From Planobispora longispora (GTDB lineage Bacteria; Actinomycetota; Actinomycetes; Streptosporangiales; Streptosporangiaceae), in NCBI RefSeq assembly GCF_016863135.1, contig NZ_BOOH01000067.1:1-64000 (forward strand): 64,000 nucleotides of DNA, written 5' to 3'. Below the pieces are notes generated by a model that was given only the letters and a program-made list of their open reading frames with translations, had not been told where the DNA came from and did not search any database. Positions within the stretch are counted from its first letter, which is position 1, and every line of letters begins with the position of its first letter. The translations under genes and the position numbers were made by a program. Positions 1-64,000 of this stretch are shown here, piece by piece.

Positions 1-57
1 TTAATCATCGGCAGGCGCTAACCGCGCCCGTTGATGAGCGGCAACGCATCAACGAAG

Positions 58-86
58 GGGCGGCCGGCGTGATCCGCCGGCCGCCC
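58..86 (+). terminator. Hairpin terminator before fliD
   Basis: A perfect 12-bp GC stem (58-69 with 75-86) closes a 5-nt loop and is followed by TTTC. It probably ends the gene upstream of fliD, only whose tail could lie in this window: frame 1 reads six codons to a TAA at 19-21, too short to identify. A second small inverted repeat (GTTGATG/CATCAAC, 30-53) sits just before it. In flagellar loci fliD often follows flagellin, but that gene is outside the window. Confidence 0.6.
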
Positions 87-173
87 TTTCGCCTTGTTCG
101 GCCTTTCGCCCCCCGGGGCGGGAGTGAGTGAGTGCCCGCCCGGGGGCGGGAAACCTAGAGAGGACACGCATAC

Positions 174-1562
174 GTGGCTGGCAGCACTGTCGACGGCCTT
201 GTCAGCGGCCTGAGCACCAGTTCCCTGATCTCACAGCTCATGCAGGTGGAGCGGGTCCCCCAGACCCAGCTCCAGTCCAAGGTCACGACCCAGCAGAAGG
301 TGCAGAGCGCCTTCCAGGGGATCAACACCAAACTGGCCTCCCTCAAGTCCGCCGCCGACGACATGCTGAAGACCACCTCGTGGCAGATCGGCAAGGCGGC
401 GTCCTCCTCGTCCACGGTCACCGCGACCACCACGGCCGGGGCCATGCCCGGCAGCGTCAGCTTCAACGTCACCGACGTCGCCAAGGCGCAGGTGAGCACC
501 GCCAAGTACGCCTCGGCCACCGACCCCGCACTGGCCGGCGGCGTCACGAAGGTCGGCATCTCGATCGGCGGCGCCGCCGCGGTCGAGGTCAACGTCACCA
601 CGAACACCCCGCAGGGCGTCGCCGACGCGATCAACGCCGCGGGCCTGAACGTGCGCGCCTCGGTCCTCACCACCGACCAGGGCACCGTCCTCCAGTTCAG
701 CTCCACCAAGACCGGCACGGCCAACGGCTTCACCATCACCGGACTCGCCGGCGGAGCCCCCGACGACATCACCCCCGCCGCCAACGCCGTGATCGAGGTG
801 GGCGACCCGTCGGCCGGCGGCTACACCGTCACCAGCGGCAGCAACGCCATCACCGGCGTCCTGCCCGGCACCACCATCAACGTGACCAAGCTGGAGAACA
901 ACGTCACCGTCACGGTCGACGCGGACAACGAGGCCGTCGCCGACAAGATGAAGGCCTTCGTCGACGCGGCGAACGCCGTACTGGGCGAGATCAAGACCCA
1001 GACCGCCTACACCGCCGGGGCCAAGACGAAGCAGCCGCTCGCCGGCAACTCCACCGCCCGTCAGATCTCGCAGACCGTCCTCGGTCAGATCGGCGGCGGC
1101 CAGACCGGCTACGGGAGCTTCTCCCAGTTCGGCGTCGAGCTCGACCAGTACGGCAAGCTCACCTTCGACCGCGAGCAGTTCCTCAAGGCCTACGCCGAAG
1201 ACCCCGCAAAGGTCATGAACGCGGTGATGGCCGAGGACCCCACGGTCCAGATCACCACGGCGCCCGACGGAACGAAGATCCCCAAGTCCAAGCTGACCGC
1301 CGTCATGGGCCTCGCCGAGCGGATCTCGATCGCCGCCAACAACAGCACGACCAACATCACCAACGCCATCAAAGGCAGTGAGAGCCTGGTCACCGACCTC
1401 AACAAGCGAATCGACGCCTGGGACCTGCGTCTGGAGAGGCGTGAGGCCGCGCTGCGCAAGCAGTTCTCCAACCTTGAGGTCTCGCTCGGCAAGTTGAACC
1501 AGCAGTCCACCTGGCTCGCCGGCCAGATCTCCAGCCTGCCCGCACCCTCGAGCAACGGATAG
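174..1562 (+). CDS. fliD: Flagellar filament cap protein FliD
   Basis: 462 aa. FliD (HAP2) caps the growing filament and folds exported flagellin. The N-terminus (STVDGLVSGLSTSSLISQLM) is the classic FliD_N signature, the middle is Thr/Ala/Gly-rich like other FliD hook-associated domains, and residues from about 400 form the C-terminal coiled coil (DLNKRIDAWDLRLERREAAL). The start is GTG at 174 with an AGAGAGGA ribosome site just upstream. fliS follows after 5 nt, the usual fliD-fliS pairing, so the two are surely co-transcribed. No flagellar-sigma motif is visible in the short upstream gap, so it may also be read from a gene to the left. Confidence 0.95.
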   Translation: MAGSTVDGLVSGLSTSSLISQLMQVERVPQTQLQSKVTTQQKVQSAFQGINTKLASLKSAADDMLKTTSWQIGKAASSSSTVTATTTAGAMPGSVSFNVTDVAKAQVSTAKYASATDPALAGGVTKVGISIGGAAAVEVNVTTNTPQGVADAINAAGLNVRASVLTTDQGTVLQFSSTKTGTANGFTITGLAGGAPDDITPAANAVIEVGDPSAGGYTVTSGSNAITGVLPGTTINVTKLENNVTVTVDADNEAVADKMKAFVDAANAVLGEIKTQTAYTAGAKTKQPLAGNSTARQISQTVLGQIGGGQTGYGSFSQFGVELDQYGKLTFDREQFLKAYAEDPAKVMNAVMAEDPTVQITTAPDGTKIPKSKLTAVMGLAERISIAANNSTTNITNAIKGSESLVTDLNKRIDAWDLRLERREAALRKQFSNLEVSLGKLNQQSTWLAGQISSLPAPSSNG

Positions 1563-1567
1563 CCGCC

Positions 1568-1969
1568 ATGACCAACCCTTCCATGCGAGCCCGGTACATC
1601 GCCGACACGGTGAACACCGCCTCACCCGGACAGCTGCTCGTCATGCTGTACGACCGCCTCGTACTCGACCTGACCAGGGCGGAGGAGGCGCTGGGCCGCG
1701 GCGACCGCGAGGCCGCCGCCCAGCAGCTCATGCATGCCCAGGACATCATCATCGAGCTGCGCTCCTCGCTGAAGACGGACGGCTGGGACGGCGCCGCCGG
1801 CCTCGCCGAGCTCTACGGCTTCCTGCTCACCCAGCTCATCCAGGCCAACGTACGGCGCGACGCCGCGCAGGTGGCCTCCTGCCGAGCCCTGATCGAGCCG
1901 CTCCGCGACGCCTGGCGGGCCGCCGCGGCCGAGGCCTCTTCGCTCGCCGCCGCCGCCCGGGTGGCGTGA
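1568..1969 (+). CDS. fliS: Flagellin export chaperone FliS
   Basis: 133 aa, the normal FliS length. It binds the C-terminus of flagellin in the cytoplasm to prevent premature polymerisation and deliver it to the export gate. The N-terminal part (RARYIADTVNTASPGQLLVMLYDRLV) matches the conserved FliS helix 1 with the P-G-[QE]-L motif, followed by helices containing the typical later LY.FLL.QL segment. It lies 5 nt after fliD and one nt before the next small gene, so the three form one unit. Confidence 0.95.
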   Translation: MTNPSMRARYIADTVNTASPGQLLVMLYDRLVLDLTRAEEALGRGDREAAAQQLMHAQDIIIELRSSLKTDGWDGAAGLAELYGFLLTQLIQANVRRDAAQVASCRALIEPLRDAWRAAAAEASSLAAAARVA

Positions 1970-1970
1970 C

Positions 1971-2312
1971 ATGACCGCCCAGCCGTCAGGGGCGGACGAA
2001 TGGCGTGCGGCCTGGACCGCCGCGCTCGACGAGCTGGAGATGGACGTCGTCGCCGCCGAGAAGCTGCTCTCCAGCAACCAGCCCGAGCAGGGACTCGCGA
2101 GCGGGGCCTCCTGGTCGCCCCCTGAGGGGATCGGTCCGCTCCCCTTGGACATGCGGCCGCGCGCCGAGGCCATCCTCGCCCGCCAGCTCGGCACGGCCAA
2201 GGCGATGGCCCAGGCCATGGTGGTCAACCGCCGCCAGGCTGCGATGCTCGCCCGCGTCGAGTCGGGCGGCAACGGCGCCCCCCGCCCGGTCTACATCGAC
2301 TGCGCGGCCTGA
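1971..2312 (+). CDS. Small protein in the fliT position
   Basis: 113 aa, starting at ATG 1971 one base after the fliS stop. Predicted mostly helical: an N-terminal helix (EWRAAWTAALDELEMDVVAAEKLL), a Pro/Gly-rich linker, then a second helix ending VARVES-type. Position directly behind fliD-fliS is where FliT-like chaperones are found in other bacteria, and the two-helix design would fit, but I see no sequence signature that proves FliT. Treat as a probable flagellar accessory or chaperone protein. Confidence 0.75.
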   Translation: MTAQPSGADEWRAAWTAALDELEMDVVAAEKLLSSNQPEQGLASGASWSPPEGIGPLPLDMRPRAEAILARQLGTAKAMAQAMVVNRRQAAMLARVESGGNGAPRPVYIDCAA

Positions 2313-2323
2313 TCACGACCGGG

Positions 2324-2355
2324 CCCGTGGGCGCGGGAACACCCCCGCCCACGGG
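2324..2355 (+). terminator. Hairpin after the fliD-fliS unit
   Basis: A 10-bp perfect stem CCCGTGGGCG (2324-2333) with CGCCCACGGG (2346-2355), starting 12 nt after the last stop codon. There is no T-run, as is usual for GC-rich actinomycete terminators. Confidence 0.6.
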
Positions 2356-2488
2356 TCACGGACGGGCCCTGGAAAGCGCATTCTTCCTGGCTTGACTGCT
2401 GGGGTTGATGAGTGGTCAATACATGCAACAAGGTCGCGGAAGCCTGTCTGTGTCCGGCCCCAGGCCCTGATGTCCGAACCTCCCCGGT

Positions 2489-2594
2489 GTTTACGGCGTA
2501 AACGCTCGCGATGATCACCTGGGCTCCGCCGCGTGTTCACGGCGTAAACGCTCGTGATCGTCACCGGCATCCGTCCCGTGTCCACGGTGTGAAC
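2489..2594. repeat. ParB-site-like palindromes, cluster 1 (one exact, two degenerate)
   Basis: GTTTACGGCGTAAAC at 2489-2503, then degenerate copies at 2535-2549 (GTTCACGGCGTAAAC) and 2580-2594 (GTCCACGGTGTGAAC), spaced 46 and 45 bp. This is the leftmost group of the array that continues to 12232. The flanks also follow the palindrome (RGY before, RCY after), so the real site may be about 21 bp. Confidence 0.85.
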
Positions 2595-2650
2595 GCTCGG
2601 TGGGAGCGGGCCGGAACCCCTACGTAGCAGGGGGTTGAGGGATCGGGAAC

Positions 2651-2797
2651 CGCGGCAACTTTCCTGCACCTTTGGCGCACTTCTCCCGCTACGCCCGGAC
2701 GGCTTACTGGATGTCGAAGGCCGCTACGGCAGCCTTCACCGGCACCGGATCCCGCTCGCGGGACTCACCGCCGGAGTCCTGTCGCCGCACGAGGGAT
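2651..2797 (+). promoter_or_regulatory. Conserved 5' leader, copy A (candidate regulatory RNA)
   Basis: From the CGCGGCAACT box at 2651 to the GTCCTGTCGCCG end, this untranslated leader is almost identical to 46961-47100, which precedes another secreted-enzyme gene. It contains hairpins such as TCCCGC/GCGGGA (about 2749-2762) and GGACTC/GAGTCC (2761-2779). The shared stretch is read in different frames in the two places, so conservation is at the nucleic-acid level. In actinomycetes, leaders before wall-hydrolase genes are often ydaO (c-di-AMP) riboswitches, but I cannot match that consensus here. Confidence 0.6.
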
Positions 2798-2805
2798 CAC
2801 AATTC

Positions 2806-3648
2806 ATGACGTTCGCCGCTCGCCTCAGCACCCGCGCCCGCCTGTTCACCGCCACCCTGGGTCTGACCCTGACCGCCGGACTGAGCATGGGCGTCGCAGG
2901 TGCGGCCCACGCGGAGACCGCCCAGAAGACCCCCGCCACGCAGACCGCCGAGCAGAAGCAGGTCATGCTCAAGGGCGCGACCACCGCCTCCTACTACTGG
3001 GACGACGCCTCGGGCCGCAACGGCGACACCGGCCTGCCGGCCTCGGGCAAGCCCATGCAGAAGGGCCTGGCCGCCTCCCCGTCCTGGCCGCTGATGACCG
3101 AGGGCTACGTCGTCTACAACGGCAAGAAGGCCCCGTTCTTCGTCGGCGACCGCGGCCCGGGCGAGCCCTCCAACCGCGGCATCATGCTGGACCTGGACGC
3201 CAAGACCTTCGCCGAGCTGACCGGCGGCACCTTCAACCCCGACACCCTGGGCGTGGACGGCAACGGCGGCAAGGGCCACATCAAGGTCGACTACGTCATC
3301 ACCAAGTGGGGCCCGGGCGTGGGCAAGAAGAACCACCCGGTGGCCTTCGAGACCGGCGCCTGGGGCAAGAAGGACCGCAACCCCGCCGAGCCGGTCACCC
3401 TGACCCAGCCGGCCAAGGCCGAGCCCAAGAAGACCGAGAAGACCGAGGCCAAGAAGGCCGAGGCCGACAAGGCCGCCCAGCCCGCCGCCGCGGACGCCAA
3501 GACCACCGAGCTGAAGGCCGCCCCGGTCGCCGCCGCCCGTGAGGAGGGCATCTCGCCTGCTCTGGCCGTGACCATGCTCCTGACCCTCGGCGGCGCCGGA
3601 TTCGCCGCCCTGCGCATGGCGCGGCAGCGCGCCAAGGCCGACGCCTGA
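2806..3648 (+). CDS. Secreted, membrane-anchored protein, possible wall-type enzyme
   Basis: 280 aa. Residues 1-36 form a signal peptide ending AAHAE. The mature part (about 50-190) carries motifs such as FVGDRGPGEPSNRGIMLDLD and a following KGHIKVDYVITKWGPG, reminiscent of double-psi-barrel/3D or RlpA-like wall domains; this is a resemblance, not a firm assignment. A Lys/Ala/Pro/Glu-rich linker (about 200-245) leads to a C-terminal membrane helix (ALAVTMLLTLGGAGFAAL) and a basic tail, so it stays attached to the membrane. The start is ATG 2806 after GAGGGATC. Its leader and signal peptide closely resemble those of the CHAP protein at 47118. Confidence 0.8.
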   Translation: MTFAARLSTRARLFTATLGLTLTAGLSMGVAGAAHAETAQKTPATQTAEQKQVMLKGATTASYYWDDASGRNGDTGLPASGKPMQKGLAASPSWPLMTEGYVVYNGKKAPFFVGDRGPGEPSNRGIMLDLDAKTFAELTGGTFNPDTLGVDGNGGKGHIKVDYVITKWGPGVGKKNHPVAFETGAWGKKDRNPAEPVTLTQPAKAEPKKTEKTEAKKAEADKAAQPAAADAKTTELKAAPVAAAREEGISPALAVTMLLTLGGAGFAALRMARQRAKADA

Positions 3649-3659
3649 TCCCCGCCGCT

Positions 3660-3674
3660 GTTTACGACGTAAAC
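3660..3674. repeat. ParB-site-like palindrome, centre A variant
   Basis: GTTTACGACGTAAAC, the only copy with A at the centre instead of G or C. It lies 11 nt after the stop of the secreted protein gene. Confidence 0.8.
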
Positions 3675-3720
3675 ACCTGACCGAGGCGCCCCAGCGGCGC
3701 CACCAGGTCACCCCGACAGC

Positions 3721-3758
3721 CACGAGGCCGCCACCGGACATCCGGTGGCGGCCTCGTG
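3721..3758 (+). terminator. Strong hairpin terminator
   Basis: An 18-bp perfect stem (3721-3738 with 3741-3758) followed by TTTCACT. It closes the secreted-protein gene and could also act for the convergent vapC-like gene. Confidence 0.85.
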
Positions 3759-3795
3759 TTTCACTCCACCTGCCGGGCCCCTCTCACGGACCGCT

Positions 3796-3810
3796 GTTTA
3801 CGCCGTAAAC
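3796..3810. repeat. ParB-site-like palindrome
   Basis: GTTTACGCCGTAAAC flanked by GCT and ACC, between the terminator and the 3' end of the PIN toxin gene. Confidence 0.85.
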
Positions 3811-3905
3811 ACCTCGGCTTCCCGGGCCGTCTACGGTGCTCCGGCCTTCAGGCACCTGGAAGGCGTCGGCGCGAGACCGGCGGTCCCCTGCGAGATCGGG
3901 ACTGT

Positions 3906-4337
3906 TCAGTCGTCGAGGTCGGTGACTTCGACGACGGAGAGCGCCCCGCGAGCCTCGAGAACCGCGTCCTTCCAGCGACCGTAGTCGGTGGTCAGGATGG
4001 GGCAGCCGTGCAGGATGGCCTGGACCGCCGTGTGGACGTCCCACAGTTCGCCGAGCGATTCGATTTCCAGGCGGAGCTGGGCGAGGTCTGCGGAGTCGTC
4101 GAAAGTGGCCGGGCCCACGAACTTCGCGGAGTTCAGCCGGCAGACGCCTCGTACGGTCGCCAGCTGCTCGTCGACGCAGCCGACGTCGACGGCGGCGCCG
4201 GTGACGGCCAGGGCCGGGACGATCAATGTGATCTTCTCGGCGTCGAGCTGCTGAAGAAGGATGATGGTGTCGGAGTCGCCGCGTGCGACTTCGGTGAGCA
4301 CCATCGCGTCCAGGACGAACGCCGGGTCAGCGGGCAC
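3906..4337 (-). CDS. PIN-domain toxin, VapC-like
   Basis: 143 aa. The N-terminus (FVLDAMVLTEVARGDSD) carries the first PIN aspartate (D10) in its usual hydrophobic strand, and the C-terminal ILTTDYGRWKDAV carries the late acidic position, as expected for a VapC-type ribonuclease that cuts tRNA or rRNA. The central acidic residues are less typical, so the catalytic set needs a structure-based check. Start GTG at 4337; it overlaps the upstream antitoxin gene by 11 nt, the normal antitoxin-toxin arrangement. Confidence 0.75.
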   Translation of the reverse strand: MPADPAFVLDAMVLTEVARGDSDTIILLQQLDAEKITLIVPALAVTGAAVDVGCVDEQLATVRGVCRLNSAKFVGPATFDDSADLAQLRLEIESLGELWDVHTAVQAILHGCPILTTDYGRWKDAVLEARGALSVVEVTDLDD

Positions 4338-4578
4338 TCAAGATCTCCTGGGCCTTGCGTGCCCGCCGCCGGGCCCGGGCGACCGCCTCCGGATTCTGCT
4401 GAGCCTTCTCCACGGCCGCGCGCCAGGCGGCGTCCGCGCGGCGTTCCGTCTCGATCCTGCGGGCGACGGCCTCGTTGAAATAGGCCGACACGGATCGGAC
4501 ACGTCCCTGCTCGACTTGCTGCTGGACGTAGTCGTGGAAGTCCTCTTCCACGGTGATGGTGATCGGGCGGGTGCTCAT
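4327..4578 (-). CDS. Antitoxin of the PIN toxin pair, ribbon-helix-helix type
   Basis: 83 aa from ATG 4578. The N-terminal PITITVEEDFHDYVQQQVEQ and following SVSAYFNEAVARRIETE look like a ribbon-helix-helix DNA-binding domain that would bind the operon promoter; the Arg/Lys/Glu-rich helix behind it would bind the toxin. A TATGAT -10 box (minus strand, 4585-4590) ends 6 nt before this ATG, so the mRNA is probably leaderless. A GTG at 4605 is an alternative start but would lie inside the promoter. Confidence 0.75.
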   Translation of the reverse strand: MSTRPITITVEEDFHDYVQQQVEQGRVRSVSAYFNEAVARRIETERRADAAWRAAVEKAQQNPEAVARARRRARKAQEILSAR

Positions 4579-4584
4579 ACCTTC

Positions 4585-4590
4585 ATCATA
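4585..4590 (-). promoter_or_regulatory. -10 box of the vapBC-like operon (leaderless)
   Basis: TATGAT on the minus strand, followed by six bases and then the antitoxin ATG. Transcription would begin at or next to the start codon. Confidence 0.5.
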
Positions 4591-4666
4591 TGAACGGGGG
4601 ATCACGTTGCGAAGACCCTCGGACGGGCCGGTTCCGGTCCGCCCTCCTTCCGCCCCGGAGGGACTT

Positions 4667-4711
4667 CCCGGTCCTCTCGCGAAGCCTCCCGGCTCACGCG
4701 AGAGGACCGGG
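4667..4711 (-). terminator. Long inverted repeat downstream of parB
   Basis: A perfect 15-bp stem (4667-4681 with 4697-4711) with a 15-nt loop. It lies between the end of parB and the start of the toxin-antitoxin operon, both on the minus strand, and so probably separates the two transcripts. Confidence 0.65.
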
Positions 4712-4732
4712 GACCCTTCGTCCCCGGCCCCC

Positions 4733-4747
4733 GTTTACGCCGTAAAC
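4733..4747. repeat. ParB-site-like palindrome after parB
   Basis: GTTTACGCCGTAAAC, 53 nt downstream of the parB stop codon. Confidence 0.85.
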
Positions 4748-4799
4748 ACTCCACCGGTCTCGGCGACCGGCGTTTCCCGCGCTCCGGCCTGCGCCGTAC

Positions 4800-5699
4800 T
4801 CACCGGGCCACCGACGCCGACAGCAGTTCCACCAGCGTCTCCAGGTCCTCCCGGGAGAGACGGGCCCGCAGTTCGGCCGCTATCGCCGAGGGCGGCCCGA
4901 GCGGGATGACGCCGTAGTTCTGCCTCCTGCTCGCGCTCTTCTCCCCGGCGGCCGAACCCTCCCGACGGGCGTTTACGCCGTAAACACCGTCCCCGGCGTG
5001 AACGCTGTCCCCGGCCCGCCGTACGGGCTCCACCACGGGCGGCGGGGCGACCGGCATGGCCTGCTCCTCCGGGGGGAGCTTCCCGATCTCCCGGGCGTCC
5101 TCCAGCTTCAGCGTGCCGTCGATCAGCGCCTGCTGCAGTTCCGGCCGGAGCTTCAGCAGGATCATCCGCTGCGAGCCCCAGCCCGGCGACTTGCCCACCT
5201 TGCGGCACGCCTCCCGCAGGGAGATCTCCCGCAGTTCCATCAGCCGCTGCAGGGCCCGGGCCTCCTCCAGAGGCGTCAGGTCGTCCCGCTGGAAGTTCTC
5301 GATCAATGTGCGCTCCTCGGCCGACTCCGCCGACTCCCGCACCTTGACCGGCACCTCGGTCAGCCCGGCCAGCGCCGCCGCGTGCCGGCGCCGGTGGCCG
5401 TGCTGGATGACGTACGGCCTGTCTCCGACCTTCTCCGCGTGGTGCGGGTAGACGGCCAGCCAGGTGTCCCGGGGGACGACGACCAGATCCTGCAGAAGAC
5501 CCTCGTCCCGGATCGTGTCGGCGAGCCCTTCCAGGTCCCGCAGGCTCTCCCGCGGGTTGTCCGGGTTGTCGGCCAGGTCCTCCAGCCGCACCGTCTCCGG
5601 CCACTTGGGCGCGGCCGGGGCGGCGGGCGCGGCCGGGGCCTCGGCGTCGGCCGGCTGGCCGACCATCAGCGCCGCGAGGCTCGTCCTCTTCCCCGCCAT
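4800..5699 (-). CDS. parB: ParB/Spo0J-family partition protein
   Basis: 299 aa. ParB proteins are CTP-dependent DNA clamps that load at parS palindromes and are moved by ParA. Visible: an N-terminal VRLEDLADNPDNPRESLRDL segment (ParB box I type), GHRRRHAAALAG in the place of the CTP-binding G.RR..A motif, then TLIENFQRDDLTPLEEARALQ (box II type), and a helix-turn-helix around SLREACRKVGKSPGWGSQRM that would read the site. The C-terminal LSREDLETLVELLS may dimerise. Start ATG 5699 overlaps the ParA stop (TGATG). The C-terminal linker contains one exact copy of the palindrome in its coding sequence, read as GVYGVNA. Confidence 0.92.
   Translation of the reverse strand: MAGKRTSLAALMVGQPADAEAPAAPAAPAAPKWPETVRLEDLADNPDNPRESLRDLEGLADTIRDEGLLQDLVVVPRDTWLAVYPHHAEKVGDRPYVIQHGHRRRHAAALAGLTEVPVKVRESAESAEERTLIENFQRDDLTPLEEARALQRLMELREISLREACRKVGKSPGWGSQRMILLKLRPELQQALIDGTLKLEDAREIGKLPPEEQAMPVAPPPVVEPVRRAGDSVHAGDGVYGVNARREGSAAGEKSASRRQNYGVIPLGPPSAIAAELRARLSREDLETLVELLSASVAR
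4971..5003. repeat. ParB-site-like palindrome inside parB, plus a degenerate neighbour
   Basis: An exact GTTTACGCCGTAAAC at 4971-4985 lies inside the parB reading frame in the linker between DNA-binding and C-terminal parts. A poor second match (GTCCCCGGCGTGAAC) starts at 4989. Confidence 0.8.
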
Positions 5700-6418
5700 C
5701 AGCCCCGCCCGTTCATCATCTGGCCGTGCTCCAGCGCGAGCCGGTAGAAGTCCTCGCGGGCCTCCATCGCGACCCGGTTCTTCGGGTACTGGGTGACGAC
5801 CAGGCCCTCGGCCGACGCCCGAGAGTGGATCTTGTAGTGCCGGATCACCGTGTTGGCCAGCGGCCAGCCCTGGTTGCGGACGAACTGCAGGGTGTCGTCC
5901 AGGTCGGCGCGGCCGTCGCGCGGGTCCCAGTTGTTGGCGACGACGAGGTACGGCAGCTTGCGCGGCTTGACGACCTTCTCGACCGTGTTGAACGTCGGCT
6001 GGAACGACAGCGGCTCCGGCTCGATGGGAACGATCACGTCGTCGGCGTTGTCGAGCACGGCGCGCAGCGCGTCGGCGGCCTTGCCGTCCCCCAGCGGGTC
6101 GTCGGTGGAGGCGCCGTCCGACAGGTCCAGCCAGCCGGGCGTGTCCACCCACACGTCGGTGATGTGCGGGATGTGCCGGAGGTTCGCCAGTCCGTCGATG
6201 TCGTCGTGCGCCTGGACGAAGTCGAAGGGCAGCGCCTCGCCGACCCGCTCCGACCACCAGACGGCCGAGCCCTGCGGGTCGATGGAGACGGTGACGACCG
6301 GGGGGTTCTCCCCCGCCACTCCCCCGACGGTGTCGGCGGTGACGGCGGCGAGGTTGACGGCGAGCGTCGACTTGCCGACGCCGCCCTTCTGGTTGAGGAC
6401 AACGTGCACTCTGGCCAC
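5699..6418 (-). CDS. parA: ParA-family partition ATPase
   Basis: 239 aa. A deviant Walker A motif KGGVGKST (residues 11-18) follows a short N-terminus with no helix-turn-helix, as in class Ib/chromosomal-type ParA. VSIDPQGSAVWW is the A' motif and DVWVDTPG the Walker B-like motif. It should bind nonspecific DNA in the ATP form and pull ParB-bound DNA. Start is GTG 6418 with an AGGAG ribosome site. It is translationally coupled to parB. Two palindromes lie in the 300 bp upstream, so ParB may control its own operon. Confidence 0.92.
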   Translation of the reverse strand: MARVHVVLNQKGGVGKSTLAVNLAAVTADTVGGVAGENPPVVTVSIDPQGSAVWWSERVGEALPFDFVQAHDDIDGLANLRHIPHITDVWVDTPGWLDLSDGASTDDPLGDGKAADALRAVLDNADDVIVPIEPEPLSFQPTFNTVEKVVKPRKLPYLVVANNWDPRDGRADLDDTLQFVRNQGWPLANTVIRHYKIHSRASAEGLVVTQYPKNRVAMEAREDFYRLALEHGQMMNGRG

Positions 6419-6493
6419 GTGGGGCTCCTGTTCCGTGTGCTTCCCGAGGTGGTACTTCGGATCAGGAGGCCAACTATCCCAGATGCTCCTGGC

Positions 6494-6610
6494 GTTTACG
6501 CCGTAAACACTCGGGGCGCGCCCGGCAGAGCAGGTAGCCGAGTATCCCGAGACCAGGACGCCGAGCCGGACGGCACGCGGTATGAGGCTTCGGGTGTTTA
6601 CGGCGTAAAC
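6494..6610. repeat. ParB-site-like palindromes upstream of parAB
   Basis: Exact copies at 6494-6508 (centre C) and 6596-6610 (centre G), 102 bp apart, in the 300-bp region between parA and the divergent toxin-antitoxin operon. Nothing else coding is seen in 6419-6734. Confidence 0.85.
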
Positions 6611-6721
6611 ACAGGTGGACCGACGGGGCCACCGAAGGCCTCACAGCCACTACCGGTACCGCCTGCTGTCAGAGAAACGGTGATCACTATGACCATCATG
6701 TACAGGGTGCTCACCAGCCCG

Positions 6722-6727
6722 TACGAT
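6722..6727 (+). promoter_or_regulatory. -10 box of the first Phd/RelE-like operon (leaderless)
   Basis: TACGAT ends 7 nt before ATG 6735, so the transcript would start at the initiator codon. This is the reason for choosing ATG 6735 over the ATG at 6726, which overlaps the -10 box. Confidence 0.5.
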
Positions 6728-6734
6728 GGGAGGC

Positions 6735-7031
6735 ATGACGAACGAAACTCTCGGCATCGTCGAGGCTCGTAAGAGGCTCGGTCCCCTGGTGGCCCGCGCC
6801 GTCCACGGTCGTCAGCCGACCACGATCACCCGCTCCGACGAGGAACGCGCTGTGCTCATCTCCGAAAAGGAGTACGAGGAACTGCTGCGGGCTCGCGAGG
6901 AACTGGAAATCGGTCGCGTCCGTGAGGCGATCGCCGCCCGGGAACGTGGTGAGCTGAGGATGCACCGCTACGAGACCCGTGACGAGCTATACGCCGACTT
7001 CGGCCTGCCCGCCCCCGGCGAGCACTCTTGA
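6735..7031 (+). CDS. Phd/YefM-type antitoxin (module 1)
   Basis: 98 aa. The motif EARKRLGPLVARAVHGRQPTTITRSDEERAVLISEKEYEEL is the Phd/YefM fold: an N-terminal DNA-binding dimerisation domain followed by a helical toxin-binding tail. It is a clear paralogue of the protein encoded at 58371 (shared EARKRLG.LV.RAVH and the ..Y..FG.P end). It overlaps the toxin gene by 4 nt (TTGA). Confidence 0.88.
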   Translation: MTNETLGIVEARKRLGPLVARAVHGRQPTTITRSDEERAVLISEKEYEELLRAREELEIGRVREAIAARERGELRMHRYETRDELYADFGLPAPGEHS

Positions 7032-7267
7032 AGCGACCCCTCGATCTCGCCGACGGCGTTAGAGAGACCCTGCGGCAGGCCGCTCCCGGTCTGCGCTCCA
7101 TGATCGTTGATATCTTTCTCGATCTTGCCGAGGAGCCTGAACCACTGGGCGTGCGCCCCTACGGAGGCATCCCCGGTGCGTTCGAACTGCGCACCGATGC
7201 CTTCCGCCTCATATACACGCACGGTGCTGATCATGTCTCGGTGTGGGTCCTCCAGATCAATACATGA
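7028..7267 (+). CDS. RelE/ParE-superfamily toxin (module 1)
   Basis: 79 aa with a TTG start at 7028 overlapping the antitoxin stop. The segment EEPEPLGVRPYGGIPGAFELRTDAFRLIYTHGADHVSVWVLQI shows the typical core strands of RelE-like mRNA interferases with the late R.IY pattern. The same core appears in the toxin at 58667. RelE-type catalytic residues vary, so activity cannot be read from the sequence alone. Confidence 0.82.
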   Translation: MKRPLDLADGVRETLRQAAPGLRSMIVDIFLDLAEEPEPLGVRPYGGIPGAFELRTDAFRLIYTHGADHVSVWVLQINT

Positions 7268-7306
7268 CCGGACGTCCCGCCGGACGGCTCAGACAGGGCA
7301 CCAGGT

Positions 7307-7321
7307 GTTTACGGCGTAAAC
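7307..7321. repeat. ParB-site-like palindrome
   Basis: GTTTACGGCGTAAAC between the convergent toxin and recombinase genes, 18 nt before the recombinase stop codon. Confidence 0.85.
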
Positions 7322-7338
7322 GCCTCCGCTCTCCGGCG

Positions 7339-8538
7339 TCAGAGACCGGCGCCGTGCATCGGGTTGTGCTTCCAGCGGTCGACGTCGCGGATGTACTTCA
7401 GCAGCTCACTCGACCCGTCGCGCCAGCCGCCGTGGCGGCCGATGGCGACCAGGTCGGCCCCGGCGGTGTAGGCGCCGGTCGCGCCGCCGGCGCGGAGGCT
7501 GTGGGCGCTCAGGTCGTCGACGGCGAGCCCGGCGCGGCGGGCGGCGCGGGTGAGGATCTGGCCGATGGAGTGACCGCTGAGGCGGCCGTCGGCGGGACCG
7601 CCGCCGGCGGGCTTCGCCCCGGGGACGCCGGCGATGACGCCGCGCCGGTCGACGCGGCGCAGTAGCGGGCCGGAGACGGAGCCGCGCTCGGCCAGCAGCG
7701 CCCGCCAGGCGCGCAGGGCCCGCACCGGGCAGGTGAGCGGGTCGGAGCCGTACGGCACGGCGACCTGACGCCCGGTGGCGGCCTGGTCGGTCTTGGACCG
7801 TCGGACGGTCACGACGAGGCCCTGCTCGACCTCGACGACGTCGCCCAGATCGAGGCCGGCGAGCTCGCTGCGGCGGGCCATCATGGCCCAGCCGAGGACC
7901 ACGGTCAGGCGGTCGCGCAGGTCGATCGCCGTGCCGGTGTCGAGGGCGGCGGCGATTCTGCGCAGGTGGGATACGGCCAGCGCGGCGGCCTGGCGCTGGT
8001 TGGGCAGCCCGGCGGCGGCCCGCTCGCCCCGGTACGCCTTGCGGACGGCGCGGGCGGCGGTGGTGTCGGGCGGGGTGAGGCCGTTGACGCGGTGGGCGGT
8101 GCGGACCCCGGCGATGGCGCGGGTGATGGTGGCCGGCGCCTTGCCCTCGTCGGCGAGGGCGGAGACGTACTCGGCGAGGGTCTCGGCGGAGGCGGGCAGC
8201 GCCGTGCGGCCCGTCCGGGAGCACCAGGCGGTGAAGCGGTTCCAGTCCCCGGCGTAGGCGCGGCGGGTGGCGTCCGGGACGCTGGCGGCGATGCGGGCCG
8301 CGGTCGAGGCGGACACCGTGGAGTCGGGCGTCCCGGCGAGGGTTCCTTCGATCACCTGCCCGCCGGGCGCCGGGCCGGGCGGGCTTCCGGCGGCCACCGG
8401 ATCGGGCCGCTTCCCGATCACGGCCGGGACCGCCGATCCCATGAGGCCGGCCGGGGCGGACGCCTCCGGAGTCTCCGGGACGGCCGGCGTCCCGGGGACG
8501 GACGCGGCCGGGACGTCCACCGATCGGTCATCGTTCAC
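7339..8538 (-). CDS. Tyrosine recombinase / integrase
   Basis: 399 aa. An N-terminal Pro/Ala-rich extension (about 95 residues) precedes a SAM-like core-binding domain (TRRAYAGDWNRFTAWC). The catalytic domain has the expected residues: Arg in MMARRSELAGL, Lys in VRRSKTDQ, H-x-x-R in SAHSLRAGGAT, His in IGRHGGWRDGS, and the nucleophile Tyr in LLKYIRDVDRW. Start GTG 8538 has a GGGAGGAG ribosome site. It is larger than XerC/XerD (about 300 aa) and no excisionase is next to it. Its promoter region holds a regular array of palindromes. It may resolve dimers for the partition locus or be a relic integrase. Confidence 0.88.
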   Translation of the reverse strand: MNDDRSVDVPAASVPGTPAVPETPEASAPAGLMGSAVPAVIGKRPDPVAAGSPPGPAPGGQVIEGTLAGTPDSTVSASTAARIAASVPDATRRAYAGDWNRFTAWCSRTGRTALPASAETLAEYVSALADEGKAPATITRAIAGVRTAHRVNGLTPPDTTAARAVRKAYRGERAAAGLPNQRQAAALAVSHLRRIAAALDTGTAIDLRDRLTVVLGWAMMARRSELAGLDLGDVVEVEQGLVVTVRRSKTDQAATGRQVAVPYGSDPLTCPVRALRAWRALLAERGSVSGPLLRRVDRRGVIAGVPGAKPAGGGPADGRLSGHSIGQILTRAARRAGLAVDDLSAHSLRAGGATGAYTAGADLVAIGRHGGWRDGSSELLKYIRDVDRWKHNPMHGAGL

Positions 8539-8642
8539 CGTGCGCTCCTCCCATGATCTCCCGCTCTCGAAGTCTGGCAGGCGAGGCCGACAGGGGCACG
8601 CCGGCCGACCGGAGATCCGGGGGCGGGCGGAGGCCGTCGGGC

Positions 8643-8889
8643 GTTTACGCCGTAAACACCCGACGCCGTGGACCGGGACAGCGTTTACGGCGTAAACACC
8701 GGTGGCTGGACGAGGCAGCGTTTACGGCGTAAACACCCGGCCACGATCACCGCAGGCGTTTACGCCGTAAACACTCGGCGGCGTGGACGGGGCGCCGTTC
8801 GCGGCGTGAGCATCCGGCGGCACGCGCGGCCCCCGTTTACGCCGTAAACACTCGACCGGGAGACCACGGCCGGTGTTCACGGCGTGAAC
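8643..8889. repeat. Regular array of seven ParB-site-like palindromes
   Basis: Exact copies start at 8643, 8683, 8720, 8758 and 8835; degenerate copies start at 8797 (GTTCGCGGCGTGAGC) and 8875 (GTTCACGGCGTGAAC). Start-to-start spacing is 40, 37, 38, 39, 38 and 40 bp. The degenerate copies fall exactly on the beat. The array sits between the recombinase and MCP promoters and is the densest part of the whole set. Confidence 0.92.
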
Positions 8890-8963
8890 ACCGGCGGCTG
8901 ACGTTCCCCCAGCCGACGTTCGCCCAGCGTTCGCTCCTCCGGCGCTTCCGGCCGGCTGTGCCC

Positions 8964-8991
8964 CTCAGCTCCGGCGCAGGTCTGCCGATGG
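8964..8991 (+). promoter_or_regulatory. Flagellar-sigma-like promoter of the MCP gene
   Basis: CTCA (8964-8967), 16 nt, GCCGATGG (8984-8991), leaving a leader of about 27 nt before ATG 9025. The same motif with identical spacing precedes flbD, cheA and other genes in this window. GCCGAT is the -10 core of sigma-28/WhiG-type sigma factors. Confidence 0.7.
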
Positions 8992-9024
8992 GTCTCGGTT
9001 GCAGAACTGTCACGGAGGATGATC

Positions 9025-10629
9025 ATGCGCAGGGTCAGGATCGGAGTACGGCTGGCGGTGGCATTCACCGTGCTGCTGACCCTTCTCGCCGGGGTCGCCG
9101 TGATCGCCTTCTCGGCGATCCAGGACCAGCGGCAGACCTCGTCGCAGGTGCGCGATCTGCAGATCCTCACCAGCCAGGCCAAAGAGATCAAGTTCTATGC
9201 GGCCAGCATGAGCGGCTGGCAGAGCGCCTACATCTCCGACGTCCACCGCCTGGGCGCCGCCCGCGCGTTCGGCGGGGACTCGGTCAACCACAAGGCGTGG
9301 GAGCAGGAGCGCGAGCGCTTCGAGGAGTTCCTCCCCCGCGTCGTCACCGGCACCATGAACGCCTCCGAGCGGAAGCTCTTCGACCGGATCACCGCCGAGT
9401 CCGAGACGTACTTCACGATCAACGACAAGATCGTCGAGACGTTCCGCGCGGGCACCTCCGAGGCGCTGTGGCAGGGCGACCAGCTCGCCGTCAACGACAG
9501 CTGGAACACCTACTACCGGATCCTGCGCGCCGCGCAGCAGCTCGCCCACTCCGTGGACCAGCGCAGCCAGCAGGCCGTGGCGGACTCCGCGGACGCGGCC
9601 GCCTCCGCCCAGCGGGCGATCACGATCGGCGCGGCCCTGGCCCTCCTGCTCGGCTGCCTCCTCGCCTTCCTGGTGACCCGGAGCATCGTCGCGCCGGTCA
9701 CCGCGGCGCGGGACGCCCTGCGCACGGTGGCGCGCCGCCGCCTGGACGTGGAGCTGCCGACCGAGGGCGACGACGAGCCCGCGCAGATGGCCGTCGCGCT
9801 CAACGAGGCGCTCGCGGCGGTCCGCTCGGTCGTCACCGACGTGGCCGACCACGCCGTGACCCTCGCGGACATGTCCACCGAGCTGGACGCCGTCACCAGC
9901 ACCTTCGCCGCCAGCGCGACCCACGCCTCCGAGCAGGCCGGCGCCGTCGCCCAGACCTCGCACGAGGTGAGCCAGAGCGTGCGGAACGTCGCTGAGGGCT
10001 CGCGTGAGATGGGCGGCGCGATCGAGGAGATCTCCAGGAACGCCGCCGAGGCGGCCCGGGTGGCCGCGGAGGCCGTGAACGCCGCGGAGTCGGCCAACGC
10101 CACCGTGGCGCAGCTGACGTCGTCCTCGTCGGAGATCGACCACGTGGTCAAGCTGATCACGAGCATCGCCGAGCAGACGAACCTGCTGGCCCTCAACGCC
10201 ACCATCGAGGCCGCCCGCGCCGGCGACGCCGGCAAGGGTTTCGCCGTGGTCGCCCACGAGGTCAAGAGCCTGGCGCAGGAGACCGCGGCGGCCACCGAGG
10301 AGATCAGCCGTCTCGTCCTGGCCATCCAGGACGACAGCACCGCGGCGGTCGGCGCCATCGCCAGGATCAGCGAGGTCATCTCGGGGATCAGCGACTACCA
10401 GACGACGATCGCCAGCGCGGTGGAGGAGCAGACCGCCACCACCAACGAGATGAACCGCAGCGTCGCCGACGCGGCCGGCGGCGCCTCCCGGATCGCGGAG
10501 AGCATCACCGCCGTGGCCGCCTCCGCCTCGGCGGTCGACACGGACGTCACCCGCTCGCGCCGGACCGTGGAGGAGCTCACCGGCGTCTCCCAGCGGTTGC
10601 GGGAGTCGGTTGAGCAGTTCACCTACTGA
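9025..10629 (+). CDS. Methyl-accepting chemotaxis protein
   Basis: 534 aa. Transmembrane helix 1 is about residues 8-30, an extracytoplasmic four-helix-bundle-like sensor follows to about 195 (with ISDVHRLG and [17 protein letters not shown]), helix 2 is about 197-218, then a HAMP domain and a long signalling coiled coil. The hairpin tip [18 protein letters not shown] is the conserved CheA/CheW contact site. Start ATG 9025 rather than 9019, because the GGAGG at 9014-9018 is 6 nt from it. No ligand can be named. It has a flagellar-sigma-type promoter and fits the CheA/CheW encoded at 36-39 kb. Confidence 0.95.
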
Positions 10630-10656
10630 GCCGCGTCCGAGCCGTGCCGCCGGAGC

Positions 10657-10719
10657 GTTTACGCCGTAAACACTCCGGCGCCGCGGCCCGTGGGTCCGGC
10701 GGGCGTTTACGCCGTAAAC
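10657..10719. repeat. ParB-site-like palindromes between MCP and BMP genes
   Basis: Two exact copies (10657-10671 and 10705-10719, both centre C), 48 bp apart. The remainder of 10630-10858 shows no gene. Confidence 0.85.
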
Positions 10720-10858
10720 ACCTGCCGGGTCCTCACCCCCTCCCGAGAAGACATCCAGAGAAGTCCCCAGAGAAGCCGTTCAGAGACGCCGGAGACCGCC
10801 GGGACCGAAAGACCTCCCGCATCACCGGCCCCTTCGCCAGGCAGTAAGGAAGACCACA

Positions 10859-11956
10859 GTGCGCAAGACGAACAGGACCGTGCTGGCGGTACTGGCCCTG
10901 TCGGCCATGACGGCCGTCGCCGGATGCGGGGCCGAGCCGGCCGTGCGCCTCGCCGCCGCCGACAGCGACGGCCTGGGACTGGAGCAGGTCCGGGTCGGAA
11001 TCGCCTTCGACCAGGGCGGCCGGGGGGACAAGAGCTTCAACGACGCGGCGGCAGCCGGACTGGACCGGGCGAAGAAGGAGCTGGAGGTCGACGGCGTCGA
11101 GGTCACGCTCTCGGAGGAGACCGAGGAGGAGCGGACCGCCAAGCTCCGCGAGCTGGCGAAGTCCGGCCGCAACCCGGTCATCGCGGTCGGCTTCCTGTAC
11201 GCCAAGGCGGTCCAGACGGTCGCGGCGGAGTTCCCCGACACCACCTTCGCCATCGTCGACGACGACTCCTTCAGCGCCCCGAACGTGGTCTCCCTGGTCT
11301 TCGCCGAGGAGCAGGGCTCCTACCTGGTGGGGGCGGCCGCGGCGCTGAAGTCCCGCTCCGGGCGGGTGGGGTTCATCGGTGGCGTCCGCATCCCGCTGCT
11401 GCAGAAGTTCGAGGCCGGATTCGCCGCCGGGGCCGCCAAGGCCAGGCCGGGGGTGGACGTCAGCGTCGACTACGTCTCCGTGCCGCCGGACTTCAGCGGC
11501 TTCGGCGCCCCGGACCGGGCCAAGGAGATCGCCGAGAGGATGATGGCGGACGGCGTGGACGTCATCTACACCGCCGCCGGAGGCTCCGGCGCGGGCTCGC
11601 TGGAGGCGATCGCCGCCCGCAAGGGGGTCTGGGCCGTCGGGGTGGACTCCGACCAGTACCAGACCGCCGACCCCGGTGTCCGCGACGCCATCCTGAGCTC
11701 GATGATCAAGCGGGTGGACAACGCCGTCTTCCAGGAGATCCAGGCGTTCATCAAGGGCGACCGGGCGGGCGGCGTCAAGCGTTTCGACCTGAAGACCGAC
11801 GGTGTCGGCTACTCGGTGTCCAACGAGAAGGCCGTGGCTCCGGTGCGCAGGCAGGTGGACTCCCTCCGCCAGCGGATCCTCGACGGCGGCATCACCGTCC
11901 CCACCAAGCCTGACCTCACCCTCCGGACGAAGACGCGCCGCGTGTTTACGCCGTAA
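10859..11956 (+). CDS. BMP-family (PnrA/BmpA-like) substrate-binding lipoprotein
   Basis: 365 aa. Lipobox with Cys23 (TAVAGC) marks a membrane-anchored lipoprotein. VRVGIAFDQGGRGDKSFNDAA is the signature opening of the BMP/PnrA family, whose known members bind purine nucleosides for ABC import; VDVIYTAAGGSGAGS and WAVGVDSDQY are later family motifs. Start GTG 10859 after AAGGAAG. No permease or ATPase gene is adjacent, so it is an orphan binding protein; it could serve a distant transporter or act as a receptor partner of the neighbouring MCP (inference). Its stop codon TAA lies inside a palindrome copy. Confidence 0.88.
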   Translation: MRKTNRTVLAVLALSAMTAVAGCGAEPAVRLAAADSDGLGLEQVRVGIAFDQGGRGDKSFNDAAAAGLDRAKKELEVDGVEVTLSEETEEERTAKLRELAKSGRNPVIAVGFLYAKAVQTVAAEFPDTTFAIVDDDSFSAPNVVSLVFAEEQGSYLVGAAAALKSRSGRVGFIGGVRIPLLQKFEAGFAAGAAKARPGVDVSVDYVSVPPDFSGFGAPDRAKEIAERMMADGVDVIYTAAGGSGAGSLEAIAARKGVWAVGVDSDQYQTADPGVRDAILSSMIKRVDNAVFQEIQAFIKGDRAGGVKRFDLKTDGVGYSVSNEKAVAPVRRQVDSLRQRILDGGITVPTKPDLTLRTKTRRVFTP

Positions 11957-12009
11957 ACACCCGGCGCTCGCCAGGGGCTGAGCTCCCGGCGGGCGTTTAC
12001 GCCGTAAAC
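11944..12009. repeat. ParB-site-like palindromes at the end of the BMP gene
   Basis: Exact copies at 11944-11958 and 11995-12009. The first overlaps the last codons and the TAA stop (11954-11956) of the lipoprotein gene, which therefore ends in VFTP. Confidence 0.85.
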
Positions 12010-12060
12010 GCTCCTCGCCCTTCGTGCGCCGGCCTGTCACAGGGGTCATGCCCGGCTGCC

Positions 12061-12232
12061 GTTTACGGCGTAAACACCTGGCGCCGGTCCGGGGGCTCCC
12101 GCGAGCGTTTACGGCGTAAACACCTGGCGTTGGTCCGAGGCCGGGTTCCCGGGAGCGTTTACGCCGTAAACACTCCTCCCTTCGTGCGCCGGCCCGCTGC
12201 AGGGAGCCCCGTCCGCTGTTTACGGCGTAAAC
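12061..12232. repeat. Right-end cluster of four ParB-site-like palindromes
   Basis: Exact copies at 12061-12075, 12107-12121, 12157-12171 and 12218-12232, spaced 46, 50 and 61 bp. No further copy was seen to the right of 12232 in this window, so this is the right border of the array. The whole gap 11957-12314 has no gene. Confidence 0.9.
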
Positions 12233-12314
12233 GCTGCGGGGCGGTGATGGTCCCGCAGCGGGTTAACCTTCCGTACCCGCGCCCGGAGGGGAGGCGGGGG
12301 ACGAAGGAAGGTCC

Positions 12315-12950
12315 ATGATCACGTCATCCGCCGCTCGCAGGTTCCGCCTCCGCCGTACGGCCGCCGCGGCGATGACCGTGCTCGTCACGGGAGCGCTGAC
12401 GGCGTGCGCGGCCGGGGAGCCCGCTGCTCCGGGCCGGTCGCCGGCGGGGCCGTCCGCCGGAGCCCATCGCCTGGTGCTTCCGCCGCCCCAGCGGGTGGAG
12501 GGCTTCCGCCTCGACGGCATGTGGCCGTTCTTCACCCGCCAGGAACTGCTGGACAGGCAGCCCCATCTCGGGGACGCCGAAGGCGTCTCCGTGCGCGACG
12601 CCGTACAGGTGCGCTACGAGGAGGCCGAGCGGGCCGAGGGGCAGAAGTGGACCAGGAAAATGATCTTCACCGGCTACGACGCGGAGCTCGGCCCCGATCG
12701 GCGGCGGCAGGTCGTGGAGGCCGCCGTCGGCGACTTCCTGGAAGGCGTCACGCCCGACCACAGGTTCGATCTGACGGCCAATCCGTCGAATGAGAGCGCT
12801 CTCTGCATTGGAATCATCGAACTGGGATCCGAGACCGGCATGTGCGCCTGGGCCGACGACGGCACGATCGGCGTGGTGACCGGCGCGAATCTCGGAGCCG
12901 CCGAGCTCAAGGCGGTCCTTCCCGCGTTCCGTGCCGCCGTCGAACGCTGA
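12315..12950 (+). CDS. Lipoprotein of unknown function
   Basis: 211 aa. A basic N-terminus and hydrophobic core end in a lipobox with Cys31 (TGALTAC), so it should be lipid-anchored outside the membrane. After a Pro/Ala/Gly linker the domain (about 60-211) has no family signature I recognise; it holds two Cys in the last third (SALCIGIIELGSETGMCAWAD) that could form a disulfide. Start ATG 12315 follows GAAGGAAGG. It converges with the anti-sigma gene, with GC-rich imperfect hairpins in the 103 bp between them. Confidence 0.7.
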   Translation: MITSSAARRFRLRRTAAAAMTVLVTGALTACAAGEPAAPGRSPAGPSAGAHRLVLPPPQRVEGFRLDGMWPFFTRQELLDRQPHLGDAEGVSVRDAVQVRYEEAERAEGQKWTRKMIFTGYDAELGPDRRRQVVEAAVGDFLEGVTPDHRFDLTANPSNESALCIGIIELGSETGMCAWADDGTIGVVTGANLGAAELKAVLPAFRAAVER

Positions 12951-13053
12951 CGCCGCCCGCATCGTGGACGGCGCCGCCCGCCGGGCGGACGGGCGCCGGT
13001 TTCCGCCACCCGGAGGCGCGCCGTGCGGAGTCCCGCCCGCCGGGCGGTCCGGG

Positions 13054-13815
13054 TCAGGCGGCGGGCAGGTCCACCAGCAGCAACGGGGTGGTGGTGGGCT
13101 GCGCCGAGCCGCCCGCCGGTTCCACCGTCACCCCCACCTGGGCCACTCCCTCGCCGGTGACGCTGATCACCGGCAGGGTGGCGCCGGTGGCGTCCGGGGA
13201 CAGCAGCCCGGCTGAGGAGATCTTGCCCGGGGCCAGTTGCCACAGCTGGTAGACCCGGTCGTCGGGCAGGTCGGCCAGCCCCGACGCCCAGAACACCATC
13301 CGGCCCTGCGAGCGGGACACGACCACGCGGCCACGCCCGCCCTCGACGGCCGGGGCGGTGAAGGTCCGCGCGTCGGCGGCCGTCAGGACGGCGGCGATCC
13401 GCCGCTCGGCGTGCCGTGCCTCCTCCAGTTCCTGGCGTGCCTGGACGGTCGTCAGACCGAGCACGGCCACCGCGGCCGTCGCGGCCGCCACGATGACCGC
13501 CGACAGCCGGGGCCGCCACCCGCTCACGCGCGGACGGAACCGGCCGCCGCCCGGTGCCGGGACGGCCGGTGGCAGCTGCCGTACCTGGTCGATCTCGGCC
13601 ATCACCCGCTCCCGCAACCCCGGCGGAGGCTCGGCCGCCACCGCCCGGCCGAGCCGGGCCGCCGTCTCGGTCAGCGTCACGACCTCCTGGGCGCACTCGG
13701 GGCACCCGTCCAGATGCCGCTCGAACCGCCGCCGCTCCAGTTCGTCGTCGACGGCGTCCAGCACGTAGGCGCCGGCCAGGGTGTGCGGGTCGAACCCGCC
13801 GCTCCTCGTCCTCAC
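13054..13815 (-). CDS. Anti-sigma factor, RskA-like
   Basis: 253 aa. The cytoplasmic N-terminus has a zinc anti-sigma motif H34-x3-C38-x2-C41 (ERHLDGCPECAQ). One membrane helix spans about 104-122. The extracellular part ends in an RskA-type domain (VYQLWQLAPGKISSAGLL). It should hold the sigma factor encoded just upstream until regulated proteolysis releases it. Start GTG 13815 overlaps the sigma stop (GTGA), so the two are translated together. Confidence 0.9.
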   Translation of the reverse strand: MRTRSGGFDPHTLAGAYVLDAVDDELERRRFERHLDGCPECAQEVVTLTETAARLGRAVAAEPPPGLRERVMAEIDQVRQLPPAVPAPGGGRFRPRVSGWRPRLSAVIVAAATAAVAVLGLTTVQARQELEEARHAERRIAAVLTAADARTFTAPAVEGGRGRVVVSRSQGRMVFWASGLADLPDDRVYQLWQLAPGKISSAGLLSPDATGATLPVISVTGEGVAQVGVTVEPAGGSAQPTTTPLLLVDLPAA

Positions 13816-14426
13816 CGATCCACCCCCAGGCAGTCGCGCAGCCGGATCAGCCCGTCGCGCATCCGCGTCTTGACCGTCGCCAGCGGCGCTCTGACCAGCT
13901 CGGCGACCTCTCGATAGGAGTATCCGCCGTAGTAGGCGAAGGTGAGCGACTCGTGCTGCAGCGGTGTCAGGCGCTCCAGGCAGCGGCGCAGCCGTTCGCG
14001 TTCCAGGCGGTCCTCCACCAGCTCCGACACCTCGTCGTACGGCCGGTGCGTCTCCATCCGCGCCACCCGCTCCTCACGGTCCAGACCCGCCTGGGCCGAG
14101 CGGACCCGGTCGATCGCCCGGCGGTGCGCGATCGTGAGCACCCAGGCCAGCCCGGAGCCACGGCCGGGTTCGTAGCGGGCGGCGCTGCGCCACACCTCGA
14201 CCATGACCTCCTGGGCGACCTCCTCGCTCTGCGCCCGGTCCCGCAGCACCCGCAGCACCAGGCCGTACACGCGCGGGGCCATCGCCTCGTACACCCGCTC
14301 GAACGCCGCCCGGTCCCCCCGCCCCACCTTCTGCAGGAGCTCCTCCAGCCCCGGCGGACGGCCGTCCGGACGATCCTCGCCCGCCCGCGGCCTGCCTCGT
14401 GCTCCCACGCGCTTCCTCCGCCCCAT
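13812..14426 (-). CDS. ECF sigma factor, SigK-like
   Basis: 204 aa. Region 2 (YEAMAPRVYGLVLRVLRD, then EEVAQEVMVEVW and AWVLTIAHRRAIDRVR) and region 4 (LTPLQHESLTFAYYGGYSYREVAEL, then PLATVKTRMRDGL) are complete; there is no region 3. The pairing with an RskA-type anti-sigma resembles the SigK/RskA class. Start ATG 14426 was chosen for its GGAG 8 nt upstream; an in-frame ATG at 14570 would add 48 Arg/Pro-rich residues. In 14427-14870 I see no gene. Confidence 0.9.
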   Translation of the reverse strand: MGRRKRVGARGRPRAGEDRPDGRPPGLEELLQKVGRGDRAAFERVYEAMAPRVYGLVLRVLRDRAQSEEVAQEVMVEVWRSAARYEPGRGSGLAWVLTIAHRRAIDRVRSAQAGLDREERVARMETHRPYDEVSELVEDRLERERLRRCLERLTPLQHESLTFAYYGGYSYREVAELVRAPLATVKTRMRDGLIRLRDCLGVDR

Positions 14427-14870
14427 CCGCACGGCTCCGACGCCAAGGGTTTCGGAGCAGCTCGTGCCGCGGATGGCTGCGGGACGCGTCGATCCCGTAT
14501 CGGGATGTGCCCGGCTCCCGGCGGGCGGCGGGTTCTCCGTCCGGCGGCGTTTCCGAGGGGCCTTCTTCACCGCCGCCTTCGCGCGTATCCCCTGTCCATT
14601 TCTCGGGTCTTATGGGAGAAGGGTGAGAATCGCATTAAAACAGATCCGGCGACAGGCCGGGAGCACGGAGATCTTCCGTGTGCGAGGAGACAGCCCCAGC
14701 TCAGGCGGGTGAAAAGCGGGCGATGAGCCGCCTCGCCGGCCTCCCGCCCGGACGGTCCCGCCGTCGCGGCCGCTTCCTCATCGAATTATCAGAAGACCGC
14801 CATCGGTCATTCATACGGCTCGCCGAACATCGAGGTGAGAAAGCAAGCCGAACCGAAAACGAGGAGCACC

Positions 14871-15470
14871 GTGAACCGCACCAAGCGTCTGGCCGTCATC
14901 GCCGCTCTCAGCGCCGCCGTCGCCGGCGGCGTCGTCACCCCCGTGGCGGCCTGGGCCGCGGAGCCCACTCCCTCCGCGTCGTCCTCGGCGAGCTCCGGCG
15001 GCACGACCGCCGACACGACCGCCGACACGGGCGGCGCCGCGTCCGGGACCGGCGAGCGCGGCCCGCGCGGCGGCCACGGCCGGATGGCCGCCGGGCTCGC
15101 CGAGATCCTCGGCATCGACGAGGACAAGATCACCACGGCGATGGAGGAGCTCCGCGAGGAGGCCGGCGCCGATCGGACCGACAAGAGCGAGCAGCCGGCC
15201 GACCGCGAGGCGTGGAACGAGGCCCTCGCCGCCAAGCTCGGCGTGACCGCCGACAAGCTCACCGCCGCCATGGACGCTCTGCGCGGGCAGCGCGCCGCCG
15301 AGGCCGAGGCCGCCCTGAGCGAGCGGCTCAAGACCGCCGTCACCGCCGGCACCATCACCCAGGCCGAGGCCGACGCCGTCCTCAAGGCCCAGAAGGCGGG
15401 CCTGCTCGGCGGCGGCCCCCGCGGAGCCAAGGACACCGGCGACGCCGCTCAGGACTCGGCCCAGTCCTGA
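14871..15470 (+). CDS. Secreted helical protein of unknown function
   Basis: 199 aa. Signal peptide of about 34 residues (ending AAWAAE), then a Ser/Thr/Gly linker and a Gly/Arg patch, then repeated helical units with I/V-T-x-D-K-[IL]-T-x-AM-x-x-L[RE] (GIDEDKITTAMEEL and GVTADKLTAAMDAL). The repeat suggests an internal duplication of a small helical motif seen in many actinomycete secreted proteins without known role. Start GTG 14871 follows GAGGAG. Confidence 0.7.
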   Translation: MNRTKRLAVIAALSAAVAGGVVTPVAAWAAEPTPSASSSASSGGTTADTTADTGGAASGTGERGPRGGHGRMAAGLAEILGIDEDKITTAMEELREEAGADRTDKSEQPADREAWNEALAAKLGVTADKLTAAMDALRGQRAAEAEAALSERLKTAVTAGTITQAEADAVLKAQKAGLLGGGPRGAKDTGDAAQDSAQS

Positions 15471-15507
15471 CCCGCCGCCGCGTCGCCGGGTTGAAGGGAG
15501 AAGGGCC

Positions 15508-15720
15508 GTACGCAAGCTCATCGAGTCCACGTTCGTGTCGCTGGACGGAGTCATCAGCTCGCCGGAGAGGTGGGCTCGCCGTACTGGGACGAGGAGCACT
15601 CGGCGTACGGCGGCGCCGCGTTCTCCTCGTGCGACGCCCTCCTGCTGGGGCGCGTGACCTACGAGGCGTTCGCGCAGGTGTGGCTCAAGATGGAGGAGGC
15701 CGACGACGTCTACGCGGCCA
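15508..15720 (+). pseudogene. Broken DHFR/RibD-C-like gene
   Basis: The frame from 15508 reads RKLIESTFVSLDGVISSPERW, the typical start of RibD-C/dihydrofolate-reductase-like proteins, but begins with GTA. About 15575 the frame is lost by one base; the next frame continues SPYWDEEHSAYGGAAF then LLLGRVTYEAFAQVW, again typical. The homology ends near 15720 where the convergent TetR gene begins, so the C-terminal two thirds are missing. A start loss, a frameshift and a 3' deletion together mark a pseudogene. Confidence 0.75.
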
Positions 15721-16222
15721 GGCCGGCGAAGACGACGGCGAGTGTCCGTTCCTGCAGCTTCGCGTCCCAGCCGCCTTGCAGGGCGCCCTGGCAGAGGCTC
15801 ACCAGCAGCGCCATCACCTCGGGCCGGCGGACGTCACCGCGTACCGTGCCGGCGGCCTGCGCCTGGCCCAGCAGCTCGCCCACGGCCTCGCCCAGCTGGC
15901 TCAACGCCGCCGGGACGCTGACACCGGCCAGGTCGACCACCGTGCGCTTGGCCGCCGCCTGCTCGACCAGCCGGCGGAAGAAGACGTGCAGGCCGTCCGC
16001 CCCGCCGAGCGTGGCCGCGTCCTCCGCCAGCCGCGCCAGCAGGCGTTTCAGGATCGCCGCCAGCAGGTCGTCCTTGGTCGGGAAGTGCCGGAAGACCGTG
16101 CCGATCGCCACGCCGGCCAGCCGGGCCACCTCCTCGGTGGACGCCGAGGCGCCGTGGTGGGCGAACACCTCCTCGGCCGCGTCGAGGATGCGTTCCCGGT
16201 TGCGTTGCGCGTCCGCCCGCAC
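15710..16222 (-). CDS. TetR-family repressor
   Basis: 170 aa from GTG 16222, which has an AAGGGGG ribosome site 5 nt upstream. The N-terminal helix-turn-helix is clear (NRERILDAAEEVFAHHGASASTEEVARLAGVAIGTVFRHFPTK split over residues 8-50). The C-terminal ligand domain is not diagnostic. Divergent from the SnoaL-like gene with palindromes between them, it most likely represses that gene and itself. An ATG at 16255 would lie inside the operator and is less likely. Confidence 0.88.
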   Translation of the reverse strand: MRADAQRNRERILDAAEEVFAHHGASASTEEVARLAGVAIGTVFRHFPTKDDLLAAILKRLLARLAEDAATLGGADGLHVFFRRLVEQAAAKRTVVDLAGVSVPAALSQLGEAVGELLGQAQAAGTVRGDVRRPEVMALLVSLCQGALQGGWDAKLQERTLAVVFAGLAA

Positions 16223-16238
16223 TCCTACCCCCTTGGAA

Positions 16239-16284
16239 AATGAGTCTCGACTCATTATCGTAAGTCGAGTCGTCACTCATCTTA
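16239..16284. promoter_or_regulatory. Operator pair of the TetR/SnoaL divergon
   Basis: AATGAGTC-TC-GACTCATT (16239-16256), followed by an imperfect palindrome at 16261-16284 with TAAG/CTTA outer and GAGT/ACTC inner arms. Both share the GAGTC/GACTC core expected for one TetR regulator. Confidence 0.65.
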
Positions 16285-16298
16285 TCTTGGAGGCAGGA

Positions 16299-16709
16299 AT
16301 GACCCCACGCGAGGTCTTCGAGCGCATGCGTCAGAACTGGATCGCCAACGAGACCGTCTTCGACGACGACTCGCTCGCCGGAGACGTCATCCTGGAGATG
16401 CCGTTCGCCGCGCCCGGGCGGCCCAGCCGGATCGAGGGCCGGGACGCGGTGCTGGCGTTCATCCGCGCCGGGCACGCCGACCTGCCGTTCCGCTTCGACG
16501 ACTGCCGCGCGCTGGCCGTGCACGACACCGCCGACCCCGGCACCATCGTCGTGGAGTACGAGCTGGCCGCGACGATGGCCGAGACGGGAGTGTCCGCCGC
16601 GGCCCCGTTCGTCGGCGTGCTGACCGTCCGCGAGGGACGGATCTCCCGCTGGCGGGAGTATCAGAACCCGCTCGCGATCGCCTGGGCGCTGCAGACCGCG
16701 GCGTCCTGA
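16299..16709 (+). CDS. SnoaL/NTF2-like protein
   Basis: 136 aa, ATG 16299 after TTGGAGG. Cone-shaped NTF2/SnoaL fold features: N-terminal helix, DDDSLAGDVILEMPFA, EGRDAVLAFIR, then EYELAATMA and the closing REGRISRWREYQNPL. Members are ketosteroid-isomerase-like enzymes or small-molecule binders; the substrate is unknown. Probably controlled by the divergent TetR. From 16710 to 17011 there is no convincing gene; an 11-codon ORF with a good ribosome site at 16941-16976 is the only candidate. Confidence 0.8.
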   Translation: MTPREVFERMRQNWIANETVFDDDSLAGDVILEMPFAAPGRPSRIEGRDAVLAFIRAGHADLPFRFDDCRALAVHDTADPGTIVVEYELAATMAETGVSAAAPFVGVLTVREGRISRWREYQNPLAIAWALQTAAS

Positions 16710-17011
16710 GCGCCACCGCCGCACACGACCGCGATGACCGTGATGACCGCGGCGAGCGCAGCCGCCGCATCCGGATCCCGGACCGCGGCCCCAGCCGGGT
16801 GGGACGGGCAGCTGAACGCCTCATGATCGATGAGACCGCCTCAAGCCCGGTGAGACAGGACGAGGGCACCCGCCGGAAGTCTTCTTCCCCTGCGATTTCT
16901 GAGTTGCGTTAACCAGGTGTTATCGAAACTCAGAGGGGAGATGAATATGCGTTTTTCTGACACGCGATTCGTTTAGGCGTGACGCGAAAGCTTTTGCTGT
17001 AGGGTGCCTCC

Positions 17012-18283
17012 ATGATCGAGGACCCTCGCCAGCAGGACGAATCCGATGCCGCCCGCCCGGCGGGCACGAGCGGAGGGAGCGCCGCAGGAGAAGAGAGGTT
17101 CACGGGAGAGGGCACAGGAGGAGAGGGATTCGGGGGAGAGGCCGCGGGGCGGGAGACGGCCGCGTGCGTGCACTGCGGGGAGCCGCTGCCGTCCGAACCC
17201 CTGGACGAAGAGGGCAGGCGCAAGGGCGGGCGGCCCCGCCTCTACTGCAGGAAGGCCTGCGCCGACGCCGCCTCCCGGGCCCGCCGCGCGCAGCAGGCCG
17301 CCGCCGTCTCCGAACCGCTGGCCGAGGCCGCCTCGCTGGCCGACCGCCTGCTGCCCGCCGCGGGCGAGCTGAGCGGTCTGCTCACCCGGCTCCTCGAACG
17401 CCTGGAGACGGCCGAGAGCGGCGCCCTGGCGCGGATCGCCGCGGCGGAGGCCGAGGCCGCGCAGGCCCGCGCCGAGGCGGAGGCCGCCGAGCAGCGGGCG
17501 GAGACCGCCGAAAGACGCCGCAGGGAGGCTCTGAACGCCGCCCGGGACGACCGGCAGGCCCGCGAGCAGGCCGAACGGCTGGCCGCCCGGGTCCGGGCCG
17601 AGGCCGAGGAGGCGCGGCGCGAGGCCTGGCAGGAGGCGGTCGCGCACGAGCGGGCGCGGGGCCAGGCCGAGGCCGCCGGAGAGGCCGCCCAGGCGGCGCG
17701 GCGCGTGGCGGAGGACGCCAGGAACGCGGCCGAGACCGCTCGCGAGGAGACGGCCGCCGAGCTGCGCGCCGTACGGCAGGCGCTGGAGGAGCTGCGGGCC
17801 GCCCACGCCCGGCAGAGCGGGCGGCTGGCCGCCGCCGAGCGGGCCGTGGCCGAGGCGGCCGCCGAGGGGACGGTGCTGCGCGAGCAGGCGCAGGGGGCCC
17901 GGCAACAGGCCGGTCTCGCCGAGGAGCGGGCCCGCATGGCCCGCGAACAGGCCGAGCACCTGCGCGAGCGCGCCGAGACCGCGGAGACCGCCCGGGACCT
18001 GGCCCGCGCGGACGCCGAGGCCGCGAGGGCCGCCCTCGACCGGGTCCGCGCGGACGCCGAGGCCGTCGCGGACCGGGCCCGGCAGGAGGTGGCCCGGGCG
18101 CACACCGAGACTGAGCGGGCGCATGCCGTACGGCAGGGCGCCGAGGAGCGGGTCCGGGAGCTGCAGGCCGCGCTGGAGGCGGCCGGAGCCCGGGACGCCC
18201 GCATGGACGAGCTGATGACCGCCCTGACCGCCCTCGCCCCCGCCAGGAAGGGCCCGGACGGCCGGGAGGGCCAAGGCTCCTGA
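17012..18283 (+). CDS. Zinc-motif coiled-coil protein
   Basis: 423 aa. Residues about 50-85 contain CVHCGEPLP and, after a basic GRPRLYCRKACADAASRAR stretch, a second Cys pair, suggesting a small zinc ribbon of the GRPR.YC...C type found in actinobacterial DNA-associated proteins. Residues about 110-405 are an almost unbroken Ala/Glu/Arg heptad coiled coil. The design recalls KfrA-like or SMC-like plasmid stability proteins, or a cytoskeletal scaffold, but no family can be proven. Its last codons begin a 32-bp tandem repeat. Confidence 0.75.
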   Translation: MIEDPRQQDESDAARPAGTSGGSAAGEERFTGEGTGGEGFGGEAAGRETAACVHCGEPLPSEPLDEEGRRKGGRPRLYCRKACADAASRARRAQQAAAVSEPLAEAASLADRLLPAAGELSGLLTRLLERLETAESGALARIAAAEAEAAQARAEAEAAEQRAETAERRRREALNAARDDRQAREQAERLAARVRAEAEEARREAWQEAVAHERARGQAEAAGEAAQAARRVAEDARNAAETAREETAAELRAVRQALEELRAAHARQSGRLAAAERAVAEAAAEGTVLREQAQGARQQAGLAEERARMAREQAEHLRERAETAETARDLARADAEAARAALDRVRADAEAVADRARQEVARAHTETERAHAVRQGAEERVRELQAALEAAGARDARMDELMTALTALAPARKGPDGREGQGS

Positions 18284-18416
18284 GTCGGGACGGCCGGGAG
18301 GGCCAAGGCTCCTGAGTCGGGACGGCCGGGAGGACCACGACCTCCGAACCCGGACAGCCGGGAGGAGCAAGGCCCCTGAGCTTGGACAGCCGGGAGGAGT
18401 AAGGCCCCTGAGAGGG
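18257..18416 (+). repeat. Five 32-bp tandem repeats
   Basis: Units start at 18257, 18289, 18321, 18353 and 18385 with the common core GACRGCCGGGAGG. Units 1 and 2 are nearly identical; later ones drift. Unit 1 contains the stop codon of the coiled-coil gene (18281-18283). A period of 32 is not a codon multiple, so most of it is noncoding. Each unit can form a small GGAG/CTCC hairpin. Confidence 0.9.
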
Positions 18417-18492
18417 GTCGGTGATCAGAACGTCCGGACGCCTGGGCGTCCGGACGCTGATGATGGCCGGGGGCTCGCGGTGACGGCGGGGG

Positions 18493-19761
18493 TCAGACGC
18501 TCGTGATGATGTTCATCGACCAGTCGACGGCGCTCAAGTAGGCGTGCGCCAGCCGGTCGGGCTGCGTGTTCTTCTCCTCGGGCAGGTTCCCCGACTCGTA
18601 CGCCTTGGCGGTGGTGACGACCGAGCCCAGCGGGCCGTACTCGTCGATGACCGCGTCCGACACGTCCTGGCTGAGCGCCAGGTGGGAGATCAGCTCTGCC
18701 GGGGCCACGCCCAGCAGGTCGGCCACGCCGCTCAGCAGGCCCACGGTGAACGCCTTGTCGCTGGGCAGGCCCAGGGGCTTGGAGAGCAGCTGGCACAGCC
18801 GCGCCCGCGTGAGGATGTGGGACATGCGGTCGGCTTCGACGTCGCCGTCGGTGCCGACCACGTCGCTGAGGAGCATCAGGGTGACCCAGTGCCGCAGGCG
18901 CTCGGTGCCCATGATCATGATCGCGTCGTTCACCGAGGAGATCCGCTGCCACAGGCCGACCGCCGCGGAGTTCGCGGCGCGCAGGATGCGGTAGGACAGG
19001 GCGGGGTCGGAGGTGACGATCCTCACGACCTCCTCCAGGTCGGTCTGCTCGTCGGCGAGCTTGCTGATCAGCGCGAGGTGGCGCAGCCGGCTGGGCTCCA
19101 GAGTGTCGAGCGACAGCACCCGGGGCTTGCCCAGCAGGTAACCCTGGAACAGGTCGAAGCCCAGCTCGCGGGCGAACTTCAGGTCTTCGGGCGTCTCCAG
19201 CCGCTCGGCCACCAGGCGCAGTCCCTTGTAGGCCCTGCAGACCGCCACGCGGGTGCGCAGGAGCTCGGGGTGCACGCCGGAGACCTCGAGCTTGACGTAG
19301 GAGGCCACGTCGAGCAGGCGCTCGTGCTCGTTGCCGAGGACGAAGTCGTCCAGCGCGATGGCGAATCCCTGCTCGGCGAGTTTCCGCACGCCGGAGATCA
19401 CCTGGTCGTCGATGCTGACGCTCTCCAGGACTTCCAGGACCACCGAGCCGGAGTCGAACGGCAGCGGCAGTTCGCCGACGAGGAACTCCCGCGTCAGGTT
19501 GATGAAGCACAGGCGCGAGCCTGTCAGCCGTTCCAGGCCGAACTCGCTGAACGCATTGACGATCACCTGGCTGGTCGCCTCGGCGCCGCGCGCGCTCGCC
19601 CCCGCGGCATGCGCGTGGGAGCGGAAGAGGAGCTCGTAGGCCACCAGGGCACCGGTGTCGTCATGAATCGGCTGACGACCGATGTGGATGCGGTGCCAGC
19701 CGCAGTCGACGGGCCTGTCGGCGGAGTACATGCTCCCTTCATCGACTGGCGAGGGCTCCAT
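18493..19761 (-). CDS. EAL-HDOD protein (YuxH-type)
   Basis: 422 aa, ATG 19761 after AGGAG. The N-terminal EAL-like domain shows YELLFR, FINLTREFL, VVLEVLES, IALDDFVLG and LVAERLET, so several metal-binding positions are present but the EAL triplet itself is changed (YEL), as in many EAL-HDOD proteins that bind or sense c-di-GMP. The C-terminal HDOD domain (LISKLADEQTDLEEVVRIV onward) lacks HD catalytic pairs. Likely a c-di-GMP-linked signalling scaffold. A GCCGATAC element upstream (minus strand, near 19819-19826) resembles the motility promoter but lacks a clear CTCA. Confidence 0.88.
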   Translation of the reverse strand: MEPSPVDEGSMYSADRPVDCGWHRIHIGRQPIHDDTGALVAYELLFRSHAHAAGASARGAEATSQVIVNAFSEFGLERLTGSRLCFINLTREFLVGELPLPFDSGSVVLEVLESVSIDDQVISGVRKLAEQGFAIALDDFVLGNEHERLLDVASYVKLEVSGVHPELLRTRVAVCRAYKGLRLVAERLETPEDLKFARELGFDLFQGYLLGKPRVLSLDTLEPSRLRHLALISKLADEQTDLEEVVRIVTSDPALSYRILRAANSAAVGLWQRISSVNDAIMIMGTERLRHWVTLMLLSDVVGTDGDVEADRMSHILTRARLCQLLSKPLGLPSDKAFTVGLLSGVADLLGVAPAELISHLALSQDVSDAVIDEYGPLGSVVTTAKAYESGNLPEEKNTQPDRLAHAYLSAVDWSMNIITSV

Positions 19762-19906
19762 GTGAGAAATCTCCTGAATTGAACTGGTTTTCACTCCTGT
19801 CCGGCCACGCAGAACGGTATCGGCAATACTCCGGAAATCCTGGTCAGCGGGGCCGTGGTCACCGTTAACCGGGCTCCCCTTCGGGGGATGAGTCCCCGGT
19901 GACCTT

Positions 19907-22066
19907 GTGCGTGCCCGGCGAGCCGCCTTCCGCGACGGCGGGGGCCGATCCGGGCTGCGCAGACCCCGGCGGTCCCGCGACGCGGCGGGCGGTCCGCTGA
20001 TGGTGGCGGCGGGCGGTCCGCTGGTGCCCACGGCGTCCGGACTGCGCCGTACGGCCGGCTTCGCCGCCTTGTTCCTCGTCGCGACGTTCGCCGGGCGGAT
20101 GACCGTGATCGAGGGGTCGAGCCTGAGCCTGGTGTGGCCCTCCGCCGGTGTGGCGGTGCTGTGGTTCATGGCGCAGCGCCACGAACGGTCGCAGTGGCTG
20201 GACGCGGTGGCGTTCTCGGTGATCACGTTTGCCGTCAACGCGATGACCGGCGCCTCCTCAGGGCTGGCGATCTGCTTCGTGATCGCCAACCTGGTTCAGG
20301 TGGCCGTTTTCCTGCGGCTTTTTAAATGGCTATGTCCGGATTTATGGGAGGCCGAGAGCTGGGGACGGTTCAACCGGGTCCAGCATGTCTGGAGGCTGCT
20401 GCTGGTCGCGGGGATCAGCACGCTGTGCGGCACGGCCGTCGGGCCCACGGCGGTGTGGGTCTTCACCGACCAGTGGTCGTGGACGTCCACCGCGGTGTGG
20501 CTGATCCGCAACACCGTGAGCGTCGTGCTGATCGGCGCGGTCGGCCTGCGCCTGGGCCGCTTCTTCAGCTCCTACGGCGACGTCGCCTCCGCCCTGCGAG
20601 CCTCCTGGGGCATGCTGCGCGGGCTCGCCATGTGGCGGGCGCTGGAATGCGCCGCGCTGGTCACGGCCTCCGCCGCCGCCTACATCGTGGCCTTCGCCAT
20701 CAACCACGGCCTTCCGCTGGCGTTCCCGCTGCTGGCCGTGACGGTCTGGGCGGGGCTCCGGTTCAACACCACCTTCGTGGTCCTGCACGACCTGGCCGTC
20801 GGCACGGCCGGCATCCTGTTCACCCTGAACGGCCACGGCCCCTTCGCCTCGATCGAGTCGGCCCCGGCCCGGGCCATGGTGGCGCAGGTCTTCGTGGGCC
20901 TGGTCACCCTCGTCGGCCTCACCCTCGCGCTCAGCCGGGACGAGCGCGAGGCGCTCCTGCGGCAGCTCACCGCGGCCGAGGAGTCGGCCTCCGCCCAGGC
21001 CGGGCTCCTGACCACGATCGTCGACACGATGCACGACGGGCTGGCCGTGATGGACGCCGGCGGGCGCTTCCTCCTGCGCAACCCCGCCACCCACCGCCTG
21101 CTCGGCGGGATGAGCAGCCCCACCGACAGGATCGCCGCCAGCGAGCACTACGGCCTGTTCCATCCCGACGGCAGGCCCCTGCGTGACGACGAGATGCCGC
21201 ACCTGCGGGCCCTGACCGGCCATGTGGTCAGCGGCGTGGACGTGGTGGTGCGCAATCCCGGCGTCCCCGAGGGCCGCACGCTCAACGTCACCGCGATCCC
21301 CATGCCCTCGGTGGAGGACGAGGTGATCGTCGTCCTGCACGACGTCACCGCCGAGCGGCGGCACCGCGACGAGCTGGCCGCGTTCGCCGGCGTGGTCGCC
21401 CACGACCTGCGCAATCCCCTGACCACCATCGAGGGCTGGGTCGACATCCTCGCCGAGACCGTCGAGGAGCGGCCCGGAGAAGAGGGGCCGGGCAGCACGA
21501 AGGACATCATCGCCCGGATCCAGCGGGCCAGCGTCCGCATGCGGAACCTGATCCAGGACCTGCTCGCCTACACCACCGCGCGGGACGCGGCCATCAAAGT
21601 CGACACGGTCTGTCTCGAGGACGTGGTGCGGGACATCGTCTCCGCGCGCGCGGACCTCCCGGCGGGCCGGGAGGGGACCCGCACGCCCCTCTTCCACCTG
21701 GGGGACCTGCCCGAGGTGCGGGCCGATCCGGCGCTGCTGCGCCAGCTGATGGACAACCTGATCAGCAACGCCGTCAAGTACACCGCGCCCGGCAGCACGC
21801 CGGACATCGCCATCACCGCCGCACCCGCGAGCCCGGGGTGGATCCGCGTGGAGGTCGCCGACCGCGGCATCGGCATCCCCCCGGGACAGCACGGCGCGAT
21901 CTTCGAGAACTTCCACCGCGCCCATGTGAAGCAGGGCTACACCGGAAGCGGTCTCGGTCTCGCCATCTGCAAGCGCATAGTCGAGCGCCACGGGGGAGAG
22001 ATCGGCGTCGAGGACAATCCGGGCGGCGGGTCCCGCTTCTTCTTCACCGTCCCCGCGCCCGGCTGA
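19907..22066 (+). CDS. MASE1-PAS sensor histidine kinase
   Basis: 719 aa from GTG 19907; ATG 20000 (688 aa) is at least as likely because the first 31 residues are only Arg/Gly-rich. A MASE1-type membrane sensor with about eight helices fills the first 340 residues, then a PAS domain ([20 protein letters not shown]), then HisKA with the phospho-His in [18 protein letters not shown] box [13 protein letters not shown]1 [11 protein letters not shown] and G2 [11 protein letters not shown]. No response regulator is adjacent in an operon. It is divergent from the EAL-HDOD gene, so the two may share control. Confidence 0.9.
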
Positions 22067-22128
22067 CCGGCCCCGGGCCGTCGCGCCGGGAACCGGTACG
22101 GGCTCAGACGCGGAGGCGAGGGCTCCGC

Positions 22129-22371
22129 TCAGTCGGCGTTGGCGGACACGCTCGGCTTCTGGTTGATGCGGTGCCGCTCGTCGGTCACGGTGACGTGGGA
22201 GTACTGGGTCATCAGGACCGGCTCGTGCCGGTTGTAGTGATGACCGCAGAACAGAAGATCACGCTCCGGGCCGAAGGCGACACGGACGAATGCCTGCGCA
22301 CCACACTGATCGCAACGGTCGGCGATCTTCAGCGGCTCGTGCTGCAGGATCCTCTCCTTGGTGATCATCAT
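22129..22371 (-). CDS. Small zinc-ribbon-like protein (DUF7455 type)
   Basis: 80 aa from ATG 22371. Two Cys pairs are visible: CDQCGAQAFVRV and LLFCGHHYNRH, a likely Cys/His zinc site. This Cys arrangement is common in short conserved actinobacterial proteins of unknown role. Remarkably it is preceded by a perfect copy of the motility promoter motif (22423-22450), which predicts co-expression with flagellar genes. Confidence 0.78.
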   Translation of the reverse strand: MMITKERILQHEPLKIADRCDQCGAQAFVRVAFGPERDLLFCGHHYNRHEPVLMTQYSHVTVTDERHRINQKPSVSANAD

Positions 22372-22422
22372 CACTTCCACCCCCGTGTCGTTCGTTTACG
22401 GTCTTTACGGTCGGTCGTCACA

Positions 22423-22450
22423 CCATCGGCCGGTGGATCCGGCAGCTGAG
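22423..22450 (-). promoter_or_regulatory. Flagellar-sigma-like promoter of the small zinc-type gene
   Basis: On the minus strand CTCA (22450-22447), 16 nt, GCCGATGG (22430-22423); leader of about 45 nt to ATG 22371. Confidence 0.68.
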
Positions 22451-22567
22451 GAGGTATGCCTCCGATGACCTGCGCCGCCCTCGCGAGCGACCGCGCCTGA
22501 GCGGATCCGGCACCTGTGAGGTCGGTCACCTGTGTCTATTTGGCGCGACCCGCGTGGCGATAGAGGA

Positions 22568-24439
22568 TCAGCCGGGGTGCCGGCCGGTTGCGGCGGCCAG
22601 GCCGTCCCGCCCGGCGGCCGGGTCCTGGCCGGACGGCTCCGGCGTGACCGGCAGGGTGAAGATGAAGCGGGAGCCGCCGCCGGGGTTCTCCTCGACGCGG
22701 ATCTCTCCCCCGTGGTGGTTGACGATCCGGCGGCAGATGGCGAGCCCGAGACCCGTGCCGGGGTACCCCTCGCTGCCGCGCGCCCTGCTGAAGGCGGCGA
22801 AGACGTTCTCGCGCTGGTCGGCGGAGATCCCGATGCCGCGGTCGGCGACGGCGATCCGCCACACGTCCTGGTCCCGCTCGGCGCTGACGTCGACCTGGGC
22901 GACGGTGCCGTGCCGGACGTACTTGACCGCGTTGCCGATGAGGTTGTCCAGGACCTGCCGGATCCGGGCCGGGTCGGCCACGACCGCCGGCAGCCGGCCG
23001 AACTCGATGTTGGGCCGCTCGTCCTCCAGGTGGGTGGTCCGCTCCATGACGATGTCGGAGACGAGCGTGTCGAGGTCGACTTCCTCCAGGTCGAGGGTCC
23101 CGTCCCCGGCGGCGGCGTAGGCGAGCAGGTCGTCGATGAGGTGCTGCATCCTGCGCGTGCCGGTCCGGACCCGCTTCAGCCAGCCGGTCACCTGAGAGTC
23201 GACCCTCTCGGCGACCCGGTCCTCCACGAGCTCGCAGTAGCCCATGATCACGGTGAGCGGGGATTTCAGGTCGTGGGCCGCGACCGCGGCGAAGCGCTCC
23301 AGTTCGGCCTCCCGCTCCCGCAGGTGGGTCTCCACCTGCTGCCGGTGGGCGATGTCGGCCTGGAGCGCCGAGGTGGCCTGCTCCACCCGCGCCAGCGCGC
23401 GGTCTCGCGAGGTGACCAGGACCAGGACCAGCCCGGCCAGCAGGAGGCTCGCGACCGCCCCGCTGCTCATGATCACTTGGTAGGTGTAGGTGTCGCCGGT
23501 GGTGAGGAAGCCCGCGGTCGGCTGGAGTTCCAGCTTCCACTGGCGGCCGCCGACGTCGATCGGCGTCTCGCGGTAGAGGCCGGTGTCGCCGATCGGCTCG
23601 CCGTCCCGCAGCGCAGCCAGCTGCCGCTCCTGCCCGGGTACGGACACGTCGGTGAGCTTCGCGTTGATGACGCCCCGGGCGATCTGCTTCAGGGTGCCGT
23701 CGACGAAGTCGACGCCGCGCACGCCCATCAGCAGCCAGCCGCGCAGCAGCCCGGCGTCGGGGACGTCGCCCGCGCCGTAGACGGGGGCCGCCAGCACGAA
23801 CGACGGCTGCCGCCGCGAGGGGGGCAGCGGGCGGTCCCGCAGCAGCACGTAGACCTGGCTGGCGGTGACCTGCCCGGTGCGGCGGGCGACGTCCATGGCC
23901 TCGACGGGTTCGGCGGCGGCCGCCAGGTCCGAGCCCAGGGCGCTGGAGAGCCCGTCCAGGGGGCGGCTCAGCACGACGATCCGGTGGTCGTCGCCCGGCG
24001 CGGTCCGCACGTTCAGCGTCGAGCCCTTGCTCCGCCAGAAGGCCGCCAGTTTCCGCACCTGACTGTCATCGGCGGGGACCACGAGTCCCACCTCGCTGAT
24101 TCCGGCCAGTCCCCGGTAGGCGAGCCGGTGGGTCAGGGCGTTGAAGTCGTTCGCGGTCAGGTCCGTCTGGGCGCCCGCCGAGGACGCGAGCTGGCCGAGC
24201 AGCTCGACGCGCCGGTAGGCCTCACCGGCGACCACGGCGCGCGCGACCTCCATGTAGCGGTCCATGCGGTCGTCGGCCTGCTGGCGCTGCGCGCCGGCCA
24301 GCGCCCCGGCCGCCACCGTGGTCACGATCATCCCGAGGACCAGCACGAGGCCTGCCAGGATCACTCCGCCGGTGCGGCCGATGCGCCGGGGGACGCGGAA
24401 GTAGGCGGCATCCGCGACCGCCTCGCTGCGCGCGCTCAT
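22568..24439 (-). CDS. CHASE-type sensor histidine kinase
   Basis: 623 aa from ATG 24439 (GGGAG upstream). Membrane helices near 24-46 and about 305-325 bracket a CHASE-like extracellular domain. After a coiled coil come HisKA (FAAVAAHDLKSPLTVIMGY), N box VLDNLIGNAVKY, G1 ADRGIGISAD and G2 GTGLGLAICRR. The kinase core is very similar to that of the MASE1 kinase 2 kb away, pointing to duplication with sensor swapping. It diverges from the receiver gene at 24615, a likely partner, and has a CTCA-N16-CCCGATGG promoter. Confidence 0.9.
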   Translation of the reverse strand: MSARSEAVADAAYFRVPRRIGRTGGVILAGLVLVLGMIVTTVAAGALAGAQRQQADDRMDRYMEVARAVVAGEAYRRVELLGQLASSAGAQTDLTANDFNALTHRLAYRGLAGISEVGLVVPADDSQVRKLAAFWRSKGSTLNVRTAPGDDHRIVVLSRPLDGLSSALGSDLAAAAEPVEAMDVARRTGQVTASQVYVLLRDRPLPPSRRQPSFVLAAPVYGAGDVPDAGLLRGWLLMGVRGVDFVDGTLKQIARGVINAKLTDVSVPGQERQLAALRDGEPIGDTGLYRETPIDVGGRQWKLELQPTAGFLTTGDTYTYQVIMSSGAVASLLLAGLVLVLVTSRDRALARVEQATSALQADIAHRQQVETHLREREAELERFAAVAAHDLKSPLTVIMGYCELVEDRVAERVDSQVTGWLKRVRTGTRRMQHLIDDLLAYAAAGDGTLDLEEVDLDTLVSDIVMERTTHLEDERPNIEFGRLPAVVADPARIRQVLDNLIGNAVKYVRHGTVAQVDVSAERDQDVWRIAVADRGIGISADQRENVFAAFSRARGSEGYPGTGLGLAICRRIVNHHGGEIRVEENPGGGSRFIFTLPVTPEPSGQDPAAGRDGLAAATGRHPG

Positions 24440-24478
24440 CCCCACTCCCTTGTCTGCTTCTGGGTAGATTCCGCCATC

Positions 24479-24506
24479 CCATCGGGACGGGGGGTGGTGA
24501 CTTGAG
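24479..24506 (-). promoter_or_regulatory. Flagellar-sigma-like promoter of the CHASE kinase gene
   Basis: Minus strand CTCA (24506-24503), 16 nt, CCCGATGG (24486-24479). The first base of the -10 is C rather than G; the spacing is the same as in the other copies. Confidence 0.55.
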
Positions 24507-24614
24507 GAGCGGAACGGTTGCAGGCGGTTCCGCCGCGGTTGAGGCCTAGAACGGAGGAACCGGGTATGAACGCTGGTCAAAGGGGCTTTCGGGGAGAGAC
24601 GTCACGGGGTGACC

Positions 24615-24989
24615 ATGAGCAGTGTTCTGATCGTCGAAGACGATCTCGACATCCGGGATCTGACCGTGTTCCGGCTGGAACAGGCGGGCCACGATGTACG
24701 CACCGCCGGCGACGGGATGGAGGCCCTGACCGAGCTGGAGGCGAACCGGCCCGACATCGTGATCCTGGACTGGATGATGCCGGGCCTGTCGGGGCCGGAG
24801 GTCTGCCGCAGGCTGCGCGAGATGCCCGGGATGGAGGGCGTGGTGGTGCTGATGCTGACGTCGAAGGCCCAGGAAGGCGACGTGGAGGAGGGATTCCGGG
24901 CCGGCGCGGACGACTACATGGTCAAGCCGTTCAGCCCGCGCGAGCTCGCGGTGCGCGTCGAGGCGCTCCTGTCCCGCGCCCGTCCCTGA
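24615..24989 (+). CDS. Single-domain response regulator
   Basis: 124 aa, receiver only. VLIVEDDLDIRDL gives the acidic pocket, VILDWMMPG the phospho-acceptor Asp (about residue 52), VLMLTSKAQ the switch Thr, and YMVKPFSP the conserved Lys. There is no output domain, so it must act by protein contact like CheY, Spo0F or DivK; its sequence is closer to OmpR-type receivers than to CheY. The divergent CHASE kinase is the likely phosphodonor. In the 341 bp to the flp gene I see no further gene. Confidence 0.9.
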   Translation: MSSVLIVEDDLDIRDLTVFRLEQAGHDVRTAGDGMEALTELEANRPDIVILDWMMPGLSGPEVCRRLREMPGMEGVVVLMLTSKAQEGDVEEGFRAGADDYMVKPFSPRELAVRVEALLSRARP

Positions 24990-25330
24990 CCTCGCGTTCG
25001 CGGCTCGGCGGGCGTCCCCGCACTCCGGGCCGTGCCGTGCGGGCACACGGAGGTCACCGGGAGGGGCGTGCCGGTCTCCGCCTCCGGCGGCGCGCCGCCC
25101 TCCAGTGATCTCCGCGGCGATCCTCGCGGACGCGGCCGTCGGCGGCTGTTCGCTCTCAGCGAGATATGGCGGAGTGTGCGCACTTAACGACGTGGAGCGA
25201 TGTGCACCGATTTTGCACCCTTTCCGCACCCACTCCCGCAACCGATCGCGACGTAACGTGTTCAACACATCACGTAAAGCCACCTCGGCGGGACGCCGTG
25301 GATGGTCCGCGACTCACGGAGGAGTGCCCC

Positions 25331-25513
25331 ATGACCGGTCTTTACCTCAAGCTCCTGGCCCTGATGAGTGGTGACGACCGTGACCGCGGCGCCACGGCCG
25401 TGGAGTACGGCCTCATGGTCGCGCTCATCGCGGCGGTCATCGTCGGCACCGTGATCCTGCTCGGTCAGGCCCTCGACGTGCAGTTCACCGAAGTCCTCGA
25501 CCAGATCGGCTGA
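25331..25513 (+). CDS. flp: Flp-type pilin
   Basis: 60 aa, ATG 25331 after ACGGAGGAG. The segment DRGATAVEYGLMVALIAAVI is the Flp signature: a charged leader, the G/A-TAVEYG cleavage and Glu5 region, and a hydrophobic helix. TadV/CpaA-type peptidase would cut after the Gly. The peptidase gene is not in this window. First gene of the Tad locus that runs to 33839. Confidence 0.92.
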   Translation: MTGLYLKLLALMSGDDRDRGATAVEYGLMVALIAAVIVGTVILLGQALDVQFTEVLDQIG

Positions 25514-25517
25514 TCGC

Positions 25518-26030
25518 GTGCCCCGGCTGGGCCTTCGCGCGCAGCCGGGCCGTACCAGGACGGTCACGCGGCCCGGGCTCCCCGGCCGGCCCGCCCCAGC
25601 GGCGGGCCGCGTCGCCCGGCCCGCGGGACCCCGGCGCACGGCGCGCGCCGGAGAGCGGGGCGCCGCCTCCGTGGAGACGGCGCTCATGCTCCCCGTGATC
25701 CTCTTCCTCCTCTTCGCGATCATCGACTTCGGGCGCATGTTCAACGCGCAGGTCACGCTCACCGAGGCGGCGCGGGAGGGCGCCCGGGCCGTCGCGCTCG
25801 GCCACCTGGCCGGACCCCGCGTGGAGTCGGCCGCCTACGGGCTGTCGCCCCTGTCCACCACGGTCACCGCCTGCCCCATCACTCCTGACCCCGGCGCCGA
25901 CGCTGTCGTCGAGGTCAGGCACTCCTTCGAGTTCATCACTCCGGTGACCGGACTGGCCGCGCTGTTCGGCGGCGGCCTGGACGGGCCCATCACCCTGACC
26001 GGCAGGGGGGTCATGCCGTGCCTCGGCTGA
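25518..26030 (+). CDS. tadE: TadE-like pilus protein
   Basis: 170 aa, GTG 25518, 4 nt after flp. After a 46-residue Arg/Pro-rich N-terminus, ERGAASVETALMLPVILFLLFAIIDFGRMF is the classic TadE helix with the pseudopilin-like E. The rest is extracytoplasmic with repeated small residues. The next gene overlaps its stop by 13 nt. Confidence 0.88.
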   Translation: MPRLGLRAQPGRTRTVTRPGLPGRPAPAAGRVARPAGPRRTARAGERGAASVETALMLPVILFLLFAIIDFGRMFNAQVTLTEAAREGARAVALGHLAGPRVESAAYGLSPLSTTVTACPITPDPGADAVVEVRHSFEFITPVTGLAALFGGGLDGPITLTGRGVMPCLG

Positions 26031-27166
26031 ACCTCCCGGCCCTGCGCTCCGCGCTCCTGCCCGGACGCCTGCGCTCGGCCTGGCGCGGCGGCGACGAGGG
26101 CGGCATCGCCGTCCTGGTCTGCGTGCTGATCACCGGCGGGGTGCTGCTGGGCATGGGCGCCCTGGCGGTCGACGTCGGCCAGCTCTACGCCGAACGCGAG
26201 GAACTGCAGAGCGGCGCCGACGCGGCCGCCGTCGCCGTCGCCGAGCAGTGCGCCCGTGACGGGGGCTGGTGCGGCACGGCGCCCACCGCCACGGCGCAGC
26301 GCTACGCCGACGCCAACGCCAAGGACGGCACGTCGGGGGTGGAGACCGTGTGCGGCCGGACCGGCAACGGGGCCCTGCCCGCCTGCCCGCCCGCGCCCGG
26401 CAACCTGGCCTCCTGCCTCGGCGACGCGCCCGACACCGCCGTGTACGTGGAGACGCGGACCCTGTCCCGGCAACCCGGAGGAGAGACGCTGCTGCCGCCG
26501 ATCCTGGCCGCGACGCTGCTCGGCCGCGACGGCTACGCCGGAGCCGAGGTGCGGGCCTGCGCCCGCGCCGCCTGGGGCCCGCCGCTGCGGGCCCGCGGCC
26601 TGGGCCTGACCGTCTCGCTGTGCGAGTGGCGTGAGGCCACCGCCGGCGGGACGGTGTTCGCGCCCGCGCCGCCCGCCGTCGTGACCGGGGCCTCCGAGTC
26701 CGTGCTCTACCTGCACACCACCACGGCGAGGACGTGCACGACCCGCGGCTCGGGCGGCGACAACCCGGGCGGGTTCGGGTGGCTGGACGACCTGGACGAC
26801 ACCTGCTCGGTGCTCGTCGAGGCCGACGGCACCTACGGCGGCGACCCGGGCGTGTCGCCGTCCAGGGAGTGCGAGGAGGTCCTGGAGGACGCCCGCGACA
26901 GGCGGACGCTCACCTACCTGCCGATCTTCCGGGAGGTCGCGGGGACCGGTCAGAACACCCGGTACACGATCGAGGGCTTCGCCCCGTTCGTCATCACCGG
27001 CTACGCCCTGCCCGGCGCCTCCGAGCCGTCGAGGCTGACCGGGGTGAGCCACTGCAAGGGCTCCGACAAGTGCGTCTACGGCTACTTCACCCGCGCCCTC
27101 ATCCCGGCGAGGGGCACGATCGGCGGTCCCGACCTGGGCGCCGCCATCGTGACGCTGATCGGATAG
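26018..27166 (+). CDS. tadG: TadG-like pilus assembly protein
   Basis: 382 aa, GTG 26018. N-terminal helix (GGIAVLVCVLITGGVLLGMGALAVDVGQLYAEREELQSGADAAA split at 29-72) is the Tad-domain signature. The large extracellular part contains about ten Cys residues in pairs, suggesting disulfide bonds outside the cell. TadE and TadG are minor pilins or assembly factors. Confidence 0.85.
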   Translation: MPRLNLPALRSALLPGRLRSAWRGGDEGGIAVLVCVLITGGVLLGMGALAVDVGQLYAEREELQSGADAAAVAVAEQCARDGGWCGTAPTATAQRYADANAKDGTSGVETVCGRTGNGALPACPPAPGNLASCLGDAPDTAVYVETRTLSRQPGGETLLPPILAATLLGRDGYAGAEVRACARAAWGPPLRARGLGLTVSLCEWREATAGGTVFAPAPPAVVTGASESVLYLHTTTARTCTTRGSGGDNPGGFGWLDDLDDTCSVLVEADGTYGGDPGVSPSRECEEVLEDARDRRTLTYLPIFREVAGTGQNTRYTIEGFAPFVITGYALPGASEPSRLTGVSHCKGSDKCVYGYFTRALIPARGTIGGPDLGAAIVTLIG

Positions 27167-27186
27167 TCGGAGGGAGGACGAAAGGC

Positions 27187-27966
27187 GTGAAATCGCGCAT
27201 GCTCACGCTCCTGGCCGCGCTCGTGCTGGGCCTGGGCGGGGCCGCCGCGGTGCTGGTCTACGTCTCCGGCGCCGAATCGCGCGCGCTGGAGGGCAAGAAG
27301 GCCGTCAGCGTGCTGGTGGCCAAGGACCGCATCCCGGCCGGGACCACCGGGGAGCGGGTGCGCTCCGGCGAGCTCACCGAGCTGGTGCGCATGCCCGCCG
27401 AGAGCGTCCCGGCCGACGCCCTGGGCGCCCTGGACGCCGCCACCGACAAGCTGGTGCTCACCTCCGGGCTCCAGCCGCGCCAGCTGCTGCTGCGCGGCAT
27501 GTTCGCCGCGCCGGAGCGGGCCACCGGGGGACTGACGATCCCCGAGGGCAAGCTGGCGATCACGGTGGAGATGACCGTCGCCGCCGAGGTCGCCGGATAC
27601 GTCCGGCCCGACACGCAGGTCGTCGTCTTCGACACCTTCAACGTGCTCGAAGGCCGCGACGGCGTGCCCGCGGGCGACCGGCTGGCCGAGGGCGCCGACA
27701 CCAACAAGGCCACCCGGGTGCTGCTCCCGCGCGTGCAGGTGCTCGCCGTCGGGCCGCGCCGCGCCGTGCCCGCCGAGGGGGCCGACGCCGCCGAGCAGGA
27801 GCAGGAGAAGGAGCGGACCGTGCTGGTCACCGTGGCCGTCAACCAGGCCGAGGCCGAACGGCTGGTGCACGGGGCCCAGACCGGCACCCTCTACCTCGGC
27901 CTGCTCACCGACACCGCCGACGTCGCCCCCGGTCCCGGCGTCGACAACCACTCGCTGTTCCGCTGA
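27187..27966 (+). CDS. cpaB: CpaB/RcpC-like pilus protein
   Basis: 259 aa, GTG 27187 after GAAAGG. One N-terminal membrane helix, then an SAF domain (VSVLVAKDRIPAGTTGERV) and the RcpC/CpaB C-terminal half. In Gram-negatives CpaB helps the secretin; there is no secretin here, so in this monoderm it probably links the pilus base to the wall. Confidence 0.88.
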   Translation: MKSRMLTLLAALVLGLGGAAAVLVYVSGAESRALEGKKAVSVLVAKDRIPAGTTGERVRSGELTELVRMPAESVPADALGALDAATDKLVLTSGLQPRQLLLRGMFAAPERATGGLTIPEGKLAITVEMTVAAEVAGYVRPDTQVVVFDTFNVLEGRDGVPAGDRLAEGADTNKATRVLLPRVQVLAVGPRRAVPAEGADAAEQEQEKERTVLVTVAVNQAEAERLVHGAQTGTLYLGLLTDTADVAPGPGVDNHSLFR

Positions 27967-28040
27967 CCGGCGGGAGAGCGCGGCGCCGCGAGGGACGGCG
28001 GCGCCGCGGCAGAAAGACCTGACGTCCGGAAGGAGGCGAT

Positions 28041-29273
28041 ATGACTGTCATCTACGAGCCGTGGCCCGCGACGGCCGCGGAGCTCGCCGCGCTCCTGGGG
28101 CAGGCGGGCCACGCGGTCCGGATCGCCGCCGACCCCGCCGAGCTCGGCGCGCTCCTGACCGCCGACCCCGCCGAGCCGCTCGTGGTCTTCGGCCCCGGGG
28201 CCGCGCCCGCCGAGGCCGTGGCCTTCGCCGCCGAGCAGCGGCTGCGCCGGCCCGAGACCGGCGTCGTGCTGCTGAACTCCGACGCGGGCGCCGGCCTGCT
28301 GCGGGAGGCGCTGCGGGCCGGCATCAGGGAGGTCGCCGACCCGGGGGACCCGCACGCCGTGCTGGAGGCGTGCGGGCGCTCGCTGGAGGTGTCCCGGCGG
28401 CTGAGCGCCTCGCCGTACGGCCCGCACGGCGCGCCCGCCCCCCACGGCGAGCACCCCGCCCCGGGCGGCCGCACCCCCGGACATCCCGGCAGGATCGTCA
28501 CGGTCCTGGCCACCAAGGGCGGCTGCGGCAAGACCACCGTCGCCACCAACCTGGCGGTGACGCTGGCCGACGGCGGCCGGCGCCGGGTCCTGCTGGTGGA
28601 CCTGGATGTGGAGTTCGGCGACGTGGCCATCGCGCTGCAGCTCACCCCCGAGCGCGGCCTCGCCGACGCCATCACGATGGCCGACCGGCTCGACGAGACG
28701 GGGCTGCGCTCGCTGCTGACGCCGTACCGGCCGGGCCTGGACACGCTGCTGGCGCCGGTCCGGCCGACCGACGGCGAGCAGATCGGCGGCCCGCTGGTCG
28801 GGGAGGTGCTGCGCCTGGCCCGGAACATGTTCGACTACGTCGTCGTGGACACGCCGCCGCACTTCTCCGACCCGGCGCTGGCCGCGCTCGACGTCACCGA
28901 CCACTTCCTGGTGCTGGCCGCGCCCGACGTGCTGACGCTGAAGAACACCCGCATCGCGCTGGAGACGCTCGACCTGCTCGGCCACCCCGCCGACCGGCGG
29001 ATCGTGACGCTCAACCGTTCCGGCTCGCCGGTCGGGCTGACCCCGCAGGACGTCGAGCGGGTGCTGCGGGTGCCGCCGCACGCGCACATCCCCTCCAGCG
29101 CCGATGTGCCGATCTCGCTGAACCGGGGCGTGCCGCTGGCGGCCGCCGACCCCGCCCACGCGGTCAGCCGGGCCATCGCCGACCTCGCCGCCCGCCACCT
29201 GGACGCGGCGGCGTCCGAGCGGCCCCGGCGCGAGCGGGGCCGGCGCGGGTTCCTGCGCAGGGTGAGGGGCTGA
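28041..29273 (+). CDS. cpaE: CpaE/TadZ-like ATPase
   Basis: 410 aa, ATG 28041 after GGAGG. N-terminal receiver-like pseudodomain (about 1-125) without conserved phosphorylation residues, a Pro/Gly/His linker, then a MinD/ParA-type ATPase with Walker A KGGCGKTT and LVDLDVEFGDV, VVDTPPHFSD. TadZ/CpaE proteins place the pilus machine at a cell pole. The C-terminus is Arg-rich. Confidence 0.9.
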   Translation: MTVIYEPWPATAAELAALLGQAGHAVRIAADPAELGALLTADPAEPLVVFGPGAAPAEAVAFAAEQRLRRPETGVVLLNSDAGAGLLREALRAGIREVADPGDPHAVLEACGRSLEVSRRLSASPYGPHGAPAPHGEHPAPGGRTPGHPGRIVTVLATKGGCGKTTVATNLAVTLADGGRRRVLLVDLDVEFGDVAIALQLTPERGLADAITMADRLDETGLRSLLTPYRPGLDTLLAPVRPTDGEQIGGPLVGEVLRLARNMFDYVVVDTPPHFSDPALAALDVTDHFLVLAAPDVLTLKNTRIALETLDLLGHPADRRIVTLNRSGSPVGLTPQDVERVLRVPPHAHIPSSADVPISLNRGVPLAAADPAHAVSRAIADLAARHLDAAASERPRRERGRRGFLRRVRG

Positions 29274-29309
29274 GCGGCCGGTGGGACGCGACGATCGGGA
29301 GAGGGACTG

Positions 29310-30692
29310 ATGGGACTCAACGACCGCATCGCCCGGCGGCGCGTGGACGCCGTGCCGCAGGACGCCGCCGAGCGGGCGCCGGGCCCCGACGGGGCCGGTG
29401 CGGCCGCGCCGGTCCGGGCCGTCGATCCGCTGGCCGAGGTGCGCCGCCGGGTGCACCAGGCGCTGCTGGACGTGCTCGGCCCGCAGATGTACGCCGACGT
29501 GGGCGGCGACGACGACCTGCGGCGGCGGGTGCGCGAGACCATCGGCGAGGTGCTGGCGGGCGAGGAGACGCCGCTGACGGCCGCCGACCGGGCCCGCATC
29601 GCCGACGAGGTCGCCGACGACATCCTCGGTCACGGCCCGCTGGAGCCCCTGCTGCGCGACCCCGACGTCAGCGAGATCATGGTCAACGGCCCGAACCTGA
29701 TCTTCGTGGAGCGGAGCGGGCGCATCCAGGAGGTCGAGACGCGCTTCGCCGACGACGCCCACCTGCGGCGCGTCATCGACCGCATCGTCTCGCGGGTCGG
29801 CCGGCACGTCGACGAGGCCAGCCCGATGGTCGACGCCCGCCTGCCCGACGGCAGCCGGGTCAACGCCGTGGTCAGCCCCATCGCGCTGGACGGCGCCATG
29901 CTGACCATCCGCAAGTTCTCCAAGGACCCCTACACCGTCGACGACCTGATCTCCTTCGGCACGTTCACCCGGCCGGTGGCCGACGTGCTGGAGGCGTGCG
30001 TGCGGGGCCGCCTCGACATGGTGATCAGCGGCGGCACCGGTTCCGGCAAGACCACCACGCTCAACGTGCTGTCGAGTTTCGTGCCCTCCGGCGAGCGCAT
30101 CGTCACCATCGAGGACGCCGCCGAGCTGCAGCTGCGCCAGAGGCACGTGCTGCGCCTGGAGTCGCGCCCGGCCAACACCGAGGGCCGGGGCGAGGTCACC
30201 ATCCGGGACCTGGTCCGCAACGCGCTGCGGATGCGCCCGGACCGCATCGTCGTCGGCGAGGTCCGCGACGGCGCGGCCCTCGACATGCTCCAGGCCATGA
30301 ACACCGGCCACGACGGCTCGCTGACCACCGTGCACGCCAACACCCCGCGCGACACGCTGGCGCGCCTGGAGACGATGGTGCTGATGGCCGGGGTGGACCT
30401 GCCCGCGCGGGCCATCCGGGAGCAGATCGCCTCCGCCATCGACGTGATCGTGCAGGTGACCCGGATGAAGGACGGCGTGCGCCGGATCACCCACGTCACC
30501 GAGGTGACCGGCATGGAGGGCGAGGTGGTCACCCTCCAGGACATCTTCGTGTTCGACTACCGGGCGGGCATGGACGAGAACGGCCGCTACCGGGGCACGC
30601 TGGTGCCGACCGGGCTGCGGCCGCGGTTCCTCGACGAGATCGCGAAGGCGGGCGTCACCGTCCCGCCGGGCGTTTTCGGGGGCGCGTGGTGA
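29310..30692 (+). CDS. tadA: Tad secretion ATPase TadA/CpaF
   Basis: 460 aa, ATG 29310. Walker A SGGTGSGKTTTLN, Asp box VTIEDAAELQL, Walker B RPDRIVVGEVRDG and His box HDGSLTTVHANTPRD are all intact, so it should be an active hexameric motor for pilus extension and probably retraction. The first 100 residues are the usual variable N-domain. The next gene overlaps its stop (GTGA). Confidence 0.95.
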   Translation: MGLNDRIARRRVDAVPQDAAERAPGPDGAGAAAPVRAVDPLAEVRRRVHQALLDVLGPQMYADVGGDDDLRRRVRETIGEVLAGEETPLTAADRARIADEVADDILGHGPLEPLLRDPDVSEIMVNGPNLIFVERSGRIQEVETRFADDAHLRRVIDRIVSRVGRHVDEASPMVDARLPDGSRVNAVVSPIALDGAMLTIRKFSKDPYTVDDLISFGTFTRPVADVLEACVRGRLDMVISGGTGSGKTTTLNVLSSFVPSGERIVTIEDAAELQLRQRHVLRLESRPANTEGRGEVTIRDLVRNALRMRPDRIVVGEVRDGAALDMLQAMNTGHDGSLTTVHANTPRDTLARLETMVLMAGVDLPARAIREQIASAIDVIVQVTRMKDGVRRITHVTEVTGMEGEVVTLQDIFVFDYRAGMDENGRYRGTLVPTGLRPRFLDEIAKAGVTVPPGVFGGAW

Positions 30693-32911
30693 GCCCGGCG
30701 AGGTCCGTGCCCGTTCCGGTACGGCCCGCCGCCGAGCGCCGGGCCGCCCCCGCCGGGGCCCCGGCGCCGGTCCGGGCCGCCGCCGGGCCGCTCGCCGCGG
30801 TCCGGGCCGTGCCGGCCGCCGTCCTCGCCCTCGTCCTCGTGCCGGCCGTGGTCCGGGCCGTGCTGGCCGCCGTCCTCGTGCCGGCCGTGGTCCTGGTCGC
30901 GGCGCCGGCGGCGCGGGCCGACGGCGAGCCGTCGCTGGCGGCGAGCGCCGTGCGGACCACCCCCGGCCGGGCGCAGTTCTACCTGACCGCGCGGGACCTG
31001 CCGGCGGGCGCGTCCCTGGAGACGGCGCGGATCACCGTGCGCGCCGGGGACACGCCGCTGCCCGTCGCCGTGGAGCCCGCCGCGGGCGGCGCGAAGGACG
31101 GGAAGGGGAACGCCGCGCAGGCCCCCGCCAGATCCGTGGTGATCGTCTTCGACGCCAGCCTCTCGATGGCCGGCCCGCCGCTGGCCCAGGCCCAGGACGC
31201 CGCGCTGCGCTACGCCCGCGCCGTCCCCGCCGACGTGCGGATCGGCCTGGTCAGGATCGGCGACCGGGCCGAGACCGTGCTGCCGCCCACCGCCGACCGG
31301 GCGGCCTTCACCGCGGCGGTGCGCGGCCTGCGGGCGGCGGGCGCCACCGCCCTGTACGACGCGGTCGCCGAGGCGCACGCGCTGTCGGCCCGGGAGAAGG
31401 CGGGGGACCGGCGGCTGCTGGTGTTGTCCGACGGCTCCGACACCTCCTCGCAGACCGGCCTGGAGGCGCTGACCAGGCGGCTGAGCCGGGACGGGGCGGT
31501 CGTCGAGGTGGTGGCGTTCGGCGACCGGGTCGACGTCGCCGCGCTGGGCCGCATCGCCTCCGCCGGCGGGGGGAAGGTCCGCCGCGCCTCCCGGGGAGAG
31601 GAGCTGGCCTCGGCGTTCCTGTCGGCCGCCGCCGCGTTCTCCCCGCCGGTGCTGGTCACCGTGCGGGTGCCGGGGGAGCTGGCCGGGCAGAGCGCGCGCC
31701 TGACGGTCGAGGCCCGCCCGGGCGGCCCGGCGGGAACCCCCGCACCGGCGCCCGACCCCACGGCGACGACCCCGGCACCGGTGATCGACCCGACGGCGAC
31801 CCCTCCGGGGACGGCGGGCGACCCGCCGGCGGCCGCCGGCGGGACCTGGGCGGCGAGCACGACCGTCTCAGTGACCTTCGCGGCCCCGCCGCACGCGGAC
31901 GGCCCCGCCGCGCCCCCGCCCGCCGCCACGGTCGCCGGCCCGCCGGACTGGCTGTACCCGGCGGGCGGCGGCGCGCTGCTGGCCTCCCTGGCGCTGGCGG
32001 CCGCGGCGCTGACCCGGCCCCGCCGGGGCCTGGAGGGCGGGCGGCTGGCCCAGCTGGAGCGGTTCACGCTGGGCCGGACCGCGCCCGCGGGCGGCACGGG
32101 GGCGGGGGTCCTCAACGTGCCGGGCGCGGCGCTCGCGCTCACCGAGAAGGTGGTGCGCGCCCGGGGCCGGCACGAGCGCCTCACCATCGAGCTGGAGCAG
32201 GCCGGGATGAAACTGCTGCCGCACGAGTGGACGCTGCTGCGGCTGGGGGCCGCATTCGGCGCGACGGTCCTGCTCGGCCTGCTGCTCTCGCCCGTCGCCG
32301 GGCTCCTGCTCGGCCCCGGCCCGGCCTGGGCGGCCTGCGCCTTCTACCGGCGCCACCGCGCCGCCCAGCGCTCGCGCCGCTTCGCCGAGCAGCTGCCGGA
32401 CGCGCTGCAGCTGGTCGTCGGCTCGCTGCGGTCCGGGTTCTCCCTGGGGCAGGCGCTGGCGGCGCTGGTACGGGAGTCGGCCGAGCCGGTCAGCACCGAG
32501 TTCGGCCGGGCCCTGGCCGAGACCAGGATCGGCGTGGACCTGGAGGACGCCCTGGAGAAGGCGGCCGAGCGCACCGCCTGCCGGGACCTGTCCTGGCTGG
32601 TGATGGCCATCCGCATCCAGCGGGAGGTGGGCGGCAACCTGGCCGAGATCATGGCGACCGCGGTGGACACCATGCGCGAGCGCGCCCGTCTCCGCCGCCA
32701 CGTGCGCGCCCTGACCGCCGAGGGCCGCCTGTCGGCGTACGTGCTGATCGCGCTGCCCGTCGGCATCGGCGGCTGGATGTTCCTCATCCGCGGCGAGTAC
32801 GTGCGCCCCCTCTACACCGAACCGCCGGGCATCGCCATGCTGGTCGCCGCGGTGTTCCTGGTCGCCGCCGGGGCCTTCTGGATGAGCCGCCTGATCAAGG
32901 TGGAGGTCTGA
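30689..32911 (+). CDS. tadB: VWA-TadB fusion protein
   Basis: 740 aa, GTG 30689 overlapping the tadA stop. Residues 1-75 hold a signal/membrane region, then a von Willebrand A domain with a full MIDAS pattern (VVIVFDASLSMAG, GATALYDAV, VLSDGSDTSS). A Pro/Thr-rich linker and a membrane helix lead into a complete TadB/GspF-type inner-membrane platform (LPDALQLVVGSLRSGFSLGQAL, IRIQREVGGNLAEIM). Normal TadB is about 300 aa; here the platform is joined to an extracellular metal-dependent adhesion-type domain. Confidence 0.9.
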   Translation: MSPARSVPVPVRPAAERRAAPAGAPAPVRAAAGPLAAVRAVPAAVLALVLVPAVVRAVLAAVLVPAVVLVAAPAARADGEPSLAASAVRTTPGRAQFYLTARDLPAGASLETARITVRAGDTPLPVAVEPAAGGAKDGKGNAAQAPARSVVIVFDASLSMAGPPLAQAQDAALRYARAVPADVRIGLVRIGDRAETVLPPTADRAAFTAAVRGLRAAGATALYDAVAEAHALSAREKAGDRRLLVLSDGSDTSSQTGLEALTRRLSRDGAVVEVVAFGDRVDVAALGRIASAGGGKVRRASRGEELASAFLSAAAAFSPPVLVTVRVPGELAGQSARLTVEARPGGPAGTPAPAPDPTATTPAPVIDPTATPPGTAGDPPAAAGGTWAASTTVSVTFAAPPHADGPAAPPPAATVAGPPDWLYPAGGGALLASLALAAAALTRPRRGLEGGRLAQLERFTLGRTAPAGGTGAGVLNVPGAALALTEKVVRARGRHERLTIELEQAGMKLLPHEWTLLRLGAAFGATVLLGLLLSPVAGLLLGPGPAWAACAFYRRHRAAQRSRRFAEQLPDALQLVVGSLRSGFSLGQALAALVRESAEPVSTEFGRALAETRIGVDLEDALEKAAERTACRDLSWLVMAIRIQREVGGNLAEIMATAVDTMRERARLRRHVRALTAEGRLSAYVLIALPVGIGGWMFLIRGEYVRPLYTEPPGIAMLVAAVFLVAAGAFWMSRLIKVEV

Positions 32912-32915
32912 GCCG

Positions 32916-33839
32916 ATGCGACTGCTGCTGCTGATGGGCGGGCTGACGGCGCTGTCGGCCGCCGGCGCGCTGCTGGTGCGGGTGCTGGCGATGGGCCGTA
33001 CCGGACGGCGGGTGGATCCGGGACGGCTGGAGTCGATCGAGCGGGTGTACGGCGCGGGCCCCGCCCCCCAGGCGCCGCAGGAGCCGTTCACCGACCGGGT
33101 GCTGCGCCCGCTGGCCGGCCGGTTCGGCACGCTGGCGCGCAGGCTCACCCCCGCCGGCATGGTCGCCCGGATGAACCGCTCGCTCACCTACGCGGGCAAC
33201 CCGCCGAAGTGGCCGGTCGAGCGGGTCATGCAGGCCAAGGGGCTGGGCCTGCTGGCGGGCGGTTTCATCGGCCTGCTGTACGGCTCCGGCCTGGGCGGCG
33301 CGCTGACGCTCCTGGGCCCCGTGCTGGGCGCGGCGGCCGGGTTCTTCCTGCCGGACCTGCTGGTCTACAACCTGGGCGTGCGCCGCCAGCAGGAGATCGC
33401 CAGGACGCTTCCCGACATCCTCGACATGCTGACCGTCAGCGTGGAGGCCGGACTGGGCTTCGACGCCGCCGTGGCGCAGGTGCGCGTCAACGCCGAGGGC
33501 CCGATGGCGGCGGAGTTCGCCCGGATGCTGCGCGAGATGCAGCTCGGCAAGCCCCGCACCGACGCGCTGCGCGCCATGTCGGAGCGCACCACCGTGATGG
33601 AGCTGCGCGGGTTCGCCTCGTCGGTGGTGCAGGCCAGCGAGCTGGGCATCCCGATCGCCAACGTGCTGCGCGAGCAGGCCAGGGAGATGCGGCTGCGCCG
33701 CCGCCAGCGCGCGGAGGAGGCGGCCCAGAAGGTCCCCATCAAGATCCTCTTCCCGCTGCTGTTCTGCCTGTTCCCCGCCCTGTTCGTCATCATCATCGGC
33801 CCCGGCGCCCTGCGCATCGTGGAACTGCTCGGCACCTGA
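32916..33839 (+). CDS. tadC: TadC-like platform protein
   Basis: 307 aa, ATG 32916, 4 nt after the fusion gene. Membrane protein with the T2SSF domain (LPDILDMLTVSVEAGLGFD, VQASELGIPIANVLREQ) and C-terminal helices. It forms the inner-membrane base with TadB. Last gene of the Tad operon. Confidence 0.92.
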   Translation: MRLLLLMGGLTALSAAGALLVRVLAMGRTGRRVDPGRLESIERVYGAGPAPQAPQEPFTDRVLRPLAGRFGTLARRLTPAGMVARMNRSLTYAGNPPKWPVERVMQAKGLGLLAGGFIGLLYGSGLGGALTLLGPVLGAAAGFFLPDLLVYNLGVRRQQEIARTLPDILDMLTVSVEAGLGFDAAVAQVRVNAEGPMAAEFARMLREMQLGKPRTDALRAMSERTTVMELRGFASSVVQASELGIPIANVLREQAREMRLRRRQRAEEAAQKVPIKILFPLLFCLFPALFVIIIGPGALRIVELLGT

Positions 33840-33954
33840 GCGGCCGGCAGGTGAGCCCGGCGCCGGATGCGGCCGGGCGTCCGCCGGGCGACGGCGCCGC
33901 CGGACACCCTGGAGAGGGCTGGCCTGCCGTCCCCGCCGGGCGCATGCTCGAACT

Positions 33955-34347
33955 ATGGACTACGACGGCTACATGACACGCGCCGATGAGGCACGCACGC
34001 GGGCGTGGGAGGCCGGCTTGCGGGTCGCCCAGATCAAGCAACGGCTCATCGATCTGGCCTCGTACGGCGAGAAGGCGTTCACCCCCTCGCCCGATGCACG
34101 CGACCTGGCCTTGTCGGCCGAGCAGTGGGCGGAGCAGGCCGTACCGCGCGCCCGCCGAGCCGCGTCGCGGTGCCGGCAGGCCTATTGCTCCGCCGCCCTC
34201 GCCCATGACAGGGCGGCTTGGCTTTATGAACGCCTGGAGGCCGAGGGCTTCGGTGCGCCGGATGAGAATCGGCTGCACGCGGCGCACCATCGTGAAATGG
34301 CGGCCGCCGATCGACAGGCCGCACAGGACATGGAGGAGGCAGACTGA
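33955..34347 (+). CDS. Small helical protein of unknown function
   Basis: 130 aa, ATG 33955. Predicted all-helical and His/Ala/Arg-rich (LDHAAHHREMAAADRQAAQDMEEAD-like end). It has no membrane segment or signal. No family was recognised. A perfect 20-bp terminator follows at 34474. Confidence 0.6.
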   Translation: MDYDGYMTRADEARTRAWEAGLRVAQIKQRLIDLASYGEKAFTPSPDARDLALSAEQWAEQAVPRARRAASRCRQAYCSAALAHDRAAWLYERLEAEGFGAPDENRLHAAHHREMAAADRQAAQDMEEAD

Positions 34348-34473
34348 GCACGCGCCCGAGCCGCGACCCGCACGGCGGAAGACCGTCTCCCGCCCTATGC
34401 CTGCCCGGTCCTCGCCGGCCTGCCGGGCCGCCGTACGGCGGTGAGCGGCGGCGGGGCCGGGGACGCCGGGAAA

Positions 34474-34519
34474 ACGCCGATGACCCCGCCGGGAGGGATC
34501 CCGGCGGGGTCATCGGCGT
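34474..34519. terminator. Perfect 20-bp terminator hairpin
   Basis: Arms 34474-34493 and 34500-34519 with a 6-nt loop, between the helical protein gene and the GGDEF gene, which converge on it. It can work in both directions. In 34348-34702 there is no other feature. Confidence 0.88.
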
Positions 34520-34702
34520 CTGTGGGGCGGTGTGCATGTCGCCTCTCGGCGAAAGGCACAACGCGGCTCCAGCCGTACGGTAGTCCGCGAAGGCGAATTA
34601 GGTGAGGCCCGGGGACACGGGCACACCGTCCACGGAGAGAGATAACCGACGTCTCCCGCCGGATGTTCCCGCCCCCCTTTTTTCGGCGGGACGGGACGCG
34701 CG

Positions 34703-36169
34703 TCAGCCGGCCAGGGCCAGGGAGGCGCCGCCCGGGGTGGGGCCGGCCAGGACCCAGCGGCCGCGGCCGCCGCGCTTGGCCTGGTACATGGCGACGTCGG
34801 CGGCGCGGATCAGGTCGCCGGGGGAGGTGACGCCCCCGGCGTGGACGGCGATGCCGATGCTGGTGCCCACGCGCAGCTCGTGGCCGTGGTAGCCGACCGG
34901 TTCGGTGACGACGGCCAGCAGCCGCTCGGCCAGGGCGGTGATCTCGGAGACGTCCGCGGGGCCCGGGCACAGCAGGGCGAACTCGTCGCCGCCGAGCCGC
35001 GCCACCAGGTCCCCGTCGCGGACGGCGCCGCTCAGCCGGTTGCCGATCTCGACGAGCAGGGCGTCGCCGGCCTCGTGGCCGTGGGTGTCGTTGACCGCCT
35101 TGAAGCCGTCCAGGTCCAGGTAGAGCAGGACGTCGCCGGCGACGGACTCCTCCAGGCGGGACAGGATGGTGCGCCGGTTGGCCAGGCCGGTGAGCGGGTC
35201 GTAGGAGGCCTGGTAGGTGAGCAGCTGCTCGGCGCGCTCCTGCTGGCGCACCGCGACGGTGAAGCGGGTCAGCACGAAGCCGCTGGCCGCGACGGTGGCG
35301 ATCAGCAGGGCCAGGCGCTCGCCGCCGGAGCCCGAGCCCTCGGCCACGGCGATGGCCGGAGCGGTCAGCAGGGCGAGGCCGAGGAAGACGATACGGGCCG
35401 GGTGCAGGGTGCGGGTCCGGCGGCCGGGGCGGACCAGCTCCTCGCGGTCGGACCGCATCATGGTGATCACCATCAACGCGTTGGCGAAGAAGATGACCCC
35501 GCTGACGAACATGACGATCGCCTCGTACTGCCACATCACGCGCCCGATGTCGGCGACGAGCCGGCCGAAGCCGGCCACGATCATCAACCGGGTGGGGACG
35601 CCGCGGACGCCCGGCGACAGCACCAGCAGCAGCACCGCCGCCATGATCAGCACGTCGCCGACCATGTAGGAGGCGTCCAGCAGGATCTCCGCGGTGTACT
35701 GCCCGCCGCTCGCCGTCAGTTCCGGATCGATCATGACCCGCCACAGGCCGAGCGTCGCGGCGGTGGTCAGGGTGAGCATGTCCAGCAGCGGCTCGCGCAG
35801 CTGCCCGCGGGCCCGCCGCCGGGCCATGATCATCAGCCCGGCGCCGATCGCGGCGTACCCGCCGAGCCACGGGACGTCCATCCAGCCGACGGGACTCGCC
35901 TCCGGCAGGAAGTAGAAGAAGACCGTCATCACCGCATCGCCGAGCAGCAGGAGCGTCTGCCCCAGGGCGATCAGCAGCCAGGGCCGCCGGTCGGCGCGGG
36001 CGCCGGAACCCGCGACCGGGCGCAGCGCCGCCCACCAGGCGGCGATGCACACGACGGCGTAGCAGCCGAAGTAGACGATCTCACCGGTCAGGGTGCCGAT
36101 CGTCATCGTGATGACGACACCGGCCAGCGCCGCGGCCACCACGAGCCACCAAGTGCGTAGAGCGGTCAT
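34703..36169 (-). CDS. Membrane diguanylate cyclase
   Basis: 488 aa, ATG 36169 with AGGAAT upstream. About eight to ten N-terminal helices (MASE-like, with GGYAAIGAGLMIMARRRARG) form a membrane sensor. The GGDEF domain (YDPLTGLANRRTIL, YLDLDGFKAVND, VARLGGDEFALL) has an intact active site, so it should make c-di-GMP; no RxxD inhibitory site is obvious. Its CTCA-N16-TCCGATCA promoter overlaps the expected motility regulon. Confidence 0.92.
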   Translation of the reverse strand: MTALRTWWLVVAAALAGVVITMTIGTLTGEIVYFGCYAVVCIAAWWAALRPVAGSGARADRRPWLLIALGQTLLLLGDAVMTVFFYFLPEASPVGWMDVPWLGGYAAIGAGLMIMARRRARGQLREPLLDMLTLTTAATLGLWRVMIDPELTASGGQYTAEILLDASYMVGDVLIMAAVLLLVLSPGVRGVPTRLMIVAGFGRLVADIGRVMWQYEAIVMFVSGVIFFANALMVITMMRSDREELVRPGRRTRTLHPARIVFLGLALLTAPAIAVAEGSGSGGERLALLIATVAASGFVLTRFTVAVRQQERAEQLLTYQASYDPLTGLANRRTILSRLEESVAGDVLLYLDLDGFKAVNDTHGHEAGDALLVEIGNRLSGAVRDGDLVARLGGDEFALLCPGPADVSEITALAERLLAVVTEPVGYHGHELRVGTSIGIAVHAGGVTSPGDLIRAADVAMYQAKRGGRGRWVLAGPTPGGASLALAG

Positions 36170-36176
36170 ATTCCTG

Positions 36177-36204
36177 TGATCGGACAATGACCGTATGAAA
36201 TGAG
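36177..36204 (-). promoter_or_regulatory. Flagellar-sigma-like promoter of the GGDEF gene
   Basis: Minus strand CTCA (36204-36201), 16 nt, TCCGATCA (36184-36177). Transcription would start almost at ATG 36169, so the mRNA may be leaderless or nearly so, although an AGGAA is present. Confidence 0.5.
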
Positions 36205-36341
36205 TCGTTTCTGCGAGGATGCCCCGACGCCGTCGGTGATCAACGATTTTCTCCCCGTCACCGCTGCGTGAGGACGTCTCCCGACGCCGAGAGCGTTCCC
36301 ACGCATGCCCGGCCCGGCCCGCCCGGGGCCGGGAACGGCGA

Positions 36342-36380
36342 ACGGGGCGCGGGGCACCTGTGCGGTGCTCCGCGCCCCGT
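36342..36380 (-). terminator. Terminator of the cheA-cheW operon
   Basis: 11-bp outer stem (36342-36352 with 36370-36380) with an additional inner GGCACC/GGTGCT pairing, 41 nt after the cheW stop. The rest of 36170-36420 is noncoding apart from the GGDEF promoter. Confidence 0.75.
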
Positions 36381-36420
36381 CGTCTCCGAGCGCTCAGGCT
36401 CGGCGCGCGGGCCGTGCCTG

Positions 36421-36873
36421 TCAGGCGTGCTGGCCGACCGGGACCGGAACGGTCGTGTCGGCCGCGCGGCGCGCGTCCAGGGCGAGCATCAGGCGGTCCT
36501 GAAGCTTGAAGGTGCCCACGATGAGGTTGCGGTAGGCGCCGGCCAGGGTGTCCGGCGGCGGCTCGAACGCCTCGTCGTCGAGTTCGATGACCTCGCCGAT
36601 CCGGTCCACGAGCAGGCTGACCCACTCGTCGTCGACCGAGACGATCACGTTCATCGCCGGGACGTTCAGGTCCCGCGGCGGCAGGCCGAGCTGGACCCGC
36701 AGGTCCACCGCGGCGATGACCTGACCGCGCAGGTTGAACAGGCCGCCGACCGAGGTCGGCGCGAGCGGGACGCGGGTGTACTCGTGGAAGCGCAGGACCT
36801 CCTGCACCTGGGCCACGTCCACCCCGAACAGCTGGTCGGCCACCTCGAAGGTGGCGTACTGGCGGCTGGGCAT
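36421..36873 (-). CDS. cheW: Chemotaxis coupling protein CheW
   Basis: 150 aa, ATG 36873, 2 nt after cheA. FEVADQLFGVDVAQVQEVL, then GGLFNLRGQVIAAVDLR and the SLLVDRIGEV.EL segment are canonical CheW. It bridges the chemoreceptors to CheA. Second and last gene of its operon. Confidence 0.95.
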   Translation of the reverse strand: MPSRQYATFEVADQLFGVDVAQVQEVLRFHEYTRVPLAPTSVGGLFNLRGQVIAAVDLRVQLGLPPRDLNVPAMNVIVSVDDEWVSLLVDRIGEVIELDDEAFEPPPDTLAGAYRNLIVGTFKLQDRLMLALDARRAADTTVPVPVGQHA

Positions 36874-36875
36874 TG

Positions 36876-39206
36876 TCAGGCTCCCACCATCGAGTCGGTG
36901 ATTTCGGACATTTCTGTATAGAACCGCGGGTCGGCGGCGAGGATCGCGCGGCGCACGTCCAGCAGTTCGGTGACGCGCTGCTGGATCACGGCCGAGCCGG
37001 TCAGGCCGTCGTCGTCGAGGTCGCTGCGGGCCTCGATGTGGTCCTCGACGATGTCGACGATCTGCTCGACGACCAGGGCGACGCTGCGGCCCCGCTCGGT
37101 GTAGACCACCGCCGGCACCGTCTCGCCCTCCTGCACGTCGTAGCAGCCCAGCAGCGAGGCCAGGCGGATGACCGGCAGGATGTGGTCGCGGTACTGCACG
37201 ACCTCCCGGCTGCCGACCCGCTCGATGCGCTCGACCGGGAACTCTTCCAGGCGGGTGACCATGTCCAGCGGGATCGCCACGCGGCGCTCGCCGATGCCGG
37301 CGATGAGCAGGCGCTCGATGTCGCCGCCGCGGGGACGGTTGTCGACCTGGTCCAGCTGCGCCCGCTCGGCGGCCTCGGCGGCCAGGTGCGAGCGGCGGGC
37401 CAGCGACGGGATGTCGAGGATGAGGGCGACCTTGCCGTCACCGACGATGGTGGCGCCGGCGTACACGCCGACGTCCTTCATCCGGCCGGTCAGCGGCTTG
37501 ACCACGATCTCCTCGGTGTTGAGGACGCGGTCCACCACCAGGCCGAAGCGGCGGCCGTCGGCCTGCAGCACCGCGATGTAGACGTCGCGGTCGCTGTTGC
37601 GCACCGGCAGCCCCAGCGTCTCGTCCAGGCGGACCAGCGGGAGCAGCTTGCCGCGCAGCCGGTAGACCGGCGCGCCCGACACGTGCTCGATCGCCTGGCC
37701 GGACTGGCCGTCGACGAACACCAGCTCGTCCACGCCCACCTGCGGGATGGCGTAACGCTCGGCGCCGCACTCCACGGTCAGGGCCTGGATGATCGCCAGG
37801 GTGAGCGGGATGGTCAGCCGCCAGGTCGTGCCCTTGCCCAGCGTCGAGTCGACGTCGACGGCGCCGCCGATCTGCTCGATGTTGGTCTTCACCACGTCCA
37901 TGCCGACACCGCGGCCGGAGACGTTGGTGACCTTCTTGGCGGTGGAGAAGCCGGGCCGGAAGACCAGGCTGATGATCTCGCGCGACTCCATCCGGGCGAG
38001 CTGGTCGCGCGTGACGACGCCGCGGTCCAGCGCCGTCTGCGCCACCCGCTCGACGTCGATGCCCGCGCCGTCGTCCTTGATCTCGACGATGACGTGGCCG
38101 CCCTCGTGGTAGGCGCGCAGGGTCAGGGTGCCCTGGCCGGGCTTGCCCTTGGCGACGCGCTCCTCGACGGTCTCGATGCCGTGGTCCACCGCGTTGCGCA
38201 CCAGGTGCGTCAGCGGGTCCTTGACGGCCTCCAGCAGGCTCCGGTCGAGCTCGGTCTCCTTGCCCTCCATCGCCAGCGCCACCTGCTTGCCGAGCGCGCC
38301 GCTCAGGTCGCGCACGACGCGCGGCAGCTTCGACCAGATGTGGTCGATGGGCTGCATACGCGTCTTCATGACGCTCTCCTGCAGCTCGCTGGTGATGAGG
38401 TTGAGCCGCTGGGTGGTGCGGGCCAGCACCGGGTCGGAGATCTCGCTCACGCCCCGGACGATCTGGTTGCGGGTCAGCACCAGCTCACCGACCAGCCGCA
38501 TCAGCGTGTCGAGCAGGTCGACGTCGACGCGGATGGAGCTGTCGGCGATGCTGCGCTTGGTGTTCTGGCCGGTCTCCTCGGTCGCGGACTCCCGCGGCGC
38601 CGGCTTCTTCGGGGCCTCGGCGGCCGGGGCCTCGACGGGCTTCTTCGGGGCCTCGGCGGGCTCCTCGACCGGGGTCTCCGCCGGGGTCTCGGCGGGGGCG
38701 TCCTCGACGGCCTCCGGCTCGGCCTTGGCCTTCGCGGTCCGGGGCTTGGCGGACTTCGCCGGCTTGGCCTCCGCCGCGGGCGCGGCCTGCGGCGCGGCCG
38801 GCTCCGGCTTGGGCGCCGACGGGTCCTCGATGCAGGCCGTCACCATCGCGATGACCGTCTCGACGTCGACGTCGCCCTCGCCGCCGGTCTCCTCGATGGA
38901 CTCCAGCAGCTTGCGTACGGTGTCCACCATGGCCAGCAGAGCGTCCGCGCTGGCCGGGTTCATCCGCTGCGCGCCGTCGCGCAGGCGGGACAGCAGGGAC
39001 TCGCCCGCGTGGGTCAGCGTCTCGAGGCGGTGGAACGCCAGGAAGCCACTCGTGCCCTTAATGGTGTGGATTGTCCGGAAAATGCTGGAGAGCATCTCCC
39101 GGGAGCCCGGATCCTGCTCCAGAGCCACCAAGTCCCGGTCCAACTGATCCAGGTTCTCGTGGCTCTCGACCAGGAACTCCTGGATGATGTCGCCCAACTC
39201 GTCCAC
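36876..39206 (-). CDS. cheA: Chemotaxis histidine kinase CheA
   Basis: 776 aa, GTG 39206 with GGAGAGGA upstream. HPt domain with phospho-His47 (FRTIHTIKGTSGFL). The P2 (CheY-docking) domain is absent; instead there is an Ala/Pro/Lys linker of about 100 residues (130-225). Then P3 dimerisation, the ATP domain (LVRNAVDHGIE, DDGAGID, GRGVGMDVV), a CheW-like P5 domain and a second CheW-like domain in the last 130 residues. The flagellar-sigma-type promoter lies 30 bp upstream. No cheY, cheB or cheR is in the window. Confidence 0.96.
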   Translation of the reverse strand: MDELGDIIQEFLVESHENLDQLDRDLVALEQDPGSREMLSSIFRTIHTIKGTSGFLAFHRLETLTHAGESLLSRLRDGAQRMNPASADALLAMVDTVRKLLESIEETGGEGDVDVETVIAMVTACIEDPSAPKPEPAAPQAAPAAEAKPAKSAKPRTAKAKAEPEAVEDAPAETPAETPVEEPAEAPKKPVEAPAAEAPKKPAPRESATEETGQNTKRSIADSSIRVDVDLLDTLMRLVGELVLTRNQIVRGVSEISDPVLARTTQRLNLITSELQESVMKTRMQPIDHIWSKLPRVVRDLSGALGKQVALAMEGKETELDRSLLEAVKDPLTHLVRNAVDHGIETVEERVAKGKPGQGTLTLRAYHEGGHVIVEIKDDGAGIDVERVAQTALDRGVVTRDQLARMESREIISLVFRPGFSTAKKVTNVSGRGVGMDVVKTNIEQIGGAVDVDSTLGKGTTWRLTIPLTLAIIQALTVECGAERYAIPQVGVDELVFVDGQSGQAIEHVSGAPVYRLRGKLLPLVRLDETLGLPVRNSDRDVYIAVLQADGRRFGLVVDRVLNTEEIVVKPLTGRMKDVGVYAGATIVGDGKVALILDIPSLARRSHLAAEAAERAQLDQVDNRPRGGDIERLLIAGIGERRVAIPLDMVTRLEEFPVERIERVGSREVVQYRDHILPVIRLASLLGCYDVQEGETVPAVVYTERGRSVALVVEQIVDIVEDHIEARSDLDDDGLTGSAVIQQRVTELLDVRRAILAADPRFYTEMSEITDSMVGA

Positions 39207-39240
39207 GACGTTCCTCTCCCTCTCTTATAAGGCAGCCCCT

Positions 39241-39268
39241 TCATCGGCGATCGCCCGCATCACCTGAG
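39241..39268 (-). promoter_or_regulatory. Flagellar-sigma-like promoter of cheA-cheW
   Basis: Minus strand CTCA (39268-39265), 16 nt, GCCGATGA (39248-39241); leader of about 27 nt to the GTG start. Confidence 0.72.
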
Positions 39269-39459
39269 GAACTCTGCGAAACCCGGGACGAACCCCACAT
39301 CCCGGACACCCGTTTCCCTCAGTCCCGCCCCCGCCCTGCCGATGCGAAGACATCGAGCTTCCAGCTCCAGCCCGCGACGGACGCGCTCAGCACCCGTCGC
39401 CCGAAGCGGCAAGGACGCCGCACACGGGGAGCACCCGGGCACCACGGAAGGGACAGACG

Positions 39460-41094
<1,635 letters not shown>

Positions 41095-41116
41095 CCGCCG
41101 CACCACCCCGCATCGT

Positions 41117-41154
41117 GCCCGGGGCCTTCGGCGATGCCCCGCGGGGCCCCGGGC
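41117..41154 (+). terminator. Hairpin after the subtilase gene
   Basis: 10-bp stem GCCCGGGGCC (41117-41126) with GGCCCCGGGC (41145-41154), 23 nt after the stop. No T-run. Confidence 0.6.
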
Positions 41155-41287
41155 GCACCAACCACACCGGATGCAACCGTCCGGCACCCCAAGCGCTACC
41201 GGCAGTGAGACCCACGCCACATCCAATGGAATCCAAGCGCCGGACCCACCAGCCCGGCCGCCTGACGGACGAGGAGATGACGTTCCG

Positions 41288-41524
41288 ATGAGCATCGAAA
41301 TCAACAACACCGTCCGAGCCGAGGCTCTCGCCCTCGCACCCGTCTCGGCCGGGGTCTACCTGGACCGCGAGACCGCCGAGACCGCCATCCTGACGGCGAT
41401 GGACAAGCACGGCGGCGAGGCCGGCTGCGCCGCGGCCCTGGCCCAGGAGTTCGGCGAGCACCCCGAGTTCGTCTGCGAGCGCATGCGCTGGGCGAGCTCC
41501 GTCGTCGGCGCCCTGTACGCCTGA
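41288..41524 (+). CDS. Small protein of unknown function
   Basis: 78 aa, ATG 41288 after GACGAGGAGATG. Acidic, helical and rich in Ala/Glu (ALAQEFGEHPEFVCERMRWA), with Cys residues at two positions. No signal or membrane helix and no recognised family. Codon use is normal for the window, so it is likely real. Confidence 0.6.
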   Translation: MSIEINNTVRAEALALAPVSAGVYLDRETAETAILTAMDKHGGEAGCAAALAQEFGEHPEFVCERMRWASSVVGALYA

Positions 41525-41593
41525 CCTGCGGCTTCTTCCGATCCCCAGCGATGGCGCGGCCGGAGACGGTCGTGTGTTGTGCCTTCCACCCGC

Positions 41594-41608
41594 CTTTACA
41601 ATGTAAAG
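41594..41608. promoter_or_regulatory. CTTTACA-A-TGTAAAG palindrome
   Basis: A 15-bp palindrome, with 7-bp arms, lies 33 nt beyond the 3' end of the Rep-like gene. Its TTTAC-N3-GTAAA core is the same as that of the 21-copy palindrome around parAB, although the middle differs (AAT instead of GSC). Confidence 0.6.
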
Positions 41609-41640
41609 AAGCGTAGGTCGCACAACACCCCTGAGCCGGG

Positions 41641-42750
41641 CTAGGCGACTCTCCCCTCGGCGCCGCCCGCACGGCCCGCGCCGCGCCGTACGGCCTCCAG
41701 CCTGCGCCTCAGCGACGCCAGCAGCGCCGGATCGGGCGCCGCCCGGTTCCTTTCGGCCTCGGCCCGCTGTTCGGCCCGCTCGGACTGCTCCCGCAGCCGG
41801 CGGCGGTTGGCCTCCGCCACGGCCTGGGACGGCAGCTGCGCCAGGAGCGCTCCCGACTCGTCGATCCACGCCGCCAGGCGGTAGCGGATCCAGCCCGGCA
41901 GCCAGCGCGGCTCGTCGGTGTAGCCCCACGGTCGTCCGTCCGGCTGGACGTTGAGCATGTGCTTGACGTCGCTGACGGTCGCCCCGGCGATCAACGCCGA
42001 CCGTAGCAGCGATCTCAGGTGCTTCGGGGAGATTCTCCGCAGGACGTGGACGTCTTCGCGGAGCCTCCGGCAGGCTTCGAGCATTTGCGGCTTTGTTTCC
42101 GGCGTTACGGTGCTTGGCCAGGTTCGCTCGGGTGTCGCGGGTGATGTCCCGTTCTGTCCGCTCTCCTCGCGCGCGTATACGGGGCTCGTGTTATCACTTA
42201 GAGCAACCATGGAAACACTTGGGGTGCGAGTTACCTCCACAGGAAGTACTTCCACCGGCCACGGGACGTCCTGCCAGAGCTCCTCGGTGAGGGCCCCGGG
42301 GGCGGGGTGGGGCATGGCGGTCAGCCGCTCCAGCTCCTCGGGGTCCATGGCGTCCAGGACGGCCTGGGGCGCGGTGAGGACGTACTGGGCGGCGAGGTTG
42401 CCGAGCCCGTCGTCGACGCGGCCGCCCCGGCAGCCGGGGCGGTAGCGCGGGGTCGAGCCGGAGACGAGCGTGAAGAGCGCGCCGATCTCCCTGAGCCAGC
42501 GCAGCCGGTCGGCGAGGGTCCTGCGCGACACCCCGGCCTTGGCGGCCAGCAGCGCCCAGGTGGCGCCCTTGCGCGGCGAGGTGACCATGTCGGGGCCGGT
42601 GTGCAGGATCAGCTGCCAGACCACGGCGGTGGTGTTGCGCCACCAGTCGGCGCGGCGGCCGGCGGCGGCGGGATGGGCCTGGATGAGGTGCAGCCAGAGC
42701 ACCAGGGTGTGCACCGGGACGAGGGTGTCCGGAATGGAGGCGCCCGCCAT
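41641..42750 (-). CDS. HTH protein of plasmid-Rep-like actinobacterial type
   Basis: 369 aa from ATG 42750; upstream in-frame starts exist to 42960, so the 5' end is uncertain. Motifs VPVHTLVLWLHLIQAHPAA, MVTSPRKGATWALLAAKAGVSRRTLADRLRWLREIGALF (split; an HTH) and WGYTDEPRWLPGWIRYRLAAW match a conserved family that recurs in actinomycete genomes and plasmids. The winged-helix arrangement suggests DNA binding, possibly replication initiation; this is inference. The middle has unusually AT-rich bases (about 42165-42215) compared with its surroundings. Confidence 0.65.
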   Translation of the reverse strand: MAGASIPDTLVPVHTLVLWLHLIQAHPAAAGRRADWWRNTTAVVWQLILHTGPDMVTSPRKGATWALLAAKAGVSRRTLADRLRWLREIGALFTLVSGSTPRYRPGCRGGRVDDGLGNLAAQYVLTAPQAVLDAMDPEELERLTAMPHPAPGALTEELWQDVPWPVEVLPVEVTRTPSVSMVALSDNTSPVYAREESGQNGTSPATPERTWPSTVTPETKPQMLEACRRLREDVHVLRRISPKHLRSLLRSALIAGATVSDVKHMLNVQPDGRPWGYTDEPRWLPGWIRYRLAAWIDESGALLAQLPSQAVAEANRRRLREQSERAEQRAEAERNRAAPDPALLASLRRRLEAVRRGAGRAGGAEGRVA

Positions 42751-42908
42751 TACCTCGGCTGGCGCACATTTAGGGCTGCTTTTATGGAAAACAGGCGCAG
42801 CCTTACGAAGGCTGATATCGCGTGAGGCGGGTCGGGACACGCGGAAGGGGCGATTTTCGCGTGTAGGTGGCCGACCCGGGGACCTGTCGTCTATGGTGGT
42901 CTCCAGAA

Positions 42909-42920
42909 GTTCCATGGAAC
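42909..42920. promoter_or_regulatory. GTTCCATGGAAC palindrome in a gene-free stretch
   Basis: A perfect 12-bp palindrome in the 360-bp stretch 42751-43113 upstream of the Rep-like gene. The stretch is visibly poorer in GC than its surroundings and shows no convincing gene. It could be an operator or origin-associated site. Confidence 0.4.
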
Positions 42921-43113
42921 AGCGCATGTCAAAGGCGCAGTCGGCACGACCTGATGTCACTGCGGAACAGCACTGTCCTGTGGTTTGGGGGAAGTCCCTC
43001 GCGCGAGGTTTCTCAGGCCAACAGCGCGGGGGCTTCCGCGTTTATGAGGTCGCCGACCGACGGCGATTGAGATTAACGCCTGGAGCTCCTCCTTCGCGGG
43101 AGAATCGCGATGT

Positions 43114-43356
43114 TCATGCCGCGGCTCCCTGTCGCCCCTCGATGAGCGGGAGCGGGTCCTGCGTCGCCGCGCGCGGCGGCGGGGCCAGAACGAAGTCGTG
43201 CTCGCGGGCGAGCACCCTGACGATGTATTCGTTCACCGAGCATCCGCGTTGCTGGGCGAGAGTCTTGATGTCGCCGAGAAGCTCAACGGGCACCCGCAGG
43301 GGGTGCTGCTTCACCGGCCCCCACTTGGGGTCAGGTCCGCGCTTGCTACCACTCAT
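43114..43356 (-). CDS. Ribbon-helix-helix-type small protein
   Basis: 80 aa, ATG 43356. HPLRVPVELLGDIKTLAQQR and SVNEYIVRVLAREHDF form a strand-helix-helix pattern like Arc/CopG DNA-binding proteins with the basic KQHPLRV strand. No toxin gene lies beside it, so it is an orphan regulator or an antitoxin remnant. It sits in the same lower-GC patch as the Rep-like gene. Confidence 0.7.
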   Translation of the reverse strand: MSGSKRGPDPKWGPVKQHPLRVPVELLGDIKTLAQQRGCSVNEYIVRVLAREHDFVLAPPPRAATQDPLPLIEGRQGAAA

Positions 43357-43526
43357 GAGGCCGTTATACCGATTTGCCGATTCAACGATCCAGCAGCTGT
43401 CACGGCGAGTCGCGAAAAATATTCAGAGAGTTACCTGTTCTGGATGCTCCCTGCTCAAAGGGGTGCCGGGGGCATCCGGGGCGTCGCGGCCTAGGCAACT
43501 CCGGCGTGACATGACACGATCTTGAG

Positions 43527-43976
43527 ATGACCAGCAGTCCCGCCGCGGCGCAGCACCTGCGCGACCTCGCGCGACTGCGCCGCGTCCGCGACCGGATCGA
43601 CCGGGAGTACGCGCAGCCGCTGGACGTCGAGGCCCTCGCGCGCGGCGCGAACATGTCGGCCGGGCATCTCAGCCGCGAGTTCCGGCGCGCCTACGGCGAG
43701 TCGCCGTACGCCTATCTGATGACGCGGCGCATCGAGCGCGCGATGGCGCTGCTGCGCCGCGGCGACCTCAGCGTCACCGAGGTCTGCTTCGCGGTCGGCT
43801 GCTCGTCGCTGGGCACCTTCAGCACCCGCTTCACCGAGCTGGTCGGCGTGCCGCCCAGCACCTACCGGCGTCAGGCGGCGCGCGCGACGGCGGGGATGCC
43901 CTCGTGCGTGGCCAAGCAGGTGACCAGACCCGTCAGGAATCGAGAAGCACCCGCCGGAAGGCCGCGGCTAGCGTGA
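43527..43976 (+). CDS. AraC-family regulator
   Basis: 149 aa, ATG 43527. A short AraC protein with only the DNA-binding part: HTH1 (LDVEALARGANMSAGHLSREFRRAYGE) and HTH2 (SVTEVCFAVGCSSLGTFSTRFTELVGVPPSTYRR). No ligand domain. The next gene begins 5 nt downstream, so it likely controls its own operon with the VOC and UvrA2 genes. Confidence 0.9.
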   Translation: MTSSPAAAQHLRDLARLRRVRDRIDREYAQPLDVEALARGANMSAGHLSREFRRAYGESPYAYLMTRRIERAMALLRRGDLSVTEVCFAVGCSSLGTFSTRFTELVGVPPSTYRRQAARATAGMPSCVAKQVTRPVRNREAPAGRPRLA

Positions 43977-43981
43977 TCGTC

Positions 43982-44392
43982 ATGAACCTCAGCATTCACG
44001 CGAGCTTCCTGCCGCACGACGATCCGGAGGCCTCCCTGGCCTTCTACCGCGACGCCCTGGGTTTCGAGGTCCGCAACGACGTCGGATACGACGGGATGCG
44101 CTGGATCACGGTCGGCCCGGCCGGCCAGCCCGACGTCTCCATCGTCCTGCAGCCGCCCGCCGGCGATCCGGGGATCACCGACGACGAGCGCCGCACCATC
44201 GCCGAGATGATGGCCAAGGGCACCTTCGCCGGCATCGTCTTGGCCACCGCCGACCTCGACGGCGCCTTCGAGCGGCTGCAGGCCGGTGACGCCGAGATCG
44301 TCCAGGAGCCGACCAGGCAGCCGTACGGCGTCCGCGACTGCGCCGTCCGCGATCCCGCGGGGAACCTGATCCGCATCCAGGAACGAGACTGA
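43982..44392 (+). CDS. VOC/glyoxalase-fold protein
   Basis: 136 aa, ATG 43982. Opening SIHASFLPHDDPEASLAFYRDALGFEV and closing YGVRDCAVRDPAGNLIRIQE are the typical paired beta-alpha-beta-beta-beta modules of the VOC superfamily (glyoxalase, bleomycin-resistance, dioxygenase). The metal set is only partly visible (H6, E134). Conserved between AraC and UvrA2 genes; a substrate cannot be named. Confidence 0.88.
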   Translation: MNLSIHASFLPHDDPEASLAFYRDALGFEVRNDVGYDGMRWITVGPAGQPDVSIVLQPPAGDPGITDDERRTIAEMMAKGTFAGIVLATADLDGAFERLQAGDAEIVQEPTRQPYGVRDCAVRDPAGNLIRIQERD

Positions 44393-44503
44393 GCCGTACG
44401 GCTCCCGCATGACGACCCGCGCGGGCGGTTCCGCGGAGCCCGCGCGCGACGCCGGCGCGGGCGCTGCCGCCCGGCAGGCGCCCCGACACACATGGAGACA
44501 CGG

Positions 44504-46897
<2,394 letters not shown>

Positions 46898-46907
46898 GGG
46901 CGGCGGG

Positions 46908-46940
46908 GCCAGGGCCCCGGCTTCAGCCGGGCCTTGGCCA
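46908..46940 (+). terminator. Imperfect hairpin after the UvrA2 gene
   Basis: GGCCA-GGGCCCCGGCT pairs imperfectly with AGCCGGG-CC-TTGGCC, shortly after the stop at 46897. It separates the UvrA2 operon from the leader that follows. Confidence 0.5.
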
Positions 46941-46960
46941 CGGGCTTAGCGATTCGTCAT

Positions 46961-47100
46961 CGCGGCAACTCAGCTGCACCTTTCGAGCACTTCTCCCGCT
47001 ACGCCCGGACGGCTTACTGGATGTCGAAGGCCGCTAGCGCAGGGTCTTCACCGGCACCGGATCCCGCTCGCGGGACTCACCGCCGGAGTCCTGTCGCCGT
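46961..47100 (+). promoter_or_regulatory. Conserved 5' leader, copy B (candidate regulatory RNA)
   Basis: Nearly identical to 2651-2786: the blocks around 46989-47034 and 47046-47099 match base for base with copy A, while short stretches (CAGCTGC/TTCCTGC, TTCGAGC/TTGGCGC, and one 2-3-base indel near 47036) differ. The remaining 18 nt to ATG 47118 have diverged. Its presence before another wall-hydrolase-type gene points to shared RNA-level regulation. Confidence 0.62.
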
Positions 47101-47117
47101 ACAAAGGATGCCGCTTG

Positions 47118-47765
47118 ATGACCTTCGCCACCGGCTTCACCACCCGCACCCGTGTCCTGACCGCCACCCTGGGCCTGGCCGCCGCCACCGCCGCGACCGT
47201 CGCCTTCGGCGGCGCCGCCCACGCCGAGACCCCCGCCGACCAGGCGCGCCCCTCGGCCGAGACGCTTCCCAAGGTGAGCGCGGACCAGCTGCTGCAGGTG
47301 GCCGAGAAGCAGGTCGGCACCGCCGAGAACGCGGACGGCGGCGGCACCAAGTTCCACTCCTGGTACATGGACTCCGCGCGGGCCAAGGAGACCGTCGCCC
47401 GCGACGGCGGCGCCGTGGGCGCCTACGCCAACGCCCCCTGGTGCGCGATGTTCGTCTCCTGGGTCGGCGAGCAGGTCGGCCTGCGGCCCACCGTCGGCTG
47501 GGACGCCTACACCGTCACCCACGCCGAGTGGTTCCAGAACAACAACCGCTGGGGCGCCGAGGCCAAGCCGGGCGCGGTCGTCTACTTCGACTGGGACGGC
47601 GGCAGCGACCTGTCCGGGATCGATCACGTCGGCTTCGTCAAGAAGGACAACGGCGACGGCACGATCACCACGATCGAGGGCAACACCGGCAACGGCAAGG
47701 TCGAGCAGCGGGTGCGGCCGACGTCGCAGGTCGTCGGGTACGGCTACCCGCAGTACACCTCCTGA
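47118..47765 (+). CDS. Secreted CHAP-domain hydrolase
   Basis: 215 aa, ATG 47118. Signal peptide to about 37 (ending AAHAE, very like the protein at 2806). The CHAP domain has the catalytic Cys in YANAPWCAMFVSWVG and His in GIDHVGFVKKDNGDG, with TIEGNTGNG downstream. CHAP proteins are peptidoglycan amidases or endopeptidases; with a signal peptide and no anchor this one is exported. Its unusual leader predicts the same control as the 2806 gene. Confidence 0.9.
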   Translation: MTFATGFTTRTRVLTATLGLAAATAATVAFGGAAHAETPADQARPSAETLPKVSADQLLQVAEKQVGTAENADGGGTKFHSWYMDSARAKETVARDGGAVGAYANAPWCAMFVSWVGEQVGLRPTVGWDAYTVTHAEWFQNNNRWGAEAKPGAVVYFDWDGGSDLSGIDHVGFVKKDNGDGTITTIEGNTGNGKVEQRVRPTSQVVGYGYPQYTS

Positions 47766-47788
47766 GCCCGCAGTAGGAACGTGAGAGA

Positions 47789-47819
47789 AGGGGCACGGCG
47801 CCGAGCGCCGTGCCCCTTT
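47789..47819 (+). terminator. Strong hairpin terminator after the CHAP gene
   Basis: 14-bp stem (47789-47802 with 47806-47819), followed by TCTCGCG. Also faces the end of the minus-strand gene at 47896. Confidence 0.8.
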
Positions 47820-47895
47820 CTCGCGTGCCGTCTCCTCGCGTGTACGGCCCGCGCGGGCGGCCGCCGGCGGCCCGTGGGCACGCCCGGCGGCGTCC

Positions 47896-48255
47896 TCACG
47901 GACGCGGCCGCCCGCCGCCGCGCGGGCCTTCCGCGGCCCGCGTCGCCCGTTCCATCCGCGCCCTGGTCCGCGCCCTGGCCAGGGCGGCCGTCCGGGCGTC
48001 CACTTCCTCCTCCTCGTCCGCCGGCGGCATCCAGTTCTCCGCCGGCGGCCGGGACAGCTCCAGGGCGGTCCGCGCCAGGGTGTCCGTCAGCTTCCAGTGG
48101 TCGCTGTCGCGGGGGCGGGGGCGCCGGCGGCGCCGTTCCATCTCCCGGTCCCGCATCGCCTGCGCCGCCCGCGGGGAGTTGACCGCCAGCAGGTAGCGGG
48201 CCCAGGCCGCGTTCTCGTGGACGTGGGCGGAGGGCGGGGGAACGGCCGGGTACAT
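47896..48255 (-). CDS. Charged protein of unknown function
   Basis: 119 aa from ATG 48255 with AGGAG upstream. The N-terminus is Pro-rich (YPAVPPPSAHVHENAAWARYLLA), the middle is Arg-rich (MERRRRRPRPRDSDHW) and a Glu run precedes a helical tail. No signal peptide or domain recognised. It may be a nucleic-acid-binding or scaffold protein. Upstream in-frame codons to 48390 are possible but lack a ribosome site. Confidence 0.55.
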   Translation of the reverse strand: MYPAVPPPSAHVHENAAWARYLLAVNSPRAAQAMRDREMERRRRRPRPRDSDHWKLTDTLARTALELSRPPAENWMPPADEEEEVDARTAALARARTRARMERATRAAEGPRGGGRPRP

Positions 48256-48430
48256 CGGGGCTCCTGGGACTCGGGCGGCCGGATCGGGGCCGCCAGGACG
48301 GCGCCCCGGGGCGGGGCCGTCCGCGGCGGATCGCGGTATGGCCGCGGTAACGCTCTTCCCAGAATGCCTTGCCCGATTCTTTGGGCACAACGGTTTCCTC
48401 CCGGCTCACCCGCCGGAACGGCGCCTCTTC

Positions 48431-49429
48431 TCAGACGCGCGCCGCGGACCCGGCCGGGAGGGAGTCGCGGTGGGCGGCGACCGCCTGGCGGGTCTCCTCG
48501 GCGATCAGGTCGGCGTTGATGTGGGCCCCTGCGAGGGCGCCCGCGGCGGCGGAGGCGCCGACCTGGGCGGACAGGTCGGTGACGTTGCCCGCCACCCACA
48601 CCCCGGGCACGTCGGTGCGGCCGGTCGCGTCGGAGGGGATGTGCTCCCCGGCCCCGCTCGGATGCTGCGCCGGCCGCAGCCCGATCCCCTCCAGGAATCC
48701 GGTGCGCGCCACCATCCGCGAGGAGACGACCAGCACCTGGCGGCCGACCACCGTGCCGTCGCTCAGCCGTACTCCCGTGAGGCGGTCCCCGGCGATCTCC
48801 AGGGCCGTCACCTCGCCCTCCACCACGCGGATGCCGCGGGCGGCCAGCTGCTCGGCCGCCTCGCCGGCCGGCGGGGCCGCGGTGTGGGAGAAGAACGTGA
48901 CATCGGCGCTCAGCTGCCGGAACAACAGCGCCTGGTGCACCGACATCGGCCCGCCGGCCAGCACGCCGATGGCCCGGTCGCGGGCCTCCCATCCGTGGCA
49001 GTACGGGCAGTGCATCACGTCCCGGCCCCAGCGGTCGCGCAGTCCGGGGACGTCCGGCAGCTCGTCGACCAGTCCGGTGGTCACCAGCAGCCGGCGCGCG
49101 CTGACCGTCCGGCCGTCGGTCAGCGTCACCGTGAACCCGCCGCCGCCGTCGCCGTCGTCGTCGCGGGCCACGGCGCCGACCTCGCCGCGCACCACGTGGC
49201 CGCCGTAGCGGCGGACCTCCTGCCGGCCGCGTTCCAGCAGCTCGGCCGGGGGCGTCCCGTCGTGGGCCAGCAGCCCGTGCACGCCCGCGGCGGGGGCGTT
49301 GCGCGGGGCGCCCGCGTCGATCACCACCACCGACCGCCGCACCCGCCCCAGCATCAGCGCCCCGTTCAGCCCCGCGGCGCCACCGCCGACGACCACCACG
49401 TCATAGCTGTTCTCCAGCTGTTCGGTCAC
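48431..49429 (-). CDS. Thioredoxin-reductase-like flavoprotein
   Basis: 332 aa, GTG 49429 with GGAGGTGG upstream. FAD-binding VVVVGGGAAGLNGALML, the redox pair CPYC in MHCPYCHGWEA, an NAD(P)H-domain segment around IGVLAGGPMSVHQAL, and a late WVAGNVTDLSAQV. Similar to TrxB-type proteins in bacillithiol/mycothiol and antibiotic loci. No thioredoxin gene is adjacent. Divergent from an XRE-cupin regulator. Confidence 0.9.
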   Translation of the reverse strand: MTEQLENSYDVVVVGGGAAGLNGALMLGRVRRSVVVIDAGAPRNAPAAGVHGLLAHDGTPPAELLERGRQEVRRYGGHVVRGEVGAVARDDDGDGGGGFTVTLTDGRTVSARRLLVTTGLVDELPDVPGLRDRWGRDVMHCPYCHGWEARDRAIGVLAGGPMSVHQALLFRQLSADVTFFSHTAAPPAGEAAEQLAARGIRVVEGEVTALEIAGDRLTGVRLSDGTVVGRQVLVVSSRMVARTGFLEGIGLRPAQHPSGAGEHIPSDATGRTDVPGVWVAGNVTDLSAQVGASAAAGALAGAHINADLIAEETRQAVAAHRDSLPAGSAARV

Positions 49430-49465
49430 TGTGACCACCTCCGCGGCCACAATGCGGGAAAACTC

Positions 49466-49499
49466 GCCAATAGGGCAAACATCATTGCCAATGTGGCAA
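49466..49499. promoter_or_regulatory. Twin operator between flavoprotein and XRE-cupin genes
   Basis: GCC-AATAG-GGC (49466-49476) and TTGCC-AATGT-GGCAA (49485-49499) share the GCCAAT..GGCAA pattern, with centres 21 bp (two helical turns) apart, which suggests binding of two dimers on one face. Confidence 0.65.
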
Positions 49500-49508
49500 A
49501 CTAGCGGC

Positions 49509-50114
49509 ATGGACGACCGCATGGATGACGACCTCGGCCCGGCGCTCGACGCGGTCGGGCCCCGGCTGCGCGCCCTGCGCCGGCAGCGGGAGACCACGCT
49601 GGCCGACCTGTCGGCGGCGACCGGCATCTCGGTGAGCACCCTGTCCCGGCTGGAGTCCGGCACCCGCCGGCCGACTCTGGAGCTCCTGCTCCCCCTGGCC
49701 AGGGTCCACGGCGTCACGCTCGACGAGCTCGTCGACGCCCCGCCCACCGGCGACCCCCGCGTCCACCTGCGCCCGGTCACCCAGAACGGCATGATCATGC
49801 TGCCCCTGACCCGCCGGTCCGGCGGCATCCAGGCCTACAAGATCGTTATTCCGCCCGACAGCCGCCGCAGGGATCCCGACCCGAAGACCCACGAGGGCTA
49901 CGAATGGCTCTACGTCCTCAACGGGCGGCTCCGGTTCATCCTCGGCGAGCACGATCTGGTGCTCTCACCCGGTGAGGCGGCCGAGTTCGACACCCGGGTG
50001 CCGCACTGGTTCGGCGCCGCCGACAGCGAGCCGGTCGAGTTCCTCAGCCTGTTCGGCAGGCAGGGCGAGCGCGCGCACCTGCGCGCCCGCCCCAAGGCGA
50101 AGGACGCCTCTTGA
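49509..50114 (+). CDS. XRE-cupin regulator
   Basis: 201 aa, ATG 49509. An XRE helix-turn-helix (LRALRRQRETTLADLSAATG, STLSRLESGTRRPTLELLL) is followed by a cupin domain (EGYEWLYVLNGRLRFILGEH, AEFDTRVPHWFGA). It probably controls the divergent flavoprotein through the twin operators. Confidence 0.9.
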   Translation: MDDRMDDDLGPALDAVGPRLRALRRQRETTLADLSAATGISVSTLSRLESGTRRPTLELLLPLARVHGVTLDELVDAPPTGDPRVHLRPVTQNGMIMLPLTRRSGGIQAYKIVIPPDSRRRDPDPKTHEGYEWLYVLNGRLRFILGEHDLVLSPGEAAEFDTRVPHWFGAADSEPVEFLSLFGRQGERAHLRARPKAKDAS

Positions 50115-50127
50115 GCGTGCCGTCCGG

Positions 50128-50159
50128 CCGCCGGATCATCGCCGGGCGATGACCGGCGG
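50128..50159. terminator. Hairpin between convergent XRE-cupin and flhB genes
   Basis: CCGCCGG(A)TCATCGCC pairs with GGGCGATGACCGGCGG with one bulged base, located in the 80-bp gap between the two convergent stop codons. Confidence 0.5.
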
Positions 50160-50194
50160 TCCTTCCCGGCCGCCCGGCCGGCGCGCGGCGCGGC

Positions 50195-51274
50195 TCAGGC
50201 GGCGAGGCGGTGGAAGCCGGCGGCCGAGCCCTTGGCCTTCAGGGTCATGACGAAGGCCAGCACCTTGGCGACCGCGCCGTACATCTCCGCCGGGATCTCG
50301 TGGCCGATCTCGCAGCTCTTGTACAGCGCGCGGGCCAGCGGGACGTCCTGCACCATCGGGATGCGGTTCTCGGAGGCGAGCTCGCGGATCTTGGCGGCGA
50401 CGGCGCCGGCGCCCTTGGCGACCACCCGGGGGGCGCCCTTCTCGGGGTCGTAGCGCAGGGCGACGGCGACGTGGGTGGGGTTGACGAGGATCACGTCGGC
50501 CTTGGGGACGTCGGCCATCATCCGGTTGCGGCTCATCGCCTGCTGGCGGGCGCGGATCTGGGCCTTGACGTGCGGGTCGCCCTCGCTGCGCTTGTGCTCC
50601 TCCTTGACCTCCTGCTTGGTCATCTTCAGCTGCTTGCCGATGCGGCGGCGCGCCATCGCGTAGTCGGCGGCCGCCAGCGCGACGCCGGCGGCGCCCGCGA
50701 AGCGCATCAGCGACAGGATCGAGTCGGCGGCGGTGGACAGCAGCATGCCCAGGGGCAGGGAGCCGGAGGACATCAGGAGCGGGATCAGGTCGCTGATGGC
50801 CATGTAGGCGACGCCGGTCAGCACCGCGGTCTTCAGCACGGCCTTGACGCTCTCCCACAGCGCCTGGCCGCCGAACATCCGCTTCAGGCCGGACAGCGGG
50901 TTGAGCTTCTTGAACTGCGGCTTGAACAGCTTGCTGGCGGGCTTGAGGCCGGTCTGGCCGCCCGCGGCGGCGAGGGTGATCACCACGGTGGCGGCGGCGA
51001 GCGGCGCGATCGCCAGCATGCCGTCCTTCAGGCCCGTGACGAGCAGGTCGAGGCCCATCCGGGGGTCGGGGTCGCGGACGATCTCCCCGAGCTGCAGCAT
51101 GATGCGCTTGCCGGCCGCCACGGAGTTCTCCAGGACCATGGGCAGCAGCAGGCCGGCCGCCAGCATCGACGCCCACGCCCCGAAGTCAGGACTCTGGGGG
51201 ACTTGCCCCTCTTTCTGGGCGTCCTTCTTCTTTTTGGCTGTTGGCTCTTCGGTCTTCTCTCCACCGCCGCTCAT
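50195..51274 (-). CDS. flhB: Flagellar export switch protein FlhB
   Basis: 359 aa, ATG 51274 overlapping the fliR stop (ATGA). Four membrane helices in the first 210 residues, then the cytoplasmic domain with the autocleavage motif NPTH (VILVNPTHVAVALRYD) that switches the export gate from rod-hook to filament substrates. A basic opening (MSGGGEKTEEPTAKKKKDAQKEG split) is typical. It is the last gene of the operon; flhA, often next in other genomes, is not in this window. Confidence 0.96.
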   Translation of the reverse strand: MSGGGEKTEEPTAKKKKDAQKEGQVPQSPDFGAWASMLAAGLLLPMVLENSVAAGKRIMLQLGEIVRDPDPRMGLDLLVTGLKDGMLAIAPLAAATVVITLAAAGGQTGLKPASKLFKPQFKKLNPLSGLKRMFGGQALWESVKAVLKTAVLTGVAYMAISDLIPLLMSSGSLPLGMLLSTAADSILSLMRFAGAAGVALAAADYAMARRRIGKQLKMTKQEVKEEHKRSEGDPHVKAQIRARQQAMSRNRMMADVPKADVILVNPTHVAVALRYDPEKGAPRVVAKGAGAVAAKIRELASENRIPMVQDVPLARALYKSCEIGHEIPAEMYGAVAKVLAFVMTLKAKGSAAGFHRLAA

Positions 51275-52035
51275 GCCCCGGCCCCCTCCATCATCAGTCG
51301 TACGGCGCGGTCGGTCAGCCCGTCGATGACGCCGGGCAGCACCGAGATGCCGATGCCGGCCAGGGCCAGGGTGAGGAAGATCTTCACGGGGAATCCGAGG
51401 GAGAAGGCGTTCAGGGCCGGGGCGGCCTTGCTGAGCAGGCCGAGCGCGAGGTCGGCGCAGAACAGCACCGCGATGATCGGGCCGGCGATCTGCAGGGTGG
51501 CCACGAACAGGTCGGCCATGCCGCCGGTGATCAGCTCGCTGAGGTTCTCCAGCGAGAACGTGCCGTTCAGCGGGAGCGCGGCGTAGGTCTTGGTGAAGCC
51601 CAGCAGGACGAACTGGTAGGCGCCGCTGACCAGCAGCAGGGTGGTGCAGAGCATCTGGTAGAACTTGCCGAACACCGAGCTGGCGGCCATCGACAGCGGG
51701 TCGAAGGCGGTGGCCAGGGAGAAGCCGCCGAAGATGTCGAGGAGGTCGCCGGCGGCCTGCACGGCGGCGAAGACCAGAGAGGTCAGGAAGCCGAGGGCCA
51801 CGCCCGCGACGACCTGCTCGATGGCGCCGATCAGCATGGTGGCGGCGGTGATCTCGGGAAGCTGTCCGGCCAGCTGGGGGGCCATGGGCAGGGCGATCGC
51901 GACGGCCAGGAGGGCCTTGACCGTGCTGGGGATCGCCTTGGAGTTGAACGGGGGGCTGATCAGCAGCCAGGCCGCGGCCCGGATCGAGGCCAGCAGCAGG
52001 GCCGCCAGGGTGGGAGAGGACAGCAATCCCGTCAT
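51271..52035 (-). CDS. fliR: Flagellar export gate protein FliR
   Basis: 254 aa, about six membrane helices with typical segments (AAWLLISPPFNSKAIPSTVK, DIFGGFSLATAFDPLS). With FliP and FliQ it forms the export channel. Lies 4 nt after fliQ and overlaps flhB. Confidence 0.95.
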   Translation of the reverse strand: MTGLLSSPTLAALLLASIRAAAWLLISPPFNSKAIPSTVKALLAVAIALPMAPQLAGQLPEITAATMLIGAIEQVVAGVALGFLTSLVFAAVQAAGDLLDIFGGFSLATAFDPLSMAASSVFGKFYQMLCTTLLLVSGAYQFVLLGFTKTYAALPLNGTFSLENLSELITGGMADLFVATLQIAGPIIAVLFCADLALGLLSKAAPALNAFSLGFPVKIFLTLALAGIGISVLPGVIDGLTDRAVRLMMEGAGA

Positions 52036-52039
52036 GGGC

Positions 52040-52315
52040 TCAGCCGCCGTGGATGAGCTGCGGCACCTGGCCGAACAGGTTCGTGGTGAACGACATCAGC
52101 TCGTGCAGCATCCAGTTGCCGCTGAACAGCAGGGCCACGGCGATGCCGGCGGCCTTCGGCACGAAGGACAGCGTGGCTTCCTGGATCTGGGTCACCGACT
52201 GGAACAGGGAGATCGCGAACCCGATGAGCAGGGCGGTGATCAGGATGGGGGCCGCGAGTTTGGTGGCGAGAACCATGGCCTGAGTGCCGATGTGCAGCAC
52301 CTGGGTGTCGGTCAC
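52040..52315 (-). CDS. fliQ: Flagellar export gate protein FliQ
   Basis: 91 aa, the normal length, GTG start at 52315. Two membrane helices; LITALLIGFAISLFQSVTQIQE is the family signature. It packs around FliP5FliR1 in the channel. Confidence 0.95.
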   Translation of the reverse strand: MTDTQVLHIGTQAMVLATKLAAPILITALLIGFAISLFQSVTQIQEATLSFVPKAAGIAVALLFSGNWMLHELMSFTTNLFGQVPQLIHGG

Positions 52316-52325
52316 TAACAGATCC

Positions 52326-53213
52326 TCACTGGTAGCTTCCGACCAGGGACGTCACGATCAGTCCCCAGCCGTTGACGAGTACGAAGAGAAGGAGCTTGAA
52401 GGGCATCGCCACCGTGACCGGCGGGAGCATCATCATTCCCATCGACATCAGGGCCGCGGATATGACCAGGTCGATGATGAGGAAAGGTACATAGATGACA
52501 AACCCGATGATGAAGGCGGCGCGCAGCTCCGACAGGACGAACGCCGGGATCAGGGTGGTCATCGGCACGGCCTGGGCGTTGGCCGGCTTCGCGCTCCCGG
52601 AGACCTTGGTGAACAGCGCCAGGTCGTCCTTGCGGGTGTGCTTGGTCAGGAACTCGCGCACCGACGGCTCGGCCGCCGCGACGGCCTCGGAGACGCTCTT
52701 CTCGCCCTTGAGGTAGGGCTGGATGGCGTTGTCGTTCACCTGCGAGGCGACCGGGCCCATGATGAACAGGCTGATGAAGATCGCCAGTCCGGCCAGCACC
52801 TGGTTGGGCGGGACGTTGGACAGGCCGAGCGCGTTGCGGGTGATGCTCAGCACCACGAAGATCTTGGTGAAGCTGGTGCACAGGAGCAGGATCGCCGGGG
52901 CGACGGACAGGACCGTCAGGCCCAGCATCAGGACGATCGACTGGCTCGGCTTGCCGTTGACGCCGTTCAGGTCGATGGTGATGTCGTCGACGCCGGGACC
53001 GGTCGGGCCCTTCGGGCCCTTGGTGTCGGGCTTCGGGGAGGCCAGCGGGGCGGAGACGGTGCCCTGGAGGGCCGTGGCGGCGGAGGCGGCCGTGGTGGTC
53101 GTGGAGGCCGAGACCGAGGCCGGCTGGGTGGCGGCGGAGGCCGAGGCCGAGCCGAGCGCGAGCGTGCCGAAGGTAGCCAGGCCGACCACGGCCAGGCTGA
53201 AGATGCGCTTCAT
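52326..53213 (-). CDS. fliP: Flagellar export gate protein FliP
   Basis: 295 aa, ATG 53213. A cleavable-looking signal peptide (to about residue 28), then an extended Ser/Ala/Thr-rich stretch and four helices; MVVFVSFT-like core appears here as FVVLSITRNALGL, and the C-terminal PFKLLLFVLVNGW is typical. The N-terminal extension of about 80 residues is longer than in enteric FliP (245 aa), as seen in other Gram-positives. Confidence 0.94.
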   Translation of the reverse strand: MKRIFSLAVVGLATFGTLALGSASASAATQPASVSASTTTTAASAATALQGTVSAPLASPKPDTKGPKGPTGPGVDDITIDLNGVNGKPSQSIVLMLGLTVLSVAPAILLLCTSFTKIFVVLSITRNALGLSNVPPNQVLAGLAIFISLFIMGPVASQVNDNAIQPYLKGEKSVSEAVAAAEPSVREFLTKHTRKDDLALFTKVSGSAKPANAQAVPMTTLIPAFVLSELRAAFIIGFVIYVPFLIIDLVISAALMSMGMMMLPPVTVAMPFKLLLFVLVNGWGLIVTSLVGSYQ

Positions 53214-53216
53214 GAG

Positions 53217-53660
53217 TTAGCGAGCCGTCCGTTCGCGCAGCGTTTCCAGGGCGGTCTTCCAGGTCTGGAGCGACAGGGCGGAGCCTGCCAGGGGGCCGGT
53301 CAGCGCGGCCCGCTCGGGGGTCGCCTCCTCGGCAGCCGGAGAGGAGTCGGCTGCCGGGAGGACGTCCGTCAGGGGGACGGCGATGCGTTCCACGGCCTGT
53401 TCGCGGGATTCCTCGACCGCGTCGAGCTCCGTCTCCGTCAGGAGGGTGACCTGGCCGTCGGTGACGCCGAGCACCAGGGCGCGGTCCACCACGCGGACGA
53501 TGGCCACCGAGGAGTTGCGGCTCAGCTGCTGACGGGCGATCACCGACAGGTGTCCGCCGCCGCGGCCGGCCAGGGGTTTGCGGGCGACCTTCGACAGCCC
53601 CCACACCAGGAGCAGGACGACCAGGAGCGAGAACGTGATTCTCAGAACGGTCTCGATCAT
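53217..53660 (-). CDS. fliO: Flagellar protein FliO
   Basis: 147 aa, ATG 53660. One N-terminal membrane helix (VLRITFSLLVVLLLVWGLSKV), then the SNSIV-like cytoplasmic fold (LSVIARQQLSRNSSVAIVRV, LVLGVTDGQVTLL). FliO helps assemble FliP; it is the least conserved export gene, but its place between fliN and fliP settles the assignment. Confidence 0.88.
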   Translation of the reverse strand: MIETVLRITFSLLVVLLLVWGLSKVARKPLAGRGGGHLSVIARQQLSRNSSVAIVRVVDRALVLGVTDGQVTLLTETELDAVEESREQAVERIAVPLTDVLPAADSSPAAEEATPERAALTGPLAGSALSLQTWKTALETLRERTAR

Positions 53661-53713
53661 TTTCAGGCTGTTCCTTCGCGGAGGCTGTCTCGGTCGGGCG
53701 GGAGGGGCTCCCG

Positions 53714-54439
53714 TCAGGAGCGCTCTGCCGTGGGCGGGACGATCTCGGTGATGCGGATGCCGAAGTTCTCGTCGATGACCACGACCTCGCCGCGGGCGAT
53801 CAGACGGCCGTTGACCAGCAGGTCCACCGGGCTGCCCGCGGCGCGGTCGAGCTCGACCACGGCGCCGGGCGACAGCGACAGCAGCTCGCGGATGGTCATC
53901 CGGGTGCGGCCGAGCTCGGCGGTGACGCTCATCTCGACGCCGTGCAGCATCTCCAGGCCGCCCTTGCGGGCCGGGGTGGAGGCCGCGGCCTGGGGGGCCG
54001 GCCACGGGTTCGCCACCAGGGCGACGACGGCGCGCACGACGCCGTCCTCCAGCAGCGGCACGAACATGGCCTCGCCGCGGTTGGCGAGCGCGCCCAGGCC
54101 GACCTGGGTCTCGACGGCCTGGGCGGGGTCCAGGACGACCGGGCCCATGACCCGCGCCGCCGCCTCCAGGGCGGGCTGCACGGCCTTGGCCAGGTCGAGC
54201 TCGCCGAGCGGGCTCTGCTTCAGGGCGTCGACGAGGTCCTGGCCGACGACGACCGCGACCTCTCCCTGGGTGGCGCCGGAGAAGCGGGCGCACACGGCCT
54301 GGCCCTCGGGGAGGCCGGCCGGGACGGTCGCGACGGGCGTGCCGACCTCCAGGGAACCACCGGCGGGCAGCAGGGCCAGGGCGGCCTCGGCCGCGTCGAG
54401 CGCGAGCCCCACGCGCGGGGCGACGGTGATCGTGGTCAT
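53714..54439 (-). CDS. fliN: Flagellar switch protein FliN/FliY
   Basis: 241 aa, ATG 54439 overlapping the fliM stop (TAATG). The C-terminal SpoA domain is intact ([44 protein letters not shown]). The first 140 residues form an added domain in the place of the CheC-like part of Bacillus FliY; the CheC phosphatase motif (E...N) is not evident, so it may be structural only. Confidence 0.9.
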
Positions 54440-55410
54440 TACTGGTTTTCCGTTTCGTTCAGCGGCGTGGGCACGACGAGGCAGGCCAGGCGCGGGCCCT
54501 GGCTGCCGGGCACTGCGTGGGCGAAGACGATGTCCGCGGCGGTCACCGCGAGCGGCGCGGTGACGGCGTGGCTGAGCGGAACGACGTCACCCGGTTCGAG
54601 ACGGACGATCTGCTCGGGGCGGAGCTCGACGGAGTCGAACCGGACCGACACCTCGATGGGGGTGGTCCCGAGCGCCGCCACCATGTTGCGGTGGGCCTCC
54701 TCGCGCGTCCTGCGCTGGGAGTCGCTGAGGGTGACGTCGTTGTCGTTGCCCTGGAGCTTGGGGAAGATCGAGGTGAACGGCAGGCAGAACGTCATGATGC
54801 ACTCTTCGCTGCCCACGTGCATTTCGAAGGAGGCGACGATGACGGCGTCGGCCGGGGCGGCCGCCTGGACGAACTGCGGGTTGTAGTCGATGGCGCCGAG
54901 CATGGGCCGGAAGTCGGCGATGGACTCGAAGGCGTAGTGCATCTCGTCCAGGACCCGGTTGAGCAGGTCCCGCAGGAGCGGGAGCTCCATGTCGGTCAGC
55001 GGGCGCTCGATCTGCGGGCCGCCGGGACCACCGAGCATGTGGTCGATGCTGGCCATCGCGGTGCTCAGCGAGAACTCCATGATGGCGGCGCCGGGCAGCG
55101 GGTCGAGGGTCAGCGTCGCGACGATCGTCGGGTTGGCCAGGCCGGAGATGTACTCGTCGTAGGTGAGCTGCTGAATGGAGACCAGGGAGACCTGGGAGAC
55201 GACGCGCAGCGTGGAGGTGAGCAGCGTCGTGTACTGCCGGGCGAACGTCTCGTACGCGATCTGGAGCGTGCGGGTGTGCTCACGCGAGAGCTTGATCGGA
55301 CGGCGGAAGTCATAGGGGTGCGGTTCAGAGTTCTTCGCCCGTCGGGACACGCGTCCAAGCAGGCGATGCGTCGGGGCGAAAGCTTGCGTCTGACTCACGA
55401 GAACACCCAT
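54439..55410 (-). CDS. fliM: Flagellar switch protein FliM
   Basis: 323 aa, ATG 55410. Core hallmarks: [20 protein letters not shown], then SYSNP-like [39 protein letters not shown], and the SpoA C-domain. The N-terminus ([19 protein letters not shown]) lacks the LSQ.EIDALL CheY-binding motif of most FliM proteins. Between this gene and fliL (55411-55664) I see nothing coding. Confidence 0.95.
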
Positions 55411-55664
55411 CGGCGCCGCCTCATCCCATATGAGGAAATGCCAGAAATCGGGTTCACCTCGTTACGAGGGCCCGTCTCCGCAGGGGCGCCCACCGGCATC
55501 CCTCGCCGCTGTTCGGTTGTCTGTTCTTCGTCTCCTCTCGCCCGGATACGGCGGTCTGGCTGGTCATGCGGGGCCGGCGGGGCGGCCCGGTGGGGGGTCT
55601 GGGCGTGGGCGGGCTCCGGGCCGTACGAGACGGCCCGGAGCGGTCACGCCGGGCGCGGTGAGCG

Positions 55665-56132
55665 CTACTGCATCACGAACTCGGTGAAGTAGATGTCCAT
55701 GATCTGGCCGTCGTAGGCCTTCTCGACCTTCTTCAGCAGCTCCTGCTTGGACAGGTTGCGGGCCTTGTCCGACGACAGCTCGTCCACCGGCTTGTTGCTG
55801 TAGTGGTCGATGGCCAGGTCCAGGGCCTTGCTGCCGTCCGGCGCCTCGTGGACCTCGGCGGTCGCCTGCAAGGCCAGCTTCAGCTTCAGGAAGTGCCCGT
55901 CGGCCAGGTTGATGGTGATCGCCTCCAGGGCGGCGACCGCGCCGGGCTCCGGCTTGGGCTCCTCCGCCGCCGCCTCCTCCCCGCCGCCGGCGAAGAGCAG
56001 GAAGTAGGCGGCCGCGGCGCCCGCGAGGACGAGGACGGCGCCGGCGATGATGAACAGCTTCATCTTCGACTTCTTCTTGCCGCCCTCCGCCTCCCCGGCG
56101 TCGGGCGCGGCCTTCAGCGTTGCGGTGGCCAT
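55665..56132 (-). CDS. fliL: Flagellar basal-body protein FliL
   Basis: 155 aa. N-terminal cytoplasmic basic patch, one membrane helix (MKLFIIAGAVLVLAGAAAAYF), a Glu/Pro linker, and the FliL periplasmic fold ending VYFTEFVMQ-like (IMDIYFTEFVMQ). It stabilises the stator units; it sits right behind motB, as in many species. Confidence 0.93.
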   Translation of the reverse strand: MATATLKAAPDAGEAEGGKKKSKMKLFIIAGAVLVLAGAAAAYFLLFAGGGEEAAAEEPKPEPGAVAALEAITINLADGHFLKLKLALQATAEVHEAPDGSKALDLAIDHYSNKPVDELSSDKARNLSKQELLKKVEKAYDGQIMDIYFTEFVMQ

Positions 56133-56151
56133 GGTGTTCTCCCGGTGGGTG

Positions 56152-57054
56152 TCAGTTGCTCGTGCTGGACTGACCCGCGGCGGCGGGCAGCAGTGCCTTG
56201 GTCTGGGAGTCGAGGTCGGACAGGACGACCACCTCGACGCGGCGGTTCAGCGACACCGACCGCGGGTCGGTGTCGGGGTACAGCGGGCGCTGGTCGGCGT
56301 AGCCGGAGGCGTTGACCCGGCCGGCCGGGATGCCCCTGGTGATCAGCCTGCGGACCACCGTGGAGGCGCGGGCGGTCGACAGCTCCCAGTTCGACGGGTA
56401 CGGACCCGACGTCACCGGCAGCCAGTTGGTGTGCCCGTCGACCTCGAGCTTGTTGGTCTCGCTGCGCAGCGCCGGAGCGATCGCGTCGATGATCTTCCTG
56501 CCGTCCGACAGCAGCGTGGCGCTGTTGTTGCCGAACACCACGGAGCTGGTGACGACGGTGACGACCAGGCCGCGCTCGTCGACGCGGAACTGCACGCTGT
56601 CGGCGGACTTCTGCTTGGCCAGCGCGTCCTGGATCTTCTTCTTGATCCGGTCGAACTTCTGGACTTCCTTCTCCGCGTTCTTCGCGCGGGCGGAGGCCCT
56701 GGCCCGGTCGAGGGCGGCGAGGGCGGAGCGGGCCTGCTTCTCGGCCTCCTCCTTCTGCTCCTTGGTCGCCGGGTTGGAGACGTCGGTGAAGGAGGACTCC
56801 TCCCCGCCGGCCTCACCGGCCACGGCGCTGCCGGGCGCGGTGAAGGTGACGGAGGGCTCGCCGAAGGCCATCGACAGGCTCGCCTTGAGCGCGTTGAACT
56901 TGTTCTGGTCGACCTGGCTCATCGCGAACAGCACGATGAACAGGGCCATCAGCACGGTGAGCATGTCGCCGTAGGTGACCAGCCAGCGCTCGTCGGGATG
57001 CTCCTCGTGCTCCTCGTGTTTGTGTTTTTTGTGGCGGTGGGGCTTGGTGCTCAT
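56152..57054 (-). CDS. motB: Flagellar stator protein MotB
   Basis: 300 aa. His/Lys-rich N-terminus, then the stator helix YGDMLTVLMALFIVLFAMS with the ion-carrying Asp. An OmpA-type peptidoglycan-binding domain closes the protein (LEVDGHTNWLPV, RRLITRGIPAGRVNASGYAD). Start overlaps the motA stop. Ion type (H+ or Na+) cannot be read with certainty. Confidence 0.95.
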   Translation of the reverse strand: MSTKPHRHKKHKHEEHEEHPDERWLVTYGDMLTVLMALFIVLFAMSQVDQNKFNALKASLSMAFGEPSVTFTAPGSAVAGEAGGEESSFTDVSNPATKEQKEEAEKQARSALAALDRARASARAKNAEKEVQKFDRIKKKIQDALAKQKSADSVQFRVDERGLVVTVVTSSVVFGNNSATLLSDGRKIIDAIAPALRSETNKLEVDGHTNWLPVTSGPYPSNWELSTARASTVVRRLITRGIPAGRVNASGYADQRPLYPDTDPRSVSLNRRVEVVVLSDLDSQTKALLPAAAGQSSTSN

Positions 57055-57836
57055 CAGGCCGCCTTCTTCTCCGCGGCCTTGTCCTCGGCCTCACCCGGCG
57101 GGAGCAGGCTCTTGAGCTTCTGCGAGACCAGGCGCGGGTTGGTGCCGGCCTGGATGTTGGAGATGCCCTCGATGGTGAGCTCCATCTGGGCGCACTCCAG
57201 CTCGCTGAGCCGCTTGAGCCGGTTGCCGATGGGCAGCCAGATCACGTTGGCGCTGAACACGCCCCACAGGGTGGCGACGAACGCGGCGCCGATCATGTGG
57301 CCGAGCTTCGAGGGGTCGCTGAGGTTCTCCAGCACCAGCACGAGGCTGATGACGGTGCCGATGATGCCGATCGTGGGGGCGTAGCCGCCCATGTCGGTGA
57401 AGATCTTGGCGCCGGACTTGTCGGCCTTGCGCTTGGCCTCGACCTCGCCCTCCAGGATCTCCCGGAGCTCCTCGGGGTCGGTGCCGTCGATGGCCAGCTC
57501 CAGGCCGCGGCGGAGGAAGGGCTCCTCCACCTCCTTGATCGCGTCCTCCAGGGCCAGCAGGCCCTCACGGCGGGCGCGCTCGGCGAGCTTGACGATCGAG
57601 TCGACCAGCTCGTTGCTGGGCACCGGCTTGGACTTGATGGCGCGCTGGATCTGCTTGCCGATGCCGAGGCTGTCCCGCAGGACGCCACCGGCCATCGCGA
57701 CGCCGAAGGTGCCGCCGAAGACCAGGATGAGCGGGGCCGGCAGCATGATGGACATCGGGTCGGCGCCCTCGAGCAGCATCATCGCCAGCATGGAGGCGAC
57801 GGCGATGCCGATACCCGCCAGGGTTGCCGGATCCAT
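57054..57836 (-). CDS. motA: Flagellar stator protein MotA
   Basis: 260 aa, ATG 57836 directly after the flbD stop (TAAATG). Four helices; ADKSGAKIFTDMGGYAPTIGIIGTVISLVLVLENL (split at helix 3) and the cytoplasmic charged loop RREGLLALEDAIKEVEEPFL carry the contacts to FliG. Typical MotA length. Confidence 0.95.
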   Translation of the reverse strand: MDPATLAGIGIAVASMLAMMLLEGADPMSIMLPAPLILVFGGTFGVAMAGGVLRDSLGIGKQIQRAIKSKPVPSNELVDSIVKLAERARREGLLALEDAIKEVEEPFLRRGLELAIDGTDPEELREILEGEVEAKRKADKSGAKIFTDMGGYAPTIGIIGTVISLVLVLENLSDPSKLGHMIGAAFVATLWGVFSANVIWLPIGNRLKRLSELECAQMELTIEGISNIQAGTNPRLVSQKLKSLLPPGEAEDKAAEKKAA

Positions 57837-58127
57837 TTATCGCTCCTGCCGGTGAAGACGGACAACACGCGCCTGGTCGGAGTCGGTGGGCGCGGTGGGC
57901 GGACGGTGCGTGCCCGAGGAGACGAGGATCTCCGCGTCGGCGATCAGGTCGGCGCGGTAACGGCGCACGATCGACATGAACTCGCTCAGCGACTCGGAGA
58001 TGATGTACTTGGTCCCGTCCACGAGGGTGATCACCGTGTCGGGAGTCTGGTCGGCTCGTTCGATCAGGTCCGGGTTCAACGCGAACTCCGGCCCGTTGAG
58101 ACGCGTAAGAAGTATCACCGGGTTCAT
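57837..58127 (-). CDS. flbD: FlbD-family protein
   Basis: 96 aa, ATG 58127. MNPVILLTRLNGPEFALNPDLIE and TVITLVDGTKYIISESLSE match the short FlbD/SwrD family, which in Bacillus raises stator power. It is the first gene of the downstream flagellar operon and is preceded by a perfect flagellar-sigma-like promoter. Confidence 0.92.
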   Translation of the reverse strand: MNPVILLTRLNGPEFALNPDLIERADQTPDTVITLVDGTKYIISESLSEFMSIVRRYRADLIADAEILVSSGTHRPPTAPTDSDQARVVRLHRQER

Positions 58128-58177
58128 CCTTCGAGTCGTCAGCGGGCGGCGGCCCGTCCCGAACCGCACTGTTTTCC

Positions 58178-58205
58178 CCATCGGCCGTAGCCCCGTTCGC
58201 CTGAG
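58178..58205 (-). promoter_or_regulatory. Flagellar-sigma-like promoter of flbD-motAB-fliL-flhB
   Basis: Minus strand CTCA (58205-58202), 16 nt, GCCGATGG (58185-58178), leader of about 44 nt. It gives this half of the flagellar genes their own start, independent of flgE upstream. Confidence 0.72.
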
Positions 58206-58334
58206 GAAACCCACAGGACCAAGGTCCTCCCGGCCTGTCCGGCCGAGGTCGCCCCCACCGTCCGGTACGGCGGCCCGCTCCGGCGCGCATCGTGCGCACC
58301 GGCCTGGCGGCCCCTCTGCCGAGACGGCAAACCA

Positions 58335-58344
58335 TGTGTACACA
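58335..58344. promoter_or_regulatory. TGTGTACACA palindrome in the TA promoter
   Basis: Perfect 10-bp palindrome about 15 bp upstream of the -10 (TACTAT, 58359-58364) of the toxin-antitoxin operon. It is a likely operator for the antitoxin. Confidence 0.5.
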
Positions 58345-58370
58345 ATGGACACTTGTCTTACTATGCTCAC

Positions 58371-58667
58371 ATGGACATGGAGCAGATAGGGATCGTCGAG
58401 GCACGCAAGCGCCTGGGCACACTGGTCTCCCGCGCCGTGCACGCCCACGTCCCGGTGCGCATCAGCCGCTCAGCCGACGAACACGCCGTGCTCATCAGCG
58501 AAGCCGAGTACGCCGAGCTCCAGCGCCTCCGGGAGCAAGCCGAGATCGCGGAGATGAAGGAGCGCATGGCCTCCGTGCAGCGCGGAGAGGCCCGGCTGAC
58601 CGGCTTCGCCAGCAGGGAGGCGGCATACGCGCACTTCGGCGTGCCCCTGCCGGACGCGCCCGAGTGA
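58371..58667 (+). CDS. Phd/YefM-type antitoxin (module 2)
   Basis: 98 aa, ATG 58371, with a TACTAT -10 box ending 6 nt before it (leaderless). EARKRLGTLVSRAVHAHVPV and AVLISEAEYAELQRLREQ are the Phd signature; it aligns along its length with the module 1 antitoxin at 6735. It overlaps the toxin gene (TGATG). It is inserted, in opposite orientation, between flgE and flbD. Confidence 0.88.
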   Translation: MDMEQIGIVEARKRLGTLVSRAVHAHVPVRISRSADEHAVLISEAEYAELQRLREQAEIAEMKERMASVQRGEARLTGFASREAAYAHFGVPLPDAPE

Positions 58668-58903
58668 TGCCGACCGTCCTGTGGAGCACCGAAGCCGAGG
58701 AAGCGGTGCTGAAGCTGCCGCTCGGTCTGCGCGCCACCGTCCTGGAGACGGTGTACTCCCTGCCGGAGGAGCCCGAGCCCCTCGGCGCACGGCCGTACGG
58801 AATGATCCCGTCGGCCTTCGAGATCGTGACGGACTCCTTCACGCTGCGCTACACCTACGGCGGAGACCACGTGTCCGTCTGGGTCGTCCGCGCCAACACC
58901 TGA
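58667..58903 (+). CDS. RelE/ParE-superfamily toxin (module 2)
   Basis: 78 aa. EEPEPLGARPYGMIPSAFEIVTDSFTLRYTYGGDHVSVWVVRANT (split core strands) closely matches the module 1 toxin. The N-terminal LWSTEAEEAVLKLP is the usual helix of RelE toxins. Likely an mRNA interferase held in check by the Phd-type partner. Confidence 0.85.
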   Translation: MPTVLWSTEAEEAVLKLPLGLRATVLETVYSLPEEPEPLGARPYGMIPSAFEIVTDSFTLRYTYGGDHVSVWVVRANT

Positions 58904-58928
58904 GCTTTCGCACCTGGTCGACGACGCG

Positions 58929-58968
58929 CGAAGGCCCCGGGCGCGTGTGGACGCGCCCGGGGCCTTCG
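58929..58968. terminator. Perfect 18-bp bidirectional terminator
   Basis: Arms 58929-58946 and 58951-58968 with a GTGG loop, between the convergent toxin and flgE genes. It would stop transcription of the flgE-end operon before the TA insertion. Confidence 0.88.
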
Positions 58969-58997
58969 GCCGTTCCCCGCCTGCGGGGTGAGGATGC

Positions 58998-59846
58998 TTA
59001 GCGCTTGAGGTTGACCAGGTCGTTCAGCAGCTCGTCGGAGGTGCTGATGACCTTGGTGTTGGCCTGGAAGCCGCGCTGGGAGATGATCAGGTTGGTGAAC
59101 TCCTGACCGAGGTCGACGTTGGACATCTCCAGCGCGCCGGTCTGCATCAGGCCCATGCCGCCGGTGCCCGCGGTGCCGACGGTGGCCTCGCCGGAGTTCA
59201 CCGTGGCGCGGTAGGTCGAGCCGCCGGCCTTCTCCAGACCACCCGGGTTGACGAAGTTGCCCATGGCGATGCGGCCGATCGGGCGCTTGGTGCCGTCGGT
59301 CATGACGCCGACGAGGGTGCCGTCCTGGGAGATGGTGTAGGACTCCAGGGAGCCGTCCGTCGGCAGCTGCACCGGCTCCAGCGGGTCGGCGGTGTTGATG
59401 GTGCCGTTGGTGGTGTTCCAGCCGAGCACGAAGTTGCCGTCCGGGGTGACCAGGGTGCTGTTGGCGTCGAGGCTGAAGGAGCCCGCGCGGGTGTAGAGCT
59501 GCTCGGTGCCGTTCTGCACGACGAAGAAGCCGTCGCCCTGGACCATCAGGTCGGTCTTGCGGCCGGTGGTCTGCGCCGCGCCCTGGCCGAAGTTGGTCTC
59601 GATGCCCGCCAGGCGCACGCCCAGGCCGACCTGCGCCGGGTTGGAGCCACCGGCGGCCTGGTTCACGCCGTCGGCGGCCTGCGGGGAGCCCGCGGCGCGC
59701 ATCATCTGGCTCAGGGTGTCCTGGAAGGTGGTCTGGGACGTCTTGAAGCCGGTGGTGTTGACGTTGGCGATGTTGTTACCGGTCACGTCCATCATCGTCT
59801 GGTGGACGCGCAGGCCGCTGATGCCCGAGTACAGGGAGCGAAGCAT
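58998..59846 (-). CDS. flgE: Flagellar hook protein FlgE
   Basis: 282 aa, ATG 59846. The start MLRSLYSGISGLRVHQTMMD with NNIANVNTTGFK and the end NLIISQRGFQANTKVISTSDELLNDLVNLKR are the rod/hook signature helices; D1 (LMVQGDGFFVVQNG) is intact. It is shorter than enteric FlgE (about 400 aa), so the exposed D2/D3 insert is reduced. The neighbours flgD and fliK support hook rather than rod identity. Confidence 0.9.
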   Translation of the reverse strand: MLRSLYSGISGLRVHQTMMDVTGNNIANVNTTGFKTSQTTFQDTLSQMMRAAGSPQAADGVNQAAGGSNPAQVGLGVRLAGIETNFGQGAAQTTGRKTDLMVQGDGFFVVQNGTEQLYTRAGSFSLDANSTLVTPDGNFVLGWNTTNGTINTADPLEPVQLPTDGSLESYTISQDGTLVGVMTDGTKRPIGRIAMGNFVNPGGLEKAGGSTYRATVNSGEATVGTAGTGGMGLMQTGALEMSNVDLGQEFTNLIISQRGFQANTKVISTSDELLNDLVNLKR

Positions 59847-59847
59847 G

Positions 59848-60321
59848 TCAGTTTCCTTCGGTGGAGTCGCTGGAGGCGGGTGCGGTGCCGGGCTGGCCGG
59901 CGCTGGTGACTTCCTTGACCGAGGACAGCGGTACATCCGTGTTCCCGACCTTCAGGGTCGGGTTGCTGCCGAGCGAGGCGGAGGTGACCACACCGACGGC
60001 TTCCGTGCCGTCTGGTCCGGTGTAGCTGATGGTCTTTCCGACGAGGTTGCTGGCCGAGAGGCTGAGCTGGGAGGCCAGCAGCTGACCCTGCTGCTTGACG
60101 AGCTCCTCCATCTTCTCGACCTCGGTGAACTGCGCGGTCTGCGACAGGAACGCCGAGGTGTCGGCGGGCTTGCTGGGGTCCTGGTAGCGCATCTGGGCCA
60201 CCAGCAGCTGCAGGAACGTGTCCTTGTCGAGCTGGCTGTTGCCCAGCGGGGAGGTCGTGCCGGTCGTGGCGGCCGCCGTGGCGGACATGGGGGTGGAGAC
60301 CCCACTCGTGATGCTGGTCAC
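59848..60321 (-). CDS. flgD: Hook scaffolding protein FlgD
   Basis: 157 aa. The N-terminal SQLDKDTFLQLLVAQMRYQDPSKPADTSAFLSQTAQFTEVEKM (split) is the FlgD signature. The usual C-terminal FNIII/Tudor half is reduced to a short beta module (GKTISYTGPDGTEAVGVV). It caps the growing hook. Confidence 0.93.
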   Translation of the reverse strand: MTSITSGVSTPMSATAAATTGTTSPLGNSQLDKDTFLQLLVAQMRYQDPSKPADTSAFLSQTAQFTEVEKMEELVKQQGQLLASQLSLSASNLVGKTISYTGPDGTEAVGVVTSASLGSNPTLKVGNTDVPLSSVKEVTSAGQPGTAPASSDSTEGN

Positions 60322-60343
60322 GTGGTTCCTTGCGGGAGACGGG

Positions 60344-61537
60344 TCAGAGACGGACGTTGAGCAGACGGGATCCCGGCCGGTCCGGCACGGGATCGGTCGT
60401 GGCGGAGGCCGTGCGGGCGCCGCCGTAGGGGGCGCTGTTCCAGCTCTGGCCGCCCTGCTGCGCGGCCGCGTCCTGCTGGGCCTGGCGGCGCTCGCCGGAC
60501 TGGCCGCCGTTGGGGGCCTCGCGCTGCAGGTCCAGGCTGCAGGAGGAGAAACCGCTCTCCTCCAGCTCCCGCTTCAGCTCGGGCAGGGCCGTGCGGAGCG
60601 TGTCGAAGGCGACGTCGCTGGTCCCGGCGAGCTGCAGGTGGACCGCGCCGTTGCGCACCTCGGCGACGACGCTGACCGGGCCGAGGTCGACGGGGTTCAG
60701 GTGGACGGTGAGCCGGTGGACGCCGTCCGGGTCCTGCCGGAGCGGGACCACGTGGAAGGCGATCTGCGAGGCGGGCGGCGCCGGGCGGGCCGGGGCCGGC
60801 GCGGCGACCTGCTCCACCGCCTCGGTCTGCGCGGTCGCGGTGACCTGCGGTACGGCCTGCGGCGTGACGTCGGCCGCCTCGGCGGCCTCGGTCACCGCCG
60901 CGGCGGCGAAGCCGGGCTGCTCGGAACCGCCGTCACCGGAGGAGGAGGCGCCCGTGCCGGAGCCCGAGGTCGCGACCGGGACCGCGGAGGCGGTGACGTC
61001 CTGACCGGGAACGGCCTGGACGCCCTCGGCGGTCGTGCCGGAGGCCGGCGCGTCCGGGCCGGCCGCGGCGGTCGTGACCGGGGTGAGCGCGGCGGCGTCG
61101 GCCGGGGCGCCGGCTCCGCCCAGGAGCACGGCGGCCGGTACGGCGGGCACTCCCGTCAGGCCGGAGGCCTGGACGAGCTGCTGCTCCTGTGCCTGCACAC
61201 CGCCGGACTGCAGGAGCTGCGCCGAGAGGGCCTGTCCCTGGTCCTGGCCGGCGAGCTGGGCCTGGATGGTGAGGGGGACTCCGAGCTGGGCGCCGAGCGC
61301 GGCCGGGGTCGAGGACAGCGCGGTGATCCCCTGCGCCGTCTGCCCGGAACCGGTGGCGCCACCGGAAAGGTCAAGATTGGGGAGGGCGCCCTGCGGCAAC
61401 GGTCCTCCACCCGCGATGAGGGCGAGAAGGGCGGCGAAGGCGTCGCCTGCCCCGGTCTGCCCAGCCTGCCCCTCACCTGAGGCGCCGGACGGCGCCGCCA
61501 TCGGCGACGAGCTCCCCGCCAGGGGGATCGAAGGCAT
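60344..61537 (-). CDS. fliK: Hook-length control protein FliK
   Basis: 397 aa, ATG 61537. Long low-complexity Ala/Gln/Gly/Ser region (ruler-like), then the conserved C-domain (HRLTVHLNPVDLGPVSVVAEVRNGAVHLQLAG, split; ALPELKRELEESGF). The Flg_hook C-domain interacts with FlhB to switch export. Gene order fliJ-NlpC-fliK-flgD-flgE supports this. Confidence 0.9.
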   Translation of the reverse strand: MPSIPLAGSSSPMAAPSGASGEGQAGQTGAGDAFAALLALIAGGGPLPQGALPNLDLSGGATGSGQTAQGITALSSTPAALGAQLGVPLTIQAQLAGQDQGQALSAQLLQSGGVQAQEQQLVQASGLTGVPAVPAAVLLGGAGAPADAAALTPVTTAAAGPDAPASGTTAEGVQAVPGQDVTASAVPVATSGSGTGASSSGDGGSEQPGFAAAAVTEAAEAADVTPQAVPQVTATAQTEAVEQVAAPAPARPAPPASQIAFHVVPLRQDPDGVHRLTVHLNPVDLGPVSVVAEVRNGAVHLQLAGTSDVAFDTLRTALPELKRELEESGFSSCSLDLQREAPNGGQSGERRQAQQDAAAQQGGQSWNSAPYGGARTASATTDPVPDRPGSRLLNVRL

Positions 61538-61557
61538 GGTCAAGATCTTCTCTCCTG

Positions 61558-62448
61558 CTATCCGATGCCGTTCATGGCCGACTGAATGGTGCGGACGTAA
61601 GCCTGGGCCGGGTCGTAGAGACCGGTACCCAGCCCATCGGCAGCGCCGGAGGGGACCTGCGGCAAATTGAGCGCCGGGTTGGAATCGGACGCGGCGGCGC
61701 CGTACCCGGGCTGCATCCCGGCCATCGCGGCCAGCAGGCCGGTCGTCGTCGCGGGGTCCGATCCGGTGCCGGACATGCCCATCCCGGCGACGTTCAGGGC
61801 CGAGGGGGTGGCCTGCGTGGCCGCCGAGGAGGTGACGGCGCCCGCCGCCTCGCCGGGCAGGATGCGGCGGATGTCGGTGGGCTTGCGGTAGTAGTCGTCC
61901 ATATCGACGATCTTGACCACGTCGCCGGTGCGGGGGGCGTGCAGCATCTTGCCGTCGCCGATGTAGATGCCGATGTGCGTCGCCGGGGAGCCGAAGGTCA
62001 GCAAGTCGCCCGGCTGCGCCTGCTTCAGGCTGGGGATGCTGCGGCCCTCGTTCTGCTGGTCCTGCGAGACGCGCGGCAGCGAGACGCCCAGTTTCTTGTA
62101 GACGAGCTGGACCAGGCCGGAGCAGTCCAGGCCCCTGCTCGGGTCCGTGCCGCCCCACAGGTAGGGGACGCCGAGGTAGCGGCGGGCCTGCTCGACGACG
62201 TCCTGGCCGGTGACCTTCCCGTCGGCGGAGCCGGAGGTGACCTTGCCGGTCGCCCCGGTGGAGGTCGTCGCGCCGGTGCCCCCCGCGGTGGTCTGCGCGG
62301 TCTGCTTGGCCTCCTCCAGCGTGGCGGCGAAGTCGGTGGCCGAGGTGGCCGAGGCGCCGGTCGGGGCGGCGGCCGAGGAGACGGCGGGCGTCCCGCCGAA
62401 CTGGGTCCGCAGCTGGGCGATCCTCGCCGTGACGTCCGTGATGCTCAA
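61558..62448 (-). CDS. NlpC/P60 hydrolase in the flagellar operon
   Basis: 296 aa, TTG 62448 overlapping the fliJ stop. No signal peptide. The central NlpC/P60 domain has Cys in LDCSGLVQLVYKK, His in THIGIYIGDG and the following HAPRTG. The N-terminus is Ala/Thr/Ser-rich; the C-terminus is Gly/Pro/Ser-rich. It takes the place of FlgJ- or SLT-type wall enzymes and may be exported by the flagellar apparatus to open the peptidoglycan for the rod. Confidence 0.88.
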   Translation of the reverse strand: MSITDVTARIAQLRTQFGGTPAVSSAAAPTGASATSATDFAATLEEAKQTAQTTAGGTGATTSTGATGKVTSGSADGKVTGQDVVEQARRYLGVPYLWGGTDPSRGLDCSGLVQLVYKKLGVSLPRVSQDQQNEGRSIPSLKQAQPGDLLTFGSPATHIGIYIGDGKMLHAPRTGDVVKIVDMDDYYRKPTDIRRILPGEAAGAVTSSAATQATPSALNVAGMGMSGTGSDPATTTGLLAAMAGMQPGYGAAASDSNPALNLPQVPSGAADGLGTGLYDPAQAYVRTIQSAMNGIG

Positions 62449-63032
62449 CGGCCCTTCTCCTGTCCCGCCTGCCACCGGCTCGTCTGCCACTTGTCCGTCC
62501 GCGTCCCGCCGGTGTGCGGCCTGGCGGGCTGCGATCCGCCGTCCGGCAGTCCGCCGGTGTGCGGTCTGGCGGCCTGTGATCCGCCGCCCGGCAGCCCGCC
62601 CGCCAGTCCGCCGGTGCGCGGCCGGCGGGTGGTCGAGAGGTCGTCGACGGCGCTCTGCTCGGCGGCGGCCTCGGCCTCCTGGCGGGCGGTCTCGTGCCGC
62701 TCGGCCAGCTTCTCCACCATCCGGCGCCGCTGGGAGGCCGCACTCCAGGTGTTCACGCTGGCGCCGACCCGCCGCTGGGCCTCCTCGGCCTGCTGGCGGC
62801 GCACGGACAGCTCCGCGGCCACCGCGCGCCGTGCGGCCATCGCCGCGACGAACGCGGAGGCGGAGGAGGGCTCCGGCACGATCATCCGGGTCTTGAGCTC
62901 TATCTCCTGCTGCTCGACCCGCTCGGCGGCGGCGGCCGCCTCGGAGCGGGCCCGCATCACCCCGCCCTTGGCGGCGTCCTCCTGGGCCTTGCGGGCCCGC
63001 AGGATCGAGGAGAGCCGGAATCGTGGGCTCAT
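62445..63032 (-). CDS. fliJ: Flagellar export chaperone FliJ
   Basis: 195 aa, ATG 63032. An N-terminal FliJ coiled coil (FRLSSILRARKAQEDAAKG to EKLAERHETARQEAEAAAEQ). The tail beyond about 135 is an added Gly/Pro/Arg/Ser region made from a repeated 15-residue unit (GLPDGGSQPARPHTG type). FliJ is normally about 147 aa. Between this gene and fliI (63033-63218) I see nothing coding. Confidence 0.85.
   Translation of the reverse strand: MSPRFRLSSILRARKAQEDAAKGGVMRARSEAAAAAERVEQQEIELKTRMIVPEPSSASAFVAAMAARRAVAAELSVRRQQAEEAQRRVGASVNTWSAASQRRRMVEKLAERHETARQEAEAAAEQSAVDDLSTTRRPRTGGLAGGLPGGGSQAARPHTGGLPDGGSQPARPHTGGTRTDKWQTSRWQAGQEKGR
62506..62625 (-). repeat. 45-bp coding repeat in fliJ
   Basis: Units begin at 62506 and 62551 (exactly 45 bp apart) and a partial third at 62608 after a 12-bp insertion. 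They code for the GGSQ.ARPHTGGLP tail of FliJ and keep the frame. Confidence 0.82.
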
Positions 63033-63218
63033 CGGAGCTCCTTAGTGTCGTGATCCTGGACGGGGGCGAGGAGGGGGAGCGAGAGCCGGGGCGCCGGTCC
63101 CGGCGCCGTCGGCATGGGCAGGGCGGGGGCCGGACCGTCGCCGCGAGGATCCGGCGCTGGATCGCCGCCGGAGAGATCCGCCGCCGCGAGGCCGGCGGCG
63201 GAAGGCCCCGGGAGGTTC

Positions 63219-64000
63219 TCAGGCCAGCAGGGACCGGAGCGTCTCCCAGGCGTCTCCTGCCGAGGTGCGCTCCTCCATGTCCTGGCGGAGGAAGCCCTGG
63301 ATGCGCGGCCACAGCGCCCGCGCCAGGTCGGCGTCGGGGTTGGTGCCGGGCACGTAGGCGCCGATCTCCACCAGCTCGCGGATGTCGCGGTGGGCGGCCA
63401 GCAGCCGGCGCAGCGCGGTCGCGTCGCCGCGCTGCTCGCGGCTGGTCACCGCGCCCGCGACGCGGGATACCGACTCCAGCACGTCGATCGTGGGGAAGTG
63501 GCCCGCGGTCGCCAGACGCCGGTCGAGCACGACGTGGCCGTCGAGGATCGAGCGCGCGGCGTCGGCGATGGGCTCGTTGTGGTCGTCGCCGTCGACCAGC
63601 ACCGTGTACAGGCCGGTGATGGTGCCGTCGACGCCGGGCCCGGCCCGCTCCAGCAGGCGGGGGAGCATCGCGAACACCGACGGCGGGTAGCCGCGGGTCG
63701 CCGGCGGCTCTCCGGCCGAGAGGCCGACCTCGCGCTGGGCCATGGCGGCGCGGGTGAGGCTGTCCATCAGCAGCAGGGCGTCGCGGCCCTGGTCGCGGAA
63801 CCACTCGGCGATCCGGGTGGCCACGAAGCAGGCGCGCAGGCGCACCATGGGCGGCTGGTCGGAGGTGGCCACGATCACGACGGAGCGGGCCAGGCCCTCG
63901 GGGCCGAGGTCGTTCTCCAGGAACTCGCGGACCTCGCGGCCACGCTCGCCGACCAGCGCCACGACGGTGATCTCGGCCTCGGTGCCCCGGGTGATCATGG
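63219..64000 (-). CDS. fliI: Flagellar export ATPase FliI (partial)
   Basis: About 260 C-terminal codons; the N-terminus with the Walker A motif is beyond the right edge. Present: VVALVGERGREVREFLE, the Walker B region RDALLLMDSLTRAAMAQREV, then RGYPPSVFAMLPRLLERAGP and GTITGLYTVLVDGDDHNEPIADAARSILDGHVVL (split), all classic for FliI. It drives unfolding and delivery of export substrates with FliH and FliJ. fliH, fliG and fliF probably lie just outside the window. Confidence 0.95.
   Translation of the reverse strand, partial: MITRGTEAEITVVALVGERGREVREFLENDLGPEGLARSVVIVATSDQPPMVRLRACFVATRIAEWFRDQGRDALLLMDSLTRAAMAQREVGLSAGEPPATRGYPPSVFAMLPRLLERAGPGVDGTITGLYTVLVDGDDHNEPIADAARSILDGHVVLDRRLATAGHFPTIDVLESVSRVAGAVTSREQRGDATALRRLLAAHRDIRELVEIGAYVPGTNPDADLARALWPRIQGFLRQDMEERTSAGDAWETLRSLLA

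Follow-up and report, generated by a model that had tools for sequence, protein, structure and literature searches.

Partition systems comparable to the one described here are known from actinobacterial plasmids. In the accessible text of PMC13245405, the parABS1 and parABS2 systems of SCP1 from Streptomyces coelicolor are of type I with HTH-ParB proteins, and their parS sites are short inverted repeats around the parAB operon, one of them inside parB. The different ParBs of SCP1 tell near-identical sites apart, slide in a CTP-dependent manner and show ChIP enrichment over 15-20 kb (PMC13245405). SLP2 of Streptomyces lividans (NC_004933, L152) has a ParABS system that is reported, in work cited by PMC13245405, to function in segregation during sporulation; two odd palindromes of the TTAACG type lie within its parB, close to the 3' end of the gene. 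In plasmid RK2 the ParB-fold protein KorB acts with the OB operators, several odd-centred palindromes per plasmid (PMC11790492); it is known to regulate from near and distant sites. The chromosomal ParB-parS and Noc-NBS systems share the same protein domains, and alignment positions 173 and 201 set their specificity (PMC7383237). A 2023 survey states in its accessible part that Streptosporangiales do not have flagella (PMC10746217).

The window analyzed here is a stretch of 64,000 nucleotides from Planobispora longispora (contig NZ_BOOH01000067.1, positions 1 to 64,000). Its palindrome GTTTACGSCGTAAAC occurs exactly at 20 places: 2489-2503, 3796-3810, 4733-4747, 4971-4985, 6494-6508 and 6596-6610 (both upstream of parA), 7307-7321, 8643-8657, 8683-8697, 8720-8734, 8758-8772, 8835-8849, 10657-10671, 10705-10719, 11944-11958 (overlapping the stop codon of the Bmp-family gene), 11995-12009, 12061-12075, 12107-12121, 12157-12171 and 12218-12232. 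From 8643 onward the sites form a ladder, with steps of 37-40 bp. One further copy has centre A (3660-3674), and five are degenerate, all inside 2489-12232: 2535-2549 (one mismatch), 8875-8889 (two mismatches, GTTCACGGCGTGAAC, a form also found in Planomonospora sp. ID82291), and 2580-2594, 4989-5003 and 8797-8811 (four mismatches each). Because the whole window holds 14 four-mismatch matches, each of the last three is alone at chance level; 2580 and 8797, the latter on the ladder, keep the array's own spacing and are taken as putative decayed sites, and 4989 as a possible one. With up to three mismatches, 23 places were found against 0.19 expected, all confined to 2489-12232 in the scan of the whole window, and none of 100 shuffles reached 23. 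The array spans 9.7 kb with 23 sites. The 21 copies without arm mismatch are directly preceded by Y (21/21), with G (15/21) or C (6/21) next outward, and directly followed by R and then C (21/21 each). The first-pass annotation had given the same counts, with no copy elsewhere in the window, and they were confirmed by the scan; it had also placed the array's centre on parA-parB, which in fact lie in its left half.

The draft genome (8,843,645 bases, 120 contigs) contains the exact palindrome 20 times, all 20 in the array stretch. When any centre base and up to two arm mismatches were allowed, the array gave 23 places and the rest of the genome four two-mismatch strays, against two for a reversed control pattern. 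The canonical parS GTTTCACGTGAAAC is present in four exact copies on contigs C15 and C16 and in one copy with one mismatch on C17. This chromosomal site is even-centred, whereas the array palindrome is an odd-centred 15-bp site with another core, and the array palindromes do not qualify as chromosomal parABS sites.

The array includes parB (4803-5699, minus strand, 299 aa) and the adjoining parA (5702-6418, minus strand, 239 aa). ParA carries the Walker A motif KGGVGKST at its N-terminus, matches Pfam CbiA and AAA_31 above cut-offs, and its 239-aa sequence has no N-terminal HTH extension. ParB matches ParB_N (residues 36-137) and HTH_ParB (140-215) above the Pfam cut-offs and TIGR00180 above its cut-off, followed by a linker (approximately 227-263), a disordered segment whose codons hold the site at 4971-4985. 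The predicted ParB model (pTM 0.44) shows two C-terminal helices at 270-298 with block pLDDT of approximately 82-93, which may form part of the dimer. In an alignment of 22 rows, G101, R103, R104 and N135 are invariant and R138 nearly so; we take these residues to be the CTP-binding motifs GxxRR and ENxQR, by which ParB would presumably use CTP. The best fold matches of the model are ParB/Spo0J/Noc, then KorB (8qa9 and 8qa8), to which the fold alignments show 23-24% identity; the half-site is TTTAGC for KorB and TTTACG here. The KorA partner and repression are features described for RK2.

These features probably place ParA and ParB with the type I partition systems of actinobacterial plasmids that use an HTH-ParB protein. 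SCP1 is linear and each of its systems has three sites, as against 23 over 9.7 kb on a putatively circular replicon here; the two are likened by description, not by parS letters. The ParB of SLP2 is 36% identical to the window ParB, but SLP2 differs in having two sites, the TTAACG half-site, a linear plasmid and a longer ParA gene. Residues 172, 178, 183 and 200 of the window ParB align with 173, 179, 184 and 201 of Caulobacter ParB, the four published specificity residues (PMC7383237), the numbering being anchored by residues named in that paper. Position 201 is E in the window ParB, G in chromosomal ParB and R in Noc (PMC7383237). P172 and E200 are accordingly candidate specificity residues.

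A first set of 45 ParBs comprised that of the window and those of 44 named loci. A recurring odd-centred palindrome was found near 43 of the 45; near the ParBs of L076 and L107 there was no assignable site, and both were left out of the counts. For L071, L077, L083, L103, L104 and L105 the assigned site came from the first pass or from the palindrome family ranked second. The weakest of these assignments is that of L105 (one exact copy); the half-sites of L070 are mixed (TTYACG). Within this set E at residue 200 goes with G beside the centre (32 loci) and K or R with C (11 loci), with zero exceptions, and residue 200 has the top score among 190 alignment columns. A further 17 plasmid ParBs were chosen by hand among 60 matches listed of 674 records. 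A clear site was defined as the top family with at least two exact copies and log10 p < -5, a rule fixed after the output was known. By this rule eight of the 17 have a clear odd-centred site; residue 200 fits in all seven with E, K or R, and the eighth has D with G. Seven of these eight share no more than 70% identity with any ParB in the first set, and one reaches 90%. For the nine plasmids that fail the rule, the top-ranking weak family agrees with residue 200 in four (L154, L158, L160, L167) and disagrees in five (L155, L161, L162, L164, L166), which is chance-like.

Over the joint 51 loci, the base beside the centre (-1) is G with E or D at residue 200 (38/38) and C with K or R (13/13). 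The base six from the centre (-6) is C with S at residue 172 (4/4), A with Q (3/3), G with H (1/1) and T with P, A, G, E or N (43/43). In the first set the rule for residue 172 was apparent just for Q; the other residues were added from the joint set, so the rule was not predicted beforehand. Three independent phylogenetic pairs are available, all of which agree with the covariation (p 0.25); the covariation does not reach significance on the tree because the independent contrasts are too few. Residue 183 was considered as reader of the -4 base, for which it scored high in the first set, and was rejected, the joint set giving no clean rule and the tree no support. No clean reader residue for this base was found in the 51 joint loci, and two Nonomuraea ParBs that are 89% identical differ in it. 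The DNA letters preferred by a ParB thus appear to be predictable in part from two amino acids, a simple rule from ParB to parS in actinobacterial plasmids that could be useful for predicting which plasmids are able to share a cell.

The first-pass annotation proposed that the palindromes serve the ParB encoded at 4800. This is supported by their covariation with residues 172 and 200, seen at all 51 loci for which a site was assigned; the palindromes are very probably the parS of the ParB at 4803-5699. That they belong to another protein, for instance as crossover sites of the tyrosine recombinase, or to a REP-like spreading element, is very improbable. The recombinase gene does lie inside the array, and most genes have sites beside them, as would be the case for recombination sites of cassettes; against this stand the tracking of the two ParB residues by the site sequence and the lack of any exact copy outside the array in the genome. 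Moreover, Planomonospora G018 has the sites, yet its 19.9-kb locus shows no recombinase match, a 68%-identical stretch lying approximately 40 kb off.

All four Planobispora genomes searched, the present one included, carry 14-20 copies of the site, and any copy was found in six of 250 genomes of the family. Five of these six have 13-20 exact S-centred TTTACG-type sites; the sixth, P. venezuelensis, has three, and its contigs end inside the array. ParB orthologues of at least 79% identity are present in seven of the 250 family genomes, own genome included; six of them carry the site of the window, and the seventh has GTTCACG half-sites. Outside Planobispora and Planomonospora, 34 of 36 named loci have an assigned site, with 1-6 exact copies each in the sequence stretch examined. 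An array of 13-20 exact sites against 1-6 in relatives directly poses the question of what is gained by having so many sites over so long a stretch. Sites are conserved in some diverged spacers: in the MCP-Bmp and parA-upstream gaps, identity is 93-100% within sites and 47-70% outside (four comparisons). The tyrR-MCP spacer, by contrast, shows turnover of sites (6, 4, 2, 4), and its P. rosea sites are no more conserved (identity 0.58) than the sequence outside them (0.59).

Of the 23 sites, 21 are wholly intergenic (P 7e-13), and sites are present in the divergent parA-phd and tyrR-MCP gaps. This placement is consistent with a KorB-like use, additional to partition and not exclusive of it, in which ParB clamps would also silence or tune the chemoreceptor, Bmp-family, toxin-antitoxin, recombinase and parAB genes. 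The site architecture, odd-centred and palindromic, resembles the RK2 operator (oligo ATTTTAGCGGCTAAAAG, PMC11790492), whose KorB regulates at both short and long range. However, the sites at 3660, 3796 and 7307 lie in convergent gaps and one lies inside parB, where a promoter operator would be unexpected; intergenic placement is equally expected from avoiding damage to genes; and ParB shows no KorB domain (Pfam, E up to 0.01), only HTH_ParB and ParB_N. Such dual use is accordingly regarded as possible but doubtful.

Evidence on the replicon comes from the sister genus. The contigs with these flagellar genes in two Planomonospora genomes, C7 (G096) and C13 (G018), are circular permutations of one another, C13 having long stretches without match to C7. 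Three contigs of Planobispora rosea (C84, C28, C81) tile the same circle, and C84 spans the ends of C7. The contigs C67, C78 and C84 of the window genome map within the circle with a total of 115,630 bases, and gaps remain; the closed circular map, drawn from draft contigs, is thus supported in the relatives and partial for the window genome. All assemblies used are drafts. End overlap was dropped as proof of a circle, as none was found on C7 or C13, possibly because of repeats (flagellin, MCP) at their ends. Given the permutation, the tiling and the mapping of the window onto the circle, it is probably an extant circular plasmid of approximately 120-190 kb, common to Planobispora and Planomonospora, and not the chromosome that carries ParABS and the flagellar genes; the copy in the window genome would likewise be a free plasmid. 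The first-pass annotation had offered a second, divergent ParABS or a plasmid-derived centromere. The plasmid option stands in a stronger form, and a second chromosomal centromere, which had been the first working idea, was dropped because C7 and C13 are circular permutations.

It is considered improbable that a plasmid system became integrated into the chromosome next to the flagellar genes and was retained there to anchor or fold the locus. The MCP and Bmp genes adjoin ParAB in all seven genomes with a close ParB (split over two contigs in one), and fliS shares a contig with ParAB in three of them, as in a fixed chromosomal locus, and none of the assemblies is finished. Besides the permutation and the tiling, the following argue against integration: none of the eight contigs mapped whole (C7, C13, C67, C78 and C84 of the window genome, and C28, C81 and C84 of P. 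rosea) was seen to run into other DNA at its ends; both ends of C7 are cut inside flagellin, all five close flagellin matches of G096 lie on C7, and no partner contig for these ends was found in G096; and no tRNA gene was found on C67, C78 or C13. One tRNA-His was called on C7, within a gene of MCP similarity. A GC skew scan for an origin gave no clear pattern. The idea that G002 and G003 had lost their flagella, which would have made a natural experiment, was rejected: FliD was not found there, yet FlhA is present in all eight genomes searched, and the missing FliD is likely due to gaps between contigs.

Near matches in PLSDB to window positions 36000-60900 comprise 92 records, none covering 80%; among the matches listed there is no flagellar plasmid of Planobispora or Planomonospora. 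No report of a plasmid in either genus was found in the literature covered (titles and the beginnings of abstracts, most subscription journals being outside the scope). In the accessible text of PMC8269224 the terms 'plasmid' and 'flagell' occur 0 times, as does 'plasmid' in that of PMC10746217. If the plasmid assignment is true, two genera of zoospore-forming soil actinobacteria would have their flagellar genes on a circular plasmid that is maintained by a partition system of its own, despite the statement in PMC10746217.

Taken together, the palindromes are very probably the parS of the neighboring ParB and would form the centromere of a motility plasmid that is probably circular and approximately 120-190 kb in size. 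ParB dimers would load at every odd-centred palindrome, close into clamps with CTP, slide and coat approximately 10 kb of DNA, by analogy with ParB1 and ParB2 of SCP1 and KorB of RK2. ParA would then carry the ParB-DNA complex along the nucleoid, providing a copy for each compartment, above all for each spore. A more speculative and rather unlikely extension gives the 10-kb ParB-CTP domain two jobs, delivery of the plasmid into every spore and KorB-like silencing of the chemoreceptor, toxin-antitoxin and recombinase genes until spore release; motility of these zoospore formers would then be a plasmid trait tied to segregation.

Besides genes for flagella and chemotaxis, the replicon would carry a candidate Rep and genes for stability. 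Cargo comprises fliD (174-1562, plus strand; the contig starts at the flagellin gap) and, between groups of sites, the genes of a methyl-accepting chemotaxis protein (MCP; 9019-10629, plus strand) and a Bmp/PnrA-family protein (10859-11956, plus strand). Putative toxin-antitoxin pairs are formed by a PIN-domain toxin-like protein (3906-4337, minus strand) with a ParD-like antitoxin partner (4327-4605, minus strand), both weak Pfam matches under the curated cut-offs, and by a Phd/YefM antitoxin (6726-7031, plus strand) with a small putative toxin (7028-7267, plus strand), assigned by position and without Pfam or NCBIfam match. The tyrosine recombinase (7339-8538, minus strand) is of the Phage_integrase family, with XerC/D models under their cut-offs, and may be a multimer resolvase.

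No known Rep family was found among 10 chosen proteins of C7 (136 genes called). A candidate replication protein of 439 aa is encoded at 41641-42960 (minus strand), its function being suggested by the plasmid relatives of its Planomonospora homologue. It is accompanied by an 80-aa partner (43114-43356, minus strand), 88-92% identical in two Planomonospora replicons and by eye a ribbon-helix-helix protein. A second rep-like protein has relatives on three PLSDB plasmids, and both rep-like proteins are without Pfam or NCBIfam match. Relatives of the Planomonospora homologue of the candidate Rep are found on 16 of 72,556 PLSDB plasmids, all actinobacterial. Nonomuraea gerenzanensis p1 combines a Rep relative and ParAB on one plasmid, with a ParB 48.8% identical over 70%.

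The palindrome GTTTACGSCGTAAAC occurs in 20 exact copies within positions 2489-12232 of the window, together with one additional copy that has A as its centre base. At up to 3 mismatches 23 sites were found, against 0.19 expected, and three more copies carry 4 mismatches, two of the three on the array spacing; once these are added, the five degenerate copies listed in the first-pass annotation are accounted for. The genome-wide search proposed there placed 20 of 20 exact copies in the 8.84 Mb draft genome within this array; 2-mismatch strays outside the array numbered 4, against 2 for a reversed control. Twenty-one of the 23 sites fall entirely between genes, a placement that only 21% of positions in this stretch would permit (P 7e-13); one of the others overlaps the stop codon of a Bmp-family gene, and one lies within parB, in the codons of a predicted disordered linker.

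The encoded ParB has 299 aa, comprises the domains ParB_N and HTH_ParB and conserves the CTP residues. In its structure model (mean pLDDT 75.5, pTM 0.44) an N-terminal domain is followed by an HTH bundle, the disordered linker and a pair of helices at the C-terminus; by fold comparison the model is closest to structures of ParB, Spo0J, Noc and KorB. Partition is the likeliest role of the ParB and its palindromes. ParB would load at parS and, by analogy, slide as a CTP clamp, and ParA would move the plasmid, giving segregation; sliding and segregation are taken from the available text on SCP1 (PMC13245405) and KorB (PMC11790492). The sites may possibly be in part regulatory, as for KorB, against which count three predicted parS sites located in convergent gaps.

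In the MCP-Bmp spacer and the spacer upstream of parA, sites are 93-100% identical versus 47-70% in the remainder of the spacers (four comparisons). The tyrR-MCP spacer shows site turnover, with counts of 6, 4, 2 and 4 in four Planobispora, and in P. rosea identity within its sites is not above that outside them. Exact S-centred TTTACG sites number 20, 19, 14, 15, 13 and 3 in the six Planobispora and Planomonospora genomes that carry this half-site, the genome with 3 having contigs that terminate inside the array; outside these genera 1-6 exact sites were found per locus (34 loci with an assigned site). The individual parts of the system are already known; no earlier description of a motility plasmid whose site set is at once dense, dispersed and conserved was found in the portions of the literature searched.

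A recurring odd-centred palindrome lies beside or within parB in 42 of 44 named related loci, as it does in the window. The half-sites are TTTACG, TTCACG, a TTTACG/TTCACG mixture, TTAACG, TTAACC, TTTACC, ATTACG, ATTACC and CTTACC. Residue 200 (window ParB numbering), one of 190 ParB columns tested, separates G from C next to the centre perfectly (32 + 11 rows). Once the eight further plasmid loci described below are included, it and residue 172, which sorts the base at -6 from the centre, hold in 51 of 51 loci, with zero exceptions. They align to Caulobacter residues 201 and 173, reported in PMC7383237 to read half-site positions 6 and 1, respectively. In 17 further plasmids, hand-picked from PLSDB matches, a clear site was present in 8 by a rule fixed after the output was inspected; seven of these ParBs have E, K or R at residue 200 and all seven keep the rule, and the eighth has D with G beside the centre. 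Identity to any first-set row is at most 70% for 7 of the 8. For the other nine plasmids, which lack a clear site, the best weak family agrees with residue 200 in 4 and disagrees in 5. The G/C switch occurred at least three times on the tree; residue 200 changed alongside it in all 3 independent pairs, a number too small to reach significance. No earlier description of an exceptionless two-residue code in this ParB family was found in the parts of the literature searched.

The ParBs of two Streptomyces plasmid loci, L153 (K200, CTTACC) and L156 (D200, CTTACG), share 72% identity, and their sites have different bases next to the centre, which makes them a naturally occurring pair for testing a switch in specificity. 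One strain of Planomonospora parontospora encodes two related ParBs, one (L070) with E200 and TTYACG sites of mixed half-sites, 7 with at most one mismatch, the other (L071) with R200 and five GCTTACCSGGTAAGC sites of the GCTTACC type; in the stretches examined, neither locus has the other's site type nearby. L070 looks like a halfway form between TTTACG and TTCACG. Two Nonomuraea ParBs (L074, L075), 89% identical, differ in the -4 base (TTAACG, TTTACG), with G at residue 183 in both. The ParA gene is long (approximately 1150-1200 bp) in six Streptomyces plasmids with a ParB of this family (L152, L153, L155-L157, L163) and short (approximately 720 bp) in Planobispora, Nonomuraea and others.

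Contig comparisons suggest that the ParABS and flagellar region is probably on a plasmid and not on the chromosome. Contigs C7 of Planomonospora sp. ID67723 (143,848 bp) and C13 of sp. ID82291 (191,718 bp) are circular permutations of each other: read from 0 to 143.8 kb, C7 follows C13 in descending order, first 109 to 0 kb and then 191 to 109 kb; some segments are inverted internally, and some stretches occur in one contig only. Both C7 ends are cut within flagellin; all five close matches to flagellin in that genome lie on C7, and a sixth match, 67% identical, is on C1 at 1.47 Mb. Three P. rosea contigs (96,886, 12,533 and 11,371 bp) tile the circle, one of them bridging the C7 ends. From the window's own genome, C67 (the window's contig), C78 and C84 map inside it, with gaps remaining; all 23 sites are on C67, and C78 and C84 have none at up to 3 mismatches. 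Flagellin-like sequences off the circle lie at approximately 308807-309459 of C19 in the same genome and 458259-459528 of C9 in sp. ID82291.

A 439-aa protein (41641-42960) and its 80-aa partner are conserved on the three replicons compared, and the larger is a candidate replication protein. Relatives of its C7 homologue occur on 16 of 72,556 PLSDB plasmids, a database of plasmid records only; one of these plasmids, Nonomuraea gerenzanensis p1 (48 kb), also carries the gene for the PLSDB ParB that ranked first. Another rep-like protein, accompanied by a small neighbour, is located at 1399-2991 (minus strand) of locus L112 and 7893-9356 (minus strand) of C78; three Streptosporangiales plasmids in PLSDB encode relatives, so the replicon may carry two replication modules.

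Planobispora and Planomonospora produce motile spores. FlhA relatives are present on Arthrobacter, Pseudarthrobacter and Curtobacterium plasmids, and thus flagellar genes do occur on actinobacterial plasmids. FliD was detected in six of the 250 family genomes, and of these six, five have a ParB of the window type. The sixth, G040, is a flagellated family member of a different genus and lacks this ParB; its flagellar contig C25 (72 kb; L109, L130-L132) also terminates in flagellin. The window protein at 2806-3648, secreted as judged by eye, has no Pfam or NCBIfam match and recurs at 9125, 11414 and 14561 of locus L035 and 11396-17793 of locus L055; 3-4 copies lie amid parS sites in two Planomonospora, with an extra copy elsewhere on C7. 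The segment at approximately 43490-46900 matches several actinobacterial records at 86-90% identity, and one of the five matches listed is annotated as excinuclease UvrA.
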